Positions 1 through 64,000 of a stretch of DNA of 64,000 bases are shown one piece after another. Under the pieces are notes generated by a model. That model was not told the origin of the DNA, did not search any database, and was given only the letters and a program-made list of their open reading frames with translations. How positions within the stretch are numbered: the stretch's first letter is position 1; each line of letters begins with the position of its first letter. The stretch comes from Ktedonobacteraceae bacterium (lineage in GTDB: Bacteria > Chloroflexota > Ktedonobacteria > Ktedonobacterales > Ktedonobacteraceae). The position numbers and the translations under genes were made by a program. The DNA lies in assembly GCA_035653615.1 (NCBI GenBank), contig DASRBN010000044.1, forward strand, positions 1 through 64,000, read 5' to 3'.

Positions 1-31
1 ACCAGCCGCCTGGACGTGTACCGCCAATGAC

Positions 32-2880
32 GTTTCAATCCCCAACGGGCGTCTCAGGCCATTTAGCCGCGTGAATGGTGGGATGAGCGATTTGGCAAGT
101 CTAGTTTCAATCCCCAACGGGCGTCTCAGGCCATTTAGCCGCCGGAGTTCGCGCTTGCTAGCACGACCATGCTGATTGGTTTCAATCCCCAACGGGCGTC
201 TCAGGCCATTTAGCCGTGGGACGTTCTCGTTTCCGCTGCCGCCGTTGCCACGTTTCAATCCCCAACGGGCGTCTCAGGCCATTTAGCCGCGCCTACTCCT
301 ACACACACAGTAACTATTACAGCTGTTTCAATCCCCAACGGGCGTCTCAGGCCATTTAGCCGTTATGGGTACTATCGCACCAGTTGACGAATTGACTGTT
401 TCAATCCCCAACGGGCGTCTCAGGCCATTTAGCCGGTAAGGGATTTGCTCCAATATGGTCACTGGAGTTAGTTTCAATCCCCAACGGGCGTCTCAGGCCA
501 TTTAGCCAATCTGCTCCCACAATAGACGAGTTGAAATACTATTGTTTCAATCCCCAACGGGCGTCTCAGGCCATTTAGCCTGTAGGAAGCATCACCGAAT
601 GCCACGAAAGGTGATCGGTTTCAATCCCCAACGGGCGTCTCAGGCCATTTAGCCGTATCATACGGTCAAAACTTGCAAGGTATTGGTAAGTTTCAATCCC
701 CAACGGGCGTCTCAGGCCATTTAGCCAAGACGATCGCAACCCCAATTGCATCAACTCAAGTAGTTTCAATCCCCAACGGGCGTCTCAGGCCATTTAGCCC
801 CTCCGGCGCTGGCAACCGGTACCGCGCCTTGCGCAGCGTTTCAATCCCCAACGGGCGTCTCAGGCCATTTAGCCGCGGTTCCACGCTTGCTTCTGCAACT
901 GGAATACCACGTTTCAATCCCCAACGGGCGTCTCAGGCCATTTAGCCGGCTCGCTGTACCCTCATACCGATTTGCTATTTAGTAGTTTCAATCCCCAACG
1001 GGCGTCTCAGGCCATTTAGCCCTCAGGGTGGCACGACCACTGCCCCTGCCAATGGAGGGTTTCAATCCCCAACGGGCGTCTCAGGCCATTTAGCCCACGA
1101 ACTGACCCATCAGTACAGGAGCAATAATGCTGTTTCAATCCCCAACGGGCGTCTCAGGCCATTTAGCCACAGGTGACTTTGTGGGTGGATTTTTGGACAT
1201 GCGCGTTTCAATCCCCAACGGGCGTCTCAGGCCATTTAGCCTGTGCAGTATGGACATGGCACATCACCGGTTCCATTGTTTCAATCCCCAACGGGCGTCT
1301 CAGGCCATTTAGCCCCGGGTGAGGCAGACTTTACCCTAAAGGTGGAAGTGTTGGTTTCAATCCCCAACGGGCGTCTCAGGCCATTTAGCCCGAATCAAAT
1401 GCTTGACCTCTAAGAAGGCGTACATGGGTTTCAATCCCCAACGGGCGTCTCAGGCCATTTAGCCCCGGGTTGCGTGGCCTGCTTGCAACTGTAAACTTTG
1501 GTTTCAATCCCCAACGGGCGTCTCAGGCCATTTAGCCTGTTCAGCCACCATACTGCGACACGTTTTTTCACATCGTTTCAATCCCCAACGGGCGTCTCAG
1601 GCCATTTAGCCCACGCCATCTGCGGACGAGCGTCCACTCACTGGGATGTTTCAATCCCCAACGGGCGTCTCAGGCCATTTAGCCGATGGAATTCCTTACA
1701 TGGCATCACACGCACTATACGTTTCAATCCCCAACGGGCGTCTCAGGCCATTTAGCCGCCGCGGCCTCGCCTATGAGTCCGGCGCCGACTTTTCCGTTTC
1801 AATCCCCAACGGGCGTCTCAGGCCATTTAGCCATGGATGGGTAATCCCCACCATCTCCAACGGTCACAGTTTCAATCCCCAACGGGCGTCTCAGGCCATT
1901 TAGCCCATGAGTTGTGAGCCACCGACGTTAAACGGCTCATCCAGTTTCAATCCCCAACGGGCGTCTCAGGCCATTTAGCCACCGTTGTCGGTGTGGAATT
2001 ATCACGCCACGGCTGACAGTTTCAATCCCCAACGGGCGTCTCAGGCCATTTAGCCGTTTCTGGCAGTTTATGCTGCATCCCAGGTCGATGATTGTTTCAA
2101 TCCCCAACGGGCGTCTCAGGCCATTTAGCCCTGGAGAGATTTTCGCCTGCACTGCAAAGCACTGCTGGTTTCAATCCCCAACGGGCGTCTCAGGCCATTT
2201 AGCCGGGGGGACTGCTGTGTAGTGAGTGGCCTCCCTCTCATCGGTTTCAATCCCCAACGGGCGTCTCAGGCCATTTAGCCCCCCGACTTGAAGAACGTGG
2301 AGCGCATCCTGGAGTTCGGTTTCAATCCCCAACGGGCGTCTCAGGCCATTTAGCCCAATTGCCAGGTATGCTGTAAGGACAGCTTCAACTGAGTTTCAAT
2401 CCCCAACGGGCGTCTCAGGCCATTTAGCCGGCGTCTAAACCAGGGTAACATAGATATCCCCTCCAAATGTGTTTCAATCCCCAACGGGCGTCTCAGGCCA
2501 TTTAGCCTTTGGATTACTAGTCTCCTGCGGAATCCCTGCTTGTGTTTCAATCCCCAACGGGCGTCTCAGGCCATTTAGCCTCTCATGACTTCTCCCCATT
2601 CCTCGTAAGAAATCCAGGGTTTCAATCCCCAACGGGCGTCTCAGGCCATTTAGCCCCAATAGTTGCAAAAGCGCCAAAGCGTAAGAGAGGGAGGTTTCAA
2701 TCCCCAACGGGCGTCTCAGGCCATTTAGCCCCAGGATTTGAACCAGGCTCAGCTCGAGCTGGTGATCGTTTCAATCCCCAACGGGCGTCTCAGGCCATTT
2801 AGCCTGAAGTTGGAGGGGTTGTAAAATGCGGGCATCTCTGCTAGTTTCAATCCCCAACGGGCGTCTCAGGCCATTTAGCC
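32..2880 (-). CRISPR. CRISPR array, 39 repeats of 37 bp, open at left edge
   Basis: Thirty-nine 37-bp direct repeats start at 32, 104, 179, 252 and so on to 2844, with 38 unique spacers of 35-41 bp. On the plus strand each repeat begins GTTTCAATCC and ends TTTAGCC; I saw no variant by eye. Read on the minus strand the repeat ends ATTGAAAC, the usual 3' end that becomes the 8-nt crRNA 5' tag in type III and many type I systems, so transcription runs right to left. The cas genes on the right are on the same strand, and the leader lies at 2881-3065. Bases 1-31 are 31 nt of non-repeat sequence directly before the first repeat, which fits a truncated spacer, so the array continues outside the window and its trailer end is not visible. 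Newest spacers are expected at the right end. Confidence 0.98.
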
Positions 2881-3065
2881 CGCTACCCCCGTAGTATAGC
2901 ATAGGAAGCCAATTTATGCAAGGGTTTGCGAGGCACTCGTTTTTTGGGCTATTTTTGGGGTCAAAAAAGAGGGCATTTTGGGCGCATTTTGCTCTAAAGC
3001 CGCTCCTGGCGTGCTGCGAGGGATCGAGCTTGGAGATTCCGTCACTGCGACCCTCGCGGCAGAGC
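2881..3065 (-). promoter_or_regulatory. CRISPR leader with promoter at the repeat junction
   Basis: This is the non-coding stretch between the array and cas2. On the minus strand it carries TTGCAT (2921-2916), a 17-bp spacer, then TATACT (2898-2893), a good sigma-70-like promoter. The predicted start (about 2886) is only some 6 nt before the first repeat. The rest is rich in T/A runs, as leaders often are. The orientation agrees with the repeat's ATTGAAAC end. That this drives pre-crRNA synthesis is inference. Confidence 0.7.
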
Positions 3066-3371
3066 TTATACAATAAAAAGGATGTCGTCCTTCGGCGGGG
3101 GATCACCGATGGTTTCTACTTTCGCGACACAGTTCGCGCAGAGGGGATAAAATCGCACGCTGTCCTGCGTATCGACGAGGTATTCATCTAACTTCGCTTG
3201 CAAGAGGATCATGTCTCTCCTGCTGAGAAAGCATTCAAATAACGAGTACTGCGTCCATTTGCCAAATCCGGTCAGAATCTGGTGTATCTTGGTGCGCCTG
3301 CGATCATCGGGAATATCATAGGCCACCACGTAGCACATCGTCTGCATGCTGCTGCGACTCCTGCTAGCCAT
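3066..3371 (-). CDS. cas2: CRISPR-associated endoribonuclease-fold protein Cas2
   Basis: 101 aa. It forms the bridging dimer of the Cas1-Cas2 spacer-integration complex. The N-terminal beta strand followed by YDIPDD (Asp19) is the Cas2 signature, followed by RRRTKIHQIL and the usual ferredoxin-like continuation; length is normal for Cas2. The ATG at 3371 is preceded by AGGAGAGG, and the gene starts 9 bp after cas1 ends, so it is the last gene of a cas4-cas1-cas2 unit that points toward the array leader. An internal Met9 is a possible alternative start. Identification is firm. Confidence 0.95.
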   Translation of the reverse strand: MASRSRSSMQTMCYVVAYDIPDDRRRTKIHQILTGFGKWTQYSLFECFLSRRDMILLQAKLDEYLVDTQDSVRFYPLCANCVAKVETIGDPPPKDDILFIV

Positions 3372-3380
3372 TGTCCTCTC

Positions 3381-4478
3381 CTATCGAATGCGCAGCGGTG
3401 GATACTCATCAATCTCGCCGGTCAGGTATTTCCCTAAGAGCCTGGCCTGGAGTTCAATGCAGCGCCGGTAGGTGGTTCTGTAGCCGAATAATGGATGCTG
3501 CACTTCTTCGTTCAGGCGTTCTTCCAATTTCGTGAAGAATACTTTGCGCTTCTCCTGCTTGAGATTGTATGCGCCTAACTCTACGACAAAATCATTCGGA
3601 CTCATCATGCGATGATTCAGCATGTTCAGCACCATCGAATCCACGATAACGGGCCGGAATTCTTCCAGAATATCGAGTGCCAGGGCTGGACGACCGTAAA
3701 AGGAACTGTGCAGGTAGCCCACATAGTGGTCGAACCCTACCAGCTGTACCGCGCTGGCAACTTTGCTGGTCAGCAGTGAGTAGCCAAAGCTGAGCAGCGC
3801 GTTCACCGGGTCGGTCGGCGGTCGCTTGACACGCCCTGGAAATGGCCATTGCCTGGGGTCGGAGAACAATTTGCCGAAACAGCTAAAGTAGGCCGCGCTG
3901 CCCGCACCCTCCATCCCCAGAATCGCTTCCAGGGGCGTACCTTCTATCCGGTTATCTCCCGTCGCCAATCGCTGTGGGACGTGTACCGCGTCTAATCGCA
4001 GCGCTGCCAGTTGCTGTAGCAGTGAGGTGATCTGTTCAATGGCCTGCCTCATCTCGGCATCGGATTGACGGCGCTGGTACCGTTGCAACATGGTGCGTTG
4101 ATTCATGAGCTTACCCATCACGAAGCGCCGCGCCAGTTCGCAGCGTTTGCCCATATCCAGGTGCGCGCGATACTGTGCCATGCGCAGGATGGCATTCCTG
4201 GAGAACGCGGGCGAGAGGCGACCCTTGAACTGTCCAAAATGGCTCATGAAGGTGATCTCGATGTCGCGCTCGAGCAACAGGCGCAGGGCCGAGGCCGTCA
4301 TTGTTACCTCGCCCATCACCACCACTTCGTCTATTTTGATCAGCGGCACGCGCTCCTTGCGAGCCGGGACGGCCGCCGCGCCATCCTTCGCGCGCCTTTC
4401 GGGAATTTGCACCAGCAGGCTGTCTTCGCCGTCGCGCCGTACCAGCGCATAGTCTTCGGTCAGATACAATGTTGGCAT
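3381..4478 (-). CDS. cas1: CRISPR integrase Cas1
   Basis: 365 aa from the ATG at 4478, chosen because AAAGGAG lies 7 nt upstream; the open frame extends to 4568 but has no ribosome site there. Cas1 integrates spacers into the leader-proximal repeat with Cas2. The N-terminal beta domain (about 1-85) is followed by the helical catalytic domain with the metal-ligand set Glu190 (in GMEGAGSA), His257 (in GYLHSSFYG) and Asp269/Glu272 (in LALDILEEFRP). It has no fused RT or Cas6 domain, unlike many RT-Cas1 proteins, but a separate RT gene lies two genes upstream. It starts 23 bp after cas4 and is followed by cas2. Confidence 0.97.
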   Translation of the reverse strand: MPTLYLTEDYALVRRDGEDSLLVQIPERRAKDGAAAVPARKERVPLIKIDEVVVMGEVTMTASALRLLLERDIEITFMSHFGQFKGRLSPAFSRNAILRMAQYRAHLDMGKRCELARRFVMGKLMNQRTMLQRYQRRQSDAEMRQAIEQITSLLQQLAALRLDAVHVPQRLATGDNRIEGTPLEAILGMEGAGSAAYFSCFGKLFSDPRQWPFPGRVKRPPTDPVNALLSFGYSLLTSKVASAVQLVGFDHYVGYLHSSFYGRPALALDILEEFRPVIVDSMVLNMLNHRMMSPNDFVVELGAYNLKQEKRKVFFTKLEERLNEEVQHPLFGYRTTYRRCIELQARLLGKYLTGEIDEYPPLRIR

Positions 4479-4501
4479 GTCTATGCTCCTTTCAACCAGA
4501 C

Positions 4502-5119
4502 CTACGTAAGCTTTTTCGCTTGCAGCATTCGCACTTCCTCCGGCATACAGAGCGGCAGCAGGCTGCATTTGGGGCAGCGTGCCGCCAGTTGACCTGTAAG
4601 CGGCGGTGGCGGAGTCTCAAGCGCCGCTATTTTCAATGCCTGGACGATGGCGGCCCGCGTCCTGGCGCGCAGTTCCTGTGTGAAACGTACCTGCACGCGC
4701 CTGCGCGAGCCAACGTAGTAGATGTAGCCATAGGGGATGAGCGGCTGGCCGGGACGACGCTCTTCCAGACACAATGCTTGCGCGCACAGTTGAATGGAAT
4801 GATTGAGCCAGTCGCCCTGCTGCCCGTGCTTGTATTCCACCGGTACAGGCACGCCTGCCCGCTCCTCGATCACATCGGCAAAACCCGTCAGGCGCAACGC
4901 CTCGGAATACAGGTAGAGGCGCGTGATCTGCATCTCCCCCTCCGCCGTCGTATGTGTCCCTTCCTGGTGGACACGCTCGTGTTCCAGCGTCCCCTCCAGC
5001 ACGTATTCATTGACCAGCATCTCCCCCTGCACGAACTGGTAGTAAAACTTGCGCGGGCAGTATTCCAGCGCGTTGAGCGAGGAGATGGGGATCATCTCCG
5101 TCTGTGGTATAGTTGCCAT
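4502..5119 (-). CDS. cas4: CRISPR-associated exonuclease Cas4
   Basis: 205 aa RecB-family nuclease that trims prespacers and helps choose PAM and orientation during adaptation. Seen in the sequence: Cys21 near the N-terminus and a C-terminal CPKC...C cluster (Cys182, Cys185, Cys191) for the 4Fe-4S centre; GFADVIEE (Asp82) and VEYKHG (Glu95, Lys97) for the PD-(D/E)xK core. It lies immediately upstream of cas1 in the same direction. Cas4 is unusual in many type III loci, so the adaptation module may have been shared with or taken from a type I system; that is inference. Confidence 0.95.
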   Translation of the reverse strand: MATIPQTEMIPISSLNALEYCPRKFYYQFVQGEMLVNEYVLEGTLEHERVHQEGTHTTAEGEMQITRLYLYSEALRLTGFADVIEERAGVPVPVEYKHGQQGDWLNHSIQLCAQALCLEERRPGQPLIPYGYIYYVGSRRRVQVRFTQELRARTRAAIVQALKIAALETPPPPLTGQLAARCPKCSLLPLCMPEEVRMLQAKKLT

Positions 5120-5330
5120 GGCTTATTGTATTTCCTCTTGATCTTTTCGGGTTTCCTAGTATACTTGTCTTGTACCGGTGTGGCAGGAGCAAGACCTTTT
5201 CTCCATCTCCCGTCTGGGATTGAAATTATACTCCATCACTTGTGAACTGTTGCCGGTAATTTGGCAGGGACGCGGGGCCGATACATCGGCCCCTCCAACC
5301 ATTACTCACAGCCTTTTCCAAACCAAACTG
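5120..5330 (-). other. Gap between RT and cas4
   Basis: 211 bp without a gene. It carries a short palindromic dispersed-repeat piece at 5272-5295 (GGGCCGATACATCGGCCC core) and, at 5212-5226, TGGGATTGAAAT, which resembles the end of the CRISPR repeat over about 11 bases; I regard that as weak. I looked for a group II intron domain V hairpin (GAGC...GUUC type) downstream of the RT stop and did not see one. Confidence 0.5.
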
Positions 5331-6842
5331 CTACCCTTTCAAAATGCTCTTTTGCCGGTACGCGCGTAGTTGAATGCCGTTGGTGGTCGCGAAAACCCTC
5401 CGATTGTTTCCGGCGCGCTGCCAGTAACGATTGAGCAACCAGTCGCGCCCCTTGCCTGGGTGCCGCCGACCCGCCCAATCGAGGAGCCGCTGCTCCAGCA
5501 GATCATCGTAGCGGTTCAGCGTTGCCGCCGGAACGATACCGTTGTAGTAGTTCGCCCAGCCCATAATCATGGGATTGAGTTCCTCAATCACCTGCGCCTG
5601 CGGAGCCTGCTGCAACTGCCGTAACTTTTGCTCGATGGCCGCCAGGTGCCGATTGCTCGCCTCCTGGCCGGGGGCCACGATGGTCTTCAATCCCGTTGGG
5701 CGCAGCGGCGACGTGAGCCGCTGCATAAGGGATGTGAATCCAGACATGCTTGCCTGCGCCGGTGCCCGTCCCTGCCCGCTCCTGCCTGGAGAAGGTTGCT
5801 CTCTCGACTCCTGATGAATGTGAAAGCCCAGGAAATCGAAGCCGACCTGGCCTGAATAGGGCATCAGCGTATGCGCGATGCGTGTTTTGCCGGGATGCAG
5901 GTGCAATCCCATCGTTGCCAGCCACTGCCGGACTCGTTTGGCCGCCTGTTGCAGTTCCTTGAGGTCGGTATGCAAAATCACGAAGTCGTCGGCATAGCGT
6001 ATCAGCAACGGCCGCTCCTTTGCCTGATCTCTGGCGGTACTGCCAGCTGCTATGGCCTCCATTCCATGCAGCGCCACATTCATCAATAAAGGCGAAAGCA
6101 CGCCTCCCTGGGCAATGCCCGTTTCGACGGCATAGTAGGTGTGGTCGTCGATCACCCCCGCCTTGAGCCAGGCCTGAATGGTCTCGCGCAGCGCAGGATA
6201 GGTTTGCAGCTTGTCCAGCACCATCGCCTGGTTGACATGATCAAATGCCCCCTCGATATCAGCATCGAACACATAGGTAGGCTGGCGTTCAATCGCGACC
6301 AGAATGGCCGCGATCGCATCATGCCCACTGCGACCGGGACGAAAACCGAAGCTATGTGGCTCAAACTGCGCCTCCCACTCCGGTTCAAGCGCCAGTTTCA
6401 CCAGCGCCTGCTTGCAGCGGTCGATCATCGGCAGGATGGCCACCGGGCGCTGTTCCGTCGTACCCGGCTTGGGAATCCATACTCGCCGCACCGGTCGCGG
6501 CACCTGTTGTCGCCAGTTCCGCGGATGAATCGTCGCCGCCATCGCCAGCCGCTCCTCGGCACTCAGCGATTTAACGCCATCGACGCCCGGCGTATGCCTG
6601 CCCGAATTCTCCTCCGCCGCGCGGCGCACCGCCAGTAGCCGGGCCGCCTCGGACTCCATCAATCGCTGCTGCAAGGAATGTACCGCCTGCTTATCCCCGC
6701 GCTGGCATGCCTGTGAAATCTGCATCTGCATGCGCACCACCTGCTGCTCCAACGATTTCCACGGCACGCCATTGCGTGCTGAATTCGCCGGAGCAGCCGC
6801 CTGTTGCACGCGCGCGTTTCCCGATAGTTTCTTATCTTTCAT
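5331..6842 (-). CDS. Group II intron-like reverse transcriptase in a cas operon
   Basis: 503 aa. The reverse transcriptase domain (about 85-345) has an N-terminal RVT_N-like helical part, FDADIEGAFD (Asp193 and Asp195), QGGVLSPLL (245-253) and the catalytic YADD at 283-286. A maturase-like X/thumb region follows with LNPMIMGWANYY at 422-433. There is no HNH endonuclease domain and no Cas1 or Cas6 fusion. It sits in the same direction as cas4-cas1-cas2, 211 bp upstream, so it most likely supplies cDNA for spacer acquisition from RNA, as known for RT-associated type III systems. It could instead be the coding part of a mobile group II intron, but no intron RNA ends are visible. The ATG at 6842 directly abuts AGGAG, which is unusually close. 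Confidence 0.9.
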   Translation of the reverse strand: MKDKKLSGNARVQQAAAPANSARNGVPWKSLEQQVVRMQMQISQACQRGDKQAVHSLQQRLMESEAARLLAVRRAAEENSGRHTPGVDGVKSLSAEERLAMAATIHPRNWRQQVPRPVRRVWIPKPGTTEQRPVAILPMIDRCKQALVKLALEPEWEAQFEPHSFGFRPGRSGHDAIAAILVAIERQPTYVFDADIEGAFDHVNQAMVLDKLQTYPALRETIQAWLKAGVIDDHTYYAVETGIAQGGVLSPLLMNVALHGMEAIAAGSTARDQAKERPLLIRYADDFVILHTDLKELQQAAKRVRQWLATMGLHLHPGKTRIAHTLMPYSGQVGFDFLGFHIHQESREQPSPGRSGQGRAPAQASMSGFTSLMQRLTSPLRPTGLKTIVAPGQEASNRHLAAIEQKLRQLQQAPQAQVIEELNPMIMGWANYYNGIVPAATLNRYDDLLEQRLLDWAGRRHPGKGRDWLLNRYWQRAGNNRRVFATTNGIQLRAYRQKSILKG

Positions 6843-7165
6843 CTCCTATGTCCGATTCACTTTCAATACAAACGCGACAAAGGGCCGATAAATCGGCGGT
6901 GCCCACGATAAATCGGGGCCTACGGCCATCACCCGGTCACCCATTTGCCCCGTTGCCACCCTGTGACGATGAAGCGGCACCCCGGCGGTGCCGTAGGGGC
7001 CGATTCATCGCGCCCAGCGCCGATTCATCGGCCCTACGTGGGAAACCGACCACTGCTGGATTGCTTCGTCAATGCCTACCATCCTGTTCCTGGAACAGGG
7101 TCTATTTGCCGGACGATTGCCCCACCCTGGGCGCGATAAATCTGGCCTCTACATCCTCGCCCCCA
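6843..7165. repeat. Intergenic gap with two type-B palindromic repeats
   Basis: 323 bp between RT and the JAB-E1 gene, both on the minus strand. It contains two dispersed repeat copies (6881-6925 and 6992-7039). Each is a pair of short dyads of the form GCCGATNNATCGGC, joined by a GC-rich linker such as CGCCCAGCGC and flanked by CCTACG or CGTAGG. No gene is seen in the gap. Confidence 0.8.
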
Positions 7166-8560
7166 TCACACATTGCACACAAAACACTGCTTGTTCCTCA
7201 TCCGCACGCTCTCTTTATCCTCGTAGATGCTCATCGCGCCGTTGTTTTCGTAGACCAGGATGGGTACATGCCTGTATACATCCGTGTACTGGTTGATCAA
7301 TACATCCACCAGCATCGTCGCCAGGTACGTGTTCAGCGTTTTAACGGCAGGCTCCTTGACATTCATGCCCGTCACATAGCCTCGTTTCACCAGCTCCTCG
7401 CGGATCATCTGATCAGGATGCTTCTCACTCGCGACCTTCGTCGGGTTGATACGGTGCAGGCATTGCAAGCACAGCCTGTCGCCCACCCTGGCCGTAATCA
7501 CTTCCCCACTCATATCCTCGATCTTGCCATCCTTCACCGTGATGTTAACCCCTACAGAGAGCAGCGGCACAAAGTATTCGATGGAGAGTTCCTGCGCGCG
7601 CAACCGGCTGGAATGGTTATCAGTCGCCACAATGATCCAATCGGAGAGCGCCAGCACGCTCTCGATCTCCTGGTCATGCACATCCTTCCTGTAGGCCTGT
7701 ACGGTGGCCTTGGGATTAATGCGGGTGAGATGCCGCTTGACCACGTCCACCTTGGGCAGCTTCCTCTGAGCATCCTCGTAGTACGCGCCCACGACGCGGT
7801 TCAGGTTCGACATCTCCAGCACATCGGGGTCAATGAGATTGATCTCGTGAAAGCCCATATGAATGAGATGTTCGGCGATGATGGAACCTAATCCGCCGAC
7901 GCCCACAATTGAGATGACCTGGTCATGCATGATCGTTCGCATCACGTCCAGGCCCAGCACCGCCGCGCCGCGATTGAAAAAGCCCTCGGTAGCCGTCACC
8001 GCCGTCTTTTCGTATTGATCATCCGCGTATTCGCGAAAGTCGGCGCTCGCGATACGCTCCCGACTCGTCTGCGTCTTCAGTTGCGCGGTTTTGGGAATGA
8101 TGGAGCCACCGTTGAGCGTCCAGACGCGCGCAGAGTAGCGGCTCTGCGAGAAAACGATGCTGGCGTAGTGAATACCGGCAAATGTCTCGTGCAAAAACTG
8201 GAAGAAGGTCTGCTCGTCGCCATCATCTGTGGCCGAGAACGCGACCCGCCCCTGCGAGAAGGGGTGTGTATGCACATCGATAATCGTATCGACATCGTAG
8301 CGCCTGGTCATCTCGGCCAGCGCCGCGTGGACGAAATCCTTTTTGATGCGCAAGAAGGCCACATTCTGCGTATTGTAATCCGCCTGCGAGGGATATAGCT
8401 GATCGATAACGTTGATGATCATACAGCCATTGACCCGGCGCGTCTTCCCCAGCAAAATCGCAAAATGCTCCTTCGAAAGATCCTCCAGTAGCGTCTCTCG
8501 CAACTGCTCAAGATCGCCATTTTTAAACTTGATCTGATAACGCGATTGTGTAGTATGCAT
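7166..8560 (-). CDS. JAB deubiquitinase-like / E1 (ThiF-like) fusion protein
   Basis: 464 aa from the ATG at 8560 (AAAGGA 7 nt upstream; the longer open frame to 8686 reads through a dispersed repeat). The N-terminal JAB/MPN metalloprotease domain (about 20-160) has Glu31, then H97-T-H99-P, Ser109 and Asp112, the zinc-ligand pattern with a slightly long loop between His and Ser. The C-terminal E1-like adenylation domain (about 205-464) has GVGGLGS at 220-226, LIDPDVLEMSNLNR with Arg255, VATDN and two zinc-knuckle pairs, CLQC (364-367) and CFVC (459-462). Members of this kind activate a ubiquitin-like protein and cleave its C-terminus or conjugates. No Cys lies between the two knuckle pairs, where a catalytic E1 Cys would be expected. 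It follows the E2-like gene after a repeat-filled 631-bp gap. Confidence 0.9.
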   Translation of the reverse strand: MHTTQSRYQIKFKNGDLEQLRETLLEDLSKEHFAILLGKTRRVNGCMIINVIDQLYPSQADYNTQNVAFLRIKKDFVHAALAEMTRRYDVDTIIDVHTHPFSQGRVAFSATDDGDEQTFFQFLHETFAGIHYASIVFSQSRYSARVWTLNGGSIIPKTAQLKTQTSRERIASADFREYADDQYEKTAVTATEGFFNRGAAVLGLDVMRTIMHDQVISIVGVGGLGSIIAEHLIHMGFHEINLIDPDVLEMSNLNRVVGAYYEDAQRKLPKVDVVKRHLTRINPKATVQAYRKDVHDQEIESVLALSDWIIVATDNHSSRLRAQELSIEYFVPLLSVGVNITVKDGKIEDMSGEVITARVGDRLCLQCLHRINPTKVASEKHPDQMIREELVKRGYVTGMNVKEPAVKTLNTYLATMLVDVLINQYTDVYRHVPILVYENNGAMSIYEDKESVRMRNKQCFVCNV

Positions 8561-9191
8561 GAATGGTTCCTTTCGTAATATGGATAGGTTTTTTGCACCG
8601 CCCCTGGGCATGTCATTCTGAGCGTAGCGAAGAATCCCCCGGCTTTTTCGCCCCCCACTCTCGCCCGGTCTGCTTCCGAGAAACACCTGATTGGGTTTTT
8701 GGGAAGGTGAGGGTGAGGCTCTTACGACCGTTCATGGTGGAGTCGCTCTTCCTGGCACACAGCTGTGTACACGCCAGGGGCCAGGTTATGGGCATGCACA
8801 CATTGGTATGGTAATCCCGCCAGGGGGCCGATCAATCGGCGATGCCCGCGATAAATCGGGGCCTACGGCATCCCGCCGCGGCGAAGCCGCGTAGGGGCCG
8901 GGCAGTCCTGTCTGGGGGACAGGCATACCGTACCCATCGCCGATTTATCGGCCTCCACGTCCATCCCAGAGTATTTTGTCAAAAACCTTCATCGGGCCTG
9001 GCGCAATTACCCCGTTATTTTGTTCAAGCCCATCATCACGCCCTCTGATTGAGCCTGCTCGAATTCACATGCCTATCCTCACCATGGGGCACGATGATGC
9101 CTTTCAACAAACGATGGTGGTCAACCACGCCGGGCCGATGAATCGGCGCTGGGCGCGATCAATCGGCCCCTACGACCCTCCCCATACATCC
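8561..9191. repeat. 631-bp gap filled with dispersed repeats
   Basis: No gene is supported here. It holds one type-A repeat (8610-8640, GTCATTCTGAGCG then GCGAAGAATCC), type-B repeats at 8823-8868 and 9130-9174, and a half copy at 8938-8960. Plus-strand open frames across it are complements of genes or repeat read-through. The gap may separate the JAB-E1 gene from its upstream partners transcriptionally; no clear promoter was seen. Confidence 0.75.
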
Positions 9192-9875
9192 CTATTCCTC
9201 CGTTCCCGACAACACTTCGCTAATCAGCGTAAAGTATGTCCAGAGGCTATCGCCCTTGCGCCAATCTCCGGGATGTATGACCGGGGCCGGCTGCCATCCC
9301 CCGGGGTTGATGTAGACGCAGTACCACTTCCATCCCTGCGTCAAGGGGTCGCTGCAGGCCTCGTGATAGGCTTGCTGGTACAGGTGCCCGTTGACGGAGA
9401 GCGGTATATCTTGCCTGAGGTAGAAACCGACCGGCGGCAGCACCGGATATTCGGTCGGGAAGACAACCATCAGATCGGTCGTTTGAGCGATGTTATGCCA
9501 GATGGGCGGCAACACATAATTGTTGGCTATCATCCAATCGGCATTTTCCTCGTCAAACGACACGCCACGCTTGAACAAGTTCTCCGCGATATCGTAAACC
9601 TGTTCAGTGATGATCTGTTTGGAAAGCCAGGTTCGCACTCCCCCATAGGTGACGCCCTTCGTGCGGTCAGGAATCGTGGTAATCTTGACCGGATTGCCAT
9701 GCTTGTCGTACAGTTCCGCCGGCGTATAGGTATGGCTCGGCTGCACAGGACGGAAAGCCATTCCCTGCTGGATGACCGGGCGCCGGCCAACTCCAGGATT
9801 CAATTGCTGGATCAAATTCTGCCCGGTAATGCCCCCGGGTGGAACCTGAATCCTTCGACCATTAATGATCGCCAT
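9192..9875 (-). CDS. E2-like (prokaryotic UBC-fold) protein with possible N-terminal ubiquitin-like part
   Basis: 227 aa; ATG at 9875 with AAGGAG 9 nt upstream. Residues 96-222 match the pattern of bacterial E2-like proteins found beside JAB-E1 genes: LPPIWHNIA, then DLMVVFPTEYPVLPPVGFYL (the UBC beta-strands with PxxPP), then GWKWYC (Cys186), GGW and a C-terminal helix GDSLWTYFTLISEVL. Cys186 is the only reasonable candidate thiolester Cys besides Cys174. Residues 1-79 (INGRRIQVPPGG, TGQNLIQQL, then beta-like segments) could be a ubiquitin-like fold and end in Tyr-Gly-Gly (77-79). No separate ubiquitin-like gene is visible. It lies between the NYN gene (39 bp upstream) and the JAB-E1 gene. 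Confidence 0.75.
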   Translation of the reverse strand: MAIINGRRIQVPPGGITGQNLIQQLNPGVGRRPVIQQGMAFRPVQPSHTYTPAELYDKHGNPVKITTIPDRTKGVTYGGVRTWLSKQIITEQVYDIAENLFKRGVSFDEENADWMIANNYVLPPIWHNIAQTTDLMVVFPTEYPVLPPVGFYLRQDIPLSVNGHLYQQAYHEACSDPLTQGWKWYCVYINPGGWQPAPVIHPGDWRKGDSLWTYFTLISEVLSGTEE

Positions 9876-9914
9876 GAGTAATTTCTCCTTCTAGCTTCTC
9901 GATTGAGAGCGATC

Positions 9915-10580
9915 TTATAACGTCACATCATCGCTGCTGTCCGCGACAGCCACACCCGTCTCCTCGCCTTTCAGATCGACGGTGATCTTTGCCCCTGGTT
10001 CGTCCGCGTCCAGGTCAAGCGCCTGCGATTCGATGAGTTTTTGAAACTGATCGTCCTCGAGCCTGTCCGCGCTTGCATTGCCATCCAGGGCCGCCAGGTA
10101 GCCGTCATAGTACACGGCCAGGTTGATAAAGCCCGAAGACTTGATCAGGATATCCGTTCCAGCATTCTCCAGAAACGTCGCCACCTCGACTCGCACACCG
10201 GCCCGCCTGACCTCCTGAATCAGCGGGATAAAATCGGAATCGCCGGTCGCCAGCACAATAATGTCCGGCTTGACCTGGTACACCACGCGCTGCACGTCCA
10301 TCGCGATCTCAACGTCGAAGTTGCATTTGTACGTACCGCCCGCGATCGTACCCATCTTGGTAGTGACGATGTAGCCGGCCCGCCATAGCTCCTCAATCTC
10401 CGCGTCCAATCGATGCTCGTTGCGCGGATTGATGGGGACGTAGCAATACGCCTCGACGAGAAACCGCTGCTCGCCGACATAGTGCAGCAGGTCGGCGTAG
10501 TCCATGCGATACCTTTTCTCCCTGGCCGCGCGATTGACGTTGGCGTAATCCAGGAAGAAGACAACCTTTTCCTTTTCCAT
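9915..10580 (-). CDS. NYN (LabA/PIN-like) domain ribonuclease
   Basis: 221 aa. The NYN domain is a PIN-like metal-dependent RNase fold. Acidic residues are at the expected sites: FFLDYANVN (Asp11, Asn14), FDVEIAMD (Asp89, Asp95) and ATGDSDF (Asp114, Asp116). The C-terminal 60 residues are acidic and low-complexity. ATG at 10580 was chosen over the GTG at 10589 because AGGAGG lies directly against the GTG but about 10 nt from the ATG. It is the first gene of a minus-strand unit with the E2-like and JAB-E1 genes, divergent from a STAND ATPase, which suggests an RNA-cleaving output for that unit (inference). Confidence 0.88.
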   Translation of the reverse strand: MEKEKVVFFLDYANVNRAAREKRYRMDYADLLHYVGEQRFLVEAYCYVPINPRNEHRLDAEIEELWRAGYIVTTKMGTIAGGTYKCNFDVEIAMDVQRVVYQVKPDIIVLATGDSDFIPLIQEVRRAGVRVEVATFLENAGTDILIKSSGFINLAVYYDGYLAALDGNASADRLEDDQFQKLIESQALDLDADEPGAKITVDLKGEETGVAVADSSDDVTL

Positions 10581-10925
10581 AATGTTCACTCCTCCTTTAG
10601 GAATGTGACTTACCTGGCCACTTCAGTTCGACTGTTAGTGATTGCCCAGAAGCGAGGCCGGGATTCTTCGCTGCACTCAGAATGACATGACCTGTGCATG
10701 TCATTCTGAGTGCAGCGAAGAATCCCTCGTGCCATTCTCAGACCGGCAGACACTCCTCGTTCTGGCAAATTTCCAGTTCGACTGTACTTGAAGTGTTTCT
10801 CTCCAGGTGTTAAACTACGTAGCGGAAGGTTCAGTTTTCCCTTCCACTACGAGCATATCCGTAAAGGTTGTCATTGAGAATGACATCTTTTGTCATTAGA
10901 TTTTGATAGCAACGGGTGAAAAACT
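10581..10925. promoter_or_regulatory. Divergent regulatory region with paired dyads and a hairpin
   Basis: 345 bp between the NYN gene (left) and the STAND gene (right). The 12-mer CAGTTCGACTGT, itself a dyad (CAGT-TCG-ACTG), occurs at 10624-10635 and again at 10774-10785. Between them is a type-A repeat pair with 29-bp perfect arms (10661-10689 and 10697-10725) and a 7-nt loop. Close to the STAND start is the palindrome GTCATTGAGAATGAC (10870-10884) with a third half-site GTCATT at 10892-10897. These are candidate operators for the divergent units, possibly bound by the STAND protein's own HTH; binding is inference. Confidence 0.5.
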
Positions 10926-12356
10926 ATGACATATGCAGGTCGCCCGCGCCGTGAGGAAGAGAGGCCGGATAGCGCATTTGGCAAGGCGCTCAAACACTAC
11001 TTACAGCGTATCGAGGATTTCACACAGACCGATTTAGCCAGGGAGACCGGCATTCCCGAAAGAACGCTCTCCCTTATGGTCAAGGGGGAACGCGCAAGCG
11101 GCACGACACTGCGGCGCGATCTGCGCGACATCATCAAGGTCCTGTACAAAAAGAATGCGCTTCATTCGCTTGCAGAGGCCAACCAGCTGGTGACCAGCAT
11201 TCCAATGATCAAAGAACTGGACGAGCGCGATTCCGATGACGCGGCAGTAATCAAACTGTTCAGTACATCCCTGACCGAAAACGAACGACTTGCTCGCATT
11301 GAGGAGCGCATCCGGCACGTGCTGCGCGATAACGCGGTTGTCGATCACACACAGTTGTTCGGCGTCGACACGCTGCTAAAGAAATTAAAAGATGACCTCT
11401 TCGCGCCGCAGGGTGCATGGGTGATCAGCCTCTGTGGCGAGGGCGGACTCGGCAAAACGGCCCTCACCTATGAAGCGGTCGCTCGTTATGCAGCCTCAGC
11501 AGGCTTTACCAGGGTTGGCTGGGTTTCGGCCAAAACATTCCAATTGCTACCCGATGGCATACTCTTGAGAGATGGCAGCGCCGAACTGCATTGGGGCAAT
11601 ATACTCAAAAAATTAGCGGACCAGCTCGGTATTCGCCTTGGTGATAACTCGAGCGGGTGGATCAAGGATTTTCAGCGCGGAATACGCTCGCTTCCGCCAG
11701 GAGAACGCTGCCTGCTCGTTGTGGATAACCTCGAAACGGTTCAGGATATCGATGAGGTCATCCAGTACCTGGGCCGCAACACGCTCGTCAATCCGCATAA
11801 GATACTCCTCACGACCCGCCATGCTCTGTTAGGAAAAGTGCAGTACCTGGTCGAACGGCACGTCAAAGCCCTTGAACTTGAACCGGCCTTACGCTTTATC
11901 CGTACTCTCGGTGGCGATGTTGTCGAACAGGCAAGCGATGACGAACTGCGGCCCATCGTAGATGTTACCGAGGGCAACCCCCTCTTAATCAAGCTCTTCG
12001 TCACGCGCCTGCTCGTGAGCCACCAGCCGCTCGATTTTGTCGTGGAAGAGTTACAGGCGGTTAATCAGCGCCTCGGCCAGAACATCATCGACTACCTCTA
12101 CGCGGAATCGCTCTCGATGCTGCAACAACGCTGCGGCAAAGAGGCCGCGCGTCGTCTCCTCAACGCCTTTTGCCCACTTGGCGCCGGAGATAGCGTGACC
12201 TACGGGGCGCTGCGCACCTACAGCGACATCGCGGACGACGAGGTGTTTCACAATACGCTCAAGGTTGCTTGCGACCTGTCATTAATTCGCAGTTTGAATC
12301 TCAATGCTCGTTTTTCCATTCATAGCCTGTTATGGAAATTTGTGTGTGAATACTGA
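10926..12356 (+). CDS. HTH - NB-ARC STAND ATPase
   Basis: 476 aa. Residues about 15-75 form a Cro/C1-type HTH (TDLARETGIPERTLSLMVKG). An NB-ARC/AP-ATPase module follows: Walker A GEGGLGKT at 171-178, Walker B LLVVDN at 263-268, a sensor ILLTTRH and VTEGNPLLIKL, the GLPL-like motif. A winged-helix-like tail follows. STAND proteins are oligomerising switches used in regulation and in phage defence. Sensor repeats are normally fused C-terminally; here they are absent, but a TPR protein begins 8 bp downstream, so the two probably work as a split STAND sensor. It is divergent from the NYN/E2/JAB-E1 genes. Confidence 0.88.
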   Translation: MTYAGRPRREEERPDSAFGKALKHYLQRIEDFTQTDLARETGIPERTLSLMVKGERASGTTLRRDLRDIIKVLYKKNALHSLAEANQLVTSIPMIKELDERDSDDAAVIKLFSTSLTENERLARIEERIRHVLRDNAVVDHTQLFGVDTLLKKLKDDLFAPQGAWVISLCGEGGLGKTALTYEAVARYAASAGFTRVGWVSAKTFQLLPDGILLRDGSAELHWGNILKKLADQLGIRLGDNSSGWIKDFQRGIRSLPPGERCLLVVDNLETVQDIDEVIQYLGRNTLVNPHKILLTTRHALLGKVQYLVERHVKALELEPALRFIRTLGGDVVEQASDDELRPIVDVTEGNPLLIKLFVTRLLVSHQPLDFVVEELQAVNQRLGQNIIDYLYAESLSMLQQRCGKEAARRLLNAFCPLGAGDSVTYGALRTYSDIADDEVFHNTLKVACDLSLIRSLNLNARFSIHSLLWKFVCEY

Positions 12357-12364
12357 GAAAATTC

Positions 12365-13873
12365 ATGCAATCAATAGACGACACCGCTATCGAACAAAAA
12401 ATACAAAACATCCGCGCCACGAAAGCGGATTTTCGCCAGGCGGATGACAGGCGTAACGCCTTTGAAAGAGTATTGCGCGATTACTATGAACGTCTTCGCA
12501 TGGCCCAATCTCCTTCCCAGGAAGACATCATCCAATCGCTCCATGTCCTCTACCGGGCATTGAACGCGCCGGAACTGGTTGATCAGCAGTTGCTCATCGA
12601 CTTCATCGCGGTCGTTATTCGTTTTGTGGAAAACGCCGGTGTGGGCTACGAATTCAGCAAAGGCTTCATAGACAAGGCCATTCAGGTCTATCGAAAAGCA
12701 GGCTTTTCGCCCGTCGAACTCTACCAGGCGAAGGCCGACCTGCTGCGCCTCAATCAACTCGAAAGCGCCGAGCGCGAGCAGGCGCTTCTGGAAGCCAGGC
12801 GCTACGCTGAAGTTTCAGGCAACGCCGAAATGCTGCTGCGCGTACTCATCTCATGCGCCGTGTACTACACCGAAGTGAGCCAGTACCAGAAGGCCCTTAC
12901 GGCCTGCCAGGAAAGCGAGCAACTGATCGAGCGCCATAGCCACCTGCAAAAGTACCGGCCCAAATTGCTGACCCTCTTTGGCATGAACTACACGCCACTC
13001 TTCAAATACCAGATCGCCAAAGACTGCCTGATGCAGGCAAAAACATTGCTCGATGCTGAAGAAAACCGGCAGGATGACGGTGAAAACTATGAAATCTGGG
13101 TCAGTTCGATGGATACGATCTATCACTACCTGGGCCGTATCTACGCAGCGGAAGGCGACCTGCAAGCAGCCATGTATCACTATGTCGAAGGGCATCGCTA
13201 CCAGCACATGTTTGCTCAGGAGCCTCGCTCGCGCCTCGCCTTCTACCACCTGCGCATAGGCGAACTGCTCACTTCAGCCTCGCTACTGGAGCAGGCTCGC
13301 GACCACCTGCTACTGAGCCAGGAAATGTTCGACGCCATCAAATTCTCCAGTTCAGGGCGCCTGCAAGTCAGCGCCGCCTGGGCCGCGCTTTACAGCAAGG
13401 AAGGAGATTACGTGCGGGCGCGAGAATATATCCTCGACGCCAGAAAAGAGGCCCGCAACAAGCAGTTTTCCCGCGGCGAACTCTGGTGCCTGGTCAAACT
13501 CTTCTGGCTGGAACTGGGTCATTTCCACCTGTATCGTGCCATCGTCGCTGCTATCCAGGCGCTCGGAACCTGGCGTCACGGAGAACTGCGGCGCAACGAA
13601 ACCCTCAGAATGCTTGGTCACTACTTCGTACAGGTCGTCTCCGCGCCTATCAAACTGCTGAGCCGTAAGCCCCATACCGTGATGGGCGCCGGAACGCTCA
13701 ACGCCAGATTGCAGGCGTGCATTTGCCCCCTGCACCAATCCTGTGATCCCCAAAAGAGATTCTTCGCTCCGCTCAGAATGACATGCTGGCTGTGTCATTC
13801 TGAGCGCAGTGAAGAATCCCGCTGGCCTGTCATTCTGAACGAAGCAAAGAATCCCGCTGGCCTGTCATTCTGA
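12365..13873 (+). CDS. TPR-repeat protein, probable partner of the STAND ATPase
   Basis: 502 aa as read. The protein is helical throughout, with TPR-like units through about residues 60-430 (for example HYLGRIYAAEGDLQAAMYHYVEG and AWAALYSKEGDYVRAREYILDARKEA). It starts 8 bp after the STAND gene and is surely co-transcribed. It probably supplies the sensing superhelix that STAND proteins usually carry in the same chain. About the last 45 residues (from roughly codon 460) are encoded by dispersed type-A repeats (HSERSEES and ILNEAKNP are translated repeat), so the natural C-terminus was probably replaced by repeat insertion. Confidence 0.8.
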   Translation: MQSIDDTAIEQKIQNIRATKADFRQADDRRNAFERVLRDYYERLRMAQSPSQEDIIQSLHVLYRALNAPELVDQQLLIDFIAVVIRFVENAGVGYEFSKGFIDKAIQVYRKAGFSPVELYQAKADLLRLNQLESAEREQALLEARRYAEVSGNAEMLLRVLISCAVYYTEVSQYQKALTACQESEQLIERHSHLQKYRPKLLTLFGMNYTPLFKYQIAKDCLMQAKTLLDAEENRQDDGENYEIWVSSMDTIYHYLGRIYAAEGDLQAAMYHYVEGHRYQHMFAQEPRSRLAFYHLRIGELLTSASLLEQARDHLLLSQEMFDAIKFSSSGRLQVSAAWAALYSKEGDYVRAREYILDARKEARNKQFSRGELWCLVKLFWLELGHFHLYRAIVAAIQALGTWRHGELRRNETLRMLGHYFVQVVSAPIKLLSRKPHTVMGAGTLNARLQACICPLHQSCDPQKRFFAPLRMTCWLCHSERSEESRWPVILNEAKNPAGLSF

Positions 13874-13893
13874 GCGCAGCGAAGAATCCCGCT
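13751..13893. repeat. Cluster of four type-A repeats overlapping the TPR gene end
   Basis: Four copies of the type-A element (core GTCATTCTGAGCG...GCGAAGAATCC): one inverted at about 13759-13786, then three direct copies at about 13795-13825, 13828-13857 and 13863-13893, separated by the same CGCTGGCCT-like linker. The first copies are translated as the C-terminus of the TPR protein. Bases 13894-14002 hold no further gene. Confidence 0.85.
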
Positions 13894-14002
13894 GGCACAA
13901 GGCTCACATTCTTCCCCCTGGTTCCTCACGGCTTCGGCTCGCGCTCAGCATGACACCGCCAGAGCCACTCGGATGACCGGCTTTGAACGTGAGATTTCAT
14001 AA

Positions 14003-14386
14003 TTAAGAGTAGCGCCTCTCCCTCGCCCGCTCGCGAATCACCTGCAGATCAAGCAACTCCGCGACCTCGTAGGTCGTGACCGCCCCGGCAGCCGGGCGCA
14101 AGCGTATCAATGCCGGGAAATGTCCCATGCGTCCATGCAGTTCCGCCAGCAAAACGAAGGCGGCGGGCGCGTATCCAGGGGGATTGATGAGCAACTGGCG
14201 CGTCTGCCACTCTTCCGATGAGAGGCCAGCCGCGTTTACCAGCTGCGCGATTTGTGGTTCCAGGGCCTTCGCCTGGTCGATCTGTACCGGTATCGTGCGA
14301 ACATCCTCTACAGGCATGCCGGCCAGCGCCTCAATGCGCGCTCGCTGCTCGGTCGTGAAAGGATGCGAAAAGTTGATGACAAGCAT
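14003..14386 (-). CDS. csx15: CRISPR-associated protein Csx15, candidate ring nuclease
   Basis: 127 aa. The opening MLVINFSHPFTTEQ, the middle LSSEEWQTRQLLINPPG, ALLAELHGR-like LLAELHGRMGHFPALIRLRP and the ending EVAELLDLQVIRERARERRY match my recollection of the Csx15 family, small Rossmann-like proteins found only in CRISPR loci. Recent work links Csx15 to cyclic oligoadenylate degradation; I hold that link with moderate certainty. The gene has its own upstream region (14387-14519) with a shared palindrome, and is transcribed in the same direction as the CARF-HTH gene just upstream of it. Confidence 0.8.
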   Translation of the reverse strand: MLVINFSHPFTTEQRARIEALAGMPVEDVRTIPVQIDQAKALEPQIAQLVNAAGLSSEEWQTRQLLINPPGYAPAAFVLLAELHGRMGHFPALIRLRPAAGAVTTYEVAELLDLQVIRERARERRYS

Positions 14387-14519
14387 AGAAATACTCCTTC
14401 AAATAGGCAAGAATGTGATCTCCCCGAGTATATCCCATAACCTTTCAGAATAGATGAGAAAAACTTCTGAAAAATATCAGAACATTTCTGATGTATTTAG
14501 CTCCCAGACAGGATATACT
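14387..14519 (-). promoter_or_regulatory. csx15 promoter with TCAGAA/TTCTGA operator-like sites
   Basis: On the minus strand TATACT (14432-14427) is a likely -10; no good -35 is seen, which suggests activator dependence. Four hexamer half-sites lie upstream: TCAGAA at 14445-14450, TTCTGA at 14465-14470, TCAGAA at 14477-14482 and TTCTGA at 14486-14491. The last two make a 15-bp palindrome TCAGAA-CAT-TTCTGA centred about 64 bp upstream of the predicted start. The same TCAGAA-N3-TTCTGA occurs at 17807-17821. Confidence 0.55.
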
Positions 14520-15434
14520 CTACCCGTGGTCTGTTTCAAAGTAGCGCGAAAAATGCCGGTAGAGAAATCGCTGGTCGAATGGCCCATAGTCCGCGCTATC
14601 CCAGACCTGCGCGCAGGTATCCAGCAACTTATCTCTATGGCTATACACTGTTTTGATGGAGAGGCAGAGCCGGTCGGCGATCTCCTGGGCGGTGAGACCA
14701 TCCGCGATACCGCGCAGGACATCGAACTGGCGATGCGTAATCTTCTGGATAAAAGCCTCGCAGCGCGCGTGTTCTTGCGCGTCCATGCGCGCTTTCCCGG
14801 CCTGCTGGGCCGCCTGCGCGCTGGGAAACGACTGCGCCAGCAAGGGAACGTAATCGGCTATAGGAAAGAACGGCATCTCGATCAGGTTCACCCTTGCATC
14901 GGGCGGAACGTGCATCTGCGCGCCGTCTCTCACCTGCGCCTTGATAGCTTCGGGCGTGTAGATGTGCCAGATATGGTCGAACGAGTCGAATTTGAGCTGC
15001 GCGGCTGAAATGGCCAGCAGCGCCATCAGTCGCCGCCCACCGGTCACCGACAGGTGAATATGGCGCGGCTGCTGTTTCAGCTCCTCGAAAAAGCTGTAAA
15101 TGGTGTCGCGCGTTCCTTTAGCAGAGGTGTTGTCGGTGATATCGTCCAGCGGAATGTGATCGAGTTCCAGGATTTTCGGGCGAAAAGGGCAGTTGATGAT
15201 GCGCCCATCGATCTGATAATGGTCGTCCGGAAATTCGGCGTGCAGGCAGTCGAGAGCATGTCGCAGGCGCGGCTGAGCGGCGCGTGGGAGAATTACGATC
15301 ACCTCGCCTATCGTTACGCCATGCCGCAGTAACAGGTCGAGCGTGAACGTCACCACCTGCGGCTGCCCGCCGAGGGTGGCTACCAGCGTCTGAATATAGT
15401 TCAATTCGGGCATTCGCGGCACACTCACTTTCAT
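14520..15434 (-). CDS. CARF-like (Cas_NE0113/Csx14-like) protein with LuxR-type HTH
   Basis: 304 aa from the Met at 15434. The N-terminal Rossmann-like part (about 10-200) opens with LVATLGGQPQVVTF (17-30) and has SVTGGRRLM (128-136), the two loops typical of CARF/Csm6-like nucleotide-binding domains of the NE0113 type. Residues 232-272 are a clear LuxR/GerE-type HTH (THRQFDVLRGIADGLTAQEI, then SIKTVYSHRDKLL). The combination predicts a transcription factor that senses cyclic oligoadenylate. It is divergent from the Csx3-ATPase gene, with only 23 bp between the chosen starts. The start has no clear ribosome site; Met at 15413 is an alternative. Confidence 0.8.
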   Translation of the reverse strand: MKVSVPRMPELNYIQTLVATLGGQPQVVTFTLDLLLRHGVTIGEVIVILPRAAQPRLRHALDCLHAEFPDDHYQIDGRIINCPFRPKILELDHIPLDDITDNTSAKGTRDTIYSFFEELKQQPRHIHLSVTGGRRLMALLAISAAQLKFDSFDHIWHIYTPEAIKAQVRDGAQMHVPPDARVNLIEMPFFPIADYVPLLAQSFPSAQAAQQAGKARMDAQEHARCEAFIQKITHRQFDVLRGIADGLTAQEIADRLCLSIKTVYSHRDKLLDTCAQVWDSADYGPFDQRFLYRHFSRYFETDHG

Positions 15435-15457
15435 TATAGAGAAAGGACTATCGAACG

Positions 15458-16636
15458 ATGAACGTACTTCCGGCCATATTGATCGGCGGCCCACCCAACG
15501 CGGGCAAATCCGTCCTGTTCTACAGCCTGACGATGGCGCTGTATGAACGCGGCATCAAACATCATATCGTGCGCGCCTGCCCCGACGGCGAGGGCAACTG
15601 GTATCAAGAGATTCACCGCTCGCTCGACCCAGAAATCGCCCGGCTCATTAAGGTACAATCGAAGGCAGAATGGACGCCGGCATTCGTCGAGGGTATCTGT
15701 CGCGACCTGGAACGCCGTCACACTCCGCTCCTGGTAGATGTGGGTGGCCGCCCGCAAACATGGCAGCACTGCATCCTGCATCAATGCACGCACTCGATCT
15801 TACTCTATCGCGACCCCAATGACGAGGCTACCCACTTCTGGCAGCACTTGCTGGGTTCAACACAACTCCTGCCGCTGGCCTCCATCCATTCTACCTTACA
15901 TGGAGAAGCCGTGCTGACGGAAGAAACGCCCGTCATTCGCGGAACGCTCACCGGCTTAGAACGCGGCACGCGCGCGCAAGGGCCAGTTTTCGACGCGCTG
16001 GTGAATCGCATCGTCGCGCTCTTTGCCACCTATCCGCTCGCCGAGTTGGAGCAGGCGCAACTACAAAAGGCGCCCGCGGAACCCGTCGTTCTCCCAGACC
16101 TGCTGCACAAGTTCGATGCCGGCGCGCAGGAATGGAAGCCTACCATGCTGCGCCTTCTCGCCGGAGAACTGCCATCTAACCAGCCGCTGGCCATCTACGG
16201 CAAGGGTCCCGGCTGGCTCTACGGCACTCTGGCGTCCCAGGTAGGTGAGCAGCCATTCTACCAGTTCGATCCGCGCATCGGCTGGATGGCCCCGCCGCGA
16301 CTCGAATCCGGCACGGAGCCTGCTCCCGAAGGACTCACCTACCGGCTCTACGACGATTCCTATGGGCAGGTACTCTCCATCAAACTCAGCAACGAATACC
16401 TGGACTACCTGCAGGCAGAAGGAATGCATTTCCCGCCGATTCAGGCCGGTCGCGGACTCATTCTCAACGGCAAGATGCCGCTCTGGCTGCTGACCGCGCT
16501 CGTCCGTCTCTATCGCGTGGCGGAAGTCCCCTGGATCGCCTGCTACCAGCCACAGGTAAAGGGAGCGGTGATCGTACTTTCCCGCGGCGATGAATACGCG
16601 ATTGGTGATGTGATCCTCATGCCCATGCCGCAGTGA
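15458..16636 (+). CDS. csx3: P-loop ATPase fused to two Csx3-like segments
   Basis: 392 aa. The N-terminal P-loop domain (about 1-195) has GGPPNAGKS at 10-18 and LLVDVGGRPQ. The C-terminal part resembles Csx3, a tetrameric ring nuclease for cyclic tetra-adenylate, and does so twice: GKGPGWLYGTL (248-258) with FDPRIG (270-275), and GKMPLWLLTAL (338-348) with YQPQVKGAVIVLSRGDEYAIGDVI. Csx3-AAA fusions are known. From memory, Csx3 catalysis needs a His shortly before the DPRLG motif; no His is at that site in either segment, and the Asp is kept only in the first (Asp271; Gln364 in the second). It may bind rather than cut its ligand, or act through the ATPase. Confidence 0.82.
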   Translation: MNVLPAILIGGPPNAGKSVLFYSLTMALYERGIKHHIVRACPDGEGNWYQEIHRSLDPEIARLIKVQSKAEWTPAFVEGICRDLERRHTPLLVDVGGRPQTWQHCILHQCTHSILLYRDPNDEATHFWQHLLGSTQLLPLASIHSTLHGEAVLTEETPVIRGTLTGLERGTRAQGPVFDALVNRIVALFATYPLAELEQAQLQKAPAEPVVLPDLLHKFDAGAQEWKPTMLRLLAGELPSNQPLAIYGKGPGWLYGTLASQVGEQPFYQFDPRIGWMAPPRLESGTEPAPEGLTYRLYDDSYGQVLSIKLSNEYLDYLQAEGMHFPPIQAGRGLILNGKMPLWLLTALVRLYRVAEVPWIACYQPQVKGAVIVLSRGDEYAIGDVILMPMPQ

Positions 16637-16762
16637 AATTCCCCGCTTACCGTTGTTTCATTGTAGCACAGGTGCAAACGATCAGGCAGAGCTATAAGAT
16701 GAAGTTACTACGGGGGTATCAAAAAATGCGGGAATATTCTATAATAATCCCGAATAGAAAGG
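16637..16762 (+). promoter_or_regulatory. Candidate cas6 promoter
   Basis: TATAAT at 16740-16745 is a perfect -10 match about 18 bp before the first possible ATG of cas6. The -35 region (about 16717-16722) reads TATCAA and is poor. No TCAGAA/TTCTGA palindrome is present here, unlike in the csx15 and CARF/cas10 upstream regions. Confidence 0.4.
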
Positions 16763-17776
16763 ATGGATGTTGTGATGGAATTTGATACAATGACCACAAC
16801 GGATGGACAACCTGCTACAAAACCCGCTGTTCCAGATGCGTCTCCGGCGAAACTCTATGCGTTCCTGCTCAAGCTGCGCCCGCTGCAACCCGGCACACTG
16901 ATGCCCTTTTCTGGCGAGCTGGTGCATGCCGCGTGGCTCGACTGGCTGGCCGCTGCCGCGCCCGATGTTGCCGCCTGGCTGCACGATGGCAACAAACGGC
17001 GTCTCTTCACCTGCTCCAGCCTGCAATTTCCCATTCCCACGCAGCGCATGCGCCAGGCGGAGAGAGAGAACGTTCACCTGTCGGTAGAGCCTGATAAAAC
17101 ATACGCCATACGCATCACGCTGCTGCTGGGCGGACTCTTTCCCCTGTTCCACGAGGCGTTGATGAACTACAACCAGCGCAACACCGGCGAGCAAAAGCCA
17201 CCATTCATGCGCCTGGGCAAGCAAACGTTCCTGCTCGAAGAGGTGCTGATCGGCAACGACGATCCATCTGATTGGACCGGCTTTACCTCTTTCAGCAATT
17301 TCGCCGAAAAAGCCAGGGAGCTCAAGCTGAGCAAAGTCGAAACGCTCAAACTCGAATTTGACTCCCTGACGACGTTCAACCGCAACAACGCGAGAAACAG
17401 GGTCTACGGCGTTTATCATGCCCTGTTGCCCCTACCGGAGTACATATTCCCCATTCTCGCCCGGCGCTGGCAAGAACTCGCCCCGCCGGAGTACACTCAT
17501 CTTGTTGACGAGGCCGCCATCGAACAATACATCCAGAATAATGGGATCATCATCACCGATTACAACCTCAAGCCTCATCGCGTGACGTTCACGAATCATC
17601 CGCAGCCCGGTTTCACCGGCACCTGCACCTACGCGCTGCGAGGCCCCGACGAGCCGGCCAGCGAAGAGGCCCCTTTGACGGTGCGCCAGCAGTTGATCCT
17701 GCTCGCGCAACTGGCATTCTACACCGGCGTTGGGTACAAGACGGCGATGGGGATGGGGAGGACGAGGCCGGTGTAA
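16763..17776 (+). CDS. cas6: CRISPR pre-crRNA endoribonuclease Cas6
   Basis: 337 aa. Cas6 cuts the repeat in pre-crRNA to leave the 8-nt AUUGAAAC tag. The N-terminal region has the family pattern PFSGELVHAAWLDWL followed by RRLFTCSSLQF; the C-terminus carries the glycine-rich loop TGVGYKTAMGMGRTRPV that ends nearly all Cas6 proteins, in a double-ferredoxin (RAMP) layout. Two in-frame starts exist (16763 and 16775) with GAAAGGA upstream. It stands alone between the Csx3-ATPase gene and the CARF/cas10 operon and has its own -10-like element. Confidence 0.92.
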   Translation: MDVVMEFDTMTTTDGQPATKPAVPDASPAKLYAFLLKLRPLQPGTLMPFSGELVHAAWLDWLAAAAPDVAAWLHDGNKRRLFTCSSLQFPIPTQRMRQAERENVHLSVEPDKTYAIRITLLLGGLFPLFHEALMNYNQRNTGEQKPPFMRLGKQTFLLEEVLIGNDDPSDWTGFTSFSNFAEKARELKLSKVETLKLEFDSLTTFNRNNARNRVYGVYHALLPLPEYIFPILARRWQELAPPEYTHLVDEAAIEQYIQNNGIIITDYNLKPHRVTFTNHPQPGFTGTCTYALRGPDEPASEEAPLTVRQQLILLAQLAFYTGVGYKTAMGMGRTRPV

Positions 17777-18046
17777 GGGCTGTAGCTGGCGCAATCAAGA
17801 AAAAATTCAGAATTTTTCTGAGGAAAACCAGAAGTACTTCCCTTGTACTAATCAGCATTTTCTGCTAAGATAACCAGCACTGGTAATCCCATCATAGATA
17901 CTCGGCTCCGGCATAAATCATCCTGAAATAGTGGCTTGAGGTATTTAGAAAGAGTAAGTTCAAAGTCATGGAATCGAGAACAGTACAAATCCTTTCCCTC
18001 AAATTATTGCATTCCTTCTTCACAGACAAAAGCCTGAGGTTCGAAA
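17777..18046 (+). promoter_or_regulatory. CARF/cas10 operon upstream region with shared palindrome
   Basis: A 15-bp palindrome TCAGAA-TTT-TTCTGA lies at 17807-17821, matching the one at 14477-14491 in both arms and spacer length. A weaker dyad, TCAGCA-TT-TTCTGC, is at 17852-17865. GATACT at 17897-17902 (followed by CGG, as at the csx15 -10) is a possible -10. The palindrome-to-hexamer distance differs from that at csx15 by about 31 bp, close to three helical turns. Operator function is inference. Confidence 0.5.
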
Positions 18047-19453
18047 ATGAGCGAATTACATGAGTACCAGGTTGATCATCTCTTGCTTCTTGTCGGCTCC
18101 AACCCGGTGCCAAATGCGGTAGCAGGCAAACTACTCATTGCGCCGGGCGGCACGATTACCCTCATTCACTCAAAAGAGGGGCTTAAGCTCGCCCAAAGAT
18201 TACAAACGTGGTTGGATTCTAGCAAAAACTTTGGTTTCAAGGAAGTTGAAGAGTCGAATGCGGCTTCAGTCTCTAAGCGCGTACAGGAGGCGCTCGATAA
18301 GTATGAACGCACGTTATTGGAGGAAAGTGACTCCAACAATGCAAACAAAGAGCATGAGTTCCGCCTGGGTCTCAACTACACGGGCGGCACCAAGGTGATG
18401 TCGGTACATGCCTATCGCGCGCTAGAGAAGTGGGTTAATGACCCCAAAAGACGCATCATATTCAGTAAGAACCTCGTATTTAGCTACCTCGACGCGCGTA
18501 CACTAAAAATGTGCTTTGAGCCTGTCCAAGGTCAGCCTACTACAATTCCCGTTGGCAATGAAGTCGAGATTAAGATTGAAGATTTGCTCAAGTTGCACAA
18601 TTGGAAGTTTAAAAAGTCCCCCACCTGGGAACCGGTGCTGCCACAGAGTGCGGCAGCCTTGCTCGCTATCCATAGCAATCCAGCCGAAGCCAGGATATGG
18701 ACAACATGGCTGTATGATGAGCTTTTCCGAAATGCGAAGAGACAGGATGATCTCCGTTCTCCCTTCTGGGTGCTTAAGGACGGAAAAGAGCAACAGGGAC
18801 AACTTGAGGTAAAGTATGCGGATTTTGAATCTAAGTGGAAAAGCAAGGGTCAGCTACGCGAGCTAAAAATATCCTGGCCCAACCTGCCAGACCTGCGGGA
18901 AACCATGAGCAATGAGCTTGGACAAAGTGGAACCGAAAACCTTGACCTGGCTGTAGCGAAAGGAAAAGGATTTGACGTGGTAGAGGATTTCTGTAAGTGG
19001 TTGAGCGGAATCTGGTTGGAGTCTGCTGTGCTTACGGTGCTGCAAAATTGCTCCCAGGAATTAGGTCTGAAAGAGTGTTGTATGGATCTCCAACCCGAAG
19101 TGCTGGACAATGGGGATGGCAAGACCGGCTTCCAATTTGATGTCGCTGCGTTATGTGGCTATCAGCTATTCGCCTTTTCATGCTCTACTGAGAGCGGGGA
19201 AGACAGGGGAGGCAGAGGACTTCTGAAGCAGAAACTGTTCGAGGCCTATATACGCGCGCGGCAGATGGGCGGCGATGAGGCCTGTGTCGCGCTAGTATGC
19301 TGCGCAAAGCCGGAAATGACCGGCGATCTGGAGAACGAGATACGCCATGTTTTTAACCAGGAGGGGCGCATACGAGTCTTCGGACGTGAGCATCTGGCAA
19401 ACCTGGCGGAGAATATCGCGGACTGGATCCGCAGACAGAGTAAGGAGGGTTGA
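18047..19453 (+). CDS. CARF-domain protein (DUF1887/Card1-like) with altered nuclease site
   Basis: 468 aa; ATG with GAGG 8 nt upstream. The N-terminal CARF domain (about 8-160) has LLLLVGSNPVPNAV and LNYTGGTKVMSVHAY, the cyclic-oligoadenylate-binding loops. The C-terminal region (about 315-465), with GIWLESAVLTVLQ, FQFDVAALCGYQLFAFSCS and LKQKLFEAYIRARQMGGDEA, follows the restriction-endonuclease-like fold of DUF1887 effectors such as Card1/Can2. The expected D...ExK is D365...S378-C-S380, so the Glu and Lys are replaced and nuclease activity is doubtful. It leads the type III effector operon; its stop lies 2 bp before the cas10 ATG. Confidence 0.82.
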   Translation: MSELHEYQVDHLLLLVGSNPVPNAVAGKLLIAPGGTITLIHSKEGLKLAQRLQTWLDSSKNFGFKEVEESNAASVSKRVQEALDKYERTLLEESDSNNANKEHEFRLGLNYTGGTKVMSVHAYRALEKWVNDPKRRIIFSKNLVFSYLDARTLKMCFEPVQGQPTTIPVGNEVEIKIEDLLKLHNWKFKKSPTWEPVLPQSAAALLAIHSNPAEARIWTTWLYDELFRNAKRQDDLRSPFWVLKDGKEQQGQLEVKYADFESKWKSKGQLRELKISWPNLPDLRETMSNELGQSGTENLDLAVAKGKGFDVVEDFCKWLSGIWLESAVLTVLQNCSQELGLKECCMDLQPEVLDNGDGKTGFQFDVAALCGYQLFAFSCSTESGEDRGGRGLLKQKLFEAYIRARQMGGDEACVALVCCAKPEMTGDLENEIRHVFNQEGRIRVFGREHLANLAENIADWIRRQSKEG

Positions 19454-19455
19454 GC

Positions 19456-21126
19456 ATGTGGCTCGTGGTTGTCGACACGATGCAGATACAACCGTACATC
19501 TTCGGCAGCAACCGTCTGCGCGAGAACGTCGGAGCATCATATCTGGTTCACCTCGCAACCGGAGACTGGGCATTTGATGCCGTGAAATCCGCTGTACCTG
19601 GAAAGACCAACATCGGAGACGGAAATAAGTTGATAGGTGATGCCTGGATCGAGAATGGTCTGGATGCCGAGGTATTGTATGCGGGTGGTGGCAATTTCGT
19701 TGTGCTGTTCGACAACAAAGAAAAGGCCAGGGAGTTTACTTCTAATCTCTCGTTGCGTGCTTTGCTGGAGGCTCCTGGACTACAATTAGTGATCACCCCA
19801 CAGGAGGAGATCAATTGGCAAGAAGATGTCCTTCATAAAAAGCTAGAGAAGGCGTTTCACGCATTAGCGGAGCAGAAAAGAAACCATACCTGGTCAGCAC
19901 CCCTGCTCGGACTGAGCGTAACAGCAGCTTGCGGCTCAACCGGCTTACCGGCTACCGGAGTGGTTAAGGGCATTGGTGGTGAGCCAGGCTACCTGGCTTC
20001 CGACGAGATCCAGGCCAAAGTAGATGTTGCCAGACCGGATCAAAGTAGTTTAAGCAAAGCTGACCGGCGACTACAAAGGACAGTGAGACTACCAGAAGAG
20101 TATCGCTACCCCGCCGATTTCGAGGATATGGGTGCTACAGCAGGCGAGTACAGCCATATTGCTGTCGTGCATGCTGACGGCAACGGCATGAGCCAGCACA
20201 TTCGTGACATCGGCAATACCTATCCCACACCGGATAAGAACCGTGATTTTATCCTCGCCTTGAGGAAGTTTTCAGTCGATGTAGAGATCGCCGCCAAGAA
20301 AGCACTCAATGCGGTAGTCGAGAGGCTCGTCAACCACATTGTTGATAAAGATGGCGGCAAATGGATCGTTTATGAGCCACACCAGGATGAGCCACACCAG
20401 GATCTGTCGATCAAGATCGAGCTGGCAAAAAGCAAAGACGGACGCTATTATATCCCTTTCCGGCCTATCGTCTTTGGTGGCGACGATGTTACCTTTGTAT
20501 GCGATGGGCGTCTGGGCTTGTCGCTGGCGACGATGTACTTGCGGGAGTTTGAGCAGCAGACAGCCGGGCTGGGGAAAGACAACAATGAACTGACAGCCTG
20601 CGCGGGTATCGCTATCGTCAAGAGCCATTATCCTTTTGCCCGCGCATACGCATTGTCCGAAGAGTTGAGCAGGTCAGCTAAATCCTATCGTACAAGGGAG
20701 ACGATTGCTGGCTCCTGCCTCGATTGGCATTTCGCCTTGAGTGGCCTGGGTGGTTCCATCACGGAGATTCGCGAGCGCGAATATAAGGTGCGCACCGGTT
20801 CATTGACGTTGCGCCCTGTCACGCTGAAGGCTAATCCTAAGAGGGGACAACACGCCTGGCCCGTAGTTCTGGAAGGTATCAAGGCCTTTCAAGGAAAGCA
20901 GTGGGCGGGACGTCGCAACAAAATTAAGGCCCTGCGCGATACCCTGCGCGAGGGACCCTCAGCGGTTGAACACTTTAGAGTGGCTTTCAACAAGGGTGAG
21001 AAATTGCCGCCGGTTCTGCCTGAGATGCAGGACTGGCCACTGAGAGGTTGGCAAGGTCCTTTCTGTGGTTACTTCGATGCGATTGAGTTAGTAGACTGGT
21101 TCATACCGTTGGAAGGAGACGGGTAA
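19456..21126 (+). CDS. cas10: Type III effector large subunit Cas10, cyclase-active form without HD domain
   Basis: 556 aa from the ATG at 19456 (AAGGAGG 7 nt upstream; a TTG at 19450 is an alternative). Two palm-like domains are visible: the first opens the protein (MWLVVVDTMQIQPYIF) and has a degenerate YAGGGNF (75-81); the second has HADGNGM (239-245) and the catalytic FGGDD (GGDD at 341-344), which makes cyclic oligoadenylate from ATP on target-RNA binding. There is no N-terminal HD nuclease domain, so ssDNA cleavage is not expected. A 15-bp tandem duplication at 20374-20403 encodes the repeated residues EPHQD between the two catalytic motifs. Confidence 0.93.
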   Translation: MWLVVVDTMQIQPYIFGSNRLRENVGASYLVHLATGDWAFDAVKSAVPGKTNIGDGNKLIGDAWIENGLDAEVLYAGGGNFVVLFDNKEKAREFTSNLSLRALLEAPGLQLVITPQEEINWQEDVLHKKLEKAFHALAEQKRNHTWSAPLLGLSVTAACGSTGLPATGVVKGIGGEPGYLASDEIQAKVDVARPDQSSLSKADRRLQRTVRLPEEYRYPADFEDMGATAGEYSHIAVVHADGNGMSQHIRDIGNTYPTPDKNRDFILALRKFSVDVEIAAKKALNAVVERLVNHIVDKDGGKWIVYEPHQDEPHQDLSIKIELAKSKDGRYYIPFRPIVFGGDDVTFVCDGRLGLSLATMYLREFEQQTAGLGKDNNELTACAGIAIVKSHYPFARAYALSEELSRSAKSYRTRETIAGSCLDWHFALSGLGGSITEIREREYKVRTGSLTLRPVTLKANPKRGQHAWPVVLEGIKAFQGKQWAGRRNKIKALRDTLREGPSAVEHFRVAFNKGEKLPPVLPEMQDWPLRGWQGPFCGYFDAIELVDWFIPLEGDG

Positions 21127-21809
21127 TGCGACGCCTGCAACTAAAGTTGCAACTTGAAAGCGATGCCACCTTCGGTCGTGGCGAGGGTTTGGCCGGGCTG
21201 GTAGACGAAGAGATAGAATACGACCTTGCGACCGGGCTGCCATTCCTGCGTGGCCGCACGCTGAAAGGCCTGCTGGTGGAAGAATGCGCCAATCTGCTGT
21301 TTGCTCTTCAGGTAGCACATTCGCCTGCACTGTCTACACTTGGAGCCTCGGCCAGGCGCCTATTCGGTAGTCCCGGCAGCGGTCTGGAGAGTGCGGCCCT
21401 GCTACACTTCGGCCCAGCTCTCCTACCCCAACAATTGCGCGAGGCAGTACGCTCCGGCATAGAAAATGAGGAGATGGAACCTAACGATGTGCTGGAGGCC
21501 CTAACCACGATTCGCCGCCAGACTGCTATCGACGAGGTGAGGGGAGCGCCCGATAAGGGCAGTTTGCGCTCGATGCGCGTTGTGCTGCGTGGAACAAGCT
21601 TCTGGGCGTGGCTCGACTTTCCCGATAACCTTGGGGAGGATGATCTGGCTTTGTTGGCCGCCTGTGTGCTAAGTGTGCGGCGCGGTGGCATAGGACGCAA
21701 CCGGGGACGAGGCCGGTTGAGCCTGGAATTGTTGGATGAAAGCGGCAACCCCATTCAAGAGAAATACTTCGGACGCTTTAAGGAAATCATAGCGGAGGGG
21801 CAAGCATGA
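21126..21809 (+). CDS. cas7: Cas7 (Csm3-like) backbone subunit, type III-D
   Basis: 227 aa RAMP-fold protein. It begins with a beta-strand pair (LQLKLQLESDATFGRGEGLAGLVDEEI), has PFLRGRTLKGLLVEEC, the thumb-like TAIDEVRGAPDKGSLRSMRV (Asp in the catalytic-loop position) and the C-terminal glycine-rich GGIGRNRGRGRL. Csm3-type Cas7 proteins form the backbone on crRNA and cut target RNA at 6-nt steps. The start overlaps the cas10 stop (TAATG), showing tight translational coupling. Confidence 0.9.
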   Translation: MRRLQLKLQLESDATFGRGEGLAGLVDEEIEYDLATGLPFLRGRTLKGLLVEECANLLFALQVAHSPALSTLGASARRLFGSPGSGLESAALLHFGPALLPQQLREAVRSGIENEEMEPNDVLEALTTIRRQTAIDEVRGAPDKGSLRSMRVVLRGTSFWAWLDFPDNLGEDDLALLAACVLSVRRGGIGRNRGRGRLSLELLDESGNPIQEKYFGRFKEIIAEGQA

Positions 21810-23464
21810 AAGTTATCAAGTATAACATTGAACTGCTGGAGCCAGTCCTGGTGACTTCAGTGCAAGGCGATCCCAACAGCTCAGTAGCATTTGATTACCT
21901 GCCAGGCAGCGTCCTGCGCGGCGTCTTGATCGATAAGTATCTCGGCTCAAAATCGGGCGACACCACAGATAGCACGCTGCGGCGTCTTTTCTTCGATGGC
22001 ACTACCCGCTACCTCAACGGCTATCTCCTGGACGCTTACGACCATCCCAGCTACCCGACACCCTTATCCTGGCAGCGCGTCAAAGATCAAGCCAATGATA
22101 AAGAGGGAAAGACTTTCGACATCTTCGATTTTGCAATCGAACCACAGTATGACGATCAGCAATGGCAGCCCGTCCCGGCGCCGTTTTATACCCAGTCTAG
22201 TACATCCGTGCGGTTGATTCGACCGGCTCGCAACGTGGCAGTACACACCCAACGCACCCCACGCTTTGGCCGCGCCATGCCTGAGTTGCTCCCTATCAGT
22301 AAGGGTCCGGCAAGCGGGCAGGCCGTCAAACCACTTGAGGAGGGCAAAATCCGCGGTGCTGTTTATCGCTATGATGCGCTGGCCGCCGGACAGAAGTTTC
22401 AGGCTGCGATCATATGTGACAATGACGAGGATGCGAAGATTCTACAGGACTTAATAGGTGGCTACGTTACCCTGGGCGGCTCGCGCAGTGGTGGCTATGG
22501 TCGAGCCGAAATCAAACTGCTTACCGAGGATGATTCGGATCAAGATGCGACTGAAGATGACGAGGACATACAGGAGGACAAGCTGATCGTCACGCTGCAA
22601 AGCGATATGTTAATACGCGACGTGCGGGGCCAGTTCGCCGTCGATTCCGAACTACTATGTCAGGTATTGGGCAGACATCTAGGAGTAGATCTAAAGCTTA
22701 AAATGGCGTTCATCGGCGCTGTGCCGATCGGCGGTTTCAACCGCAAATGGGGTTTGCCCTTGCCGCAGGCTCTGGCGGTTCGTATGGGTAGTGTACTGGT
22801 TTTTGAAGATCCCCACTGCGATCCCGCTCTGCTACATGATCTGGAGGTACGCGGCATCGGCGAGCGCCGCGCCGAAGGCTTTGGGCGCATCGCTTTCAAC
22901 CGGCAGCGAGTGCTAAAGCTGGAGACGAAAGAGAATAAGCGTTCCAGTTCCAGACCGGCTAACCTTACCTTCAGCCAGGACGAGGCACGTACACTCGCGG
23001 AATTGATGGTCAATCGCATGCTTATAAAGCGGTTGGACGAAAGTCTGCTGGCCCGGGCCAGCACTTTAGAAATTGCCAATCCTCCGTCCAATGCACAGAT
23101 TTCGGGCCTGCGCAGCATTGTTCTCGAGGAGATTCGCCAGACAACACCAGGAACCGGCAAGATACGCCGGTTTATTGCGAGTATTGAAGCTAGAGGTACT
23201 TCCCGCCGCCAGTTTGAACGCAGCACCATCAATAGAGAACCACTGCTCCGCTGGCTGAAAAGCCTGCTGGGGGACGGTAGTGAGGGTACATGGACGATGG
23301 ACGATAATGTTTGGAAAAATCTACTGGGTTTGAGTAGTACTGGAGAGATTGCCATCGGGAATGTGAAAGCAAACATAGATAACGCTCTGCGCCTGAAGTA
23401 CGTACTCCGCCTCATAGACCTTGTGCTGGCGCGAGCAGCCAAAGAGCAAGGAAAGGAGAACTAG
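21806..23464 (+). CDS. csx10: Csx10, Cas5-like subunit of type III-D
   Basis: 552 aa; starts in an ATGA overlap with the preceding gene. The opening YNIELLEPVLVTSVQGD, the LPGSVLRGVLIDKYLG helix and GGSRSGGYGRAEI (a glycine-rich RAMP loop near 220) are typical of Csx10, which defines subtype III-D and occupies the Cas5 position at the crRNA 5' tag. An acidic linker (about 245-260, EDDSDQDATEDDEDIQED) separates the first part from a second RAMP-like part with GAVPIGGFNRKWGLPLPQA and GERRAEGFGRIAFN. The last 170 residues are helical and may provide small-subunit-like contacts (inference). Confidence 0.9.
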   Translation: MKVIKYNIELLEPVLVTSVQGDPNSSVAFDYLPGSVLRGVLIDKYLGSKSGDTTDSTLRRLFFDGTTRYLNGYLLDAYDHPSYPTPLSWQRVKDQANDKEGKTFDIFDFAIEPQYDDQQWQPVPAPFYTQSSTSVRLIRPARNVAVHTQRTPRFGRAMPELLPISKGPASGQAVKPLEEGKIRGAVYRYDALAAGQKFQAAIICDNDEDAKILQDLIGGYVTLGGSRSGGYGRAEIKLLTEDDSDQDATEDDEDIQEDKLIVTLQSDMLIRDVRGQFAVDSELLCQVLGRHLGVDLKLKMAFIGAVPIGGFNRKWGLPLPQALAVRMGSVLVFEDPHCDPALLHDLEVRGIGERRAEGFGRIAFNRQRVLKLETKENKRSSSRPANLTFSQDEARTLAELMVNRMLIKRLDESLLARASTLEIANPPSNAQISGLRSIVLEEIRQTTPGTGKIRRFIASIEARGTSRRQFERSTINREPLLRWLKSLLGDGSEGTWTMDDNVWKNLLGLSSTGEIAIGNVKANIDNALRLKYVLRLIDLVLARAAKEQGKEN

Positions 23465-23466
23465 CT

Positions 23467-24999
23467 ATGCCTAAGCCTTCATGGTCTGGCGAGGTATCGC
23501 GCAAAATCGTGCAGCGCATCGTGGTCGAGGGCGATCTTGTTCTGCTGACCCCTGCCCACTTCGGCAATGGCGACGGTGACGACCTGATCGACATGCCGCT
23601 GTTGACCGATTCACTCGATGAAAAGACGCCGCTACTGACCGGTGCGTCGATTGTCGGGGCCTTACGCGGCTACTTGCACGAACGCGAACAAGGCTTTCGC
23701 GTGAAAGTCGATACATACGCGAGTGCTAACAAGTCGGCCAGTGTACGCCTTTTCGGTGGCAACAAGGGCAATGATGTTGGCGAGCAGAGTCCACTGATCG
23801 TCGAGGATGCGCGTGGTAAAAATGCTGGCATCGAGTTGCGCGATGGTGTGCGTCTCGCCGGTAAGAGTCGTACAGCAGAACATGATGCATTATTCAATAT
23901 TGAAATGTGGGAAGTCGGCACGACGTTTCCTTTGCGTTTCGAGCTGGTGGTGCGCCAGAGCGATGAGGCATCCGAACTTAAGCGGGCGCTGGCTACAGCC
24001 CTCGCCGGTTTCACCGATGGCAGCATCACTATCGGTGCGCGCAAGCGGCGTGGCTATGGCCGGGTAAACGTAACTGGTTGGCGGGTCAAAGAATACGACC
24101 TGACAAAAACTGGGCAATTGCTGGACTGGATCGAGCATGGTGCGAAAGAATTGAGTGGCACCGCCAGTACAGATATTATGCACGCGCTTGGCATTGATGA
24201 GTTGGTAACCGATCAGCGTAAGGCTTTCCGCCTCAAGGCAGAATTCTACCTGGATGGCTCGCTGCTCATTCGCTCTGGCAGCGGTCCCGATATCGAAGGT
24301 GCCACAGACGCCGCCAATATAGCGCGCCCCGACTTTATGCACCTGCATTCAGCACGACCAACGGCAGGCGGTGTACGTAAATCCGAACCGGTCCTCTCAG
24401 GCACCAGCCTTACCGGCGCCTTGCGCGCCAGAGCCTTCAAGATCGCTCAGTTGATTGCGCCAGACACCGTAGAAGGGCAAGAAGCAGCGGGTGGATTGAT
24501 TGAAGACATGTTCGGAGCCAATATGGGAACCGCTCAAGAGCCAAAAGCCAGCCAACCGAAGGCCAGTCGAATGCTTGTTCGCGAACACATTGTGAGGAAT
24601 GTCGAAAATATGTTGGTACAGAATCGTGTGAGCATCGACCGCTTCACCGGCGGCACACGCGATGGCGCCCTGTTCAACGAACAGCCCCTGTTCGGTGACG
24701 CGCAATCGGTCGTCACAGTTGACCTGCAACTTGAGGAACCAAAGGAACACGAGATCGGTTTACTCCTCTTGCTTTTGAAAGACCTCTGGACAGGAGATCT
24801 GCCCCTTGGCGGCGAAATCTCGGTTGGCCGAGGTCGGCTGCAGGGCAAGAACTGCGAGATCGAGCATCGAAACGGCGAGGTACGCACCTGGAACTTGCTT
24901 GCAAACGAGACCAACGGCCTGAGTGTGAAAGGTGATACCCAGGAGCTAGAAAAATACGTTGCCAGTTTACACACATATCTGAGTGGGAGCAAATCATGA
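23467..24999 (+). CDS. Fused double Cas7 (Csm3-like) protein, type III-D
   Basis: 510 aa. Two Cas7 units are joined head to tail. Unit 1 (about 15-220) has LLTGASIVGALRGYL, ELRDGVRLAGKSRTAEHDALFNIE and the glycine-rich GARKRRGYGRV. Unit 2 (about 245-465) has PVLSGTSLTGALRARA, VSIDRFTGGTRDGALFNEQPLFGD and GGEISVGRGRL. Each keeps an Asp in the loop that cleaves target RNA in Csm3. Fused Cas7 proteins are usual in III-D and give two backbone positions from one chain. It is 2 bp from csx10 and overlaps csx19. Confidence 0.9.
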   Translation: MPKPSWSGEVSRKIVQRIVVEGDLVLLTPAHFGNGDGDDLIDMPLLTDSLDEKTPLLTGASIVGALRGYLHEREQGFRVKVDTYASANKSASVRLFGGNKGNDVGEQSPLIVEDARGKNAGIELRDGVRLAGKSRTAEHDALFNIEMWEVGTTFPLRFELVVRQSDEASELKRALATALAGFTDGSITIGARKRRGYGRVNVTGWRVKEYDLTKTGQLLDWIEHGAKELSGTASTDIMHALGIDELVTDQRKAFRLKAEFYLDGSLLIRSGSGPDIEGATDAANIARPDFMHLHSARPTAGGVRKSEPVLSGTSLTGALRARAFKIAQLIAPDTVEGQEAAGGLIEDMFGANMGTAQEPKASQPKASRMLVREHIVRNVENMLVQNRVSIDRFTGGTRDGALFNEQPLFGDAQSVVTVDLQLEEPKEHEIGLLLLLLKDLWTGDLPLGGEISVGRGRLQGKNCEIEHRNGEVRTWNLLANETNGLSVKGDTQELEKYVASLHTYLSGSKS

Positions 25000-25601
25000 A
25001 GCGCGAGATCATCGACACAACAACAACATGTGAACCCGTAAAGATGGACGGCTTTGCAAGCAACCCAGCAGAATGGCTATCCCAGCAAATGCAGACTTAC
25101 GGGCTGAAATACCTGCTCGCCCACACTGACGATGGCGTAATATGGGGCCGACTTGATGGCACAGAGTTGATTACCTCGCATGGCCTAGTCCCAGAATACT
25201 CGCCACCTTTGCGAGCAGAGACACTCCTGACAGCCCGCGTCTTCTCACGTGCGGGTGAGTTGCTCGTCTGGCGCGACGAATCCGGTGAATGGGCTGGTCG
25301 GCTCATCATCGAGGATAAGCCGGACGCGACTGCCGAATGGACCAGAGCTTTTGAAGAAAAGCAGGTTTTGTTCGGCACACATGCCCAACCCAAGGAGCGA
25401 GGCTTTGCCCTGATGCGCGAGGGTTCACAGGGACTCTTTCACGCCGTCCCACTGGACCTCTCAGGACCAATTGACGAGGAAGAACGCCCCCTGCGACTCA
25501 TAGTTCGCCACTACTTGAAAGAAGATAAAAATGGTTTCGTCCGAGTAAACGCTAGCCGACTTGTTGGCCTGTTGCCAGAGCCTGAGGAGAGCAACGCATG
25601 A
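24996..25601 (+). CDS. csx19: Csx19, type III-D accessory subunit
   Basis: 201 aa; ATGA overlap with the fused cas7. The pattern WLSQQMQTYGLKYLLAHTDDGVIWGRLDG and, later, RLIIEDKPDATAEWTRAFEEKQVLFG matches the TIGR03984/Csx19 family that is nearly always found with Csx10. Its precise place in the complex differs between systems. The next gene overlaps its end (ATGA). Confidence 0.88.
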   Translation: MKREIIDTTTTCEPVKMDGFASNPAEWLSQQMQTYGLKYLLAHTDDGVIWGRLDGTELITSHGLVPEYSPPLRAETLLTARVFSRAGELLVWRDESGEWAGRLIIEDKPDATAEWTRAFEEKQVLFGTHAQPKERGFALMREGSQGLFHAVPLDLSGPIDEEERPLRLIVRHYLKEDKNGFVRVNASRLVGLLPEPEESNA

Positions 25602-28186
25602 GTATTCTACAACCCTGGCCTGAACACCAGAACCCCACCAGACGGGATCGAATCGCCAGTGCGCCTTATAATTTTGTGCCACTGCCTGAGAAAATCATAT
25701 CTGCCGTCGATAGTGCCAATGAACTTCCAGATCACAATAAGTACTACCGAAACCATCTCAGCGGCTACTTCGATGTGACACTGACGACCCGCTCGCCCCT
25801 CTACATTCGTGGGCCTATAGCGGCAAAAGATTTGCCCCGCCAGGAGGAGAAGGAGATAAAGGACAAACCTGAGTTCTTCTATACTCACGACGAACATACG
25901 CCGGTAATTCCCGGCAGCAGCCTGCGCGGCATGCTGCGCTCTGTACTCGAAATCGCCAGCTACAGCAAGATGCAGTGGGTCAGCGATAAGCAGTTATTCT
26001 TTCGTACAGTAGATGATTCAGCTATCGGCTCATACTATAACTATCGAATGGTCGAAGAGCTTGATACTGTTCATAGTACCGGACATCCACCTGCGCCTGC
26101 TTATCACGCTAGAGTCGAGGGCGGCTTTTTCCACATGCGTAAAGACGGAACCTACTTCATTGAGGAATGCACAGTTGCCCGTGTTGAGATAGAGGATCTC
26201 TTGCGACTATTTGGGAGATCGAATCGACGCGATTTGTACCAACTCGATGGCAGGAATCTGAATCCAAGTAATGAACGTAATCCCAATCAGACGCCAAGTT
26301 GGTCATATCAACATAAAGAAATATGGGCAGATATTGATAGGACCGAGAAGGATTACTTTTTCGCCGGACAATTCACAATAGACCACAATAATAGAAGGCA
26401 CATGCGCCATCCTGATCTTTACCTACGCTTCCGGCGTGCCAACAATCTTGCACAGGCTCAGACGCAAGGCAAAAAAGCTGGCAAGTTGGTCCTGACAGGA
26501 CACATGAACTATAAGCATCTGGCATTCCTTTTTGTTCCCAATAAGCAGCTTGGGTTACCAGTTACTACAATCGATGTACCCAACGATCCCGGTGAACAGA
26601 ACTCTAACAAGCGGCTAGTTGACCGCTTTCATGATGACGATCAGCTTACACAATGGCAGAAAAAAGCCTTCCCTGCCCATAGAAGGCCGTCAGGGCCGAA
26701 GGAAGATGGATACTTGCTTGATGGCGATCCAGTCTTCTTCCTATGCGACGAAAAACGTAATCTCATATTCTTTGGACGAGCCCAAATGTTCCGCTTGCCC
26801 TACACTCGTTCACCATTTAAACTGGTAGATCCGTCTCTTCATAGCATCAGGGATATCGATTATGCCGAAGCTCTATTCGGGTTTGTACGCAATCCGCAAC
26901 AGTTTGAAGAATCGAGAGTCCCTGTACCCAGGCAAGGCGAAAAAGGCCGCGCTTACGCAGGCCGCGTTACCATCACAAATGCTATACTCCAACCAGATCA
27001 AGAGAGTATCTGGCTAGCGGGAAACTTTAACCAGGATATTACACCTAAAATATTAGCAACACCAAAACCTACCGCATTCCAGCACTACCTTACGCAGCAA
27101 CATCCTGATGAGAAGAAAAGACTCGGTCACTATGATAGCAAGCCACCAGAGAGCGACAAGACTACTATTCGTGGTCATAAGCTCTACTGGCATCAAGGCC
27201 TGGATGCCGAAGACAGACTAAGACTTGAAGAGATCCGTGATGCTATCAAAGAACCGGATAAAGTTCCTCCAGATGATAAGCAGCATACGCACATGAAACC
27301 GCTGAAGCCTGGAGTTCAATTTTCCTTCCGTGTCTACTTCGAGAATCTGTCTGAGCAGGAACTTGGCGCTCTCTGCTGGACGCTTCATCCAAATGGAGAG
27401 CAGGGAAAGCGTTATTGCCACCATCTTGGTATGGGTAAACCGTTGGGGATGGGATCAGTGGAACTGCATGCCCACTTGCATATCATTGATCGTCCGTCGC
27501 GCTACAATACACTCTTTACCAGTAGCGGCCACAACTGGCAATCAGGTGAGGCATCGACAGTCGAGGACCTGGCTGATCGCGAAGTACTGGAGCGCCGAAC
27601 GCGGCCTTTCGAGAAACACCTGTTGGATGAACTGAATCCAGACCCACCTTGCGGACGACTGGCAGATATGCAACGTATCGCTATGCTGCTCAAGTTGCTC
27701 GAATGGCCAGGCTACCGTGCGGAAGAAGGCGATAGATATCTGGAAGCCGAGAATCGTCCAAATACCCGTTACATGAAGATTCAGCCTAATGAATATCGTG
27801 ATCGCCCAGTATTGCCCGATCCCAGGCTGTTCGACAATCAATACTTTGAGGGTAAATCACGCCCACAAGATACCCATGCTCCGGTCGCGCAACAGGTTCC
27901 GGCAGAGAAGGATGCATCTCAACCAGCTGTGTCATCTAAATTGATGGAAATAATGGAAGAATTTCCTATCGGCCGGGAACTGACCAATATGCTTCATTTT
28001 CCTCAAAACGAGCAGGGAGTTGAAGTCAGGTTCTGGGATCGGAACCCTAAACAGATTATTGGGTTTATCCCGAAGGCACTGATAGATCGTCCATTAGGTG
28101 ACAGAATATCAGTTGTTGTGACAGGACACCACCAGGAACCCAACGGTCGCTTAGTCGTCGAATTGAAGCTGCGGTCGAAGAAATAG
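25598..28186 (+). CDS. Large Cas7-like RAMP protein (TIGR03986 family)
   Basis: 862 aa; ATGA overlap with csx19. The RAMP opening YFDVTLTTRSPLYIRGP, then TPVIPGSSLRGMLRSVLEIAS (about 105-125) and the later glycine-rich HHLGMGKPLGMGSVELH match the TIGR03986 RAMP family of type III-D. The large middle part (about 200-480) is an insertion without a recognised fold. The C-terminal 90 residues after a low-complexity linker (about 765-790) form an S1/OB-like beta segment (FWDRNPKQIIGFIPKALIDR). It is the last gene of the effector operon. No separate Cas11-type small subunit is visible in the operon. Confidence 0.87.
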   Translation: MSILQPWPEHQNPTRRDRIASAPYNFVPLPEKIISAVDSANELPDHNKYYRNHLSGYFDVTLTTRSPLYIRGPIAAKDLPRQEEKEIKDKPEFFYTHDEHTPVIPGSSLRGMLRSVLEIASYSKMQWVSDKQLFFRTVDDSAIGSYYNYRMVEELDTVHSTGHPPAPAYHARVEGGFFHMRKDGTYFIEECTVARVEIEDLLRLFGRSNRRDLYQLDGRNLNPSNERNPNQTPSWSYQHKEIWADIDRTEKDYFFAGQFTIDHNNRRHMRHPDLYLRFRRANNLAQAQTQGKKAGKLVLTGHMNYKHLAFLFVPNKQLGLPVTTIDVPNDPGEQNSNKRLVDRFHDDDQLTQWQKKAFPAHRRPSGPKEDGYLLDGDPVFFLCDEKRNLIFFGRAQMFRLPYTRSPFKLVDPSLHSIRDIDYAEALFGFVRNPQQFEESRVPVPRQGEKGRAYAGRVTITNAILQPDQESIWLAGNFNQDITPKILATPKPTAFQHYLTQQHPDEKKRLGHYDSKPPESDKTTIRGHKLYWHQGLDAEDRLRLEEIRDAIKEPDKVPPDDKQHTHMKPLKPGVQFSFRVYFENLSEQELGALCWTLHPNGEQGKRYCHHLGMGKPLGMGSVELHAHLHIIDRPSRYNTLFTSSGHNWQSGEASTVEDLADREVLERRTRPFEKHLLDELNPDPPCGRLADMQRIAMLLKLLEWPGYRAEEGDRYLEAENRPNTRYMKIQPNEYRDRPVLPDPRLFDNQYFEGKSRPQDTHAPVAQQVPAEKDASQPAVSSKLMEIMEEFPIGRELTNMLHFPQNEQGVEVRFWDRNPKQIIGFIPKALIDRPLGDRISVVVTGHHQEPNGRLVVELKLRSKK

Positions 28187-28633
28187 TATACTTACTATCT
28201 GATTGATGAACACAGGAGATGAAATCATGAGAAAAAATGCGAAACTCTTCAAGTCCTGCATGCTATGTTTGCTCTCACGCTCATCGTTATCGCCTTCAAT
28301 TGCGCGTTGGAGGAGTAGAAGCCTATCCGCTGAGTAACAGCTGCAAATGGCAAGTCGTTAGTAGCCCAAACCCTGGAAGTGGAAGCCAATTGGTAGGAGT
28401 AGCGGTCATCTGAATTCTATCCCTGCTAATAGGTCCTGTTGAAGCTACGAGTTGGGCGGAGGAGGATGTAAGTTGAAGATGACCTGAATATGCTTCTTAC
28501 TGTCTTCCATGCGAGGTGGACGTGGATAAATCCAGACCGATTCCTGGCCCGGCCCCGGTTCAATGCGATCACGCTGGTTCATCTATCTGCCGTGCTTTCA
28601 CTTTTATATTAAATCCGCTTTCACGGGCTGCAA
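28187..28633. other. Gap after the type III operon
   Basis: 447 bp. The first half holds a decayed gene (28227-28413, listed separately). The second half (28414-28633) has no recognisable gene, repeat or terminator hairpin that I can see. Confidence 0.6.
28227..28413 (+). pseudogene. Decayed 5' end of a secreted protein gene
   Basis: An ATG at 28227 has AGGAG 8 nt upstream and encodes MRKNAKLFKS, a typical signal-peptide start. Two frame changes follow: the hydrophobic stretch FALTLIVIAFN is in a second frame and CKWQVVSSPNPGSGSQLVGV in a third before the stop at 28411. The last motif (W-x-VVSSPNPGS) is common at the start of secreted repeat proteins in Chloroflexota, so this is probably a remnant of one. 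The rest of the gene is missing. Confidence 0.55.
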
Positions 28634-29413
28634 TTACAACAACTGATCGGGGTCGATGCCCAGGGCACGCAGCCGCTCCGCATAGGCCTGTGCTTTGCGC
28701 GCCTCTGCTTCGGCTCTTCTGGCTTCCATCTCTGCCCGCTGGCGTTCTGCTTGCGCCCGCAGGTGCTCCATCCTTCGGGCCTCCGCTTCCACATCGGCCC
28801 GGAGTGCCTCGGCCTGCTCCCTAGTCAGACGCGGCTCTCCCCGGCTATTGTGCAGGCGCAGGTACTGCTCATCAGGCACCAGGTAGCTGTCCAGGCGCGG
28901 ACTCCACAACTGTCCCTGGTCATTGAGCGAAAGTGGCTCCATCAGACCGGTCGCGGGATCACGATGCCAGCCGAACAACCGCTGCCCCTCGCGCCGGCTC
29001 AATGACAGCATCGGGTCGTTAGGGTCGTAGGCATAGTATTCCTCTACACCCATGCGCGCATATTTCCAGACCTTTTCCCCAAGGTCTTTGGCCCAGGTTT
29101 CCTCTGAACCAATCACAAAGACCACCTGAGGAGCTGGCCCGTAGACACCAACCCGCCAGCTTTTCACGCGCCGGAACACGACTCCCTGAATCACGGCGAT
29201 ATCAGGCGCAATCGGGCGCTCATTTTTGTTGGGGGTTTGATAGAAATTCAGGTTCTCATAGATGGCACACAGTTGCCCGTGAAAGAGCCAGGTAAGGACC
29301 GCCATCAGGTAGTTGACCAGCAGGGCATGGTCGGCGGTTTCCCCCATCTCGTCCTCCTCGGTGGGGTGGGAATCGTAATAATACTCTACCTCGTCTTCAA
29401 TCTGCCTTGCCAT
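28634..29413 (-). CDS. Uma2-family (DUF820) restriction-endonuclease-like protein, degenerate site
   Basis: 259 aa; ATG with AAAGGA upstream. Uma2 proteins have a PD-(D/E)xK fold and are expanded in cyanobacteria and Chloroflexota; function is not established. The first acidic residue is kept (APDIAV, Asp71), but the second, expected as Glu in the V-F-E-I strand, is Val100 (VVFVIGSEETW). The paralogue at 59917-60669 has Glu100 there. A C-terminal Arg/Glu/Ala coiled coil (about 195-250) ends LGIDPDQL, as in the paralogue. This copy is probably inactive as a nuclease. Confidence 0.85.
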   Translation of the reverse strand: MARQIEDEVEYYYDSHPTEEDEMGETADHALLVNYLMAVLTWLFHGQLCAIYENLNFYQTPNKNERPIAPDIAVIQGVVFRRVKSWRVGVYGPAPQVVFVIGSEETWAKDLGEKVWKYARMGVEEYYAYDPNDPMLSLSRREGQRLFGWHRDPATGLMEPLSLNDQGQLWSPRLDSYLVPDEQYLRLHNSRGEPRLTREQAEALRADVEAEARRMEHLRAQAERQRAEMEARRAEAEARKAQAYAERLRALGIDPDQLL

Positions 29414-29704
29414 GAGTTCTTCCTTTCTTGAATGCAGGCCGCTACCAAGGTCTCTTCGTCCCCCAACCTTTTATCGTCTGTAGTGGCTTCCCTGGCTCCC
29501 TGGTAGGCCAGAAAAAGCTATTTCAATCTTATCACAGTCTTAGCGGAACAACAAGCAGAATCCTGGTAAATGCAAGGCCTCTACTGAATGAACCTGATGA
29601 TAATAGGACAATCAAAAGCCCATAGACAGGTAGAACTATTTCGGTCTATAATAGCTCTAGAACAGGCAGAGATACCTCTGACCGGCAGTATGAGGAGAGT
29701 CTAC

Positions 29705-30325
29705 ATGTTTAAGCTGATTCGTAACCTGCTCTTTACAGCGATCATTGTTGGGGGCGTGCTTTATTTTTTCACGCCGCGCCTCTTCGCCCAGGTGGGAAGT
29801 TCAGCGGTCAATGCGATCAACAACTCGACAACTACCGGGCTGGCACAATACCTTCCGAAAGATGTCAATGGGACAACTGACGCGCTACAGTTGAATCTCA
29901 GCGGCCTCGCATCACATTTCAGCTATTTCGTGACGATAGATACCGGCAAATGCGGTGGCTCTCCTATGTTCAACCTGGGGAAATACAGTTCCGACAGCAA
30001 CGGCAACCTCGATACCCTGCTCTCCACCACAAACCTGGATACCTCGCATACCCTCTACATCGATATCCACCAGGGCAACTCTGCTAGCGGAACAACCGTT
30101 GCCTGCGGCCAGTTACAAATAAACAAAAATAGCGTAACCAGCCTTAACCTGACCGGCAACAGCTCTACAAATACGAACCTGACCCCTTTAAATGGACAGA
30201 ATACCGGCCAGAGTTCGAGCACCTCGGCGCCCGCGGGCATTCCTCAAGGCGGCTTCCCTAATACAGGCGTGGCCCCGGCAGGCAGCAATTCGTATGATAA
30301 CTACAGCTACCCGCGCAAATACTAG
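29705..30325 (+). CDS. Secreted or anchored protein of unknown function
   Basis: 206 aa from the ATG at 29705 (GAGGAG about 7 nt upstream); the open frame begins at 29588. A hydrophobic N-terminal segment (LLFTAIIVGGVLYFFT) is a signal peptide or anchor. The middle (DALQLNLSGLASHFSYFVTIDTGKCGG, with two Cys) looks like a small beta-sandwich resembling CHRD-type repeats. The C-terminal third is Ser/Thr/Asn/Gly-rich and contains GFPNTG near the end without a following membrane segment, so it is not a standard sortase signal. The stop overlaps the stop of the convergent methyltransferase gene by 3 bp. Confidence 0.65.
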   Translation: MFKLIRNLLFTAIIVGGVLYFFTPRLFAQVGSSAVNAINNSTTTGLAQYLPKDVNGTTDALQLNLSGLASHFSYFVTIDTGKCGGSPMFNLGKYSSDSNGNLDTLLSTTNLDTSHTLYIDIHQGNSASGTTVACGQLQINKNSVTSLNLTGNSSTNTNLTPLNGQNTGQSSSTSAPAGIPQGGFPNTGVAPAGSNSYDNYSYPRKY

Positions 30326-31425
30326 CGGCGCAGGATCAACACCTTGAAATTTCCCATGCCGTTGGGGTCGGTCAGAAGTAGGACGCCCTGCCGCACGTTA
30401 TACCATTTCAGCAGCGCCACCTGTCCCCGGTCGCTGGCACGCGCCGTATCGGCCTCCGCGAATTCCTGCTGCCGGAGCCGCTCCAGTTCCTCACGAATAC
30501 CCAGTCCCTCCAGCCATTCACGCTGCGTCGTAAATTTGCTGACACGCAGGCCATGTCGCCTCGCCTCCTGAATAAGCGCGCTGAAATTGACATGCGCCGT
30601 AATATCCTGCGCCCCCGGACGCGCCAGCGGCCACCCGGTCATTTGATGCTGGTAGTAGCAGTTCAGCGTGCCATGCCATCTATGGCGCGTATAGAGGTCA
30701 GGAGCCTTCTCACCGTAGTCGATGGTCAGAATAAAGCCCTTACGCACTCGTCGCGCCACGCGCTCCACCCAGCGCAGCGCATCCAGATTGATCTCCGCAC
30801 GCCATCCATCGCCATACGTCCGCCAGGGAATCTTATATGTATCCAGGTACGCGGCGACCTCTGGCGTTTCCGGCTCGCTCAAAACCTCGCACAAGCGCCC
30901 ATTTTGCTCATCCACGTACACCTCATACAGCTGCCCATCGCGCACCTCAACAACATGCACGGGAAAAGCATCGATCAACTCGTTCGAGAGCAGGACGGAA
31001 GGCGACGAGGATTCACCAGCATCTGTCGCTTCACTAAGCACATCCTGTCCCACTCGAATATCCTCTACCCGGTAATCAAGTACTTTGGAGAAATCAGGAG
31101 CCTCTCTTTCCGCCCAGGCCCGCACACCATCCGCCAGTTTCCCTCGCCCGGCTCCCTCTTCAACTACAAGAAATGGAACTGGCTTTTTCAGTTTCTCCCA
31201 CATGGCATACAGCTGGCGACCCATGCAATTGGCGAAGAACGTAGAGACATCCGTGCTGGTGAAATAATCGCCCTCCCAGCCCATCTTTGCCGCACCGCTG
31301 ACATAGTAACCGTAGCCCGGCTCGTACAGGGCCATGCGCATATATTCGGAGAAAGGAATCGGCCCTTCGCGTCGAATACGCTCGACGATCAATTGCTTGA
31401 GGGGATTGCGAGTTTGACTACCCAT
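30322..31425 (-). CDS. MidA/NDUFAF7-type SAM-dependent methyltransferase
   Basis: 367 aa. PF02636-type protein: PFSEYMRMALYEPGYGYYVSG, GDYFTSTDVSTFFANCMGRQL, VVEEGAGRGKLADGV (the SAM-binding loop, E-x-G-x-G-x-G) and LLSNELIDAFPVHVVE are all diagnostic. The human homologue methylates an arginine of respiratory complex I; the bacterial substrate is not known. The ATG at 31425 lies inside the last codons of holA (overlap 8 bp), so the two are translationally coupled. Confidence 0.88.
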   Translation of the reverse strand: MGSQTRNPLKQLIVERIRREGPIPFSEYMRMALYEPGYGYYVSGAAKMGWEGDYFTSTDVSTFFANCMGRQLYAMWEKLKKPVPFLVVEEGAGRGKLADGVRAWAEREAPDFSKVLDYRVEDIRVGQDVLSEATDAGESSSPSVLLSNELIDAFPVHVVEVRDGQLYEVYVDEQNGRLCEVLSEPETPEVAAYLDTYKIPWRTYGDGWRAEINLDALRWVERVARRVRKGFILTIDYGEKAPDLYTRHRWHGTLNCYYQHQMTGWPLARPGAQDITAHVNFSALIQEARRHGLRVSKFTTQREWLEGLGIREELERLRQQEFAEADTARASDRGQVALLKWYNVRQGVLLLTDPNGMGNFKVLILRR

Positions 31426-32524
31426 TGCCAAAATTCACCACCAGCAAATCCAGCGCCATATCCGGCGTCATGCGGCTGCGTTTCAGAGCGGCATCCGTCG
31501 CCAGCAACTGGCGATAGACCGCTTCCAGTTGCTGCGTGCTGAACTTCCCGATCTGGCGCGCGGCTTTCTCGGCCACGAATGGTGCCATGCCCGTAGCTGC
31601 GACGATCTGTGAGACACGCAGCCCCTCACCCACCAGTTCTTTCACCAGCAGCAAGCTCCGTACCTGAGAAGTGATAGTGCTGATCAGGCGCAGCGGTGGC
31701 TCTCCGTCGGCCAGCAGGTTGTGCAGCAGGTCGAGGGCCTTCTTGCGATTGCGTTCCGCCAGGGCATCGGTCAGATCAAACACGCGCGCCTCCTGCACCT
31801 GTGGCGAGAGCTTACGCACATCCTCAACATCGATAATGCCCTTGCTACCAACGTAGGTCGCCAGCTTGTCTAGCTCGTTTGCCAGCATGCGCAGCTGGTT
31901 GCCGGTATAATCCGCCAGCATGGAAGCAGCCTCTGGTGTAATCTTCACACCGATGCTTTTGGCGCGATTCTCAATCCAGGTTTTCACGGCAGTGCCTTTA
32001 GGGAGCGTATACTGCAATACCTTGCCATGTTCCTGCGCCACTTTAAGTAACGCGTTGCTGGCGCTAAGCTCCTCATCGACCACAACGATCAACACAGTGC
32101 TATCGGGCATCTGAGGAATATATTCGGCCAGGCCCTTCTCAAAACCTGCCCGCGATTCCATGCTGCTTTTCGCACTTTTCTTGCCTTTTTTGGATTTGCC
32201 GCCTTTCTCGGGTACTGGCCGATCAATCGGCGCTGGGCGCGATGAATCGGCCCCTACGGATGCTTCAGCTGCCGGCATTGCGGCCTCGCTCTCAGCAGAT
32301 GGGGCCGCGTCTTCGCCGCGTCGTTTTTTAGGCAGACCCATTACAACCACCAGGCGCTGGTCGGTGAGAAAGGGCAGGGTACTACAAGTAGCGGTGATGG
32401 TCTTCAGATCGACCTCACCGCCAACATAAGTATTCTGGTTATATTCGAAATTCCCCTGCTGGCGCAGCTTCTTCAGTTGTTCGCGGCAGGTGAACTCGTC
32501 ATTGCCGTGTAAGAGATAGAACAT
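31418..32524 (-). CDS. holA: DNA polymerase III delta subunit
   Basis: 368 aa; clamp-loader delta subunit. Seen: MFYLLHGNDEFTCREQLKKL, LPFLTDQRLVVVMGLPK, YIPQMPDSTVLIVVVDE, ADYTGNQLRMLANELDKLATYV and LLLVKELVGEGLRVSQI, the usual delta order. Between VMGLPKK and FEKGLAEYIPQ lies a low-complexity insertion (about 80-125) rich in Ala, Lys and Ser. Part of it (VGADSSRPAPIDRPV) is encoded by a complete type-B dispersed repeat at 32217-32257, so a mobile repeat has been tolerated in frame in an essential gene. Confidence 0.92.
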   Translation of the reverse strand: MFYLLHGNDEFTCREQLKKLRQQGNFEYNQNTYVGGEVDLKTITATCSTLPFLTDQRLVVVMGLPKKRRGEDAAPSAESEAAMPAAEASVGADSSRPAPIDRPVPEKGGKSKKGKKSAKSSMESRAGFEKGLAEYIPQMPDSTVLIVVVDEELSASNALLKVAQEHGKVLQYTLPKGTAVKTWIENRAKSIGVKITPEAASMLADYTGNQLRMLANELDKLATYVGSKGIIDVEDVRKLSPQVQEARVFDLTDALAERNRKKALDLLHNLLADGEPPLRLISTITSQVRSLLLVKELVGEGLRVSQIVAATGMAPFVAEKAARQIGKFSTQQLEAVYRQLLATDAALKRSRMTPDMALDLLVVNFGNG

Positions 32525-32548
32525 GGTTGAGAATATGAAGTCTATACG

Positions 32549-32914
32549 TTATTCGTGGGCAGTAGAAGGCGATCTGAGATAATCGCGCTTGCTCATACGC
32601 GCCACGATCAGATCCGAAATAATTCCCCCGGACAAGCCGCCTACCGAACACAAGAACAATGAACCGAAGAACGTCGAGCCGGGTGAGGCTCCAGGCAAAG
32701 TAGTACTATAGATCAGCGTGCCAACCCACCCCAGAATGACGACAAACGCCAGGAACGCGCCGATAAATGCGCCTACAACAACCGCGAGACGATTTTTAAC
32801 GCTGCTCATCCAGAATGCCAGGAAGAGCGCGACCGGTAAAGCGAGAATAAAACCAAAGAGATCTCCCCAAAAAATACCTTGTGGGTCAATAATTTGCAGA
32901 GCGGGACCACCCAT
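32549..32914 (-). CDS. Small membrane protein of unknown function
   Basis: 121 aa from the ATG at 32914 (AGGAGG 7 nt upstream). Three to four hydrophobic segments are evident (LFGFILALPVALFLAFWM, LAVVVGAFIGAFLAFVVILGW and FFGSLFLCSVGGLSGGIIS) with a positive C-terminus (ARMSKRDYLRS). I do not recognise a family. It is followed by holA, 24 bp away, on the same strand. Confidence 0.65.
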   Translation of the reverse strand: MGGPALQIIDPQGIFWGDLFGFILALPVALFLAFWMSSVKNRLAVVVGAFIGAFLAFVVILGWVGTLIYSTTLPGASPGSTFFGSLFLCSVGGLSGGIISDLIVARMSKRDYLRSPSTAHE

Positions 32915-33031
32915 ACTATTTCCTCCTGAAAGAAATGGATTTGTTATTTCAAGCTCTATAGTGATTATACGGTAGTGGAAAGATTGTGACAAGCCGAGGG
33001 TCAACAAGACTGGCGGGTAAGGTCTGCTATC

Positions 33032-33391
33032 TCATTGGGAAGAGATACGATATTCATTTGGGTTTTCTGGATTCATCTTAAAGAAAATCTCTTCACCTAC
33101 TTTGAAAGCGAAAAAATCAGGCACCTTGACTCTAAATGTATATGTACGTTGCGTTTGTAGGTCTTGCCCTTGTGCGTAAAGGTAGTTTTCATATTTCCAC
33201 CTGGAGAAGGTACTTGCTACACCACCTGTTTGCGTGACAAGCCGTGATTCCCTCTTAATATCGGTTACTCGTGCCAGGATGAGGATTCCATACTTCTCCA
33301 CACGCCTGTATTTGTAGTATCCAGAGATGAGACGTACAAGAAATAGGATAATCAAACCTGATAATATCAATATTCCTAATGGCTCTTCCAT
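33032..33391 (-). CDS. DUF3592-like single-pass membrane protein
   Basis: 119 aa. An N-terminal membrane helix (GILILSGLIILFLVRLISG) is followed by a soluble beta-rich domain: ILARVTDIKRESRLVTQTGG, YTFRVKVPDFFAFKVGEEIFFKMNPENPNEYRI. The pattern of a tail reading VGE...V.YNP.NPxxY resembles DUF3592 proteins. Function unknown. Confidence 0.6.
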   Translation of the reverse strand: MEEPLGILILSGLIILFLVRLISGYYKYRRVEKYGILILARVTDIKRESRLVTQTGGVASTFSRWKYENYLYAQGQDLQTQRTYTFRVKVPDFFAFKVGEEIFFKMNPENPNEYRISSQ

Positions 33392-33421
33392 AACTTTCTC
33401 CCGGTATCACTTAACACCTAA

Positions 33422-33904
33422 CTAAAAATAACAACACGGATCTTGTCGAATACTTTGTTCCCGTATTGTTTGTATATACTCCTCAAACCGTACATCTTTT
33501 ATTTTTCCTTTTTTCGATACATGAGGGTTCATTATCTTCACAAGCGTATGCATAAATGGCATGTATAGGACTAGTAAGAGTAAGGAACTGACAATGGGTA
33601 GGAGTATCCAGGAAGGCCAGGTCAGAGGTGTCGTAAAATAACCTGTCAACGTGATATCAAACCCGGTGCTTTGCCGGTACCAGGCAGATATGCTGATAAG
33701 CCAGATTGATATAAGGAGGGACCAATACATGACCTTTGAATTCCGAAAGCTGAAGCAGAAAAGCAGAAGCCCAATAGTAAGTGGTGTAAGCGGCCACTGA
33801 ATTAACGAGATGTAAGCGCCATTGAGATCCCAATTCCAACCCTGCAGGAGTTGGAAGGCTTGAGAGCCACCAATATACAAGAAAATGCAGGCAACGATGC
33901 GCAC
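33422..33904 (-). CDS. Multi-pass membrane protein of unknown function
   Basis: 160 aa with four or five hydrophobic segments (for example PLTPLTIGLLLFCF, YWSLLISIWLISISAWY and ILLPIVSSLLLLVLYMPF) and a charged cytoplasmic tail. No family recognised. It is 30 bp from the DUF3592-like gene and probably co-transcribed. Bases 33905-34160 to its right have no gene. Confidence 0.55.
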   Translation of the reverse strand: MRIVACIFLYIGGSQAFQLLQGWNWDLNGAYISLIQWPLTPLTIGLLLFCFSFRNSKVMYWSLLISIWLISISAWYRQSTGFDITLTGYFTTPLTWPSWILLPIVSSLLLLVLYMPFMHTLVKIMNPHVSKKGKIKDVRFEEYIQTIREQSIRQDPCCYF

Positions 33905-34229
33905 AATCCATTTGAGGGGAGCTGCAATATTCGTCAGCCAGGGATGCTCCTTTCTACTGAAATGACTCCTAGTTGCTCATCCTAAGGCGGAAGCATTGGT
34001 CATTTCTGTATTGATCAAATGAAATCACCTAGCGTGCAATACTTCTATTATAGCATAACGCAGAAAATTTTTCACAAAACTTTGATGCTCTATCTTTGCC
34101 CTTTTGGAAGGCCGCCTCAAGCGGCCAAGAGCTCAAACAAGGAGTCAAGGTGAAAAAAACTGATCCTACCCCGAATTTGTGGAGGAGTGAAAGCTTCGAG
34201 TATACTACTCGCAAAGGAGGAAAAGGATC

Positions 34230-34526
34230 ATGGGAAAAGTTCAGAAGACGTATTCGGTTGAGTTTAAGCGCAAAGCGGTGCGATTGGCGCAGACGAGCGG
34301 CAAGCCAATCGCGCACGTGGCCCGCGAGTTGGGCATCTCGGATACTTCGATCCATCAATGGCGCAAGGAACTGGGGGCACATGGCGAGCAAGCCTTCCCA
34401 GGCAGCGGACATCAAACCGCCCAGGAAGAAGAAGTCCGTCGTCTCAAGCGCGAACTGGAAGTCGTCAAGCAGGAGCGCGATATCCTAAAAAAAGCGCTGG
34501 GCATCTTCTCGCGCGGCCCGCAATGA
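34230..34526 (+). CDS. IS3-family transposase OrfA
   Basis: 98 aa. HTH of the transposase_8 type (YSVEFKRKAVRLAQTSG, then VARELGISDTSIHQWRKEL) followed by a leucine-zipper-like helix (EEEVRRLKRELEVVKQERDILKKALGIF). A run of seven A at 34486-34492 (CTA AAA AAA G) near the end is a plausible -1 slippery site; the OrfB frame is -1 relative to OrfA and open upstream of it, so an OrfAB fusion transposase can be made. The strong GGAGGAAAAGG ribosome site precedes the ATG. Confidence 0.93.
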   Translation: MGKVQKTYSVEFKRKAVRLAQTSGKPIAHVARELGISDTSIHQWRKELGAHGEQAFPGSGHQTAQEEEVRRLKRELEVVKQERDILKKALGIFSRGPQ

Positions 34527-35380
34527 GCTATCAGTTCATTGTCACCCATCGGCACGAGTATGCCATTACGCTCATGTGCCGAGTGCTGGAGGTGTCGGTG
34601 AGCGGGTACTATGCCTGGTGCAAGCGCTCACCCAGTCAGCACAGCCGAGAAGATGTCCACCTGGCCGAGCACGTCAAGACCGCTTTTCAGGCTAACCGAG
34701 GGGTCTATGGTAGTCCACGAGTGCATGCGGAATTGCAAGCAGAGGGGATCACGTGTGGGCGCAAGCGCGTGGCTCGTCTGATGCGTGAACAGGGACTGCG
34801 TGCGCGCAAAGCGGTTCATCGTACCATCACCACGCAGAGCGATCCCCAGGCACAAATGGCTCCCAATCTGCTGGCCCGCGACTTCCATGCGGAGAAGCCG
34901 GACACCAAGTGGGTCGCCGATACGACCTACATCTGGACAACAGAAGGCTGGCTCTATCTGGCGGTGGTGCTTGATTTGTTTTCACGCATGGTGGTAGGAT
35001 GGTCCATGGCCGCCACTCAAGATGCCAGCCTGGTCATGCAGGCCTTGCAAATGGCTATTACTCGTCGTCGTCCAGCAAGCGGCTTATTGCACCACAGTGA
35101 TCGGGGCAGTACCTACACCAGCGAGAGCTATCAAGCCCTCCTGCGAGAGCAAGGGATGGTTATCAGCATGAGCCACACGGCCAATTGCTACGATAATGCC
35201 GCGATGGAAAGTTTCTTCCATAGTTGCAAAGGGAAGTGCATTGAAGAGGAGTCCTTTCAGACACGAGCCCAGGCCAGGGGGTGCATCTTTGAGTACATCG
35301 AAACCTTTTACAATCGCAAGCGGAGACATTCGACTCTTGAGTATCTGAGTCCGCTTGCCTATGAACGAGTCAGGTGTTAA
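34523..35380 (+). CDS. IS3-family transposase OrfB (DDE integrase)
   Basis: 285 aa from the ATG at 34523, which overlaps the OrfA stop (ATGA). HTH_21-like N-terminus (YYAWCKRSPSQHS, RVARLMREQGL) and an rve integrase core with the catalytic triad: VADTTYI (first Asp), HHSDRGSTYTS (second Asp) and DNAAMESFF (Glu). The C-terminus YIETFYNRKRRHSTLEYLSP is the family ending. No frameshift or stop was seen. Confidence 0.95.
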   Translation: MSYQFIVTHRHEYAITLMCRVLEVSVSGYYAWCKRSPSQHSREDVHLAEHVKTAFQANRGVYGSPRVHAELQAEGITCGRKRVARLMREQGLRARKAVHRTITTQSDPQAQMAPNLLARDFHAEKPDTKWVADTTYIWTTEGWLYLAVVLDLFSRMVVGWSMAATQDASLVMQALQMAITRRRPASGLLHHSDRGSTYTSESYQALLREQGMVISMSHTANCYDNAAMESFFHSCKGKCIEEESFQTRAQARGCIFEYIETFYNRKRRHSTLEYLSPLAYERVRC

Positions 35381-35420
35381 TCCCCAGGTTTGGGGCCGCC
35401 ACTTTTTCGGGTCAAGATCA

Positions 35421-35865
35421 ATTTATATATGAGGATTACAATAGATAGAAGAGGATCAGTATATATTCCAAATAACTAAATCCTACATGAAATGCTTCTA
35501 CTTCTCACTTCGAGTCTAAATGATCAACTGAACGAATTATGCCATAATCTGATCCAAAAGTCAATAGTATTTAAAAGGATAAAATCGTAAATAGAATAAA
35601 CTTCGATTTTGATCAAACACGCGATAAAAATGAGTATGAATAGCTCAATTGTTGAGTTCTTGTGAATCTTGTTAATTTTCTACATCTATAGCGGGAAGTA
35701 TAGTAAAGCTCTCCCATTCACCTCACTAGTATACCATGCAACAAGCGGAAGGAATCTACGTATATTGCATAGAAACAAATTTGAGACGCGCGGCTTCCAT
35801 TTTGAAGCAGCTTGGAGATGGGCCATTGAAGAAGCTCGAACGTCGAAGAAAGAACGAGGAAGACA
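35421..35865. other. AT-rich gap after the IS element
   Basis: 445 bp, clearly more AT-rich than the surroundings. A 66-codon open frame (35669-35869) ends inside it, but it has no ribosome site, no recognisable motif and a shadow-like composition; I do not call it. No RNA gene or repeat is seen. Confidence 0.5.
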
Positions 35866-36297
35866 ATGATGAATAGGGAAAGAATGTCAAGAAGCAGAAC
35901 AATAAGCAGAGGGACGACGCTAGGCCTTGATGAGCGTCTGGAAAGTATCTTGATTTACGCGGTCAGCCTGATCATCAGCTTATTCTTGCCATTGGGCTGG
36001 CTTCCAGGATTGATCATCTACTTTATTGAGAAAAATCGCAATGTGCGGGTACAGGCCGGGCAATCGGCAATTGTTTTCGGTGTACTCTCAGTACTCTACT
36101 TTGTGGTACATCTGCTGCAACATGTGTTTGGGCTGATCCCCATACTTGGTGGCGTTCTAGTTTTTGGCCTCGGCCTGCTGGCCTCGATCATCATGTGGGT
36201 CATGATCATCCTGGCGGTGTACCTGATTATTATGGTCTGGTTCCGGCCCAATTACCGCCTGCCGGTCATAGGCCGCTACCTCGGCAGCGGATTCTGA
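35866..36297 (+). CDS. DUF4870/Tic20-like membrane protein
   Basis: 143 aa. Three hydrophobic segments follow a basic N-terminus: LIISLFLPLGWLPGLIIYFI, QSAIVFGVLSVLYFVVHLL and ILGGVLVFGLGLLASIIMWVMIILAVYLIIM. The feature NRNVRVQAGQSAIVF after the first helix is the DUF4870 hallmark (usually R-x-HA-x-QAL). GAGGAAG lies shortly before tandem ATGs at 35866 and 35869. The role is unknown. Confidence 0.65.
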   Translation: MMNRERMSRSRTISRGTTLGLDERLESILIYAVSLIISLFLPLGWLPGLIIYFIEKNRNVRVQAGQSAIVFGVLSVLYFVVHLLQHVFGLIPILGGVLVFGLGLLASIIMWVMIILAVYLIIMVWFRPNYRLPVIGRYLGSGF

Positions 36298-36299
36298 TC

Positions 36300-36842
36300 T
36301 CATTTCTCGCGGTACAGCAATCCCAGCGTCAGGCCAAAGAAGAAATGACGCACAACATTCTGCAAAAACGAGGTCCAGTTGGCAAGCGGCGGCAACACAC
36401 CGCGCTTGATGAAAGGGTGATACTTATCCGCCAGGGGCGTCAACCACCACACAGAAACAATGAACGCCTCGCCGAAGATCACGCCTCTCAGCCAATCTGG
36501 ACCCGGCAAAAATCGCTTGAAAACCGCAGCATACAACTCCGCAAGCATCACTCCATTAACCAAATGTATCCCCCACGCCAGTAGGGGCCGATTGATCGCG
36601 CCCAGCGCCGATTGATCGGCCCTGTTGTCTAACTCCATCCTCGCGCCCACCGCCAATTGATCGGACTTTCCCGGCAACAATCCTTCGATGAAACGCACAT
36701 CGCTGAAGTGATTGCCGGTAACGGCCATATCAACCTCCATTTCCGCCGTATAGACGCCCAGAGCTACTATGCCCGCGAGAGCCGCGCGTCCGGGATGCCA
36801 GAAAGGTGAGACAATGTTTCGTAATATGTTCATGATATTCAC
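36300..36842 (-). CDS. Membrane-associated protein of unknown function containing a repeat-coded segment
   Basis: 180 aa. Hydrophobic segments at about 20-32, 93-106, 120-135 and 165-175 suggest a membrane protein; no family recognised. The segment around residues 70-88 (RADQSALGAINRPLL) is encoded by a complete type-B dispersed repeat at 36581-36623, and a half copy precedes it, so part of this protein derives from a mobile repeat. It is convergent with the DUF4870-like gene (2 bp between stops). Confidence 0.55.
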   Translation of the reverse strand: MNIMNILRNIVSPFWHPGRAALAGIVALGVYTAEMEVDMAVTGNHFSDVRFIEGLLPGKSDQLAVGARMELDNRADQSALGAINRPLLAWGIHLVNGVMLAELYAAVFKRFLPGPDWLRGVIFGEAFIVSVWWLTPLADKYHPFIKRGVLPPLANWTSFLQNVVRHFFFGLTLGLLYREK

Positions 36843-36956
36843 CCTTATTTAGATATTGCTTTGATTGAACTGTAATAGAGATGCGCGACGTGTCCATAAG
36901 GGATACATTCCTGGTGATTCCCCATCAGTCCCCAGGATGAGAGGAACAGACAATCA

Positions 36957-37048
36957 CGCGGGGGATTCTTCGCCTCGCTCAGAATGACAGGCCTGAGCGC
37001 AAATGCCGAAGCCCTGAGCTGAGCGAACAGGGAAGAATCTCTGCCTGA
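36957..37048. repeat. Degenerate type-A repeat pair
   Basis: One clear inverted copy (GGATTCTTCG...CAGAATGACA, 36962-36990) and a diverged partner ending GAAGAATCTC near 37040 lie in the 217-bp gap between two minus-strand genes. Confidence 0.6.
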
Positions 37049-37059
37049 CTTTTGAGGAG

Positions 37060-37914
37060 TCACCGCAGACGAGATACAAAAATGGCGGCGAGCGCGCCAA
37101 AGAGCGTCGCCACAAAATTCACCACATCATTATCTATCCATGGCACGCCGCGTAATGGTGTAGTCCTCGCCCCACAGCTATGGATGCGCCGTTCAGTCTC
37201 TTTGCCGCATGCCGGGCAATAGTACATGGCCTGCGCGGTTGCCCCCAGCAGGCTGTCGAAAAAACTTCCCGCCAGCCCGCTCAGCAGCGCAACAAATGGC
37301 AGTGATGCGAGCGAGCGGGGAAATCGCTGCAAACCCCAGAAAACGATGCCCAGCGAAAAAGCCCCCAGCGCCGAGGCCGCCGTCCCCAGGGGTGTAATAC
37401 CACCTGACGTTCCAGGTGAAACGCGCTTCCCCGAGGTGATCAAACGCGGGTCTTGCCTGCTGAGTACGCCCAGCTCCGTCGCCCAGGTATCGGCAGTAGC
37501 AGTGGCCAGCGCCCCCGTAAAACCGGCCCGCAATAACTTTGCGCGTGTTGATGAGCCGGACAGGCCATAGGCGAGCGACAGCAGAGTCGCGAGACCACCA
37601 TTTGCCGCCACCTGCCCGATATCGCGCTCCGAGCCTTTGCTGAACTTGTCCGCGGCGGCACTGGCTTTCTCGCGCTCGCGATAATGAGAGAACAGCGTCG
37701 AAGAGACGAAAAAATAAATGAGCGAGAGACCCCATGACCAGCCTCCCATAGCGAAAATCGTTGTGCCGACCGCAACCGTCCCGGCGACGCCGCTACGCGA
37801 AAGCGAACGACGGCGGCGTGCCAGCAGAGCAATGGTACTGCTGAAAACCAGGCCCAGCAGGAGTCTCCGTCCTTTCCTAGATGTGCTGCGTTGAGAACCA
37901 CGAGGCGGAATCAT
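37060..37914 (-). CDS. DUF92 / TIGR00297 integral membrane protein
   Basis: 284 aa from Met at 37914; the frame is open to 38001 and the true start is uncertain because neither has a clear ribosome site. Typical DUF92 features: SGVAGTVAVGTTIFAMGGWSWG, FSHYREREKASAAADKFSKGSERDIGQVAANGG, ATADTWATELGVLS and SPGTSGGITPLGTAASALG, in the family order, with about six membrane segments. Plant relatives act as phytol/phytyl-phosphate kinase-like enzymes; the bacterial substrate is unproven. A zinc-ribbon-like YYCPACGKETERRIHSCG lies near the end. Confidence 0.82.
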   Translation of the reverse strand: MIPPRGSQRSTSRKGRRLLLGLVFSSTIALLARRRRSLSRSGVAGTVAVGTTIFAMGGWSWGLSLIYFFVSSTLFSHYREREKASAAADKFSKGSERDIGQVAANGGLATLLSLAYGLSGSSTRAKLLRAGFTGALATATADTWATELGVLSRQDPRLITSGKRVSPGTSGGITPLGTAASALGAFSLGIVFWGLQRFPRSLASLPFVALLSGLAGSFFDSLLGATAQAMYYCPACGKETERRIHSCGARTTPLRGVPWIDNDVVNFVATLFGALAAIFVSRLR

Positions 37915-38091
37915 ATGCGAGCAAAGGTGAATGGACGAATGTACTTCAGCAACTTGCGCAGGTATGGTACGCGATGACGTTCTACGAACTATTCCGGGCA
38001 TCTATAACTACCTCTGAGAAAATATGGGCAATTTGTTACAGAAACATGATATTGCCAGTTCTATTGTAATGAAGGCTTTGCATAGAAGCAA

Positions 38092-38177
38092 GGATTCTTC
38101 GCTGCGCTCAGAATGACATGCCCCGGACGCACCCGGGTGCGTCCGGGGCATGTCATTCTGAGCGCAGCGAAGAATCC
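38092..38177. repeat. 86-bp perfect palindrome (type-A repeat pair)
   Basis: Two 43-bp arms meet with no loop at 38134/38135. The outer part is the type-A element (GGATTCTTCGCTGCGCTCAG start) and the inner part is CCCCGGACGCACCC against its complement. It could form a cruciform in DNA or a very stable hairpin in RNA. It lies 12 bp beyond the end of the RusA-type gene and could terminate its transcript. Confidence 0.95.
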
Positions 38178-38189
38178 GGGGTAAACGTT

Positions 38190-38645
38190 CTATGTCAGGA
38201 GTACATACTCTTTATCGAACTGCCAATCGGGCAGCGGCTCCAACTCAACGTAGAGGTGGGGATGTAAAGGATCAATGTGCTTCGTCAGGTGAATGTCTAC
38301 CACGCGGTTGTCGTTCAAGCTTAACCCTTCGCAAAGCGAGTCTAATGTGATCTTCAGGCCTCCATCGAGGTCTCTTTTGAGGGGTGTGGTGAAGTAGAAG
38401 TCGAGGAAGAGAGCTAGATAGCCCTGGCGAAAGTGATGACACAATTCATCGTGCAGAATGCCCCGTCGCTTGAGCGAACGCAGGGTCTCCTGCACTTGCT
38501 GTTTATAACGACGAGCAATCTGCGAACTCACGCGATGCCCATTCACAGTAGCATATTGTTCATTAATGCTGGGAGGCAGGGGTAAGGTAAGCTGCAACAA
38601 CTGTCCTTGTACGGCTCCTCCCCAATCCTCAAGCCGCTGTGACAT
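38190..38645 (-). CDS. RusA-type Holliday junction resolvase
   Basis: 151 aa. RusA-family endonuclease that cuts four-way junctions as a dimer. Seen: LTLPLPPSINEQYATVNGHRV (the PPSxNxxY opening) and the acidic cluster RDLDGGLKITLD (Asp92, Asp94, Asp102) with LNDNRVVDIHL (Asp112, Asp117). RusA genes are usually of phage origin, but no phage genes are nearby here. A perfect 86-bp palindrome, a potential cruciform, lies directly downstream; the pairing may be chance. Confidence 0.88.
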   Translation of the reverse strand: MSQRLEDWGGAVQGQLLQLTLPLPPSINEQYATVNGHRVSSQIARRYKQQVQETLRSLKRRGILHDELCHHFRQGYLALFLDFYFTTPLKRDLDGGLKITLDSLCEGLSLNDNRVVDIHLTKHIDPLHPHLYVELEPLPDWQFDKEYVLLT

Positions 38646-38900
38646 AAAAACCTCCTGATCGATGAGTAGGTAGTCCAGATAGGTTCTGTAGTACTTTTGG
38701 GAGAGTAGTAACGCGTGTATTGTATCATATCAATATGTCTTATCATATAGCTTATGGGGGATGCCCCTTATGGGTAGTTATCGTTGTCAAGCCCAAAAAA
38801 GCATGATACACTGCGTTCGTAGCAAGCGTTTCCAGTTTGTACGCGCCCAGGTGAAACAGTCAGCCATTATGCCGGGGTCTGGCGAAAGTGAGGAGTAAAA

Positions 38901-40421
38901 GTGATTACATGTAAACGCTGTGGAAAGTCAGTCCAGGCAGGCGCCATCTATTGCCCGGTCTGTGGTTTGCCCTTGTCGAATGAGCAGTCGGAACTACCGG
39001 CCTGGCTGGAATCGCTACGTACCAGCGAGCGACCCTCCGGATCGAAAGCATCAGCGGATGGGCAAGCAGGATACATGTCGCCCGAATTTTCTGAGGAGGG
39101 AGCGCTCCCGAGCTGGATGAGGTCGGAAAAATTGGACCTATCAGAGGCGGGTAATTCAGCAAAGATACCGGCCTGGCGCCCGTCTTCGATGCCGGCCCCT
39201 AATACCGATAGCGATTTTTTGCCCCCAGCAGGTTTCGCTGCCAGTTCTCTGATCGATGAGCAATCCTTGCCATCATGGTTACAGGAGAAGCAGCCGGGAG
39301 CGAGCTCGCCCGCGCCGAAGAACATCGAAGCCTCCAGCCTGGTTCAACCAGACGCTTTACCCGATTGGATACGCAATTTGCCGCAGTCGCAACAATCATC
39401 AGCGGCCCAACCTCCCGCCCCAGGCAATAACCCACCATTCGCAGGCCAGAATAATCAGGCAGCAGGTATGGCCAATCCCGCTCCGGCCCCACAGGGCTTC
39501 TCTGCACGCGAGCTGATCGACCAGCAGGCATTGCCTTCATGGTTAGCAGGGCAGACGAGTTCACCCACACAGGCCAATCCACCAGGCTCGCAAGCCGCTT
39601 TTCATAACCAGGTCCCCAGCCCTGCGCCCGGCCAACCAGGTCCGCAATCAGGGATCGGCGCATCTTCGCTGATCGATACGAATTCCCTGCCGGGCTGGCT
39701 GCGCGAAAGCGAGCAGGGGCAGGGATACCCGCAACAGGGGTACATGCAGGCTCAGAACATACGACCGGGGCAACCTGGGCAGGCCCCAAATGGTAATAGT
39801 AACGGGGGAAATCTGACAGGAGCATCCCTGATCGATATGAACTCGCTGCCGGGCTGGCTCCGCGCAGCTGAAGAGGGTCAGGGACGACAAGAATCGATGG
39901 GTACGGCGCGGTCTACCCCGTCTGGCAATCCTCCACGTGTCGAGCACGTGCCCGTGCCAGGCCGCCCCCGTGGAGAAGTTGGACAGTATGAGCAGAGCGA
40001 GGTCGCGGCCAATGTCTTTTCTTCAATGTTAGGCGTTGCCTCATCCGCACCCTATTTCCCCTCGCAGCCAGGCTCCACTCCTGGATACCAGCAGGGATTT
40101 CAAGGTGAGTCGTTCCAGCAGCAGCCGGCACCCACGCAGATGAGGCAGATGCCTGCGCAATCGCCCAATCCATCCGGCGCCTTGCCGCAGGCCAACAACG
40201 CCATACCCACTATGCAGCCAGGACTGCCCGGTCAGGGATATCTACCAGGGGGACCCCAGGCATACGCGCCTGGCACGCCGGGACAGCAGTTGCCACCCTA
40301 TAGCGGAGCAGCATCACCGTCTCAGATCAACAATGGACAGAGGCCCGGCGCAAATCCCTCAGGGGGCAAACCGGCGCGACGAGGTTTCATCGAAACCATC
40401 CGAAGCTGGTTCAGTCATTAG
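38901..40421 (+). CDS. Zinc-ribbon protein with repeated LPxWL motifs
   Basis: 506 aa; GTG start at 38901 with GAGGAG 6 nt upstream. A zinc ribbon opens the protein (CKRCGK, then CPVCGLPLS). The rest is disordered and rich in Pro, Gln, Gly and Ser, with seven copies of a short motif LPxW(L/M/I): ELPAWLESL, ALPSWMRSE, SLIDEQSLPSWLQE, DALPDWIRN, LIDQQALPSWLAG, LIDTNSLPGWLRE and LIDMNSLPGWLRA. Several are preceded by (A/S)xxLID. The motif looks like a linear peptide ligand for a partner protein. The end is basic with a possible amphipathic helix (FIETIRSWF). Function unknown. Confidence 0.7.
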   Translation: MITCKRCGKSVQAGAIYCPVCGLPLSNEQSELPAWLESLRTSERPSGSKASADGQAGYMSPEFSEEGALPSWMRSEKLDLSEAGNSAKIPAWRPSSMPAPNTDSDFLPPAGFAASSLIDEQSLPSWLQEKQPGASSPAPKNIEASSLVQPDALPDWIRNLPQSQQSSAAQPPAPGNNPPFAGQNNQAAGMANPAPAPQGFSARELIDQQALPSWLAGQTSSPTQANPPGSQAAFHNQVPSPAPGQPGPQSGIGASSLIDTNSLPGWLRESEQGQGYPQQGYMQAQNIRPGQPGQAPNGNSNGGNLTGASLIDMNSLPGWLRAAEEGQGRQESMGTARSTPSGNPPRVEHVPVPGRPRGEVGQYEQSEVAANVFSSMLGVASSAPYFPSQPGSTPGYQQGFQGESFQQQPAPTQMRQMPAQSPNPSGALPQANNAIPTMQPGLPGQGYLPGGPQAYAPGTPGQQLPPYSGAASPSQINNGQRPGANPSGGKPARRGFIETIRSWFSH

Positions 40422-40448
40422 GTTTCAATCCCTAACAGGTTCAGGAAC
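40422..40448. repeat. Half CRISPR-repeat-like element
   Basis: Directly after the zinc-ribbon stop, GTTTCAATCCCTAAC matches the first 15 bases of the array repeat at 14 positions; the rest (AGGTTCAGGAAC) does not align without gaps. There is no second copy nearby, so it is not an array. It may be a remnant of another repeat type. Confidence 0.45.
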
Positions 40449-40628
40449 GGGGCCGGCTGGCTCCAGGGCCACCCTGTAGGGACAGCGCCTTGTGCCTGTC
40501 CTCTTGGAGCAGGCAGATCCGCAAGGGTCAAGTGTAAATGCATGAGGAAAATGTAATCAGTATTGTTCCTGAGGGGGGCATAGACATACATTCTTTCACA
40601 GCCGATTCGAGGACAAAGGACAAAGGAG

Positions 40629-42473
40629 ATGTATACAGAGACTAAACTGGAGGAGGGGCCAGGGCAGACTATGAATCGCAATCCAGCATCGGCCAATTCG
40701 ATTCTGGTTGTTGATTGTGGCAGCGTCTTCACAAAAGTTTCGCTGCTGGGTCTGGTCGAAAATCAGTATCGTCTGATGGCACGAGGTGAAGCGCCTACAA
40801 GCCTCTCGAACCCCGACGAAGATATTACGCGGGGTATTATCCAGGCAATTCAGCGCATCGAGCATATCACAGGGCGTCAATTGATAGCCGATGGACAAAT
40901 GATCTCTCCCGAACGGCCGGATGGAAATGGGGTAGACGTGTTTGTCGCGACCGTCAGCGTTGGAGGAACGATGCGGCTGGTTGTCCTCGGAGGCGTAAGC
41001 TCGGCCCTCAATGAACTTGCAACCCAGGCCGTTTCTGGACTCTACGCGGAAACCTATGCCGTACCCTCTCCTGCATTTCAGGCCGCCTCGAGTTCGAATG
41101 CGAATCCACCGGCGTCCTGGACGCCCGAACGGCTGGCTGCCGAGTGGAAGAACCAGTTGCAACGCATGCAAGAACTGCAGCCCGATGCCGTCCTGATTGT
41201 AGGCAATGCCGAAGGACCCGCAGGCGCGGCACCTCTACAAGAGGCATGCCAGTTGATCATAAACGCAGTACAATCCGGCGCGCTCGAAGCATACTCCCCC
41301 GCCAATACCTCGCGCCGCTTGCCGGTCCTCTATGCGGGCGCTCCCCAATATGTCGAAGCAGTGCGCACGATGCTCAAAGGGTTCGCCGAAGTTACCCGCA
41401 TCGACACACTCACCTCTCAGGCCCAGCTTGGACCCGTAAGCATGACCGCGATGGCTCTCTACGAGCGTGATATCATACAGAGCATTCCCGGATACGAACG
41501 TATGCGCTCATGGTCCGCCACCACACCCGTTGCTACGGCCAGTTCGCTGAGCAGCCTTGTGCGATTTCTTGCCCAGCACTACGCTATGAATGTTACTGCC
41601 GTCGATGTCGGTGGCACAAATACGACCGTCATGATGGCCAGCGAACGCGGCGAGTTTATCCCCATCGTAGATACCGGAATAGGAATCGGCCCAGGCATAG
41701 GAGCCATCCTACAAAAAGCAGGCCCACAACGCATTGCCCGCTGGCTTCCTTTTTCCATCAGCAACGAAGAATTGCAGCACTATGCGCGCAACTGCATGCA
41801 GCACCCGCAGGTGTTACCGGCAAATCAACGCGAACTGCACATCGCGCAGGCGTTCGCGCGTGAAGCAATGATACTCGTCCTCGAAGCGGCAGGTAACGCC
41901 CATCTTGGGCAATTCGAGGCCGACCTGATTTTAGCCACCGGAGGCGTCCTGGCCCATGCTCCTAAATTCGGCCAGGCCATGCTCATGCTGCTCGATGCCC
42001 TGCAACCGCGCGGCGTCACATCGATAATTCTCGATAGTACCATGTTGATTACGCAGCTGGGCGCCGTAGCCACCGTAGCGCCCATCGCCGCCGTGCAGGT
42101 GAATGAGAACGACGCCGTCGCGCACCGCCTGGGCACGTGCGTTGTACCCTATGGCACATTACCACCCGGCCAGAACGCCATCCGCGTTGGTGTAGAATAC
42201 AGCAACGGGCGGCAGGTGACGGTCGATGTCAAAAGCGGCTCCCTTGAAATTATCCCACTACGCATAAACGAGCAGGCATTGTTGACGCTCTATCCGGCGC
42301 CAACCGTTGATGTCGGCTTAGGACCAGGCGAAAGGGCGCGCGCGGCAGAAGAAATCGACGGAGGCCTGGTAGGACTGGTCATCGACGCGCGCGGCAGGCC
42401 CCTGGTACTCCCAAATAACGAGGCCGAGCGGCAGGCACGTTTGTTACAATGGATGCAAGTAATCGGCGCCTGA
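40629..42473 (+). CDS. MutL-type (glutamate mutase L family) actin-fold ATPase
   Basis: 614 aa; ATG at 40629, with a possible later start at 40671 (MNRNPASANS). The PF13941 pattern is seen: SILVVDCGSVFTKVSLLGLV, NVTAVDVGGTNTTVMMA, IVDTGIGIGPG and LILATGGVLAHAPKFGQAMLMLLDALQPRGV. MutL proteins accompany adenosylcobalamin-dependent glutamate mutase in some anaerobes, but no mutase gene is in this window, so the name gives ancestry only. An actin/hexokinase-like ATPase fold is likely. Confidence 0.82.
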   Translation: MYTETKLEEGPGQTMNRNPASANSILVVDCGSVFTKVSLLGLVENQYRLMARGEAPTSLSNPDEDITRGIIQAIQRIEHITGRQLIADGQMISPERPDGNGVDVFVATVSVGGTMRLVVLGGVSSALNELATQAVSGLYAETYAVPSPAFQAASSSNANPPASWTPERLAAEWKNQLQRMQELQPDAVLIVGNAEGPAGAAPLQEACQLIINAVQSGALEAYSPANTSRRLPVLYAGAPQYVEAVRTMLKGFAEVTRIDTLTSQAQLGPVSMTAMALYERDIIQSIPGYERMRSWSATTPVATASSLSSLVRFLAQHYAMNVTAVDVGGTNTTVMMASERGEFIPIVDTGIGIGPGIGAILQKAGPQRIARWLPFSISNEELQHYARNCMQHPQVLPANQRELHIAQAFAREAMILVLEAAGNAHLGQFEADLILATGGVLAHAPKFGQAMLMLLDALQPRGVTSIILDSTMLITQLGAVATVAPIAAVQVNENDAVAHRLGTCVVPYGTLPPGQNAIRVGVEYSNGRQVTVDVKSGSLEIIPLRINEQALLTLYPAPTVDVGLGPGERARAAEEIDGGLVGLVIDARGRPLVLPNNEAERQARLLQWMQVIGA

Positions 42474-42506
42474 CAATCAATCATCTTGCATTACATGTAT
42501 TGCTCG

Positions 42507-42559
42507 TTATCCACACGCGTGAACAGTTATCCACATGCTCTATTGAAATATGTGGATAA
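42507..42559. promoter_or_regulatory. Cluster of three consensus DnaA boxes
   Basis: Exact TTATCCACA occurs at 42507-42515 and 42527-42535 (plus strand) and at 42551-42559 (minus strand, seen as TGTGGATAA). They fill the 143-bp gap between two convergent genes, so a promoter role is unlikely. Spacing is 20 and 24 bp start to start. AT content is high just to the right (TGCATTTTT). dnaA or dnaN is not in the window, so the site may titrate or load DnaA. Confidence 0.75.
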
Positions 42560-42616
42560 CTGTTATGCATTTTTGGCGCGAAGGCAAACATATGTTGCCC
42601 TCCAATCTCCCCAACA

Positions 42617-44200
42617 TCAGGGCAAAATTAACGACCGTCCCGTCATATCTTTGGGTTGGGGAATATGCATCACCTGAAGGATGGTCGGCGCGACATCGGC
42701 CAGGATTCCGTCGTCGCGCAGGTGCGCCTGCGCTAACTGCGGCACAACCAGGTAGAGCGGCACCGGATAGGTCGTATGGGCAGTAAACGGCTTGCCCGTA
42801 TCGTATTCGATCAATTGCTCGGCATTGCCATGGTCAGCCGTGATCAGCAGGCCTCCACCCACATCCAGCGTCGCCTCCACCACGCGTCCAACTCCCTTAT
42901 CAACCGCCTCAACCGCCTTGATCGCCGCTTCAAGTACACCCGTATGCCCAACCATATCGGCATTGGCATAATTCATAATCACCAGGTCATACAGGCCGCT
43001 GCGGATGGCTTCAACCGCCGTATCCGTCACGCCCGCCGCGCTCATCTCCGGCTGCAAATCATACGTCGGAACCTTGGGCGACGGCACCAGCACGCGATCC
43101 TCGCCAGGAAATGGCGTCTCGCGCCGCCCATTAATGAAGTAGGTAACGTGCGCGTACTTTTCCGTTTCAGCCGTGTGGAACTGGCGCAGTCCATGCTCAG
43201 AGATCACGCGCGCCAGGGGCATTTCCACGTTGTCGGCGCGATACGCGACATCGGCGTCAAGCCCCTCTTCGTATTCCGTCATCATCACGTATTCCAGGTC
43301 CTTCAGGCGCGGCCCGCGATCAAATTTCCCCTCGGCCTGTGGTGGCAATTCCTTCAGCACGAACGCTTTGGTCAGCTGGCGAGCGCGATCAGGACGGAAA
43401 TTGTAGTGAATGAGCGCATCGCCATCCCGCACGACGGCTACAGGGTGGTTGTCCTCCATTACAACCGTGGGAACAATGAACTCGTCGGTGACGCCTTTCT
43501 CATAGGATTGCTGGATGGCGGCAACCGCGGAAACCGCATGCTCGCCCTCGCCGCGTGTCATGGCAAAATACGTCATGGCAGTGCGATCCCAGCGATTATC
43601 GCGGTCCATCGCGTAGTAACGCCCGCTGACCGTCGCCACCTTCGCCGGGTGCGCGCCGCCAATCTCCCTGGCCCGCGCCTCCAACTGCCGCATAAACTCA
43701 ACGCCGCCCGTCGGCGAAGTATCGCGCCCATCCGTAAATGAGTGAATGTACACATGCTCTATATCGTGCATGTGCGCCAGTTGCAGCAGAGCCTCTAAAT
43801 GGCTTTCGTGCGCATGCACCCCGCCATTGCCAAGCAATCCGCAAATATGCAGGCGCGAGGAGTTCTTCTTGACATGCTCAATGGCCTTCAGCAGGGCCGG
43901 ATTCTGAAAAAACGTGCCATCCTGAATCGACTCGCTCACGCGTGTGAAGTCCTGTAAAACGCGTCTGCCCGCTCCGATATTCTGGTGGCCGACCTCGGAA
44001 TTGCCCATCTGCCCCTCCGGCAGTCCGACCGCCGCGCCAGAAGTTTTTATAGACGTATGCGGCCATTTGCGGGCCAGCTCATCAATATGAGGGGTAGAGG
44101 CAAGGGCGATGGCATTGCCCTCCTTACGGGGATTGATCCCCCAACCGTCCATAACAATCAAGACAAAGGGGCGCGGCCGCCCCGCAGGTGTCGTACTCAT
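42617..44200 (-). CDS. gpmI: 2,3-bisphosphoglycerate-independent phosphoglycerate mutase
   Basis: 527 aa, normal length. Interconverts 3- and 2-phosphoglycerate in glycolysis, with Mn2+ and a phosphoserine. Seen: VLIVMDGWG (metal-ligand Asp18), the nucleophile in MGNSEVGH (Ser68), GLLGNGGVHAHESHL, FTDGRDTSPTGG, SGRYYAMDRDNRWDR, YFINGRRETPFPGEDR and the second metal set MNYANADMVGHTG and LLITADHGNAE. The last residues are DMTGRSLILP. Identification is firm. Confidence 0.96.
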   Translation of the reverse strand: MSTTPAGRPRPFVLIVMDGWGINPRKEGNAIALASTPHIDELARKWPHTSIKTSGAAVGLPEGQMGNSEVGHQNIGAGRRVLQDFTRVSESIQDGTFFQNPALLKAIEHVKKNSSRLHICGLLGNGGVHAHESHLEALLQLAHMHDIEHVYIHSFTDGRDTSPTGGVEFMRQLEARAREIGGAHPAKVATVSGRYYAMDRDNRWDRTAMTYFAMTRGEGEHAVSAVAAIQQSYEKGVTDEFIVPTVVMEDNHPVAVVRDGDALIHYNFRPDRARQLTKAFVLKELPPQAEGKFDRGPRLKDLEYVMMTEYEEGLDADVAYRADNVEMPLARVISEHGLRQFHTAETEKYAHVTYFINGRRETPFPGEDRVLVPSPKVPTYDLQPEMSAAGVTDTAVEAIRSGLYDLVIMNYANADMVGHTGVLEAAIKAVEAVDKGVGRVVEATLDVGGGLLITADHGNAEQLIEYDTGKPFTAHTTYPVPLYLVVPQLAQAHLRDDGILADVAPTILQVMHIPQPKDMTGRSLILP

Positions 44201-44568
44201 GTGCTAGTTGCGCTCCATATTCTTACTTCAATTCAAAAAAGAAAGGCGTAATACTGCTATTTTATCATCTTCCATGGTTATACTGAGGCGAAATAGCCGC
44301 ATCTGAGGGCAATTTAAGAGCCAGAGGCTTGTGTGATGCTCTTGTGATACTACTGGAAACGTTAGTACCAGATGCTTCGTACCCCTATGTAGGAAAACCA
44401 TGAGCAAGAAGGCGGCTCACCGGCCCTTTGAACCATAAGAGTGTGGATGTGATGGGTGGGTGAGAAATCAGCTCCTAAGTAGAAATACCCGTTGAATTTA
44501 GTAAGGTTTCTCCGTTCTAATAACAACAGATAGTGCCACTACATCACATACTGAGGAGAAATAGTACC
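44201..44568. other. Divergent gap between gpmI and the TPM gene
   Basis: 368 bp holding the promoters of two divergent genes. A GAGGAG ribosome site at about 44552 serves the right-hand gene. I see no dispersed repeat, RNA gene or convincing promoter pair. Confidence 0.4.
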
Positions 44569-45519
44569 ATGCTGAAAACACGAGCAAAAACCCTTATCCA
44601 ACGCCATTTCAAGTACCTGCTGGCCTTAATCGCTGTGTCTTGCCTGTTAGTTGTCACGACTACAGCGGTGCTGGCCGACACGGTAACCATAAATGACCAG
44701 GCAGGAGTTCTCGATCAAAATAAGGTACGCAGCCAGGCACAACAATTGCCTTATCCTGTCAGCATTTATACCGTTAACAACTTTACGGGCACAAGTTCGG
44801 ATTTCGATCAAAGGACGAAGAGCCACATTACGAACTCGCGATTGATCGTCATCGCGATTGATACCGTGCATCATCACCTGACTATTGTTGGCGGCTCAAG
44901 CGTTCCCCTGTCAAATAGCCAGTACAATGAAGCAGTGAACGCATTCAGAAGCAACTATAGTAGTGGAGGGTATACCGGCGCGACTATAGCAGCGCTCAAT
45001 TCTCTACAGAGCGCTTTAGGTTCTAGCAATGCGTCAAGCAGCGGCTCAGGCTTTGGCTTGAGTGGTTTTGGCTGGGTCTGTTGCATTGGTCTTCTGATCC
45101 TGGCGGCCCTGGCGCTGTTTGGAGGAATCATAGGACGACGACGAGGCTTTTTTGGAGGTCGCCGTTTCGGGACACCATTGAATACACCCTACCAGCAGCC
45201 ATATAACCCGGGCTATCCCCCAAATTATTATGGGCCTGGTTATCCTCAGGGGCAGGGAATGAATCCCTGGGCCGCGGGTGGATTAGGAGCCGCGGCAGGC
45301 GGGCTTGTAGGCTATGAACTGGGCAAAGAACGGGGCGAAGAAGAGGCTCGCGAATCCCAGAATCAGGGCGACTGGAATAATGGTGGCAATGATTTCGGCG
45401 GCGGAGCCAGCGGCGATTTCGGTGGTGGCAATGATTTTGGAGGCGGAGCCAGTGGCGATTTCGGCGGTGGAGGCGGAGGTGGAGGTGACTTTGGCGGTGG
45501 TAGTAGCGGAAACTTCTGA
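44569..45519 (+). CDS. TPM-domain membrane protein with glycine-rich tail
   Basis: 316 aa from the ATG at 44569 (GAGGAG upstream). A signal peptide (YLLALIAVSCLLVVTTTAVLA) precedes an extracytoplasmic TPM-like domain (about 40-150): TVTINDQAGVLDQNKV, SIYTVNNFTGTSSDFDQ and LIVIAIDTVHHHLTIVGG. A membrane helix (WVCCIGLLILAALALFGGIIG, about 170-190) follows, then a tail with Tyr/Pro- and Gly-rich repeats (DFGGGASGDFGGGNDFGGG). TPM proteins are linked to photosystem repair in plants; the bacterial role is unknown. Confidence 0.75.
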   Translation: MLKTRAKTLIQRHFKYLLALIAVSCLLVVTTTAVLADTVTINDQAGVLDQNKVRSQAQQLPYPVSIYTVNNFTGTSSDFDQRTKSHITNSRLIVIAIDTVHHHLTIVGGSSVPLSNSQYNEAVNAFRSNYSSGGYTGATIAALNSLQSALGSSNASSSGSGFGLSGFGWVCCIGLLILAALALFGGIIGRRRGFFGGRRFGTPLNTPYQQPYNPGYPPNYYGPGYPQGQGMNPWAAGGLGAAAGGLVGYELGKERGEEEARESQNQGDWNNGGNDFGGGASGDFGGGNDFGGGASGDFGGGGGGGGDFGGGSSGNF

Positions 45520-45869
45520 ACGAAAAATCCGATACTTCCCATAAGCAGACAAGAGCAGGATTGTGGAGCGAGCAAACCGGGGGATTCTTCGTTGCACTCA
45601 GCATGACATGCCCCGGATGTGTCCAGACATGTCCGGGGCATGTCATGCTGAGTGCAACGAAGAATCCGCGAGCACATTGGGCGAATCGCGCGGGAGTTTC
45701 CGAGCCTGGGGCATGTCATTCTGAGTGCAACGAAGAATCTCCTGTCACTTCTGGATAATCACCGGGGAAAAGTCTCTACCAGGCCATTATTCAATGTGAT
45801 CTATACTCACGAAATGCCGTAATCTCTTGCAGAGATTGTTGCAGCGGCATTTCTGAGCAGAGGATTTGT
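45520..45869. repeat. Gap with type-A hairpin and a further copy
   Basis: 350 bp. A hairpin with 35-bp perfect arms (45582-45616 and 45633-45667) has a 16-nt loop that is itself nearly palindromic. A third copy of the element lies at 45711-45740. No gene is seen. Confidence 0.85.
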
Positions 45870-47147
45870 ATGTCACACGAAGATGTACCAGGGATTACAC
45901 CCGGTACTTCAGCAAACCAACCCGCAGTTGATGAGCAGGCTCCATCCTTTTCTCCAAAATCCAGGCCTGCTTCGAGCAGTAAAAGACACAAACTCAAACG
46001 GCGCAATTACCTGGCGCGAGCGGTGCTCACTCTCATGCTTCTCGCCGGATTCTTTTTTTCGGTTATTCCGGTTGGCCGGGCCGCGACGCGCGCGCTCTTC
46101 ATCCTACCGGCACTGGTCTTCGATTCACAACCAGGAGTTCTGACTGCCGCGGAAGAACCCGTACAGCATATTCGCAAGACCATCCAGTCGAATAGCGGCC
46201 CGGTCTACCTGGATATCTTCGAACCGGTCGCATCGCCCCCTCCGATTCCCGGCTCTCGTGAGGGCATCCTATTTATTCCCGGTGTAGGCGATAACCGGGC
46301 CGACCCGCAGTTCATCAACTTTTCACAATCACTTGCGCGCGCGGGCCTGGTTGTGATGGCTGTTACTACGCCCACGCTGATCAATTACGACCTCTCATCA
46401 AATGATAGCGACGGGGTTGTGCGCGCTTTTCAGGCGCTCACACACTGGTCCGGCGTGGGGGCTAATCGCGTGGGTATTCTTGGCCTCAGTGCTACCGGGG
46501 CGCTGGCCTGTTTTGCCGCAGCCGACCCTCGCATCCGCGACCAGGTGGCATTCCTGGGGATCTTCGGCAGCTATTTCAATGCCAGAACGCTGCTTCAGGC
46601 CATAGGCAGGCGCGCGCTGGAGGTGGACGGGCATTTGCAGCCCTGGCAACCACAATACGTCCCGATTCAAGTGCTGGCTAACGTCATCGCGCCATTGCTA
46701 CCGCCAGGAGAGGGAGACCGCCTGATCAATGCGCTCGCGCCGGGAGGCACGCCATTTACCTCTTCCGACCTCGCCGAACTTTCGCCCGATACAGTAGCTG
46801 TGTATCACCTGCTGAACGGAGATGAACCAGGTCAGGTAGATAGCAATCTCGCTTCACTCTCGCCGCCGCTACAGGCATTGTTGCAGGATCTCTCGCCGAG
46901 CCGCGTAATCAACTCGATTCGCGCGCCCATCTATCTGCTGCACGACCGCAACGACCAGTACGTTCCATTCACCGAATCGGTCGAGTTCGACGCTGCTCTA
47001 TCACGCATTCACCACCCGCATGATTTCGCGGAACTCGGCATTTTCCAGCACGTGGAGGTGCGTTCTACCATCAATCCATGGCAATTAGTAGGCGATGGCA
47101 GCAGCCTGCTGCGCCTTCTAACGAAAACGATGTTGCCAGGCTCGTGA
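45870..47147 (+). CDS. Membrane-anchored alpha/beta hydrolase
   Basis: 425 aa. A basic, disordered N-terminus (1-48) is followed by one membrane helix (VLTLMLLAGFFFSVIPV, about 52-68), then an alpha/beta hydrolase domain: LFIPGVGDNRADPQF, the nucleophile elbow GLSATG (Ser207), IYLLHDRNDQYVPF (acidic residue) and a late His in FQHVEV. It resembles dienelactone-hydrolase or acyl-transferring lipases in layout; the substrate is unknown. The next gene starts 10 bp after. Confidence 0.75.
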   Translation: MSHEDVPGITPGTSANQPAVDEQAPSFSPKSRPASSSKRHKLKRRNYLARAVLTLMLLAGFFFSVIPVGRAATRALFILPALVFDSQPGVLTAAEEPVQHIRKTIQSNSGPVYLDIFEPVASPPPIPGSREGILFIPGVGDNRADPQFINFSQSLARAGLVVMAVTTPTLINYDLSSNDSDGVVRAFQALTHWSGVGANRVGILGLSATGALACFAAADPRIRDQVAFLGIFGSYFNARTLLQAIGRRALEVDGHLQPWQPQYVPIQVLANVIAPLLPPGEGDRLINALAPGGTPFTSSDLAELSPDTVAVYHLLNGDEPGQVDSNLASLSPPLQALLQDLSPSRVINSIRAPIYLLHDRNDQYVPFTESVEFDAALSRIHHPHDFAELGIFQHVEVRSTINPWQLVGDGSSLLRLLTKTMLPGS

Positions 47148-47157
47148 GGATTTGTAG

Positions 47158-47436
47158 ATGAATATGTTGCTGCTTATAGGATTATGGATAAGTACCGGTG
47201 CGCTTGCCGGGGCGCTGGCAAATGGGGCTAGAATACGCCCGCTTGCCTTGGGTCGCAGGGGATGGTTGTACATGCTCGCCGTGGGAGCTGGATCGGCCCT
47301 GCTTGGGGGATGGATCGCCACGCTACTGTTGGGGCCACAGTTTGCGACGCTGGCGGCGCTATGGACGGCGGTAGTGGGAGTAATTGTTTTTCCCTGGATA
47401 GTATGGCTTAAAAAAATCGCCGGGCCATATCATTGA
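47158..47436 (+). CDS. Small GlsB/YeaQ/YmgE-like membrane protein
   Basis: 92 aa with three hydrophobic segments (LLIGLWISTGALAGALANGA, LAVGAGSALLGGWIATLL and ATLAALWTAVVGVIVFPWIVW). The glycine pattern W-I-S-T-G-A-L-A-G and GSALLGGWIA resembles transglycosylase-associated (GlsB/YeaQ) proteins. It is probably co-transcribed with the hydrolase. The last codons (KIAGPYH) lie in the first unit of a tandem repeat that continues into the intergenic gap. Confidence 0.6.
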   Translation: MNMLLLIGLWISTGALAGALANGARIRPLALGRRGWLYMLAVGAGSALLGGWIATLLLGPQFATLAALWTAVVGVIVFPWIVWLKKIAGPYH

Positions 47437-47754
47437 AAAAGGTTAGCTACCGCATGGGCAGCGACTAAACCAACCGATGAAAAAGTCGCCGGGCCATGTC
47501 ATTGAAAAATCGCCGGGCCATGTCATTGAAAAATCGCCGGGCTATGTCATTGAAACAGGCGCCGGGCTATGTCATTCTGAGCGCAGCGAAGAATCTGAGG
47601 CGACCACCAGATCTATCCCGCTCGCGAGAGATTCTTCGCTGCGCTCAGAATGACATGCGAGAGGTCTTTTTTCATGGCGAACTATTCCAACAGGCAAGAG
47701 AGCAACACCAGTTCGGCGGACTGATGTTGCTCTCTTGCCTGTTGGAATGCTATT
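47437..47754. repeat. Gap with tandem repeats, a type-A pair and a hairpin
   Basis: 318 bp between convergent genes. Three or four 24-27-bp units with core GCCGGGCCATGTCATTGAAA (47482-47557; one more at 47415-47436 inside the preceding gene) run into an inverted type-A pair (about 47568-47600 and 47626-47657). A second, unrelated hairpin at 47685-47747 is listed separately. Confidence 0.85.
47685..47747 (-). terminator. Likely end hairpin of the ATP synthase operon
   Basis: Perfect 23-bp arms (47685-47707 and 47725-47747; outer bases TTCCAACAGGC) with a 17-nt loop, starting 7 bp beyond the atpC stop. No U-run follows on the minus strand, so it may act as an mRNA-stabilising or Rho-assisted end rather than a classic terminator. 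Confidence 0.6.
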
Positions 47755-48216
47755 TCACTGTTCCGATTGCGGCATCTGGATGCGCCGCCGGTCATGCCGG
47801 CGCGCCAGTTCGGCTACACGCAGCCGGCTCAACGCCCGTTCCAGCGCGGCCTGCATTTCAGCGCGCTCGGCGTCCGACGTCGCCTGCTCCAGGCGCTCTT
47901 GTGCCCTTCGCCGCGCCTCTTCGGCGCGCGCCTGGTCGATCTCCTCGGCGTGTTCAGCTGTATCCGCCAGCACCGTGACCGTATTGTTATTCACTTCGAG
48001 GAAACCGCCCGACACAAACAACGGCTCCTCCGCATCACCTAACTGGATACGCATCGCGCCCGGCTTCAGCGTTGTCAGTAGCGCGGCGTGCTGTGGCAAG
48101 ATGCCTAGCTGCCCTTCTGAGCCGGGAGCAACCACCATCGTGGCCTCGCCATTGTAGAGTTCGCGCTCGGCGGTCACGACCTCGACATGCAGAACATTGC
48201 GTGAGCGTGTCGCCAT
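47755..48216 (-). CDS. atpC: ATP synthase F1 epsilon subunit
   Basis: 153 aa, last gene of the cluster, 3 bp after atpD. An N-terminal beta-sandwich (LHVEVVTAERELYNGEATMVVAPGSEGQLGILPQHAALLTTL) and a C-terminal two-helix part rich in Arg, Ala and Glu (about 90-140), which in other species inhibits ATP hydrolysis when extended. The tail (LARRHDRRRIQMPQSEQ) is longer than in most epsilon subunits. Confidence 0.95.
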   Translation of the reverse strand: MATRSRNVLHVEVVTAERELYNGEATMVVAPGSEGQLGILPQHAALLTTLKPGAMRIQLGDAEEPLFVSGGFLEVNNNTVTVLADTAEHAEEIDQARAEEARRRAQERLEQATSDAERAEMQAALERALSRLRVAELARRHDRRRIQMPQSEQ

Positions 48217-48219
48217 CGT

Positions 48220-49743
<1,524 letters not shown>

Positions 49744-50637
49744 CTACAGTGCGTTAGCGCCGGACACCACTTCGAGAATCTGGGTGGTGATGCTGGCCTG
49801 GCGCGCCTTGTTATAGGCCAGGGTGAGATCTTGAACAAGCTCGTTGGCGTTGTCGGTCGCATTCTTCATCGCGACCATCTGGGCCGAGTAAAAACTGGCG
49901 ATGTTTTCTAGCAGCGCCTGGTAGACCAGCACATCCACGTAACGTGGTAGCAAGGCTTCATAGATGCTTCTCGGGTCCGGTTCGTAGATATATTCTACCG
50001 TCCTTTGCTCTTCTCCCTGGCCGGATGGGGGCTGCACCGGTAACAACTGCACGACGGTCGGCTGCTGCGTCACCGTGTTGACGAACTTGGCGTAGACCAG
50101 GTAGACGACATCGACTTCACCTTTCAAAAAGGCATCGACGGCTACCTGGGCAATCGCCGCTGCATCGCTCAACGTGGGCTTATCGCCATAGTTCGTGAAT
50201 TCGGCAATCATTTGCAGCCGGGATCGCAGAACGAAATCGCGCCCCTTGCGGCCTACGGCGATAAACTGCAAACCTGGTCGCTGGCCGCCCTGCTCAGTCA
50301 ATCTATTCTGTTCCTCTTGCACGGATAAAAGCGCGCGGCGGTTGATATTGCTCGGTAAGGCCCCGCTCAGGCCGCGATCAGGCGAAATCAGCAGGTAACC
50401 GATATTACGCACCGGGCGCTGTTTGAGCAGAGCCACTCCCTCACCTACATCCTCGCCAGAGGCATTCGCAAGGCGCGAGACCAGCGCGCGCAACTGTTCA
50501 GAGTAGGGACGCGATTGCTGCACGCGCTCCTGTGCGCGTCGCATCTTGCTGCTGGCCACCATCTGCATGGCCCTGGTGATCTGCGCCATATTTTTCACGG
50601 CACGAATGCGCCGCCGTACCTCTCGGGTTGATGGCAT
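49744..50637 (-). CDS. atpG: ATP synthase F1 gamma subunit
   Basis: 297 aa, central rotor shaft. N-terminal coiled coil MPSTREVRRRIRAVKNMAQITRAMQMVASSKMRRAQ and C-terminal SAQMVAMKNATDNANELVQDLTLAYNKARQASITTQILEVVSGANAL are the strongly conserved shaft helices; the Rossmann-like middle has RNIGYLLISPDRGLSGALPSN. It starts 12 bp after atpA. Confidence 0.97.
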   Translation of the reverse strand: MPSTREVRRRIRAVKNMAQITRAMQMVASSKMRRAQERVQQSRPYSEQLRALVSRLANASGEDVGEGVALLKQRPVRNIGYLLISPDRGLSGALPSNINRRALLSVQEEQNRLTEQGGQRPGLQFIAVGRKGRDFVLRSRLQMIAEFTNYGDKPTLSDAAAIAQVAVDAFLKGEVDVVYLVYAKFVNTVTQQPTVVQLLPVQPPSGQGEEQRTVEYIYEPDPRSIYEALLPRYVDVLVYQALLENIASFYSAQMVAMKNATDNANELVQDLTLAYNKARQASITTQILEVVSGANAL

Positions 50638-50649
50638 AACCTGCCTCCT

Positions 50650-52296
<1,647 letters not shown>

Positions 52297-52533
52297 CTTG
52301 AGTTCTCCTCTGTAGAATCGACGCTGCGCAATGAATACAACGACACAACGGTTGCGCTCGTCGATCCATGTCGTAGGGGCCGATTGATCGCGCCCACCGC
52401 CGATTCATCGGCCCCGCGGAATTTTTGTAAGATCCATTATCGGCCATGTGCGCTCGTCTAAGTGAGGGCGGGGCAAGCCCACGCCCCTACTGTGCTGGTT
52501 CAATCCGAGTGAGGGCGGGGCAAGCCCACGCCC
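52297..52533. repeat. Repeat-filled gap between atpH and atpA
   Basis: One type-B repeat (52372-52418) and two type-C repeats (52463-52490 and 52510-52537, the last running into the final codons of atpH) occupy most of the gap. The operon probably reads through it. Confidence 0.8.
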
Positions 52534-53196
52534 CTACTGTATTTTGGTTGGTTCAACCATCGTTTCCTGCGTATCCGGTGGTTCAGAAGGCGGCGGCTGA
52601 ATATGTCCATCGCTTAATTCTGACGGAAGAAACGTATCATCGGTGGCGGTATTGGCCGCGACCCCGCGCAACAGCTGCTGCCGCAGCGCGGAGAGACGAT
52701 AACGAATACTCCCATCGATCACCCGGTCCCCTACGCGAGCCACAACGCCACCCAGGATTTCAGGCTGAACCTTTGTCGTCATCAGAATAGTTTTGCCTGT
52801 TCTACGTTCCAGCGCCTGCTTAACGGAGTTGCGCTGCGCCTCATCCATCGGTGCTGCCGTTGTCACCTGGGCTTTCGCCTCGTTCTTATAATCAAGCACG
52901 AGACGTTCGAGTTCGCGGGCAATGTTTGGCATAGCCTCGACCAGCGCGCGCTGGACGACCAGCAGGGCGAGGTTGAGCGACGTAGGCAGCACCTTAGACG
53001 CCAGCGCCTGGCGTACCGCTGTCTCTTTGCGCTTCGCGGGCACCTTTGGTTCCATCAAGAGATAGGCCACCTTGCGGTTAGAAAAGACTTGCGCTATCTC
53101 CTGCACGTCCTCAAGCGTACGGTCTACCGTATTCTGCTTGCGGGCGATATCAAAGATTGCCGCCGCGTAGCGACGTCCTATCGCTCCCTTAAGCAT
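52534..53196 (-). CDS. atpH: ATP synthase F1 delta (OSCP) subunit
   Basis: 220 aa, joins F1 to the peripheral stalk. The N-terminal helical domain (RRYAAAIFDIARKQNTVDRTLEDVQEIAQVF) and the C-terminal ILGGVVARVGDRVIDGSIRYRLSALRQQLL are diagnostic. It carries a tail of about 40 residues (FLPSELSDGHIQPPPSEPPD and on) beyond the usual end, the last part of which overlaps a type-C repeat. It starts 2 bp after atpF. Confidence 0.95.
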   Translation of the reverse strand: MLKGAIGRRYAAAIFDIARKQNTVDRTLEDVQEIAQVFSNRKVAYLLMEPKVPAKRKETAVRQALASKVLPTSLNLALLVVQRALVEAMPNIARELERLVLDYKNEAKAQVTTAAPMDEAQRNSVKQALERRTGKTILMTTKVQPEILGGVVARVGDRVIDGSIRYRLSALRQQLLRGVAANTATDDTFLPSELSDGHIQPPPSEPPDTQETMVEPTKIQ

Positions 53197-53198
53197 TG

Positions 53199-53732
53199 CT
53201 ACTGTTCCTTTGTTGTCGAACTAACAAAATCCTGGACCAGGCGGCGGTTATCTTTGCTGTCAACTGACTTGCCGATAACCCTTCCTGCCGCGTCAATCGA
53301 AAGATTGACGACCAGGCGGCTCAACTCTTCACGTGCCTGGGCAGCTTCCTGCCGGATACGAGCAACGTACTGTTGTTCCACCTGCTGACCACGGGCATTG
53401 GCCTCTTCTATGATACGACTCGCTTCGCGCTCGGCGGCTTTCTCTGCCCGGTCAACCGTCTCCTGCGCCTGCCGGCGGGCCTCGGCCAGTATCTGCTCGG
53501 CGCGCTCATTAGCCTCCGCCAGGTCGCGCCTGGCCTTTTCCGCGTTCTCCACACCCTCGCGAATGGTCGCCTGCCGGCGCTCGAGCGTCCGCACTATTAC
53601 CGGAAAGCCCCAACGCCAGAGGATGACGAAGACAACGCCAAAGCTGAAAATCTGCGAGAGCAGGGCCAGTAAATTGATTCCCAGACCGCTCCCTATATCA
53701 GCAAAGATAAGTGTATGCACTACCGCGTGCAT
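53199..53732 (-). CDS. atpF: ATP synthase Fo subunit b
   Basis: 177 aa from the ATG at 53732 (GAAGGAGGC upstream); the frame is open to 53771. One N-terminal membrane helix (ALLSQIFSFGVVFVILWRWGF) precedes a long charged coiled coil (ERRQATIREGVENAEKARRDLAEANERAEQILAEARRQ by pattern), the peripheral stalk. The C-terminus SRLVVNLSIDAAGRVIGKSVDSKDNRRLVQDF is the delta-binding end. Confidence 0.95.
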   Translation of the reverse strand: MHAVVHTLIFADIGSGLGINLLALLSQIFSFGVVFVILWRWGFPVIVRTLERRQATIREGVENAEKARRDLAEANERAEQILAEARRQAQETVDRAEKAAEREASRIIEEANARGQQVEQQYVARIRQEAAQAREELSRLVVNLSIDAAGRVIGKSVDSKDNRRLVQDFVSSTTKEQ

Positions 53733-54036
53733 GGTTTTGCCTCCTTCCTTCAGTTCACCACGGGCGGCCACTGTAGAGTGCGGATTGAGTAGGGAGCCGA
53801 TTCATCGCACTCGTCACACGGTCCACTCCCTACACCCGCGCCTGCCGGATTGCAAGAGGGCGACCATAAAGGTCTACTCCCTGCACCCACCACCGCTCCC
53901 GCCCCTCCAGCATGAAGACGCACTTTGTCGCTTGCGCATTCGTTTCAATCCCTGACGAGAAGCCAGGACCTTTTAGCCACAGCAACCGCAAGAAATAGAA
54001 GACTTACTGCGTCTCCATACCACAAGCCGAAAAGTA
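53733..54036. other. Gap between atpF and atpE with an orphan CRISPR-like repeat
   Basis: 304 bp. It includes a half type-B repeat near 53789-53806 and the orphan 37-bp CRISPR-repeat-like element (53942-53978, listed separately). No gene is seen; plus-strand frames here are shadows of atpF. Confidence 0.6.
53942..53978. repeat. Orphan 37-bp CRISPR-repeat-like element
   Basis: The element has exactly the array repeat's length, begins with the same ten bases (GTTTCAATCC) and ends with the same seven (TTTAGCC). It matches the array repeat at about 26 of 37 positions; differences are confined to the middle (CTGACGAGAAGCCAGGACC). No second copy is near, so it is a single repeat without spacers inside the ATP synthase operon. 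Confidence 0.7.
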
Positions 54037-54264
54037 TTACTTGAGGAACTGAATCAGGAAAGCGACCAGCAACGCGTAAATTGAGATAGCTTCCGCGAAA
54101 GCCAGACCAAGAATCAAGTCTGTACGAATGAGTGGCTCGGCTTCCGGGTTGCGTCCGATGGCATTAAACGCCTGACCGGCTGCGATACCGATGCCGATAC
54201 CCGGCCCAATCGCTCCCAAACCAATTGCTAACGCTACTCCAAGTGGATGAAGGTCTACTGGCAT
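54037..54264 (-). CDS. atpE: ATP synthase Fo subunit c
   Basis: 75 aa from the ATG at 54264 (AAGGAGG 7 nt upstream; an extension to 54285 would lack a ribosome site). Two membrane helices: [23 protein letters not shown] and [20 protein letters not shown], joined by the polar loop GRNPEAEP. The ion-binding Glu is in [10 protein letters not shown]. The residues after it (AIS) do not match the E-S/T-T-G pattern of sodium-binding c rings, so proton coupling is likely. Confidence 0.96.
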
Positions 54265-54368
54265 AATAATCCTCCTTAAGGACAAGCCTTATAATGTTCT
54301 GTCTTTGAATAAATTTATGCAATCGCAGAAAATTCCTGCGAGTAGCAATCTTTTTTGCGCGTGGTAGC

Positions 54369-55283
54369 CTAGGCATGCCTGGCTGTGGCGCGCTCCTCGT
54401 TGCGTTCGAATTCCTCGTGCGCCTCATGCTCGCTTTCGGCATGGGCATGAGGCGTAACTGCCAGTTGCAGGTAAATCAACGACAGCAGCGCAAAGACGAA
54501 CGCTTGCACAAAAGCGACGAAAAGTTCGAACGGAATAAAGACGATATCCGAAACAAACGGTATGATAAACGCGAACACTGCCAGCACAACCGTTCCGGCA
54601 AAGATATTGCCAAAGAGACGGAAAGCCAGCGAAAGGATGCGCCCAATCTCCTGAACAATGTCCAGAATACCGACAAAGAACTCTACGAAGCCCGTAAAGC
54701 TAAACCTGAAGAGGGCAGGGAAGTTGAAGTACTTGCTCAGGTGCTCTCCAGCTCCCAGGGTCGCAAAACCATACACCTGCGCGGTAATTACCGCAATCAG
54801 CGCCATGCCGATCGTCAGGTTCAGATCCGTCGTAGCAGGGCGAATCCAGGGTATCAATGCGCTAGAGATGTTGCCGAACAGCAGAAAACCAAGGACAGGT
54901 TGGGAGTTCGTATGCGCTGCGGCATTGATCGCATTGATCTTGGCTACGTCAATTTGCCCGATAGTATCCACGCCCGGAATAATATCAATGAAGTTGGAAA
55001 CGAAAATGAAGACGAAGAAAGTGGCAACCAGCGGAAAAAACTTTCTTCCATTCACTTTCCCGGCCACGCCTTCCGCCAGGCCGAGCAGGAGTTCTACTAC
55101 CCACTCCATCAGATTTTGCATACCGGACGGGATCAGGTCACGCCTGCGCGTACCCAGGAAAAACAGTACTAGCAAAATAGCAATCGATATCCAGGTACCC
55201 AGTAGTGTATTTGTGACCGGAAACGACCCGATATAAAATATTGTGTCCGGTGCAAGAGATATGTTAGGAAGTCTCCAGAGCAC
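54369..55283 (-). CDS. atpB: ATP synthase Fo subunit a
   Basis: 304 aa, stator channel subunit. Five to six membrane helices; LAFRLFGNIFAG holds the essential Arg and QAFVFALLSLIYLQLAV the conserved Gln/helix end. FPLVATFFVFIFVSNFIDIIPG is also typical. The hydrophilic tail is rich in His and Glu (HAHAESEHEAHEEFERNEE). It follows atpZ/I after 74 bp. Confidence 0.96.
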   Translation of the reverse strand: MLWRLPNISLAPDTIFYIGSFPVTNTLLGTWISIAILLVLFFLGTRRRDLIPSGMQNLMEWVVELLLGLAEGVAGKVNGRKFFPLVATFFVFIFVSNFIDIIPGVDTIGQIDVAKINAINAAAHTNSQPVLGFLLFGNISSALIPWIRPATTDLNLTIGMALIAVITAQVYGFATLGAGEHLSKYFNFPALFRFSFTGFVEFFVGILDIVQEIGRILSLAFRLFGNIFAGTVVLAVFAFIIPFVSDIVFIPFELFVAFVQAFVFALLSLIYLQLAVTPHAHAESEHEAHEEFERNEERATARHA

Positions 55284-55357
55284 TCGGCATCCTCCTTATT
55301 CACCGTGCTCTGCCAGGTCTGTTTCGTTGTAGACGGTCGCGTCTCTCTGCTGTTCTG

Positions 55358-55573
55358 TTATAACAACCTTTTTAATAAACGGTACGCTCCATATACCCCG
55401 GTAATCAGGCCAAGCAGCAGCCCGAGTAGTAAAAACACAGGTCCAGTATGGACTTTGCTATCCAGGAGATTCCCCAGGATAGCTAATATAGCGATGGGAA
55501 GGGCGATGGTTAAACCCAATTGCCCGACTAAGGCCAGTGAATCCCAGACAGAGGGCGGTTGTTTTTTGTTCAT
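55358..55573 (-). CDS. AtpZ/AtpI-like assembly protein
   Basis: 71 aa with two membrane helices (LVGQLGLTIALPIAILAILGNLLD and VFLLLGLLLGLITGVYGAYRLL) and the GNLLDSKV-HTGP loop typical of AtpZ/AtpI (also F0F1-ATPase_gene1). Such proteins help c-ring assembly or Mg2+ uptake. First gene of the ATP synthase cluster. Confidence 0.85.
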   Translation of the reverse strand: MNKKQPPSVWDSLALVGQLGLTIALPIAILAILGNLLDSKVHTGPVFLLLGLLLGLITGVYGAYRLLKRLL

Positions 55574-55989
55574 GTTCTACAGGGCGCAATTTTCTGGCCC
55601 CTACCCCTCCTTGCCCTCGGAATCTTGCCGCCTTGCTTGCGCTTACGGTTATTGACCTTTTATCTCTCTCATTATACCAATGGGATTATAGCACATGGAC
55701 TAGAAGATGTGCAACAGGTGATACAAAACGGCTTACAGCCGCCTGTAGCAAAAGCTGAGGGAAAGTCTGGCACGACATATATTCACCTCGATGTGGATAA
55801 CAATCCTCGCGTCACCTCTATTCCTCCGCCCGATGGATATGGAGCATGTATCCGGCTCATTAGCGATAGCATCATACTGAATATTACAAAGCATAGATGC
55901 CCTATAGAGCAGGGTAAAACAATCTTTGCTACTATTGTACAGATAGACCTGTAACCTGCAACTTTTTTGCGCCTTTTAATCATGTGACT

Positions 55990-56166
55990 CTATAGATAAA
56001 GTGATTTGGCGATTACCGAATGAGTTTCGAGAATAGCATCATCGAAGAAAACGCTATTCTCTTTTAAGTAGATATGCTTAAGCAGATTTGCCCGTTGATT
56101 CATGCAACCGGATAAACGATAATCAATTGGCGTCAATAGCATCTGCCAGATTTCCTCTTTATGCAT
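55990..56166 (-). CDS. Possible small hypothetical protein
   Basis: 58 aa from Met at 56166 (MHKEEIWQMLLTPIDYRLSG, ending IAKSLYL); the frame is open to 56211. The amino-acid mix is protein-like and it does not overlap another gene, but the ribosome site is weak and I recognise no family. Confidence 0.3.
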   Translation of the reverse strand: MHKEEIWQMLLTPIDYRLSGCMNQRANLLKHIYLKENSVFFDDAILETHSVIAKSLYL

Positions 56167-56278
56167 ATTTCTTTTGATTTGACAGGAAGTAAAGGCGGTA
56201 CCACTCAACACGGCACAACTTCTGGCCCGGCCATTTTACCCATCACGCCCTTTTGGGTAGTTAGAGATCAAAACGTGC

Positions 56279-56284
56279 TATAAT
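56279..56284 (+). promoter_or_regulatory. rlmN -10 element
   Basis: TATAAT lies only 6 bp before the rlmN ATG, so a start about 7 bp downstream would fall on the ATG itself and give a leaderless mRNA. No ribosome site precedes this ATG. The -35 (about 56256) is not recognisable. Confidence 0.45.
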
Positions 56285-56290
56285 GAAGCC

Positions 56291-57457
56291 ATGACCCAGA
56301 CCCAATTAACAGACAATTCAACCAATATACAAAAGAAGACCGACCTGCTCGCCTTCACACTGCCAGAATTGCAGCAATGGCTCGTCGAACGAGGAGAGCC
56401 GGCGTTTCGCGCCAAACAAATCTATAGCTGGCTCTACCAGCATCTTGTCACCGATTTCGCGAGTATGACCAACCTGCCGCAGGCCTTGCGTACACGGCTC
56501 GCCGAGGAAGCCTGCATCGGGCCAATGATTGTGCGCAGCGAATTGCACTCCAAAGATGACCGCACGCGCAAAATCCTGCTGGAACTGGATGATGGCAAGC
56601 TCATCGAATCGGTGCTGATGCTTTATCCGCCGCTCGGTGAGAGCAGCGCCCGCGCTACCGTCTGCGTCTCCTCGCAGGCTGGCTGCGCGTATGGCTGCAC
56701 ATTTTGCGCTACTGGACAGATGGGCTTTGATCGCCATCTCAGCGCGGGTGAAATCGTCGCCCAGGTACTCTTCTTCGCCCGCGAACTGCGCGCCGCGCCA
56801 TGGAGCGCGGCAGGGCTTCCCGGCAGCGCGCCTATCGACCATATCACCAATATCGTGTTGATGGGCATGGGAGAGCCGCTGCATAATTACGACAACGTAC
56901 TCAAAGCTTTGCGCATCCTCAACAGTCCCGAAGGCTTCAACCTTGGCGCGCGGCATATGACCGTCTCGACCGTAGGACTTGTTCCTGCTATAAGAAAGCT
57001 GAGCCAGGAGCCATTGCAGGTGAACCTGGCGATCTCGCTACACGCTCCCACCGACGAACTGCGCAGCCGCACAATGCCTGTTAACCGCAAATATCCAATC
57101 GCGGAACTGATCGCCGCGTGCAAAGATTACATTGACGCAACCGGAAGGCAGGTCACATTTGAATACGTGCTGCTGTCAGGTGTGAACGATACGCCTGAAT
57201 ACGCCCATAAATTGGGCGAGTTGCTTGCGCCATTGAAGCAGTTCGCGCACGTTAATTGTATTCCCGTCAATGCCACCGCTGCCGATTATCGACCGCCCTC
57301 CGGTGAGGCCATTCGCGCGTTCCGCGACATCCTCTATGAGCATGGAGTAAGTAACAGCGTGCGCGCCGAACGTGGAGATGATATCGCTGCTGCTTGCGGC
57401 CAACTGCGGACGCGCTTCGAGAACCAGCGCAAGCGCGGCGAGAGAATATCGCATTAA
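56291..57457 (+). CDS. rlmN: Dual-specificity 23S rRNA/tRNA adenine-C2 methyltransferase RlmN
   Basis: 388 aa radical-SAM enzyme that methylates A2503 of 23S rRNA and A37 of some tRNAs. The 4Fe-4S cluster ligands are Cys132, Cys136 and Cys139 (GCAYGCTFC). Other features: RAKQIYSWLYQHLVTDFASMTNLP, VLMGMGEPLHNYDNV, MTVSTVGLVPAIRKL, LAISLHAPTDELRS-MPVNRKYP and FEYVLLSGVNDT. A late Cys in IAAACGQLR is the methyl-transfer Cys. Family length is typical. Confidence 0.97.
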   Translation: MTQTQLTDNSTNIQKKTDLLAFTLPELQQWLVERGEPAFRAKQIYSWLYQHLVTDFASMTNLPQALRTRLAEEACIGPMIVRSELHSKDDRTRKILLELDDGKLIESVLMLYPPLGESSARATVCVSSQAGCAYGCTFCATGQMGFDRHLSAGEIVAQVLFFARELRAAPWSAAGLPGSAPIDHITNIVLMGMGEPLHNYDNVLKALRILNSPEGFNLGARHMTVSTVGLVPAIRKLSQEPLQVNLAISLHAPTDELRSRTMPVNRKYPIAELIAACKDYIDATGRQVTFEYVLLSGVNDTPEYAHKLGELLAPLKQFAHVNCIPVNATAADYRPPSGEAIRAFRDILYEHGVSNSVRAERGDDIAAACGQLRTRFENQRKRGERISH

Positions 57458-57509
57458 GAGACGCACGGCGGGGCAGAGGCCCTGCTAAAGAAAGGCGGAA
57501 CATAATTAC

Positions 57510-58394
57510 ATGTTGCGTACCGGCAGCCATACAGCCATTTTAGAATACCTGGAGCGCATCCATTTTCCGGCTCCGCGAGGCCTGAACTCGCTGGAACCAC
57601 GCCTGGATACATTACAAGCCCTGCACGAAGCCCATCTCCTGGCCGTCCCGTTCGAGAATCTTTCTATCCATTATGGGCAACCAATCATCTTGCAAGAAGA
57701 TGCGCTCTTCGATAAAATCGTGCGGCGGCGCAGGGGCGGCTTCTGCTACGAACTCAACGGTCTCTTCGCGTGGTTGCTGCGCCAGCTGTGTTTCGAGGTA
57801 ACACAGCTCTCCGCTGAAGTTGCCAATGATTCTGGTGCGTTCAGTCCTCCTTACGACCATCTGACGCTGCTGGTTCACGGGTTGGATGGCGCCGATTGGC
57901 TGGCAGACGTCGGCTTCGGCGATTCGTTCCGGCTGCCAAAACGCTTTGTAGCTGGAGTAGAGCAGGACGATACAGATGGACACAGGTATCGCCTGGTGCC
58001 AGATGTTGAGAACGAGGAGCACGCCAGAACCGGGTACTGGATATTGCAGCAATTTAATGACGAGCGGTGGGAGCCACAATATCGTTTCACCCTTGAACCT
58101 CACCGTTTGAGCGATTTTACAGATAGGTGTTATTTCCAGCAGAACTCGCCGGAGTCGCATTTCACCCAGCAGCGGGTATGCTCGCTCGCCACTCCAACGG
58201 GGCGTATTACCCTGTCGGCTCATAGCCTACGTTTCAACGCCGCCAGTGCTCAGTTGCCGCCACATGAGCAGGCAACAGAAGAAGCCGATTTGCGCCTGAT
58301 TACGACGATTGATGGGCAAAAGGAAGAGCGGCGGTTGCAGTCGGAGGAGGAGTTTCAGGCACTCCTGGCACAGCTGTTTGGCATCATATTGTAG
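57510..58394 (+). CDS. nat: Arylamine N-acetyltransferase
   Basis: 294 aa. The cysteine-protease-like triad is clear: Cys79 in RRGGFCYELN, His117 in YDHLTLLV and Asp133 in LADVGFGDSF. The opening ILEYLERIHFPAPRGLNSLEPRLDTLQALHEAHLLAVPFENL is the family pattern. It acetylates arylamines or hydrazines from acetyl-CoA; in bacteria some relatives act in natural-product pathways. It begins 52 bp after rlmN in the same direction. Confidence 0.93.
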   Translation: MLRTGSHTAILEYLERIHFPAPRGLNSLEPRLDTLQALHEAHLLAVPFENLSIHYGQPIILQEDALFDKIVRRRRGGFCYELNGLFAWLLRQLCFEVTQLSAEVANDSGAFSPPYDHLTLLVHGLDGADWLADVGFGDSFRLPKRFVAGVEQDDTDGHRYRLVPDVENEEHARTGYWILQQFNDERWEPQYRFTLEPHRLSDFTDRCYFQQNSPESHFTQQRVCSLATPTGRITLSAHSLRFNAASAQLPPHEQATEEADLRLITTIDGQKEERRLQSEEEFQALLAQLFGIIL

Positions 58395-58399
58395 ACAAT

Positions 58400-59368
58400 T
58401 CACTCCAGTAAGTCCGTAACGGCGCCCACAATTATATCTGCCCCGCGCTGCTGGTACAGTTTGACCTCGTCCTGGTGTATGAGCATGACGGCCAGTATAT
58501 CCGGCTCATGCGCCTGCTTTGTAGCGCGATAATTCAGCACCACATCGAGATCATCGCCGGTATCGCCAATGTATAGGCCGCCCTTGACACCCGGCCCAAT
58601 GCCTTCGAGAGCCAGCCGAATAGCGCGTGGGTCGGGTTTGGGGCAGACATCGGCGGGAATGACCACATCCCACCAGCGCTCGCCGCAATAATCCTCTATT
58701 CGTTCCAGCACGCTATCCACTTCCGGTCCGACGCGCCCGGTGATCATGCCCATATGCCGGATGTCTCTTTTCCGCAAGCGCGTAAAGAAATCCGGTGGGA
58801 AGAGCATCTGCTCGTTCTGCACGAAGCCGGGAAAATCTGGCAGGTAGCGTGGCGGGTGGCCAAACCAGCGCTCGTATTCGGACGCGCCCCAATATAATTC
58901 ATGATAGATATCACCAATGATATTATAAGGAAGCTGCGCGGTGGCCGGCATTACCTCTCGTACCCATGCAATTCCACCGTGACCCTCCACGTTGGCAGCT
59001 CGTGAGAGCGCCGCCCATTCCAGGCTGCTGCGCGCGGCAAACGATGTACCTTTCCATTCGCGCAAGCTAGCAACGCCAAGCGTTGCCAGCAGGTAACACA
59101 TATCCCAATCGTTATTGTAACCACCTGCCTGCTTGAACGCGAGTACATCATCATGCGTGAATAGCGACTTTCCCTCATGTTGTCCCCAATCCAATCCGAA
59201 AATCGTGCCCGCGACATATTCTGCCGCCGCGATATCAGTGGCATGGAACGAATCTATGGTTTGCACCAGCACGCCGTCAATATCGAAAAGCATGGTATCG
59301 AGAGAAGAGGGGAAATCGACGCCCGGCCGCCGCCAAAAAATCGAGCTTCGCATTAAAAAGCCTTCCAT
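58400..59368 (-). CDS. HAD-superfamily phosphatase (TIGR01548-like)
   Basis: 322 aa. HAD motif I is FDIDGVLV (nucleophile Asp and general-acid Asp), motif II is in GMITGR, the Lys is in CPKPDPRAIRLA and motif IV is YIGDTGDDLDVV. A large helical cap (about 50-190) lies between motifs I and II. The ATG follows the stop of the kinase gene without a gap (TAAATG), so it is translationally coupled to it. The substrate is unknown; a nucleic-acid-end or sugar phosphatase are both possible. Confidence 0.8.
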   Translation of the reverse strand: MEGFLMRSSIFWRRPGVDFPSSLDTMLFDIDGVLVQTIDSFHATDIAAAEYVAGTIFGLDWGQHEGKSLFTHDDVLAFKQAGGYNNDWDMCYLLATLGVASLREWKGTSFAARSSLEWAALSRAANVEGHGGIAWVREVMPATAQLPYNIIGDIYHELYWGASEYERWFGHPPRYLPDFPGFVQNEQMLFPPDFFTRLRKRDIRHMGMITGRVGPEVDSVLERIEDYCGERWWDVVIPADVCPKPDPRAIRLALEGIGPGVKGGLYIGDTGDDLDVVLNYRATKQAHEPDILAVMLIHQDEVKLYQQRGADIIVGAVTDLLE

Positions 59369-59875
59369 TTAGACAATCTCAACCACCACATCCATATCAT
59401 CTTCGCCCAGCACGTGAACCTGCTCCCATCCCTCATGTGGAGCGTCCTGTAATGCGCGCTGCAATAGTCCCGCATGATAGGCCACCACTTGCTCTCCTAC
59501 AATACGATGGCGCATCTTATCGCGTGCCAGGCATACCTCCGCTGGAATATCGAAGATCAGCAGGCATCCCAGGTAGCCGAATTGACGCGATAGCTCACGC
59601 AGCTTGCGCCTGGCTTCGGATTGAAGAGCCGTGCTGTCCGCGACGGTAAAACGCCCCAGGAACAGGCGCTTGTGAATAATATAGTAGAAGAGATCGAAGG
59701 TATCGCGGTTGACCTGTTGATTGTTTTCATCGTCGCAGATCATAGCGCGGCAGTGATCAGATGAGACGATACTGGTTGGAATGAAGCGCTGAGCCGCGAA
59801 GGTGCTTTTGCCGGAGCCTGCCGGGCCGCAGAGGACAAGGAGGGTTCTACGAGGAACCTGTATAATTTTCGGCAT
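59369..59875 (-). CDS. P-loop kinase of the polynucleotide-kinase (Pnkp) type
   Basis: 168 aa. Walker A LCGPAGSGKSTFAAQRF, SSDHCRAMICDDENNQQVNRDTFDLFYYIIHKRLFLGRFTVADST (the SSDxxR...DQ...F...R...G...V.D.T pattern of Pnkp/Zeta-like 5'-kinases) and a late LID-like segment ARDKMRHRIVGEQVV. Bacterial Pnkp joins kinase, phosphatase and ligase in one chain; here a kinase is coupled to a HAD gene. RNA/DNA end-repair is a reasonable guess, not shown. Confidence 0.78.
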   Translation of the reverse strand: MPKIIQVPRRTLLVLCGPAGSGKSTFAAQRFIPTSIVSSDHCRAMICDDENNQQVNRDTFDLFYYIIHKRLFLGRFTVADSTALQSEARRKLRELSRQFGYLGCLLIFDIPAEVCLARDKMRHRIVGEQVVAYHAGLLQRALQDAPHEGWEQVHVLGEDDMDVVVEIV

Positions 59876-59916
59876 GATTGGTGATTAAAACCCTCCTGAG
59901 TTGATAAAGTTCAAAT

Positions 59917-60669
59917 TCAGACCAGCTGGTCCGGGTCTATGCCAAGTGAGCGCAAGCGTTCTGCCAATATCCTGGCTTTCTCGGCCTCGGACTCAGCTAA
60001 ACGCATTGCCATCCTCCTCGCTTCCGCTTCTGCCTTGGCTAAACGTAGAGCGGCCCTTTTTGCCTCAGCTTCCGCCTCGGCCTCGGTCGGTCGAACATGC
60101 CAGGAACGATCATAGAGGCGCAGCTCAGGGCCATCGGGAACGAGCAGGCTATCAAGTTGCTGGCTCCATAAGCGCCCGCCTGGACCAGGGGTTATCTTCT
60201 GCATCAGACCACTTTCTTTATCTAATAGCCATCCACAGAGCCGGTAAGGTTCATTGCGCCACACCGGTGGCTGGTTCGGGTCATAGGCAAAATATTCCTG
60301 TACTCCCATACGTGCATACAGGTGGGGCTTTTCTTCCAGATCACGTTTCCAGGTCTCCTCCGACGCAATCTCGAAGACGACATGCGGAGCGGGTCCATGA
60401 ACCCCAACTCGCCAACTGCGTTCCGGCCAACGCGCTACTCCTTTAATAATAGCGATATCAGGAGCCAGTGGCTTCTCATATTTATTGCGTGTCTGGTAGA
60501 AATTGAAGTTTTCATAGATAGCGCACAGTTGATCGCGAAAGAGCCATTTTAGAACCTCCATGAGATAATGCACCAGTTCCGCATGCAGCCGGGATTCCCC
60601 CATCAAATCCTCCTCGGTAGGATGGCGGTCGTAGTAATACTCTATCTCGTCCCTGGTCTGCTCGATCAT
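59917..60669 (-). CDS. Uma2-family (DUF820) restriction-endonuclease-like protein
   Basis: 250 aa from the ATG at 60669 (AAGGAG 6 nt upstream). Paralogue of the gene at 28634, alike from YYYD-HPTEED through FNFYQT-N to the end LGIDPDQL. The PD-(D/E)xK residues are complete here: Asp71 (APDIAI), Glu100 (VVFEIASEE) and a Lys in the following helix (LEEKPHLYARMG). A coiled coil of AEAEAKRAALRLAKAEAEAR type precedes the end. Function of the family is unknown. Confidence 0.86.
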   Translation of the reverse strand: MIEQTRDEIEYYYDRHPTEEDLMGESRLHAELVHYLMEVLKWLFRDQLCAIYENFNFYQTRNKYEKPLAPDIAIIKGVARWPERSWRVGVHGPAPHVVFEIASEETWKRDLEEKPHLYARMGVQEYFAYDPNQPPVWRNEPYRLCGWLLDKESGLMQKITPGPGGRLWSQQLDSLLVPDGPELRLYDRSWHVRPTEAEAEAEAKRAALRLAKAEAEARRMAMRLAESEAEKARILAERLRSLGIDPDQLV

Positions 60670-61024
60670 GGCATGCTCCTTGTCCTGTATCCACTGCCTA
60701 TCTAGCTGCATCCTGGTCGTCCCCTTGCGAGCCTTGATTCCTACCTTATCCTTTAGTAGAACTTCTGGTCTTTTCGGAGCCAGGGTAGGGCCTTGCCTCT
60801 AATAATAACATAACCGGCAGTGACTCTACAAGCCGATTTTCATACACCACATAGCCTGTTATGACTGTTTTTTAGATATAGACATTTATGTTATACTCGG
60901 ATAAGGTGGCAAGGGACGAACGAAAAATTGAAGTTTAACAAAAAGAGGCCAGCTGATCGGCCAAATAGAATGCCCTTTCGCCCTCAATAAAAATACATAC
61001 CTATCTCTGAGGAGGATTGATGCT
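60670..61024 (+). promoter_or_regulatory. alaS upstream region
   Basis: 355 bp. TATACT at 60892-60897 is a candidate -10 for alaS, about 130 bp before its start; no clear -35. I looked for a T-box leader (AGGGTGGNACCGCG motif) and saw only AAGGTGGCAAGG at 60903, which is not convincing. AGGAGG at about 61011 is the alaS ribosome site. Confidence 0.4.
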
Positions 61025-63688
61025 GTGTCTATAGATATGAAATTGACGGGTACCGAAATTCGCCAGCTTTTCCTGGACTTTTTTGTCAGCAAAGGCCATA
61101 TGCTTATGCCCAGTTCTTCGCTTGTGCCGCGCAACGACCCGACGGTGCTGCTGACAACCGCAGGTATGCAGCAGATGATCCCTTTTTTCCTGGGGCGTGA
61201 AACCCCACCTGCGTTACGGCTCACCTCTGCTCAGAAATGTTTCCGCACGACGGATATCGATAAGGTTGGCAACGAGCGCTCGCTTACTTTTTTTGAAATG
61301 CTGGGAAATTTTTCTGTCGGCGACTATTTTAAGCGCGACGCGATTGCTTTTGCCTGGGAATTTCTGACACAGGTGGTCAAGCTGCCTGCCGACCGCCTGT
61401 ATCCAACGGTGCATCCAGAAGATGATGAAGCACCACACTGGTGGAACAAGATCGCGGGTTTCCCCGATGAGGCGATTGTGAGGCTCGAAGACAACTGGTG
61501 GGGGCCCCCGGGAGCCTCTGGTCCATGCGGGCCTGATTCCGAAATTTATTATGACCGCGGCGTCGAACACGGCTGTGGCCGGGCCGACTGCAAACCCGGC
61601 TGCGACTGCGAGCGCTTCCTGGAAATCTGGAACCTCGTTTTCATGCAGTTTTACCAGGACCTCGACGGCACGCGCACACCACTACCAAAGAAGAATATCG
61701 ATACCGGCCTGGGCCTGGAACGGCTCTCGATGGTCTTGCAGGGCAAAGAATCGGTCTTCGATACCGATCTCTTCCGCCCCATCATCGATAGTTTTGCATC
61801 CCTTGCCGGCACCACCTATGGGCAAAATCCGAAAACCGATACCTCATTGCGTGTCATCGCGGATCACGGTCGCGCGCTGGTCTTCCTGGCTGCCGATGGA
61901 GTGCTGCCGAGCAACGAGGGACGCGGCTATATCTTCCGGCGCATCCTGCGGCGCGCGGTGCGACACGGCAAGCTACTCGGCCTGGATAAGCCGTTTCTTT
62001 CCGAGGCCGCCGATACGGTGATCAACCTGATGAAAGGGCACTACGTCGAGCTTGCCACGCAGCGCGACCGCATCGTAGAAATCTTGAGCCTGGAAGAGAA
62101 GAAGTTTGGCCAGACGCTCAATACAGGCCTCTACCTGCTCAATAACCTGCTTGAGGAGTTGCGGCAAAAAGATTCGCATGTCATACCGGGCGAAGAGGCC
62201 TTTAAGCTATACGATTCGCATGGCTTCCCCCTGGAATTTACGCAGGAAGTGGCTGCTGAACACGATTTTACCGTCGATATCCCCGGCTTTGAGAAAGCGA
62301 TGCAGCAACAGCAGGAGCGCAGCCGGTCAGCTGCTGCCTTTACGCAGGGCAAAGATGTCGAGGCGCTCACGGCAGTTTTGAAGAGAGTTGGGCCAACCGA
62401 ATTCACCGGCTACGACGGTATCAGCGGCAGCAGCAAAGTCGTGGGTTTGGTCGCGGACGGTGTAGAGGTTGAGAGCATCAGCGCGCCGCAGTCGGCCCTG
62501 GTTATACTCGATGCGACTCCATTCTATGCCGAGAGCGGTGGGCAAATCGGCGACCGCGGCGACCTCAGCGGCCCGATGGGCGTCTTCCACGTTGAGGATA
62601 CAAAGCGCCCGCTTAAAGGATTGATCGTCCACTACGGGCGCATTGCCGAGGGCTACCTGCGCGTTGGCGATACTGTGCAGGCCGACGTGATCGCCCAGCG
62701 CCGGGAAGATACCATGCGCAACCACAGCGCCACACACCTGCTGCACAAAGCGTTGCGCGATATCATCGGCCCGCAGGTGGAGCAGCGTGGTTCGCTGGTT
62801 GAACCGGAGCGCCTGCGCTTCGACTTTGCCAGCTCGCGCCCGCTTACCGCCTCTGAAATCGCGCAGGTCGATGAGCAGATCAATCGCTGGATTCGGGCCG
62901 ACCTGCCGGTGCATACCAACATCATGCCGCTACAGCAAGCCTTGCAGACCGGCGCTATGGCGCTCTTCGGCGAGAAGTACGAGGACAAGGTGCGTGTCGT
63001 CTCAATGGGCAGCAGTATCGAGCTATGCGGCGGAACTCACTGCGCCTCAACGGGGCAGATAGGCATCTACATCACCATCCAGGAAACGAGCATCGCCGCC
63101 GGTATCCGGCGTATCGAGGCACTGACGGGTCGAGGGGCCGAGGCCTATTTGCGCCGTCGCAGCGCCCTGGTAGACACCTTGAGCGCTAAATTGCAGACGC
63201 AGCCGGATATGCTAGAATCGAAAGTCGAGCAGCTTGTGGAGGAAGTTGACACGCTGCGCCGCCAGGTTGCGCAATTCCAGCGTGAAGCGGCCCAGCGCCA
63301 GGTGGAAACACTGACAGAAAAGGCGCAGGATGTATCCGGCGTGCCCGTGGTCATCGCGACAGTTGATGTGCCTGACGATCGGATGCTACGCGAGATGGGC
63401 GAAATGGTGCTGAGCAAGCTCGGGCGGCCAGGCGTGGTCGTACTCGCGAGCAATTACGCCGAACGAGCCGGTATCCAGGTCAGCGTCTCAGCTGAGCTGG
63501 CCAGGCAGGGATTGCATGCCGGTAAAATCGCCGGGACAATTGGCCAGCGTCTCGGCGGCAAAGGCGGCGGGCGACCCGAATCGGCACAGGGTGGTGGCAA
63601 AAATAAGGCTGAACTGGGAGCCGCGCTCGCCCTGGTACCAAAATTGGTGAAGGAAAGCCTGGGATACGGGCAAGATTATGCGGTTTAA
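61025..63688 (+). CDS. alaS: Alanine-tRNA ligase
   Basis: 887 aa, normal length; GTG start at 61025 with AGGAGG 9 nt upstream (ATG at 61037 is an alternative). Catalytic core: FLDFFVSKGHMLMPSSSLVP, TAGMQQMIPFF, RLTSAQKCFRTTDIDKVG and LTFFEMLGNFSVGDYFK. The editing domain has HSATHLLH (zinc His pair) and CGGTHC. The C-terminal C-Ala part ends with GGGGRPESAQ-like GGKGGGRPESAQGGG. Identification is firm. Confidence 0.98.
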   Translation: MSIDMKLTGTEIRQLFLDFFVSKGHMLMPSSSLVPRNDPTVLLTTAGMQQMIPFFLGRETPPALRLTSAQKCFRTTDIDKVGNERSLTFFEMLGNFSVGDYFKRDAIAFAWEFLTQVVKLPADRLYPTVHPEDDEAPHWWNKIAGFPDEAIVRLEDNWWGPPGASGPCGPDSEIYYDRGVEHGCGRADCKPGCDCERFLEIWNLVFMQFYQDLDGTRTPLPKKNIDTGLGLERLSMVLQGKESVFDTDLFRPIIDSFASLAGTTYGQNPKTDTSLRVIADHGRALVFLAADGVLPSNEGRGYIFRRILRRAVRHGKLLGLDKPFLSEAADTVINLMKGHYVELATQRDRIVEILSLEEKKFGQTLNTGLYLLNNLLEELRQKDSHVIPGEEAFKLYDSHGFPLEFTQEVAAEHDFTVDIPGFEKAMQQQQERSRSAAAFTQGKDVEALTAVLKRVGPTEFTGYDGISGSSKVVGLVADGVEVESISAPQSALVILDATPFYAESGGQIGDRGDLSGPMGVFHVEDTKRPLKGLIVHYGRIAEGYLRVGDTVQADVIAQRREDTMRNHSATHLLHKALRDIIGPQVEQRGSLVEPERLRFDFASSRPLTASEIAQVDEQINRWIRADLPVHTNIMPLQQALQTGAMALFGEKYEDKVRVVSMGSSIELCGGTHCASTGQIGIYITIQETSIAAGIRRIEALTGRGAEAYLRRRSALVDTLSAKLQTQPDMLESKVEQLVEEVDTLRRQVAQFQREAAQRQVETLTEKAQDVSGVPVVIATVDVPDDRMLREMGEMVLSKLGRPGVVVLASNYAERAGIQVSVSAELARQGLHAGKIAGTIGQRLGGKGGGRPESAQGGGKNKAELGAALALVPKLVKESLGYGQDYAV

Positions 63689-64000
63689 GAAATTGGCGTG
63701 GTAATCCGCACTGGGCGATGATGGGTTTTATCAAAGTATTCCGGCAATGGACGCGGGGCCGATCAATCGGCGCTGGGCGCGATAAATCGGCCCCTACGGC
63801 ACAGCCGTAGGATTGATATTGGTTTCATTGCCGTTGCAATCCCCATGGGGATTGATATCGGTTTCATTGCCGTTGCAATCCCCGTAGGCCCCGATTTATC
63901 GCGGGCACCGCCGATTTATCGGCCTTCGGGCCTTGCGGTCGCCTGCTGTACGTGTTATAAAGTACTTAACAGATTCAAGTTCAGTATAGAATCATACGGA
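63689..64000. repeat. Right-edge gap with type-B repeats and a 39-bp tandem duplication
   Basis: 312 bp without a gene. Type-B repeats lie at 63753-63799 and 63884-63924. Between them a 35-bp unit beginning GGATTGATAT and ending CAATCCCC occurs twice (63810-63844 and 63849-63883) with a 39-bp period and one mismatch. Its GGTTTCATTGCC and GCAATCCCC parts recall CRISPR repeats, but no spacer separates the copies. Confidence 0.8.

What the first reader, a model, noticed from the sequence alone, without database searches (positions are those of the whole stretch)
7166..13873. Ubiquitin-like conjugation unit with an NYN nuclease and a split STAND ATPase inside a type III-D CRISPR locus
Between the adaptation genes (cas2-cas1-cas4-RT) and the signalling/effector genes (csx15 onward) lie NYN nuclease, E2-like, JAB-E1 on one strand and HTH-STAND plus TPR on the other. 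JAB/E1/E2 sets occur in CBASS and Bil/Bub-type operons, but I know of no described partnership of such a set with NYN, STAND and a III-D CRISPR system. A reasonable model: the STAND/TPR pair senses infection, the E1/E2/JAB set modifies or releases a target, and the NYN protein cleaves RNA. The island could also be an independent defence system that merely settled in the CRISPR locus.
Basis: partly seen in the sequence, partly recalled or inferred. Interest (0 to 1): 0.85.

Follow-up and report, generated by a model that had tools for sequence, protein, structure and literature searches.

The report
Ubiquitin-like tagging module beside CRISPR
Many bacteria, above all cyanobacteria, carry beside their RNA-sensing (type III) CRISPR immune genes a compact set for an RNA-cutting enzyme and a complete ubiquitin-like protein-tagging pathway, which suggests that CRISPR immunity in these organisms is controlled by a protein tag of the kind best known from animals and plants.

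Summary
In detail: NYN RNase, E2 and JAB-E1 lie between adaptation and effector genes of a type III-D CRISPR locus. Residues 1-74 of the 'E2' are a ubiquitin-like (UBL) domain ending in KG. The unit is therefore NYN–UBL–E2–JAB/E1, a complete conjugation set.

It recurs. An E2-profile scan gave 53 loci (mostly cyanobacteria; also Pseudomonadota, Planctomycetota, Mailhella, Thermoflexus, Dictyobacter), and searches of annotated plasmids gave 3 more. Order and strand are canonical in 46 of 48 complete triads. CRISPR arrays or cas genes flank 39 of 45 loci with at least 9 kb held; six Bub operons from Chloroflexota had neither NYN nor CRISPR. All 22 evaluable Cas1 genes beside the unit are reverse-transcriptase-linked, against 2 of 16 other Cas1 loci sampled in the same genomes. 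Catalytic residues are invariant. Free UBLs end at KG or carry short variable tails, as UBL precursors do.

STAND and TPR are not part of it: none of 53 other loci has STAND, and the pair occurs elsewhere beside housekeeping genes.

Verdict: a CRISPR-associated variant of Bub-type conjugation with an E2 cysteine that Bub E2s lack. A published figure legend lists NYN, ThiS and Prok-E2 as CRISPR-linked. The target is unknown.

The parts
9915..10589 (-). NYN-family RNase, first gene of the module; catalytic acids D14, D92, D117, D119 and N17
   Evidence: Pfam NYN 6e-20; D14, N17, D92, D117, D119 identical in 48/48 module NYNs
9654..9875 (-). Ubiquitin-like (beta-grasp) domain, residues 1-74 of the UBL-E2 fusion, ending IPDRTKG; predicted JAB processing point after G74
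   Evidence: Homologous to free 65-73 aa UBL genes of cyanobacteria; AF2 beta-grasp pLDDT 85; best structural match bacterial multi-ubiquitin protein 9d59, Z 8.2; KG in all 39 free UBLs with the motif and in the fused ones
9192..9638 (-). E2 (UBC) domain, residues 80-227, candidate catalytic C186 in GWKWYC and H164
   Evidence: Prok-E2_E 3.2e-5; C186 and H164 identical in 56/56; VIA Z 10.8 to BubB, 10.5 to UBE2L6
7166..8560 (-). JAB (JAMM) peptidase fused to E1 (ThiF) adenylyltransferase
   Evidence: ThiF 1.1e-34; closest solved relative Citrobacter BubCD 1.3e-26; JAMM E31/H97/H99/S109/D112 and E1 residues G220/G222/G225/D244/R255/K270/D314 identical in 54/54
3066..6842 (-). CRISPR adaptation genes cas2, cas1, cas4 and a group-II-like reverse transcriptase, adjacent to the module
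   Evidence: Pfam/PADLOC hits; RT linkage of Cas1 is shared by all 22 evaluable module loci
1..2845 (.). CRISPR array, 39 repeat copies
14003..28186 (.). Type III-D signalling and effector genes: csx15, CARF-HTH, AAA-Csx3, cas6, CARF-PDDEXK (Card1-like), cas10, cas7, cas5/csx10, cas7, csx19, cas7
10926..13873 (+). HTH-STAND (NB-ARC) and TPR pair: judged a separate two-gene unit, not part of the module
   Evidence: STAND absent from the 53 other module loci searched; pair found in three Chloroflexota genomes without CRISPR or UBL genes

Best explanation
The island is a CRISPR-associated, Bub-related ubiquitin-like conjugation module built around an NYN RNase; STAND and TPR are neighbours, not members. 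Predicted cycle: (1) the JAB domain cuts after the conserved KG, trimming the tail of free UBLs or releasing the UBL from the UBL-E2 fusion; (2) the E1 domain adenylates the exposed glycine; (3) the UBL passes to the E2 cysteine (C186) and from there to a target; (4) JAB can remove it again. The tag most likely controls the partner RNase NYN or the type III machinery on whose RNA it works, for example NYN trimming crRNA or preparing RNA for the RT-linked Cas1. Shown by sequence: gene set, order, invariant catalytic residues, KG motif, CRISPR and RT linkage. Inferred from homology: steps 1-4. Inferred from linkage alone: that NYN or the CRISPR machinery is the target.
For: Recurrence: one E2-profile scan gives 53 loci in at least five phyla, with plasmid loci on top; 46 of 48 complete triads have the order NYN-E2-JAB/E1 on one strand. 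CRISPR linkage: 39 of 45 loci with at least 9 kb held (34 of 35 cyanobacterial, 5 of 10 others); Cas1 within 10 kb in 17 of 27 genomes against 0.25 expected from Cas1 density; six Bub operons of Chloroflexota 0/6 with NYN, arrays or cas genes. Biochemistry: NYN, JAB, E1 and E2 catalytic residues invariant; UBL fold, E2 fold, JAB-E1 homologous to BubCD. Maturation: 39 free UBLs share the KG motif, 25 end exactly there and 14 carry unrelated 2-9-residue tails; the AF2 model is disordered exactly at residues 72-75. RT tie: 22/22 evaluable Cas1 genes against 2/16 other Cas1 loci in five of the same genomes, of which 0/16 carry the module. Paper evidence for an NYN in crRNA maturation: PMC11346440.
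Against: No conjugate, target or phage phenotype has been shown. Five of ten non-cyanobacterial loci with enough sequence show no CRISPR feature, so the module can exist without CRISPR. Cyanobacterial loci are related and count as few independent events. The E1 has no invariant cysteine other than four probable zinc ligands, so a canonical E1 thioester is unlikely. The JAB spacing (8-9 residues between HTH and SxxD) is atypical.
Confidence: 0.6

Rival explanations
1. Self-contained anti-phage or stress module that only rides in CRISPR loci as in any defence island: NYN is a toxic RNase held or released by UBL conjugation, with no functional contact with CRISPR.
For: Module without CRISPR in L023, L024, L025, L029 and L072. 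In Dictyobacter it sits beside arrays without cas genes and near TIR and NB-ARC genes. Related Bub operons are stand-alone.
Against: 34 of 35 cyanobacterial loci are linked, usually with RT-cas1-cas2, array, module and cas10-cmr3 in fixed order. Linkage recurs in III-B, III-D and RT-Cas1 settings in several phyla. Sixteen other Cas1 loci in five of the same genomes have no module. A random defence-island neighbour would not be this specific.
Confidence: 0.22
2. UBL and E1 act as a ThiS/MoaD-like sulfur carrier pair for RNA or cofactor thiolation, and the E2-like protein is structural.
For: E1 closest in profile libraries to ThiF/MoeB. The cyanobacterial UBL weakly matches Pfam ThiS-like, 0.0075. 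The E1 has four invariant cysteines, as zinc-binding ThiF/MoeB do, and no other.
Against: Invariant E2 cysteine and histidine in 56/56 and an invariant JAMM centre in 54/54. Variable UBL tails and UBL-E2 fusions need a peptidase. Closest solved structures of all three parts belong to the Bub conjugation pathway.
Confidence: 0.08
3. One reading: STAND/TPR senses infection and drives the UBL/NYN set.
For: The genes are divergent neighbours in the window.
Against: The STAND gene is absent from the 53 other loci examined. The STAND+TPR pair occurs alone beside housekeeping genes elsewhere.
Confidence: 0.04

Closest known systems
Bub (bacterial ubiquitination-like) operons, operon class 6e of Iyer et al. 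2006 (PMC1779556); structures BubA 9d59/9ea8, BubB 9eae, BubCD 9ea4
   Same: JAB-E1 fusion (BubCD 1.3e-26), BubB-like E2 fold (Z 10.8), BubA-like UBL (Z 8.2); UBL-E2 fusions and stand-alone forms also described for class 6e.
   Different: Single UBL ending in KG; E2 carries an invariant Cys (56/56) where class 6e/BubB and the six control E2s have none; NYN partner; CRISPR linkage; four invariant Cys in the E1, two of which fall in a stretch where BubCD aligns without cysteine. That 6e equals Bub is my reading from the structure hits.
Type II CBASS Cap2/Cap3 and Bil systems
   Same: Anti-phage loci that use E1/E2/JAB conjugation chemistry.
   Different: No CD-NTase among the annotated neighbours; E1 and JAB in one chain; only partial E1 matches to PADLOC E1-E2 models. 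Bil features were not tested.
CRISPR-associated NYN of Bacteroides fragilis type III-B (PMC11346440)
   Same: NYN RNase encoded inside a type III CRISPR locus; crRNA 3'-end trimming was proposed there.
   Different: That paper's text has no mention of ubiquitin. In the window the NYN is the first gene of a conjugation operon.
CRISPR-linked genes reported by Altae-Tran et al. 2023 (PMC10910872, Fig. 6 legend) and PADLOC models PDLC01154 (LabA-like NYN) and PDLC01177 (CorA-like)
   Same: The legend lists CorA, NYN, ThiS and Prok-E2 as auxiliary genes and ThiF beside adaptation modules. PDLC01177 matches the small coiled-coil gene of the cyanobacterial loci at 4e-46 and PDLC01154 the second NYN at 3.6e-134. 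Probably the same loci (inference).
   Different: The main text gives no ubiquitin reading, mechanism or distribution. PADLOC gave no match for the cyanobacterial UBL or E2. The figure and supplement could not be read here.

Membership tests
Bub (operon class 6e) | JAB peptidase fused to the N-terminus of an E1 | tested here: met
   Pfam JAB+ThiF; BubCD 1.3e-26; JAMM and E1 residues 54/54
Bub (operon class 6e) | Dedicated UBL with bacterial multi-ubiquitin (BubA) fold | tested here: met
   AF2 model, VIA Z 8.2 to 9d59; 6.5 to BubA in complex with BubCD; here a single domain; class 6e has one to three
Bub (operon class 6e) | E2-like protein without the catalytic cysteine (stated for 6e in PMC1779556) | tested here: not met
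   GWxWYC with Cys in 56/56; control Bub E2s and BubB lack it. Hence filed as a Bub-related variant, not a Bub member
Bub (operon class 6e) | Protein conjugation activity | not testable with these tools
   needs biochemistry; the Bub mechanism paper (PMC12885553) is not held
Type II CBASS (Cap2/Cap3) | CD-NTase in the operon | tested here: not met
   no CD-NTase among the Pfam/PADLOC-annotated neighbours in the window
Type III CRISPR accessory module | Recurrent location within type III CRISPR loci beyond chance | tested here: met
   39/45 loci; 17 of 27 genomes with Cas1 nearby against 0.25 expected
Type III CRISPR accessory module | Functional dependence on or effect on CRISPR activity | not testable with these tools
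   no genetics available
NYN RNases | Conserved acidic/Asn metal-binding positions of the NYN fold | tested here: met
   D14, N17, D92, D117, D119 in 48/48
Type III-D CRISPR | Cas10d, Csx10 (Cas5), Csx19, Cas7 III-D | tested here: met

The most novel reading that the evidence does not exclude
A ubiquitin-like modification pathway is an integral regulator of RNA-directed CRISPR adaptation: UBL tagging of the RT-Cas1 complex or of NYN controls the conversion of RNA into new spacers. This would be an adaptive immune step in prokaryotes governed by ubiquitin-type tagging, for which I found no precedent.
Probability: 0.2. Interest if true: 0.95.

Novelty: new variant of a known kind. Interest (0 to 1): 0.8.

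Why it matters
Bacterial ubiquitin-like conjugation has been tied to CBASS, Bil and Bub defence or stress operons. A conserved, complete conjugation set (processing, E1, cysteine E2, modifier) with its own RNase inside type III CRISPR loci of many cyanobacteria would join ubiquitin-type signalling to adaptive immunity. The question is directly testable, since some hosts are cultivated, sequenced cyanobacteria. The Cys-bearing E2 next to the Cys-less Bub E2s also gives a natural comparison for how conjugation chemistry changed.

Tried and rejected
Prok-E2_B in the own genome: nothing, control silent. Phages: no E2 match. STAND/TPR as members: rejected. First view that the Dictyobacter locus lacks CRISPR was wrong: arrays lie 2.3 kb upstream of NYN. 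L052 (Hormoscilla) passed the array finder with 4 repeats, but its module is decayed and the repeat is doubtful; counted as unlinked. L038 'cas2' hit judged unreliable and outside the 9-kb set. Rfam: no known RNA family in 2800-14500, so no intron was found to explain the RT. Cas6 is absent from the module loci of the cyanobacterial III-B genomes tested although present elsewhere in most of them; compatible with NYN in crRNA maturation, but the window has both. Sequence profile of the UBL against PDB: no match; only structure comparison showed it. Foldseek alone gave no match with E below 0.001 for either model; the weight is on VIA Z-scores and on homology of JAB-E1. JAB-E1 tree: module sequences fall mainly in two well-supported clades (window group; cyanobacteria plus Planctomycetota), with Thermoflexus and Lamprobacter placed unsurely and some controls on very long branches, so a single origin was not tested firmly. 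Papers on the Bub mechanism and UBL diversity (PMC12885553, PMC12145246) and two CRISPR accessory surveys were not held.
Full report
OBSERVATION. The window holds a 39-repeat CRISPR array (1-2845), cas2-cas1-cas4-RT on the minus strand (3066-6842), the island (7166-13873) and a type III-D interference/signalling block (14003-28186) whose Cas10, Cas5/Csx10, Cas7 and Csx19 match III-D models strongly. The island contains JAB-E1 (7166-8560), an E2 gene (9192-9875) and NYN (9915-10589) on one strand, and HTH-NB-ARC plus TPR on the other.

THE MISSING MODIFIER. The first 74 residues of the E2 gene are a separate domain. In cyanobacteria the same domain is a free 65-73-residue gene placed just before E2. 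AlphaFold2 gives a beta-grasp domain (pLDDT 85-87) followed by a disordered stretch at residues 72-75 (TKGV) and then a UBC fold. The UBL model matches bacterial multi-ubiquitin (BubA-type) structures best (Z 8.2), the E2 part matches BubB best (Z 10.8), and JAB-E1 matches BubCD best by sequence (1.3e-26). The set is thus complete: modifier, E1, E2, peptidase, plus NYN.

RECURRENCE. In 400 Chloroflexota genomes close E2 relatives occur in only two, the window's and Dictyobacter vulcani. A scan of 84,980 species genomes with an E2 profile gave 53 loci: mostly cyanobacteria, with Chromatiaceae and relatives, Methylococcaceae, Rhodobacterales, Planctomycetota, Mailhella and Thermoflexus. Plasmids of Nostoc, an Aphanizomenonaceae strain and Microcystis carry it too. 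Of 48 loci with all three large genes, 46 keep NYN-E2-JAB/E1 on one strand.

LINK TO CRISPR. Annotating neighbours with the window's and plasmids' Cas proteins and a repeat finder, I count 39 of 45 loci with at least 9 kb as carrying a CRISPR array or cas gene (the script said 40; I discount the decayed L052). Cyanobacteria 34 of 35, mostly RT-cas1-cas2, array, module, cas10-cmr3. Others 5 of 10: Dictyobacter (arrays and a CARF-HTH remnant), Thiorhodospira (RT-cas2-cas1 and 47 repeats), a Chromatiaceae bacterium (cas6 directly downstream), Mailhella (RT-Cas1 fusion), Thermoflexus (csx15, cas6, III-D RAMPs). Given 0-8 Cas1 loci per genome, chance would put 0.25 of 27 loci within 10 kb of Cas1; 17 are. 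Cyanobacterial loci are related, so this is not 34 independent events; the independent support is the number of different settings and phyla. As a control, six other Prok-E2_E/JAB-E1 operons in Chloroflexota (one E2 hits BubB at 8e-7) have no NYN, array or cas gene. With so few non-cyanobacterial loci, 5/10 against 0/6 is not significant alone (Fisher p 0.09).

LINK TO REVERSE TRANSCRIPTASE. All 22 evaluable Cas1 genes beside the module have an RT adjacent or fused (21, plus the Mailhella RT-Cas1 fusion); three more lie at or near contig edges and cannot be judged. In five of the same cyanobacterial genomes, 16 other Cas1 loci have an RT adjacent or fused in only two cases and the module in none. 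The window also has an RT next to cas4-cas1-cas2.

ACTIVE SITES. NYN D14/N17/D92/D117/D119 in 48/48; JAB E31/H97/H99/S109/D112 in 54/54; E1 nucleotide-binding residues in 54/54; E2 H164 and C186 in 56/56. The six control E2s and BubB lack the cysteine, as Iyer et al. 2006 state for class 6e. The E1 has four invariant cysteines (C364, C367, C459, C462), probably zinc ligands, and no other, so direct transfer from UBL-adenylate to E2 is likely (inference).

MATURATION SIGNATURE. All 39 free UBLs share P[KDQE]xxKG; 25 stop exactly at G and 14 carry unrelated tails of 2-9 residues. In the window group, in L056 (a cyanobacterium) and in L038 (a planctomycete) the UBL is fused through KG to E2. Constant glycine plus variable tail is the usual mark of a processed UBL precursor; the JAB domain is the obvious peptidase. 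Predicted, not shown.

STAND AND TPR. The STAND gene is absent from the 53 other loci searched. STAND+TPR occurs alone beside housekeeping genes in three genomes of another Chloroflexota genus. I leave both out of the module.

HOW IT MAY WORK. JAB exposes the UBL glycine; E1 adenylates it; E2 C186 takes it; a target is tagged; JAB reverses it. The nearest candidate targets are NYN and the RNA-handling CRISPR proteins. A CRISPR-associated NYN from B. fragilis III-B is an Mn-dependent ssRNase proposed to trim crRNA (PMC11346440), and the cyanobacterial III-B module loci tested lack a local Cas6, so crRNA maturation is plausible; the RT link makes RNA-spacer acquisition about as plausible. The module can also live without CRISPR (L023, L024, L025, L029, L072), so it is a self-contained RNase/UBL unit repeatedly found in type III loci and, in cyanobacteria, kept there.

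PRIOR KNOWLEDGE. Altae-Tran et al. 2023 list NYN, ThiS, Prok-E2, CorA (auxiliary) and ThiF (adaptation-linked) in the Fig. 6 legend, with no ubiquitin discussion in the text; PADLOC has the small coiled-coil gene as 'CorA-like' and the second NYN. The loci were therefore probably seen before as unexplained CRISPR-linked genes. I found no paper in the held library that describes a CRISPR-linked ubiquitin-like pathway; subscription papers and preprints were not searchable.

VERDICT. New variant of a known kind: Bub-related conjugation, with a cysteine E2 and NYN, as an accessory of RT-bearing type III CRISPR. Anatomy and linkage are strong (about 0.9); conjugation chemistry likely (about 0.75); some functional tie to CRISPR more likely than not (about 0.6), its nature open.

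Noticed in passing
L012:5184-6152 and similar in about ten cyanobacterial loci: A second NYN protein (LabA-like, about 320 aa, PADLOC PDLC01154 at 3.6e-134) is encoded divergently just upstream of the module.
   Followed up: partly
L012:7004-7375, L013:6909-7373 and others: A small coiled-coil protein with one C-terminal hydrophobic helix lies between NYN and UBL in nearly all cyanobacterial loci (PADLOC 'CorA-like' 4e-46); it is not seen in the window group.
   Followed up: partly
L022:3599-6660 (Dictyobacter vulcani): Three CRISPR arrays (about 27 repeats) beside the module with only a degraded CARF-HTH gene and transposases; no cas genes found in the regions read.
   Followed up: partly
L025:3630-8255 and L026:13420-18291: Three genes that look like dynamin-type GTPases near the module in two purple sulfur bacteria; another defence-like neighbourhood.
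   Followed up: no
L024:11718-17805 and L029:11794-15409: CRISPR-free module loci share a downstream Sel1-repeat-like gene and an unknown protein of about 600 aa.
   Followed up: no
window 8603-8641, 10691-10729, 13785-13893: Short intergenic repeats (TGTCATTCTGAGCG...) flank the gene groups of the island; the TPR reading frame runs into them at its 3' end.
   Followed up: partly
window 5331-6842: The RT carries RVT_N and group II maturase (GIIM) domains, but no Rfam intron RNA was found around it; possibly a CRISPR-adapted group-II-like RT beside cas4.
   Followed up: partly

Follow-up and report, generated by a model that had tools for sequence, protein, structure and literature searches.

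A predicted ubiquitin-like modifier fused to a cysteine-type E2-like protein within a CRISPR locus of a Ktedonobacteraceae bacterium

In the sections of their survey drawn on here, Iyer et al. described operons that combine a polyUbl, an E2/RWD-like domain and a JAB-E1, in some of which the ubiquitin-like protein (Ubl) is fused to an E2 without the cysteine (Iyer et al., 2006; PMC1779556). Judging from their shared make-up and from matches to BubA, BubB and BubCD, we infer that such operons now go by the name of Bub. The count of Bub operons stands at 544, and the text giving it states that their protection against phage is undemonstrated (PMC13373217). Frames that join a Ubl to an E2, with a JAB-E1 as partner, are already known from Bub and from operon type 6e of Iyer et al. 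Solved structures of Bub come from Citrobacter BubA, BubB and BubCD (PDB 9d59, 9ea4, 9ea8, 9eae, and 9eav). In Enterobacter P0013, a single 362-aa frame matches BubA over residues 2-229 and BubB over residues 230-362, with the split at Gly229, where the deposited BubA ends, the deposited BubB starting at residue 230. Further, a BubCD carrying D104A, which changes the JAMM aspartate, was solved with BubA 155-229. Together, the Enterobacter frame and this structure provide a precedent for a fused precursor with an internal Gly. A related maturation step is described for the Bil system (BilABCD) in a review, according to which BilA is cut by the JAB, exposing a C-terminal Gly (PMC11354881).

The stretch of DNA analyzed here (referred to as the window) comprises 64,000 nucleotides of a genome assembly of a Ktedonobacteraceae bacterium. 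The 227-aa frame of an E2-like protein was confirmed at 9192-9875 on the minus strand, and its ATG start is preceded by AGAAGGAGAA, a good ribosome-binding site. A first-pass annotation, made from the DNA letters and their translations, had proposed that this protein carries its own ubiquitin-like domain in residues 1-79, ending in Tyr77-Gly78-Gly79 just before the E2 fold, and that a JAB domain encoded downstream could cut after Gly79 to release a 79-residue modifier. The motif is present and is followed by an E2 domain, which Pfam places at residues 99-222 (Prok-E2_E, 24.1 bits, cut-off 25), and a JAB domain is indeed encoded downstream, in a protein matching ThiF (E 1e-34) and Prok-JAB (22 bits, cut-off 25). 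Table 1 lists the parts of the frame and its neighbors.

Table 1. Features of the Ubl-E2 frame and of the surrounding cassette and CRISPR locus, in window coordinates.
Feature	Coordinates	Strand	Basis
Beta-grasp (ubiquitin-like) domain, residues 1-74; modifier predicted to end at Lys73-Gly74	9654..9875	-	blastp, residues 2-74 vs. the separate Ubls of three cyanobacterial loci; AF2 beta-grasp, residues 1-70
Gly74 codon, predicted modifier C-terminus and predicted JAB cut site	9654..9656	-	equals C-terminal Gly of Microcystis and TIOX110 Ubl; KG in 6/6 sequences
Linker, residues 75-87, variable	9615..9653	-	identity to Dictyobacter 9/13, to Planctomycetota copy 4/13
Tyr77-Gly78-Gly79, cut site proposed in the first-pass annotation	9639..9647	-	in window and Dictyobacter, not in third fused copy
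E2/UBC-like domain, residues 88-227	9195..9614	-	Prok-E2_E 24.1 bits (sub-cut-off); hhalign 95.8% to Bub-type E2s
Codon of Cys186 (in GWxWYC), predicted active-site cysteine of the E2	9318..9320	-	invariant in 6/6 relatives; C-x7-W-x-P in three fused copies
JAB-E1, a ThiF-type E1 with a JAB/JAMM protease at its N-terminus, about 464 aa (ATG at 8560)	7166..8560	-	Pfam ThiF; sub-cut-off Prok-JAB; invariant JAMM residues
NYN-domain protein (predicted RNase), first cassette gene	9915..10589	-	NYN PF01936, E 6e-20
Reverse transcriptase with group II maturase domain, between cas4 and JAB-E1, same strand	5331..6842	-	RVT_1, RVT_N, GIIM
Cas4	4502..5119	-	PF01930, E 5e-18
Cas1	3381..4568	-	PF01867, E 4e-88
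CRISPR array, 39 repeat copies, about 73-75 nt spacing	31..2845	.	repeat copies

We are nearly certain that the N-terminal part of the E2-like protein is a Ubl domain, as had been proposed, since both homology and the predicted fold bear this out. Three cyanobacterial plasmids (Nostoc pNPM1, Aphanizomenonaceae TIOX110, and Microcystis p1) carry loci of the same make-up, with NYN, a small Ubl, E2, JAB-E1, and cas genes, in which the related E2 is a separate gene of 160-161 aa located directly after a Ubl gene of 65-73 aa. Each of these Ubls can be aligned end to end with residues 2-74 of the window protein (blastp, 28-31% identity), and none of 2000 shuffles reached the observed score in any of the three pairs; the Dictyobacter Ubl domain is weaker in this respect, with 2 of 2000 shuffles scoring as high against Microcystis. 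Among the 279 stop-to-stop ORFs of the three cyanobacterial loci, the three Ubl genes are the three top matches (E 3e-4 to 0.001), followed by one at 0.06. Identity between the fused and the separate Ubls amounts to only about 30%. Gene fission and fusion between cyanobacteria and Ktedonobacteria independently identifies the N-terminal part as the modifier. No separate Ubl gene of this family was found in the window's genome, in agreement with the first reading of the window, as a five-row Ubl profile matched only this locus genome-wide (next best E 0.7). The window Ubl domain alone matched no Pfam family, including the ThiS-like PF14453, to which the cyanobacterial Ubls come nearest with sub-cut-off scores (20.3, 17.3, and 16.8 bits vs. 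26). Multi_ubiq (PF14452) was also considered as its family and ruled out, because Pfam gave no such match for the window Ubl and none above the cut-off in the window's genome, and hhalign gave 0.1% between two small Ubl alignments.

The AlphaFold (AF2) model, for which the prediction took in three of the six E2 relatives, shows the beta-grasp order of elements in residues 1-70, with a mean pLDDT of 67-89 per block of ten residues. Its best structural match is 9d59, a multi-ubiquitin chain (Z 7.7, rmsd 2.5, 68 aligned, model 1..73), and the closest solved chains are all bacterial multi-ubiquitin proteins (9d59, 8u38, and 9d5b, Z 7.1-7.7), with ISG15 and SUMO lower at about 5; Z-scores below 8 may, as the tool warns, mean only a common arrangement of elements and are not decisive alone. 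Foldseek returned no match at E <= 0.001, and the Ubl profile matched nothing below E 1 among PDB sequences. The structural matches agree with the sequence evidence in assigning a beta-grasp fold.

The neighboring JAB-E1 has retained the JAMM residues E27, H93, H95, S105, and D108, which are invariant in all seven aligned E1s, and its adenylation motifs are intact. A seven-row E1 profile found Citrobacter BubCD as its best solved match (E 1.9e-64). Beyond two CxxC pairs, the aligned E1s contain no conserved cysteine, which makes a thioester step on the E1 doubtful. A tree was built from 13 E1s, namely those of the window, of Dictyobacter, and of all 11 plasmid loci retrieved, out of 112 matching records. 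In this tree, the five CRISPR-linked E1s lie on one side of a branch with support 80/90, a grouping that is only suggestive because long branches meet there.

Relatives of the fused protein are few. Two fused copies are intact, in the window and in Dictyobacter, and a third, in a Planctomycetota MAG (L005 1-1000), is decayed: its NYN is truncated, its Ubl-E2 frame is missing residues 1-41, and its E1 is reduced to the final residues. The E2 profile matched in 2 of 47 genomes of the class and in 1 of 392 genomes in a draw centered on the Planctomycetota genome, while single-protein searches gave matches in 2/400 genomes of the phylum and 2/61 relatives. A scan of genome contigs yielded two loci and a plasmid search three records; the scans of viral contigs yielded no relatives.

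We regard it as fairly probable that the 227-residue protein is a fused precursor, consisting of a 74-residue ThiS-like Ubl, a variable linker, and a cysteine-type E2. Processing of the Ubl-E2 by the JAB, which we likewise think rather probable, is plausible on the model of the related Bub system. In the proposed mechanism, the JAB domain of the neighboring JAB-E1 would cut after Gly74 and free the modifier, the E1 would adenylate Gly74, and the modifier would pass to Cys186 of the E2 and then be attached to a target. The whole cassette (NYN RNase, Ubl-E2, and JAB-E1) lies next to a CRISPR adaptation module and to a set of type III effector genes.

Since only two intact fused copies were found and the reading frame continues through the linker, the Ubl and the E2 may remain joined for good. 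A permanently fused Ubl would work in cis, either by holding the E2 at the JAB-E1 or by forming a self-assembling scaffold, and the JAB would act elsewhere or only remove conjugates; bacterial multi-ubiquitin proteins do assemble into filaments, as the titles of 9d59 and 9d5b state. We consider this unlikely, because the Gly74 end is the best kept part of the tail (KITTIPDRTKG in the window vs. KIDTIPDRTKG in the Planctomycetota copy), the JAMM residues are kept, a separate form of the Ubl exists in cyanobacteria, and the Bub precedent was deposited as two proteins split at the internal Gly.

For the processed precursor, we are confident that the modifier ends at Gly74 rather than at Gly79. 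The alignment between the window and cyanobacterial Ubls stops at Gly74, and the matching Gly is the last residue of two of the three separate Ubls (TIOX110 and Microcystis), while the Nostoc Ubl (L006 5561-5782) has eight residues beyond its Lys-Gly, as if it needed C-terminal trimming. Lys73-Gly74 is kept in all six sequences, namely the five Ubls of alignment A3, which omits the Planctomycetota copy with its missing N-terminus, and that copy itself. Homology and conservation therefore put the tail at Lys73-Gly74, and the predicted modifier has 74 residues. Di-glycine tails are usual for ubiquitin, and Tyr77-Gly78-Gly79 is kept in Dictyobacter, both of which would suit a 79-residue modifier cut after Gly78-Gly79; however, the Dictyobacter protein is 81% identical to that of the window, and the Planctomycetota copy has an unrelated linker, 15 residues longer and without GG, in which PDRTKG is nonetheless kept. 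On the model, the structural matches end between residues 70 and 79, and those of the closest three between 70 and 74. The conserved end is thus Gly74, YGG belongs to the linker, and the longer modifier is improbable. Of the earlier proposal, then, the Ubl domain stands, but Gly78-Gly79 is not conserved among homologs and was rejected as its end, leaving a cut after Gly79 unsupported.

For the E2 part, an hhalign comparison of E2 alignment A2 with the Bub-type alignment A6, which omits the Natribaculum and Pla86 loci, gave 95.8% at E 7e-9, and the only PDB sequences matched by the E2 profile were two eukaryotic E2s (E 0.03 and 0.07). As AlphaFold did not fold this part with confidence (pLDDT 50), the placement of Cys186 rests on sequence. 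Classical E2s (UBC) have their active-site Cys in C-x7-W-x-P spacing, and the same spacing is found around Cys186 in the three fused copies, while the cyanobacterial E2s have a longer insert before W-x-P. Cys186 is invariant in all six E2s of the window type, whereas the Bub-type E2s examined have Ser (6/6), the correspondence of the two sites being based on the motif and not on the hhalign path. The E2 of Bub, in work attributed to Ye et al. in 2026, reportedly lacks an active-site Cys and uses Ser and oxyester chemistry. One Natribaculum E2 also has a Cys at a like place, so the Cys is not confined to the CRISPR-linked group. On that plasmid of Natribaculum luteum (L015 2444-3933), two tandem pairs of small Ubl-like and E2-like genes precede one ThiF gene, and one of the E2-like proteins has its Cys in a KYC..W-D-P setting while the other lacks it; the two pairs are possibly a paired active/inactive system.

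That the ThiS-like domain is a sulfur carrier, bringing a thiocarboxylate to a small molecule or RNA with the E2-like part as a binding partner and not a conjugating enzyme, seems very unlikely. The nearness of the cyanobacterial Ubls to PF14453, the E1 without an extra conserved cysteine, and the adjoining NYN RNase would fit it, but the E2 has a conserved Cys in a C-x7-W-x-P setting and the nearest solved relative of the JAB-E1 is a conjugation E1.

NYN, Ubl-E2, JAB-E1, the reverse transcriptase (possibly a CRISPR adaptation RT), cas4, and cas1 all lie on one strand and run towards the 39-repeat CRISPR array. On the other side of the locus are Csx3, Cas6, a Card1-like gene (sub-cut-off), Cas10, and RAMPs. 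A related NYN gene is located upstream in all five other loci, and CRISPR cas genes or arrays are found beside 5/5 intact loci, a count that omits the damaged Planctomycetota copy at its contig end. In Dictyobacter, a CRISPR array is located about 2.3 kb from NYN, and cas1, cas2, and/or cas10 are present in the DNA retrieved around each of the three cyanobacterial plasmid loci.

Several other features of these loci were observed. The window encodes at 14520-15494 (-) a Csx14/NE0113-like CRISPR protein with a C-terminal LuxR-type HTH, and a protein similar to it by eye is encoded near the array in Dictyobacter (L027 7497-8102), where one part of the CRISPR array occurs twice, with its spacers and at 100% identity (L027 3570-3869 and 5025-5324). 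The cyanobacterial loci have an extra gene between NYN and Ubl (L006 5004-5375, L007 4909-5373, and L008 5147-5734), two of which, when translated, appear by eye to encode a coiled coil and one membrane segment; nothing in the window corresponds to it between NYN and Ubl-E2. Genes for an HTH-NB-ARC STAND protein and a TPR protein, at 10926-13873 (+), are divergent from NYN, and the TPR frame extends at its end into interspersed repeats. Two families of such short repeats are present between the cassette genes (8603-8641, 10691-10729, and 13785-13893; 6870-6926, 8813-8869, and 9120-9176), and they also fill part of the 630-base gap between Ubl-E2 and JAB-E1.

The association of such genes with CRISPR is not wholly new. 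The legend of Figure 6 in Altae-Tran et al. (2023) lists NYN, ThiS, and Prok-E2 among putative auxiliary genes of CRISPR systems, with ThiF appearing in a different panel; these probably represent the same kind of cassette as that in the window, although the legend itself names 'Prok-E2 family A' and gives no organism or fusion (PMC10910872). In literature joining CRISPR with E1, E2, and JAB, where coverage of subscription journals was thin, no description of the cassette was found. Two genes of this CRISPR locus together encode all components of a minimal ubiquitin-like conjugation set (modifier, E2, E1, and protease), and the Ubl-E2 has one predicted cut site (Gly74) and one predicted active site (Cys186). 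We tentatively suggest, as a possibility to which we give limited weight, that it is a CRISPR-dedicated conjugation cassette with a cysteine E2, in which the JAB-E1-matured Ubl-E2 would tag Cas, NYN, or RT proteins and so regulate spacer acquisition or type III CRISPR signaling, giving it an immune role.

Compared with the described systems, the window cassette shares with Bil the presence of a Ubl, an E1, an E2, and a JAB, but Bil, as the review describes it, has separate genes, a two-domain Ubl, and an E1 with its own Cys domain (PMC11354881). The cassette resembles Bub in outline. As in Bub and operon type 6e, the JAB is fused N-terminally to a ThiF-type E1 and the Ubl either precedes the E2 as a separate gene or shares its frame, the window E2 scoring just below the Prok-E2_E cut-off, and as in the Citrobacter/Enterobacter form of Bub, there is an internal Gly at the Ubl-E2 fusion point. 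Unlike Bub, it has Cys at the E2 site in place of the Ser of the Bub-type E2s, a single ThiS-like Ubl without a Multi_ubiq match, and an NYN nuclease gene and CRISPR neighbors. Also unlike Bub, no DUF6527-type (metal-binding) match was obtained among the 17 distinct window ORFs scanned with Pfam, and no such protein is annotated in the three cyanobacterial loci. We do not class the window cassette with Bub, since it departs from Bub in a defining feature that was tested. If the cassette works as proposed, it would link protein tagging to CRISPR immunity and represent a cysteine-type counterpart to the serine-type Bub pathway.
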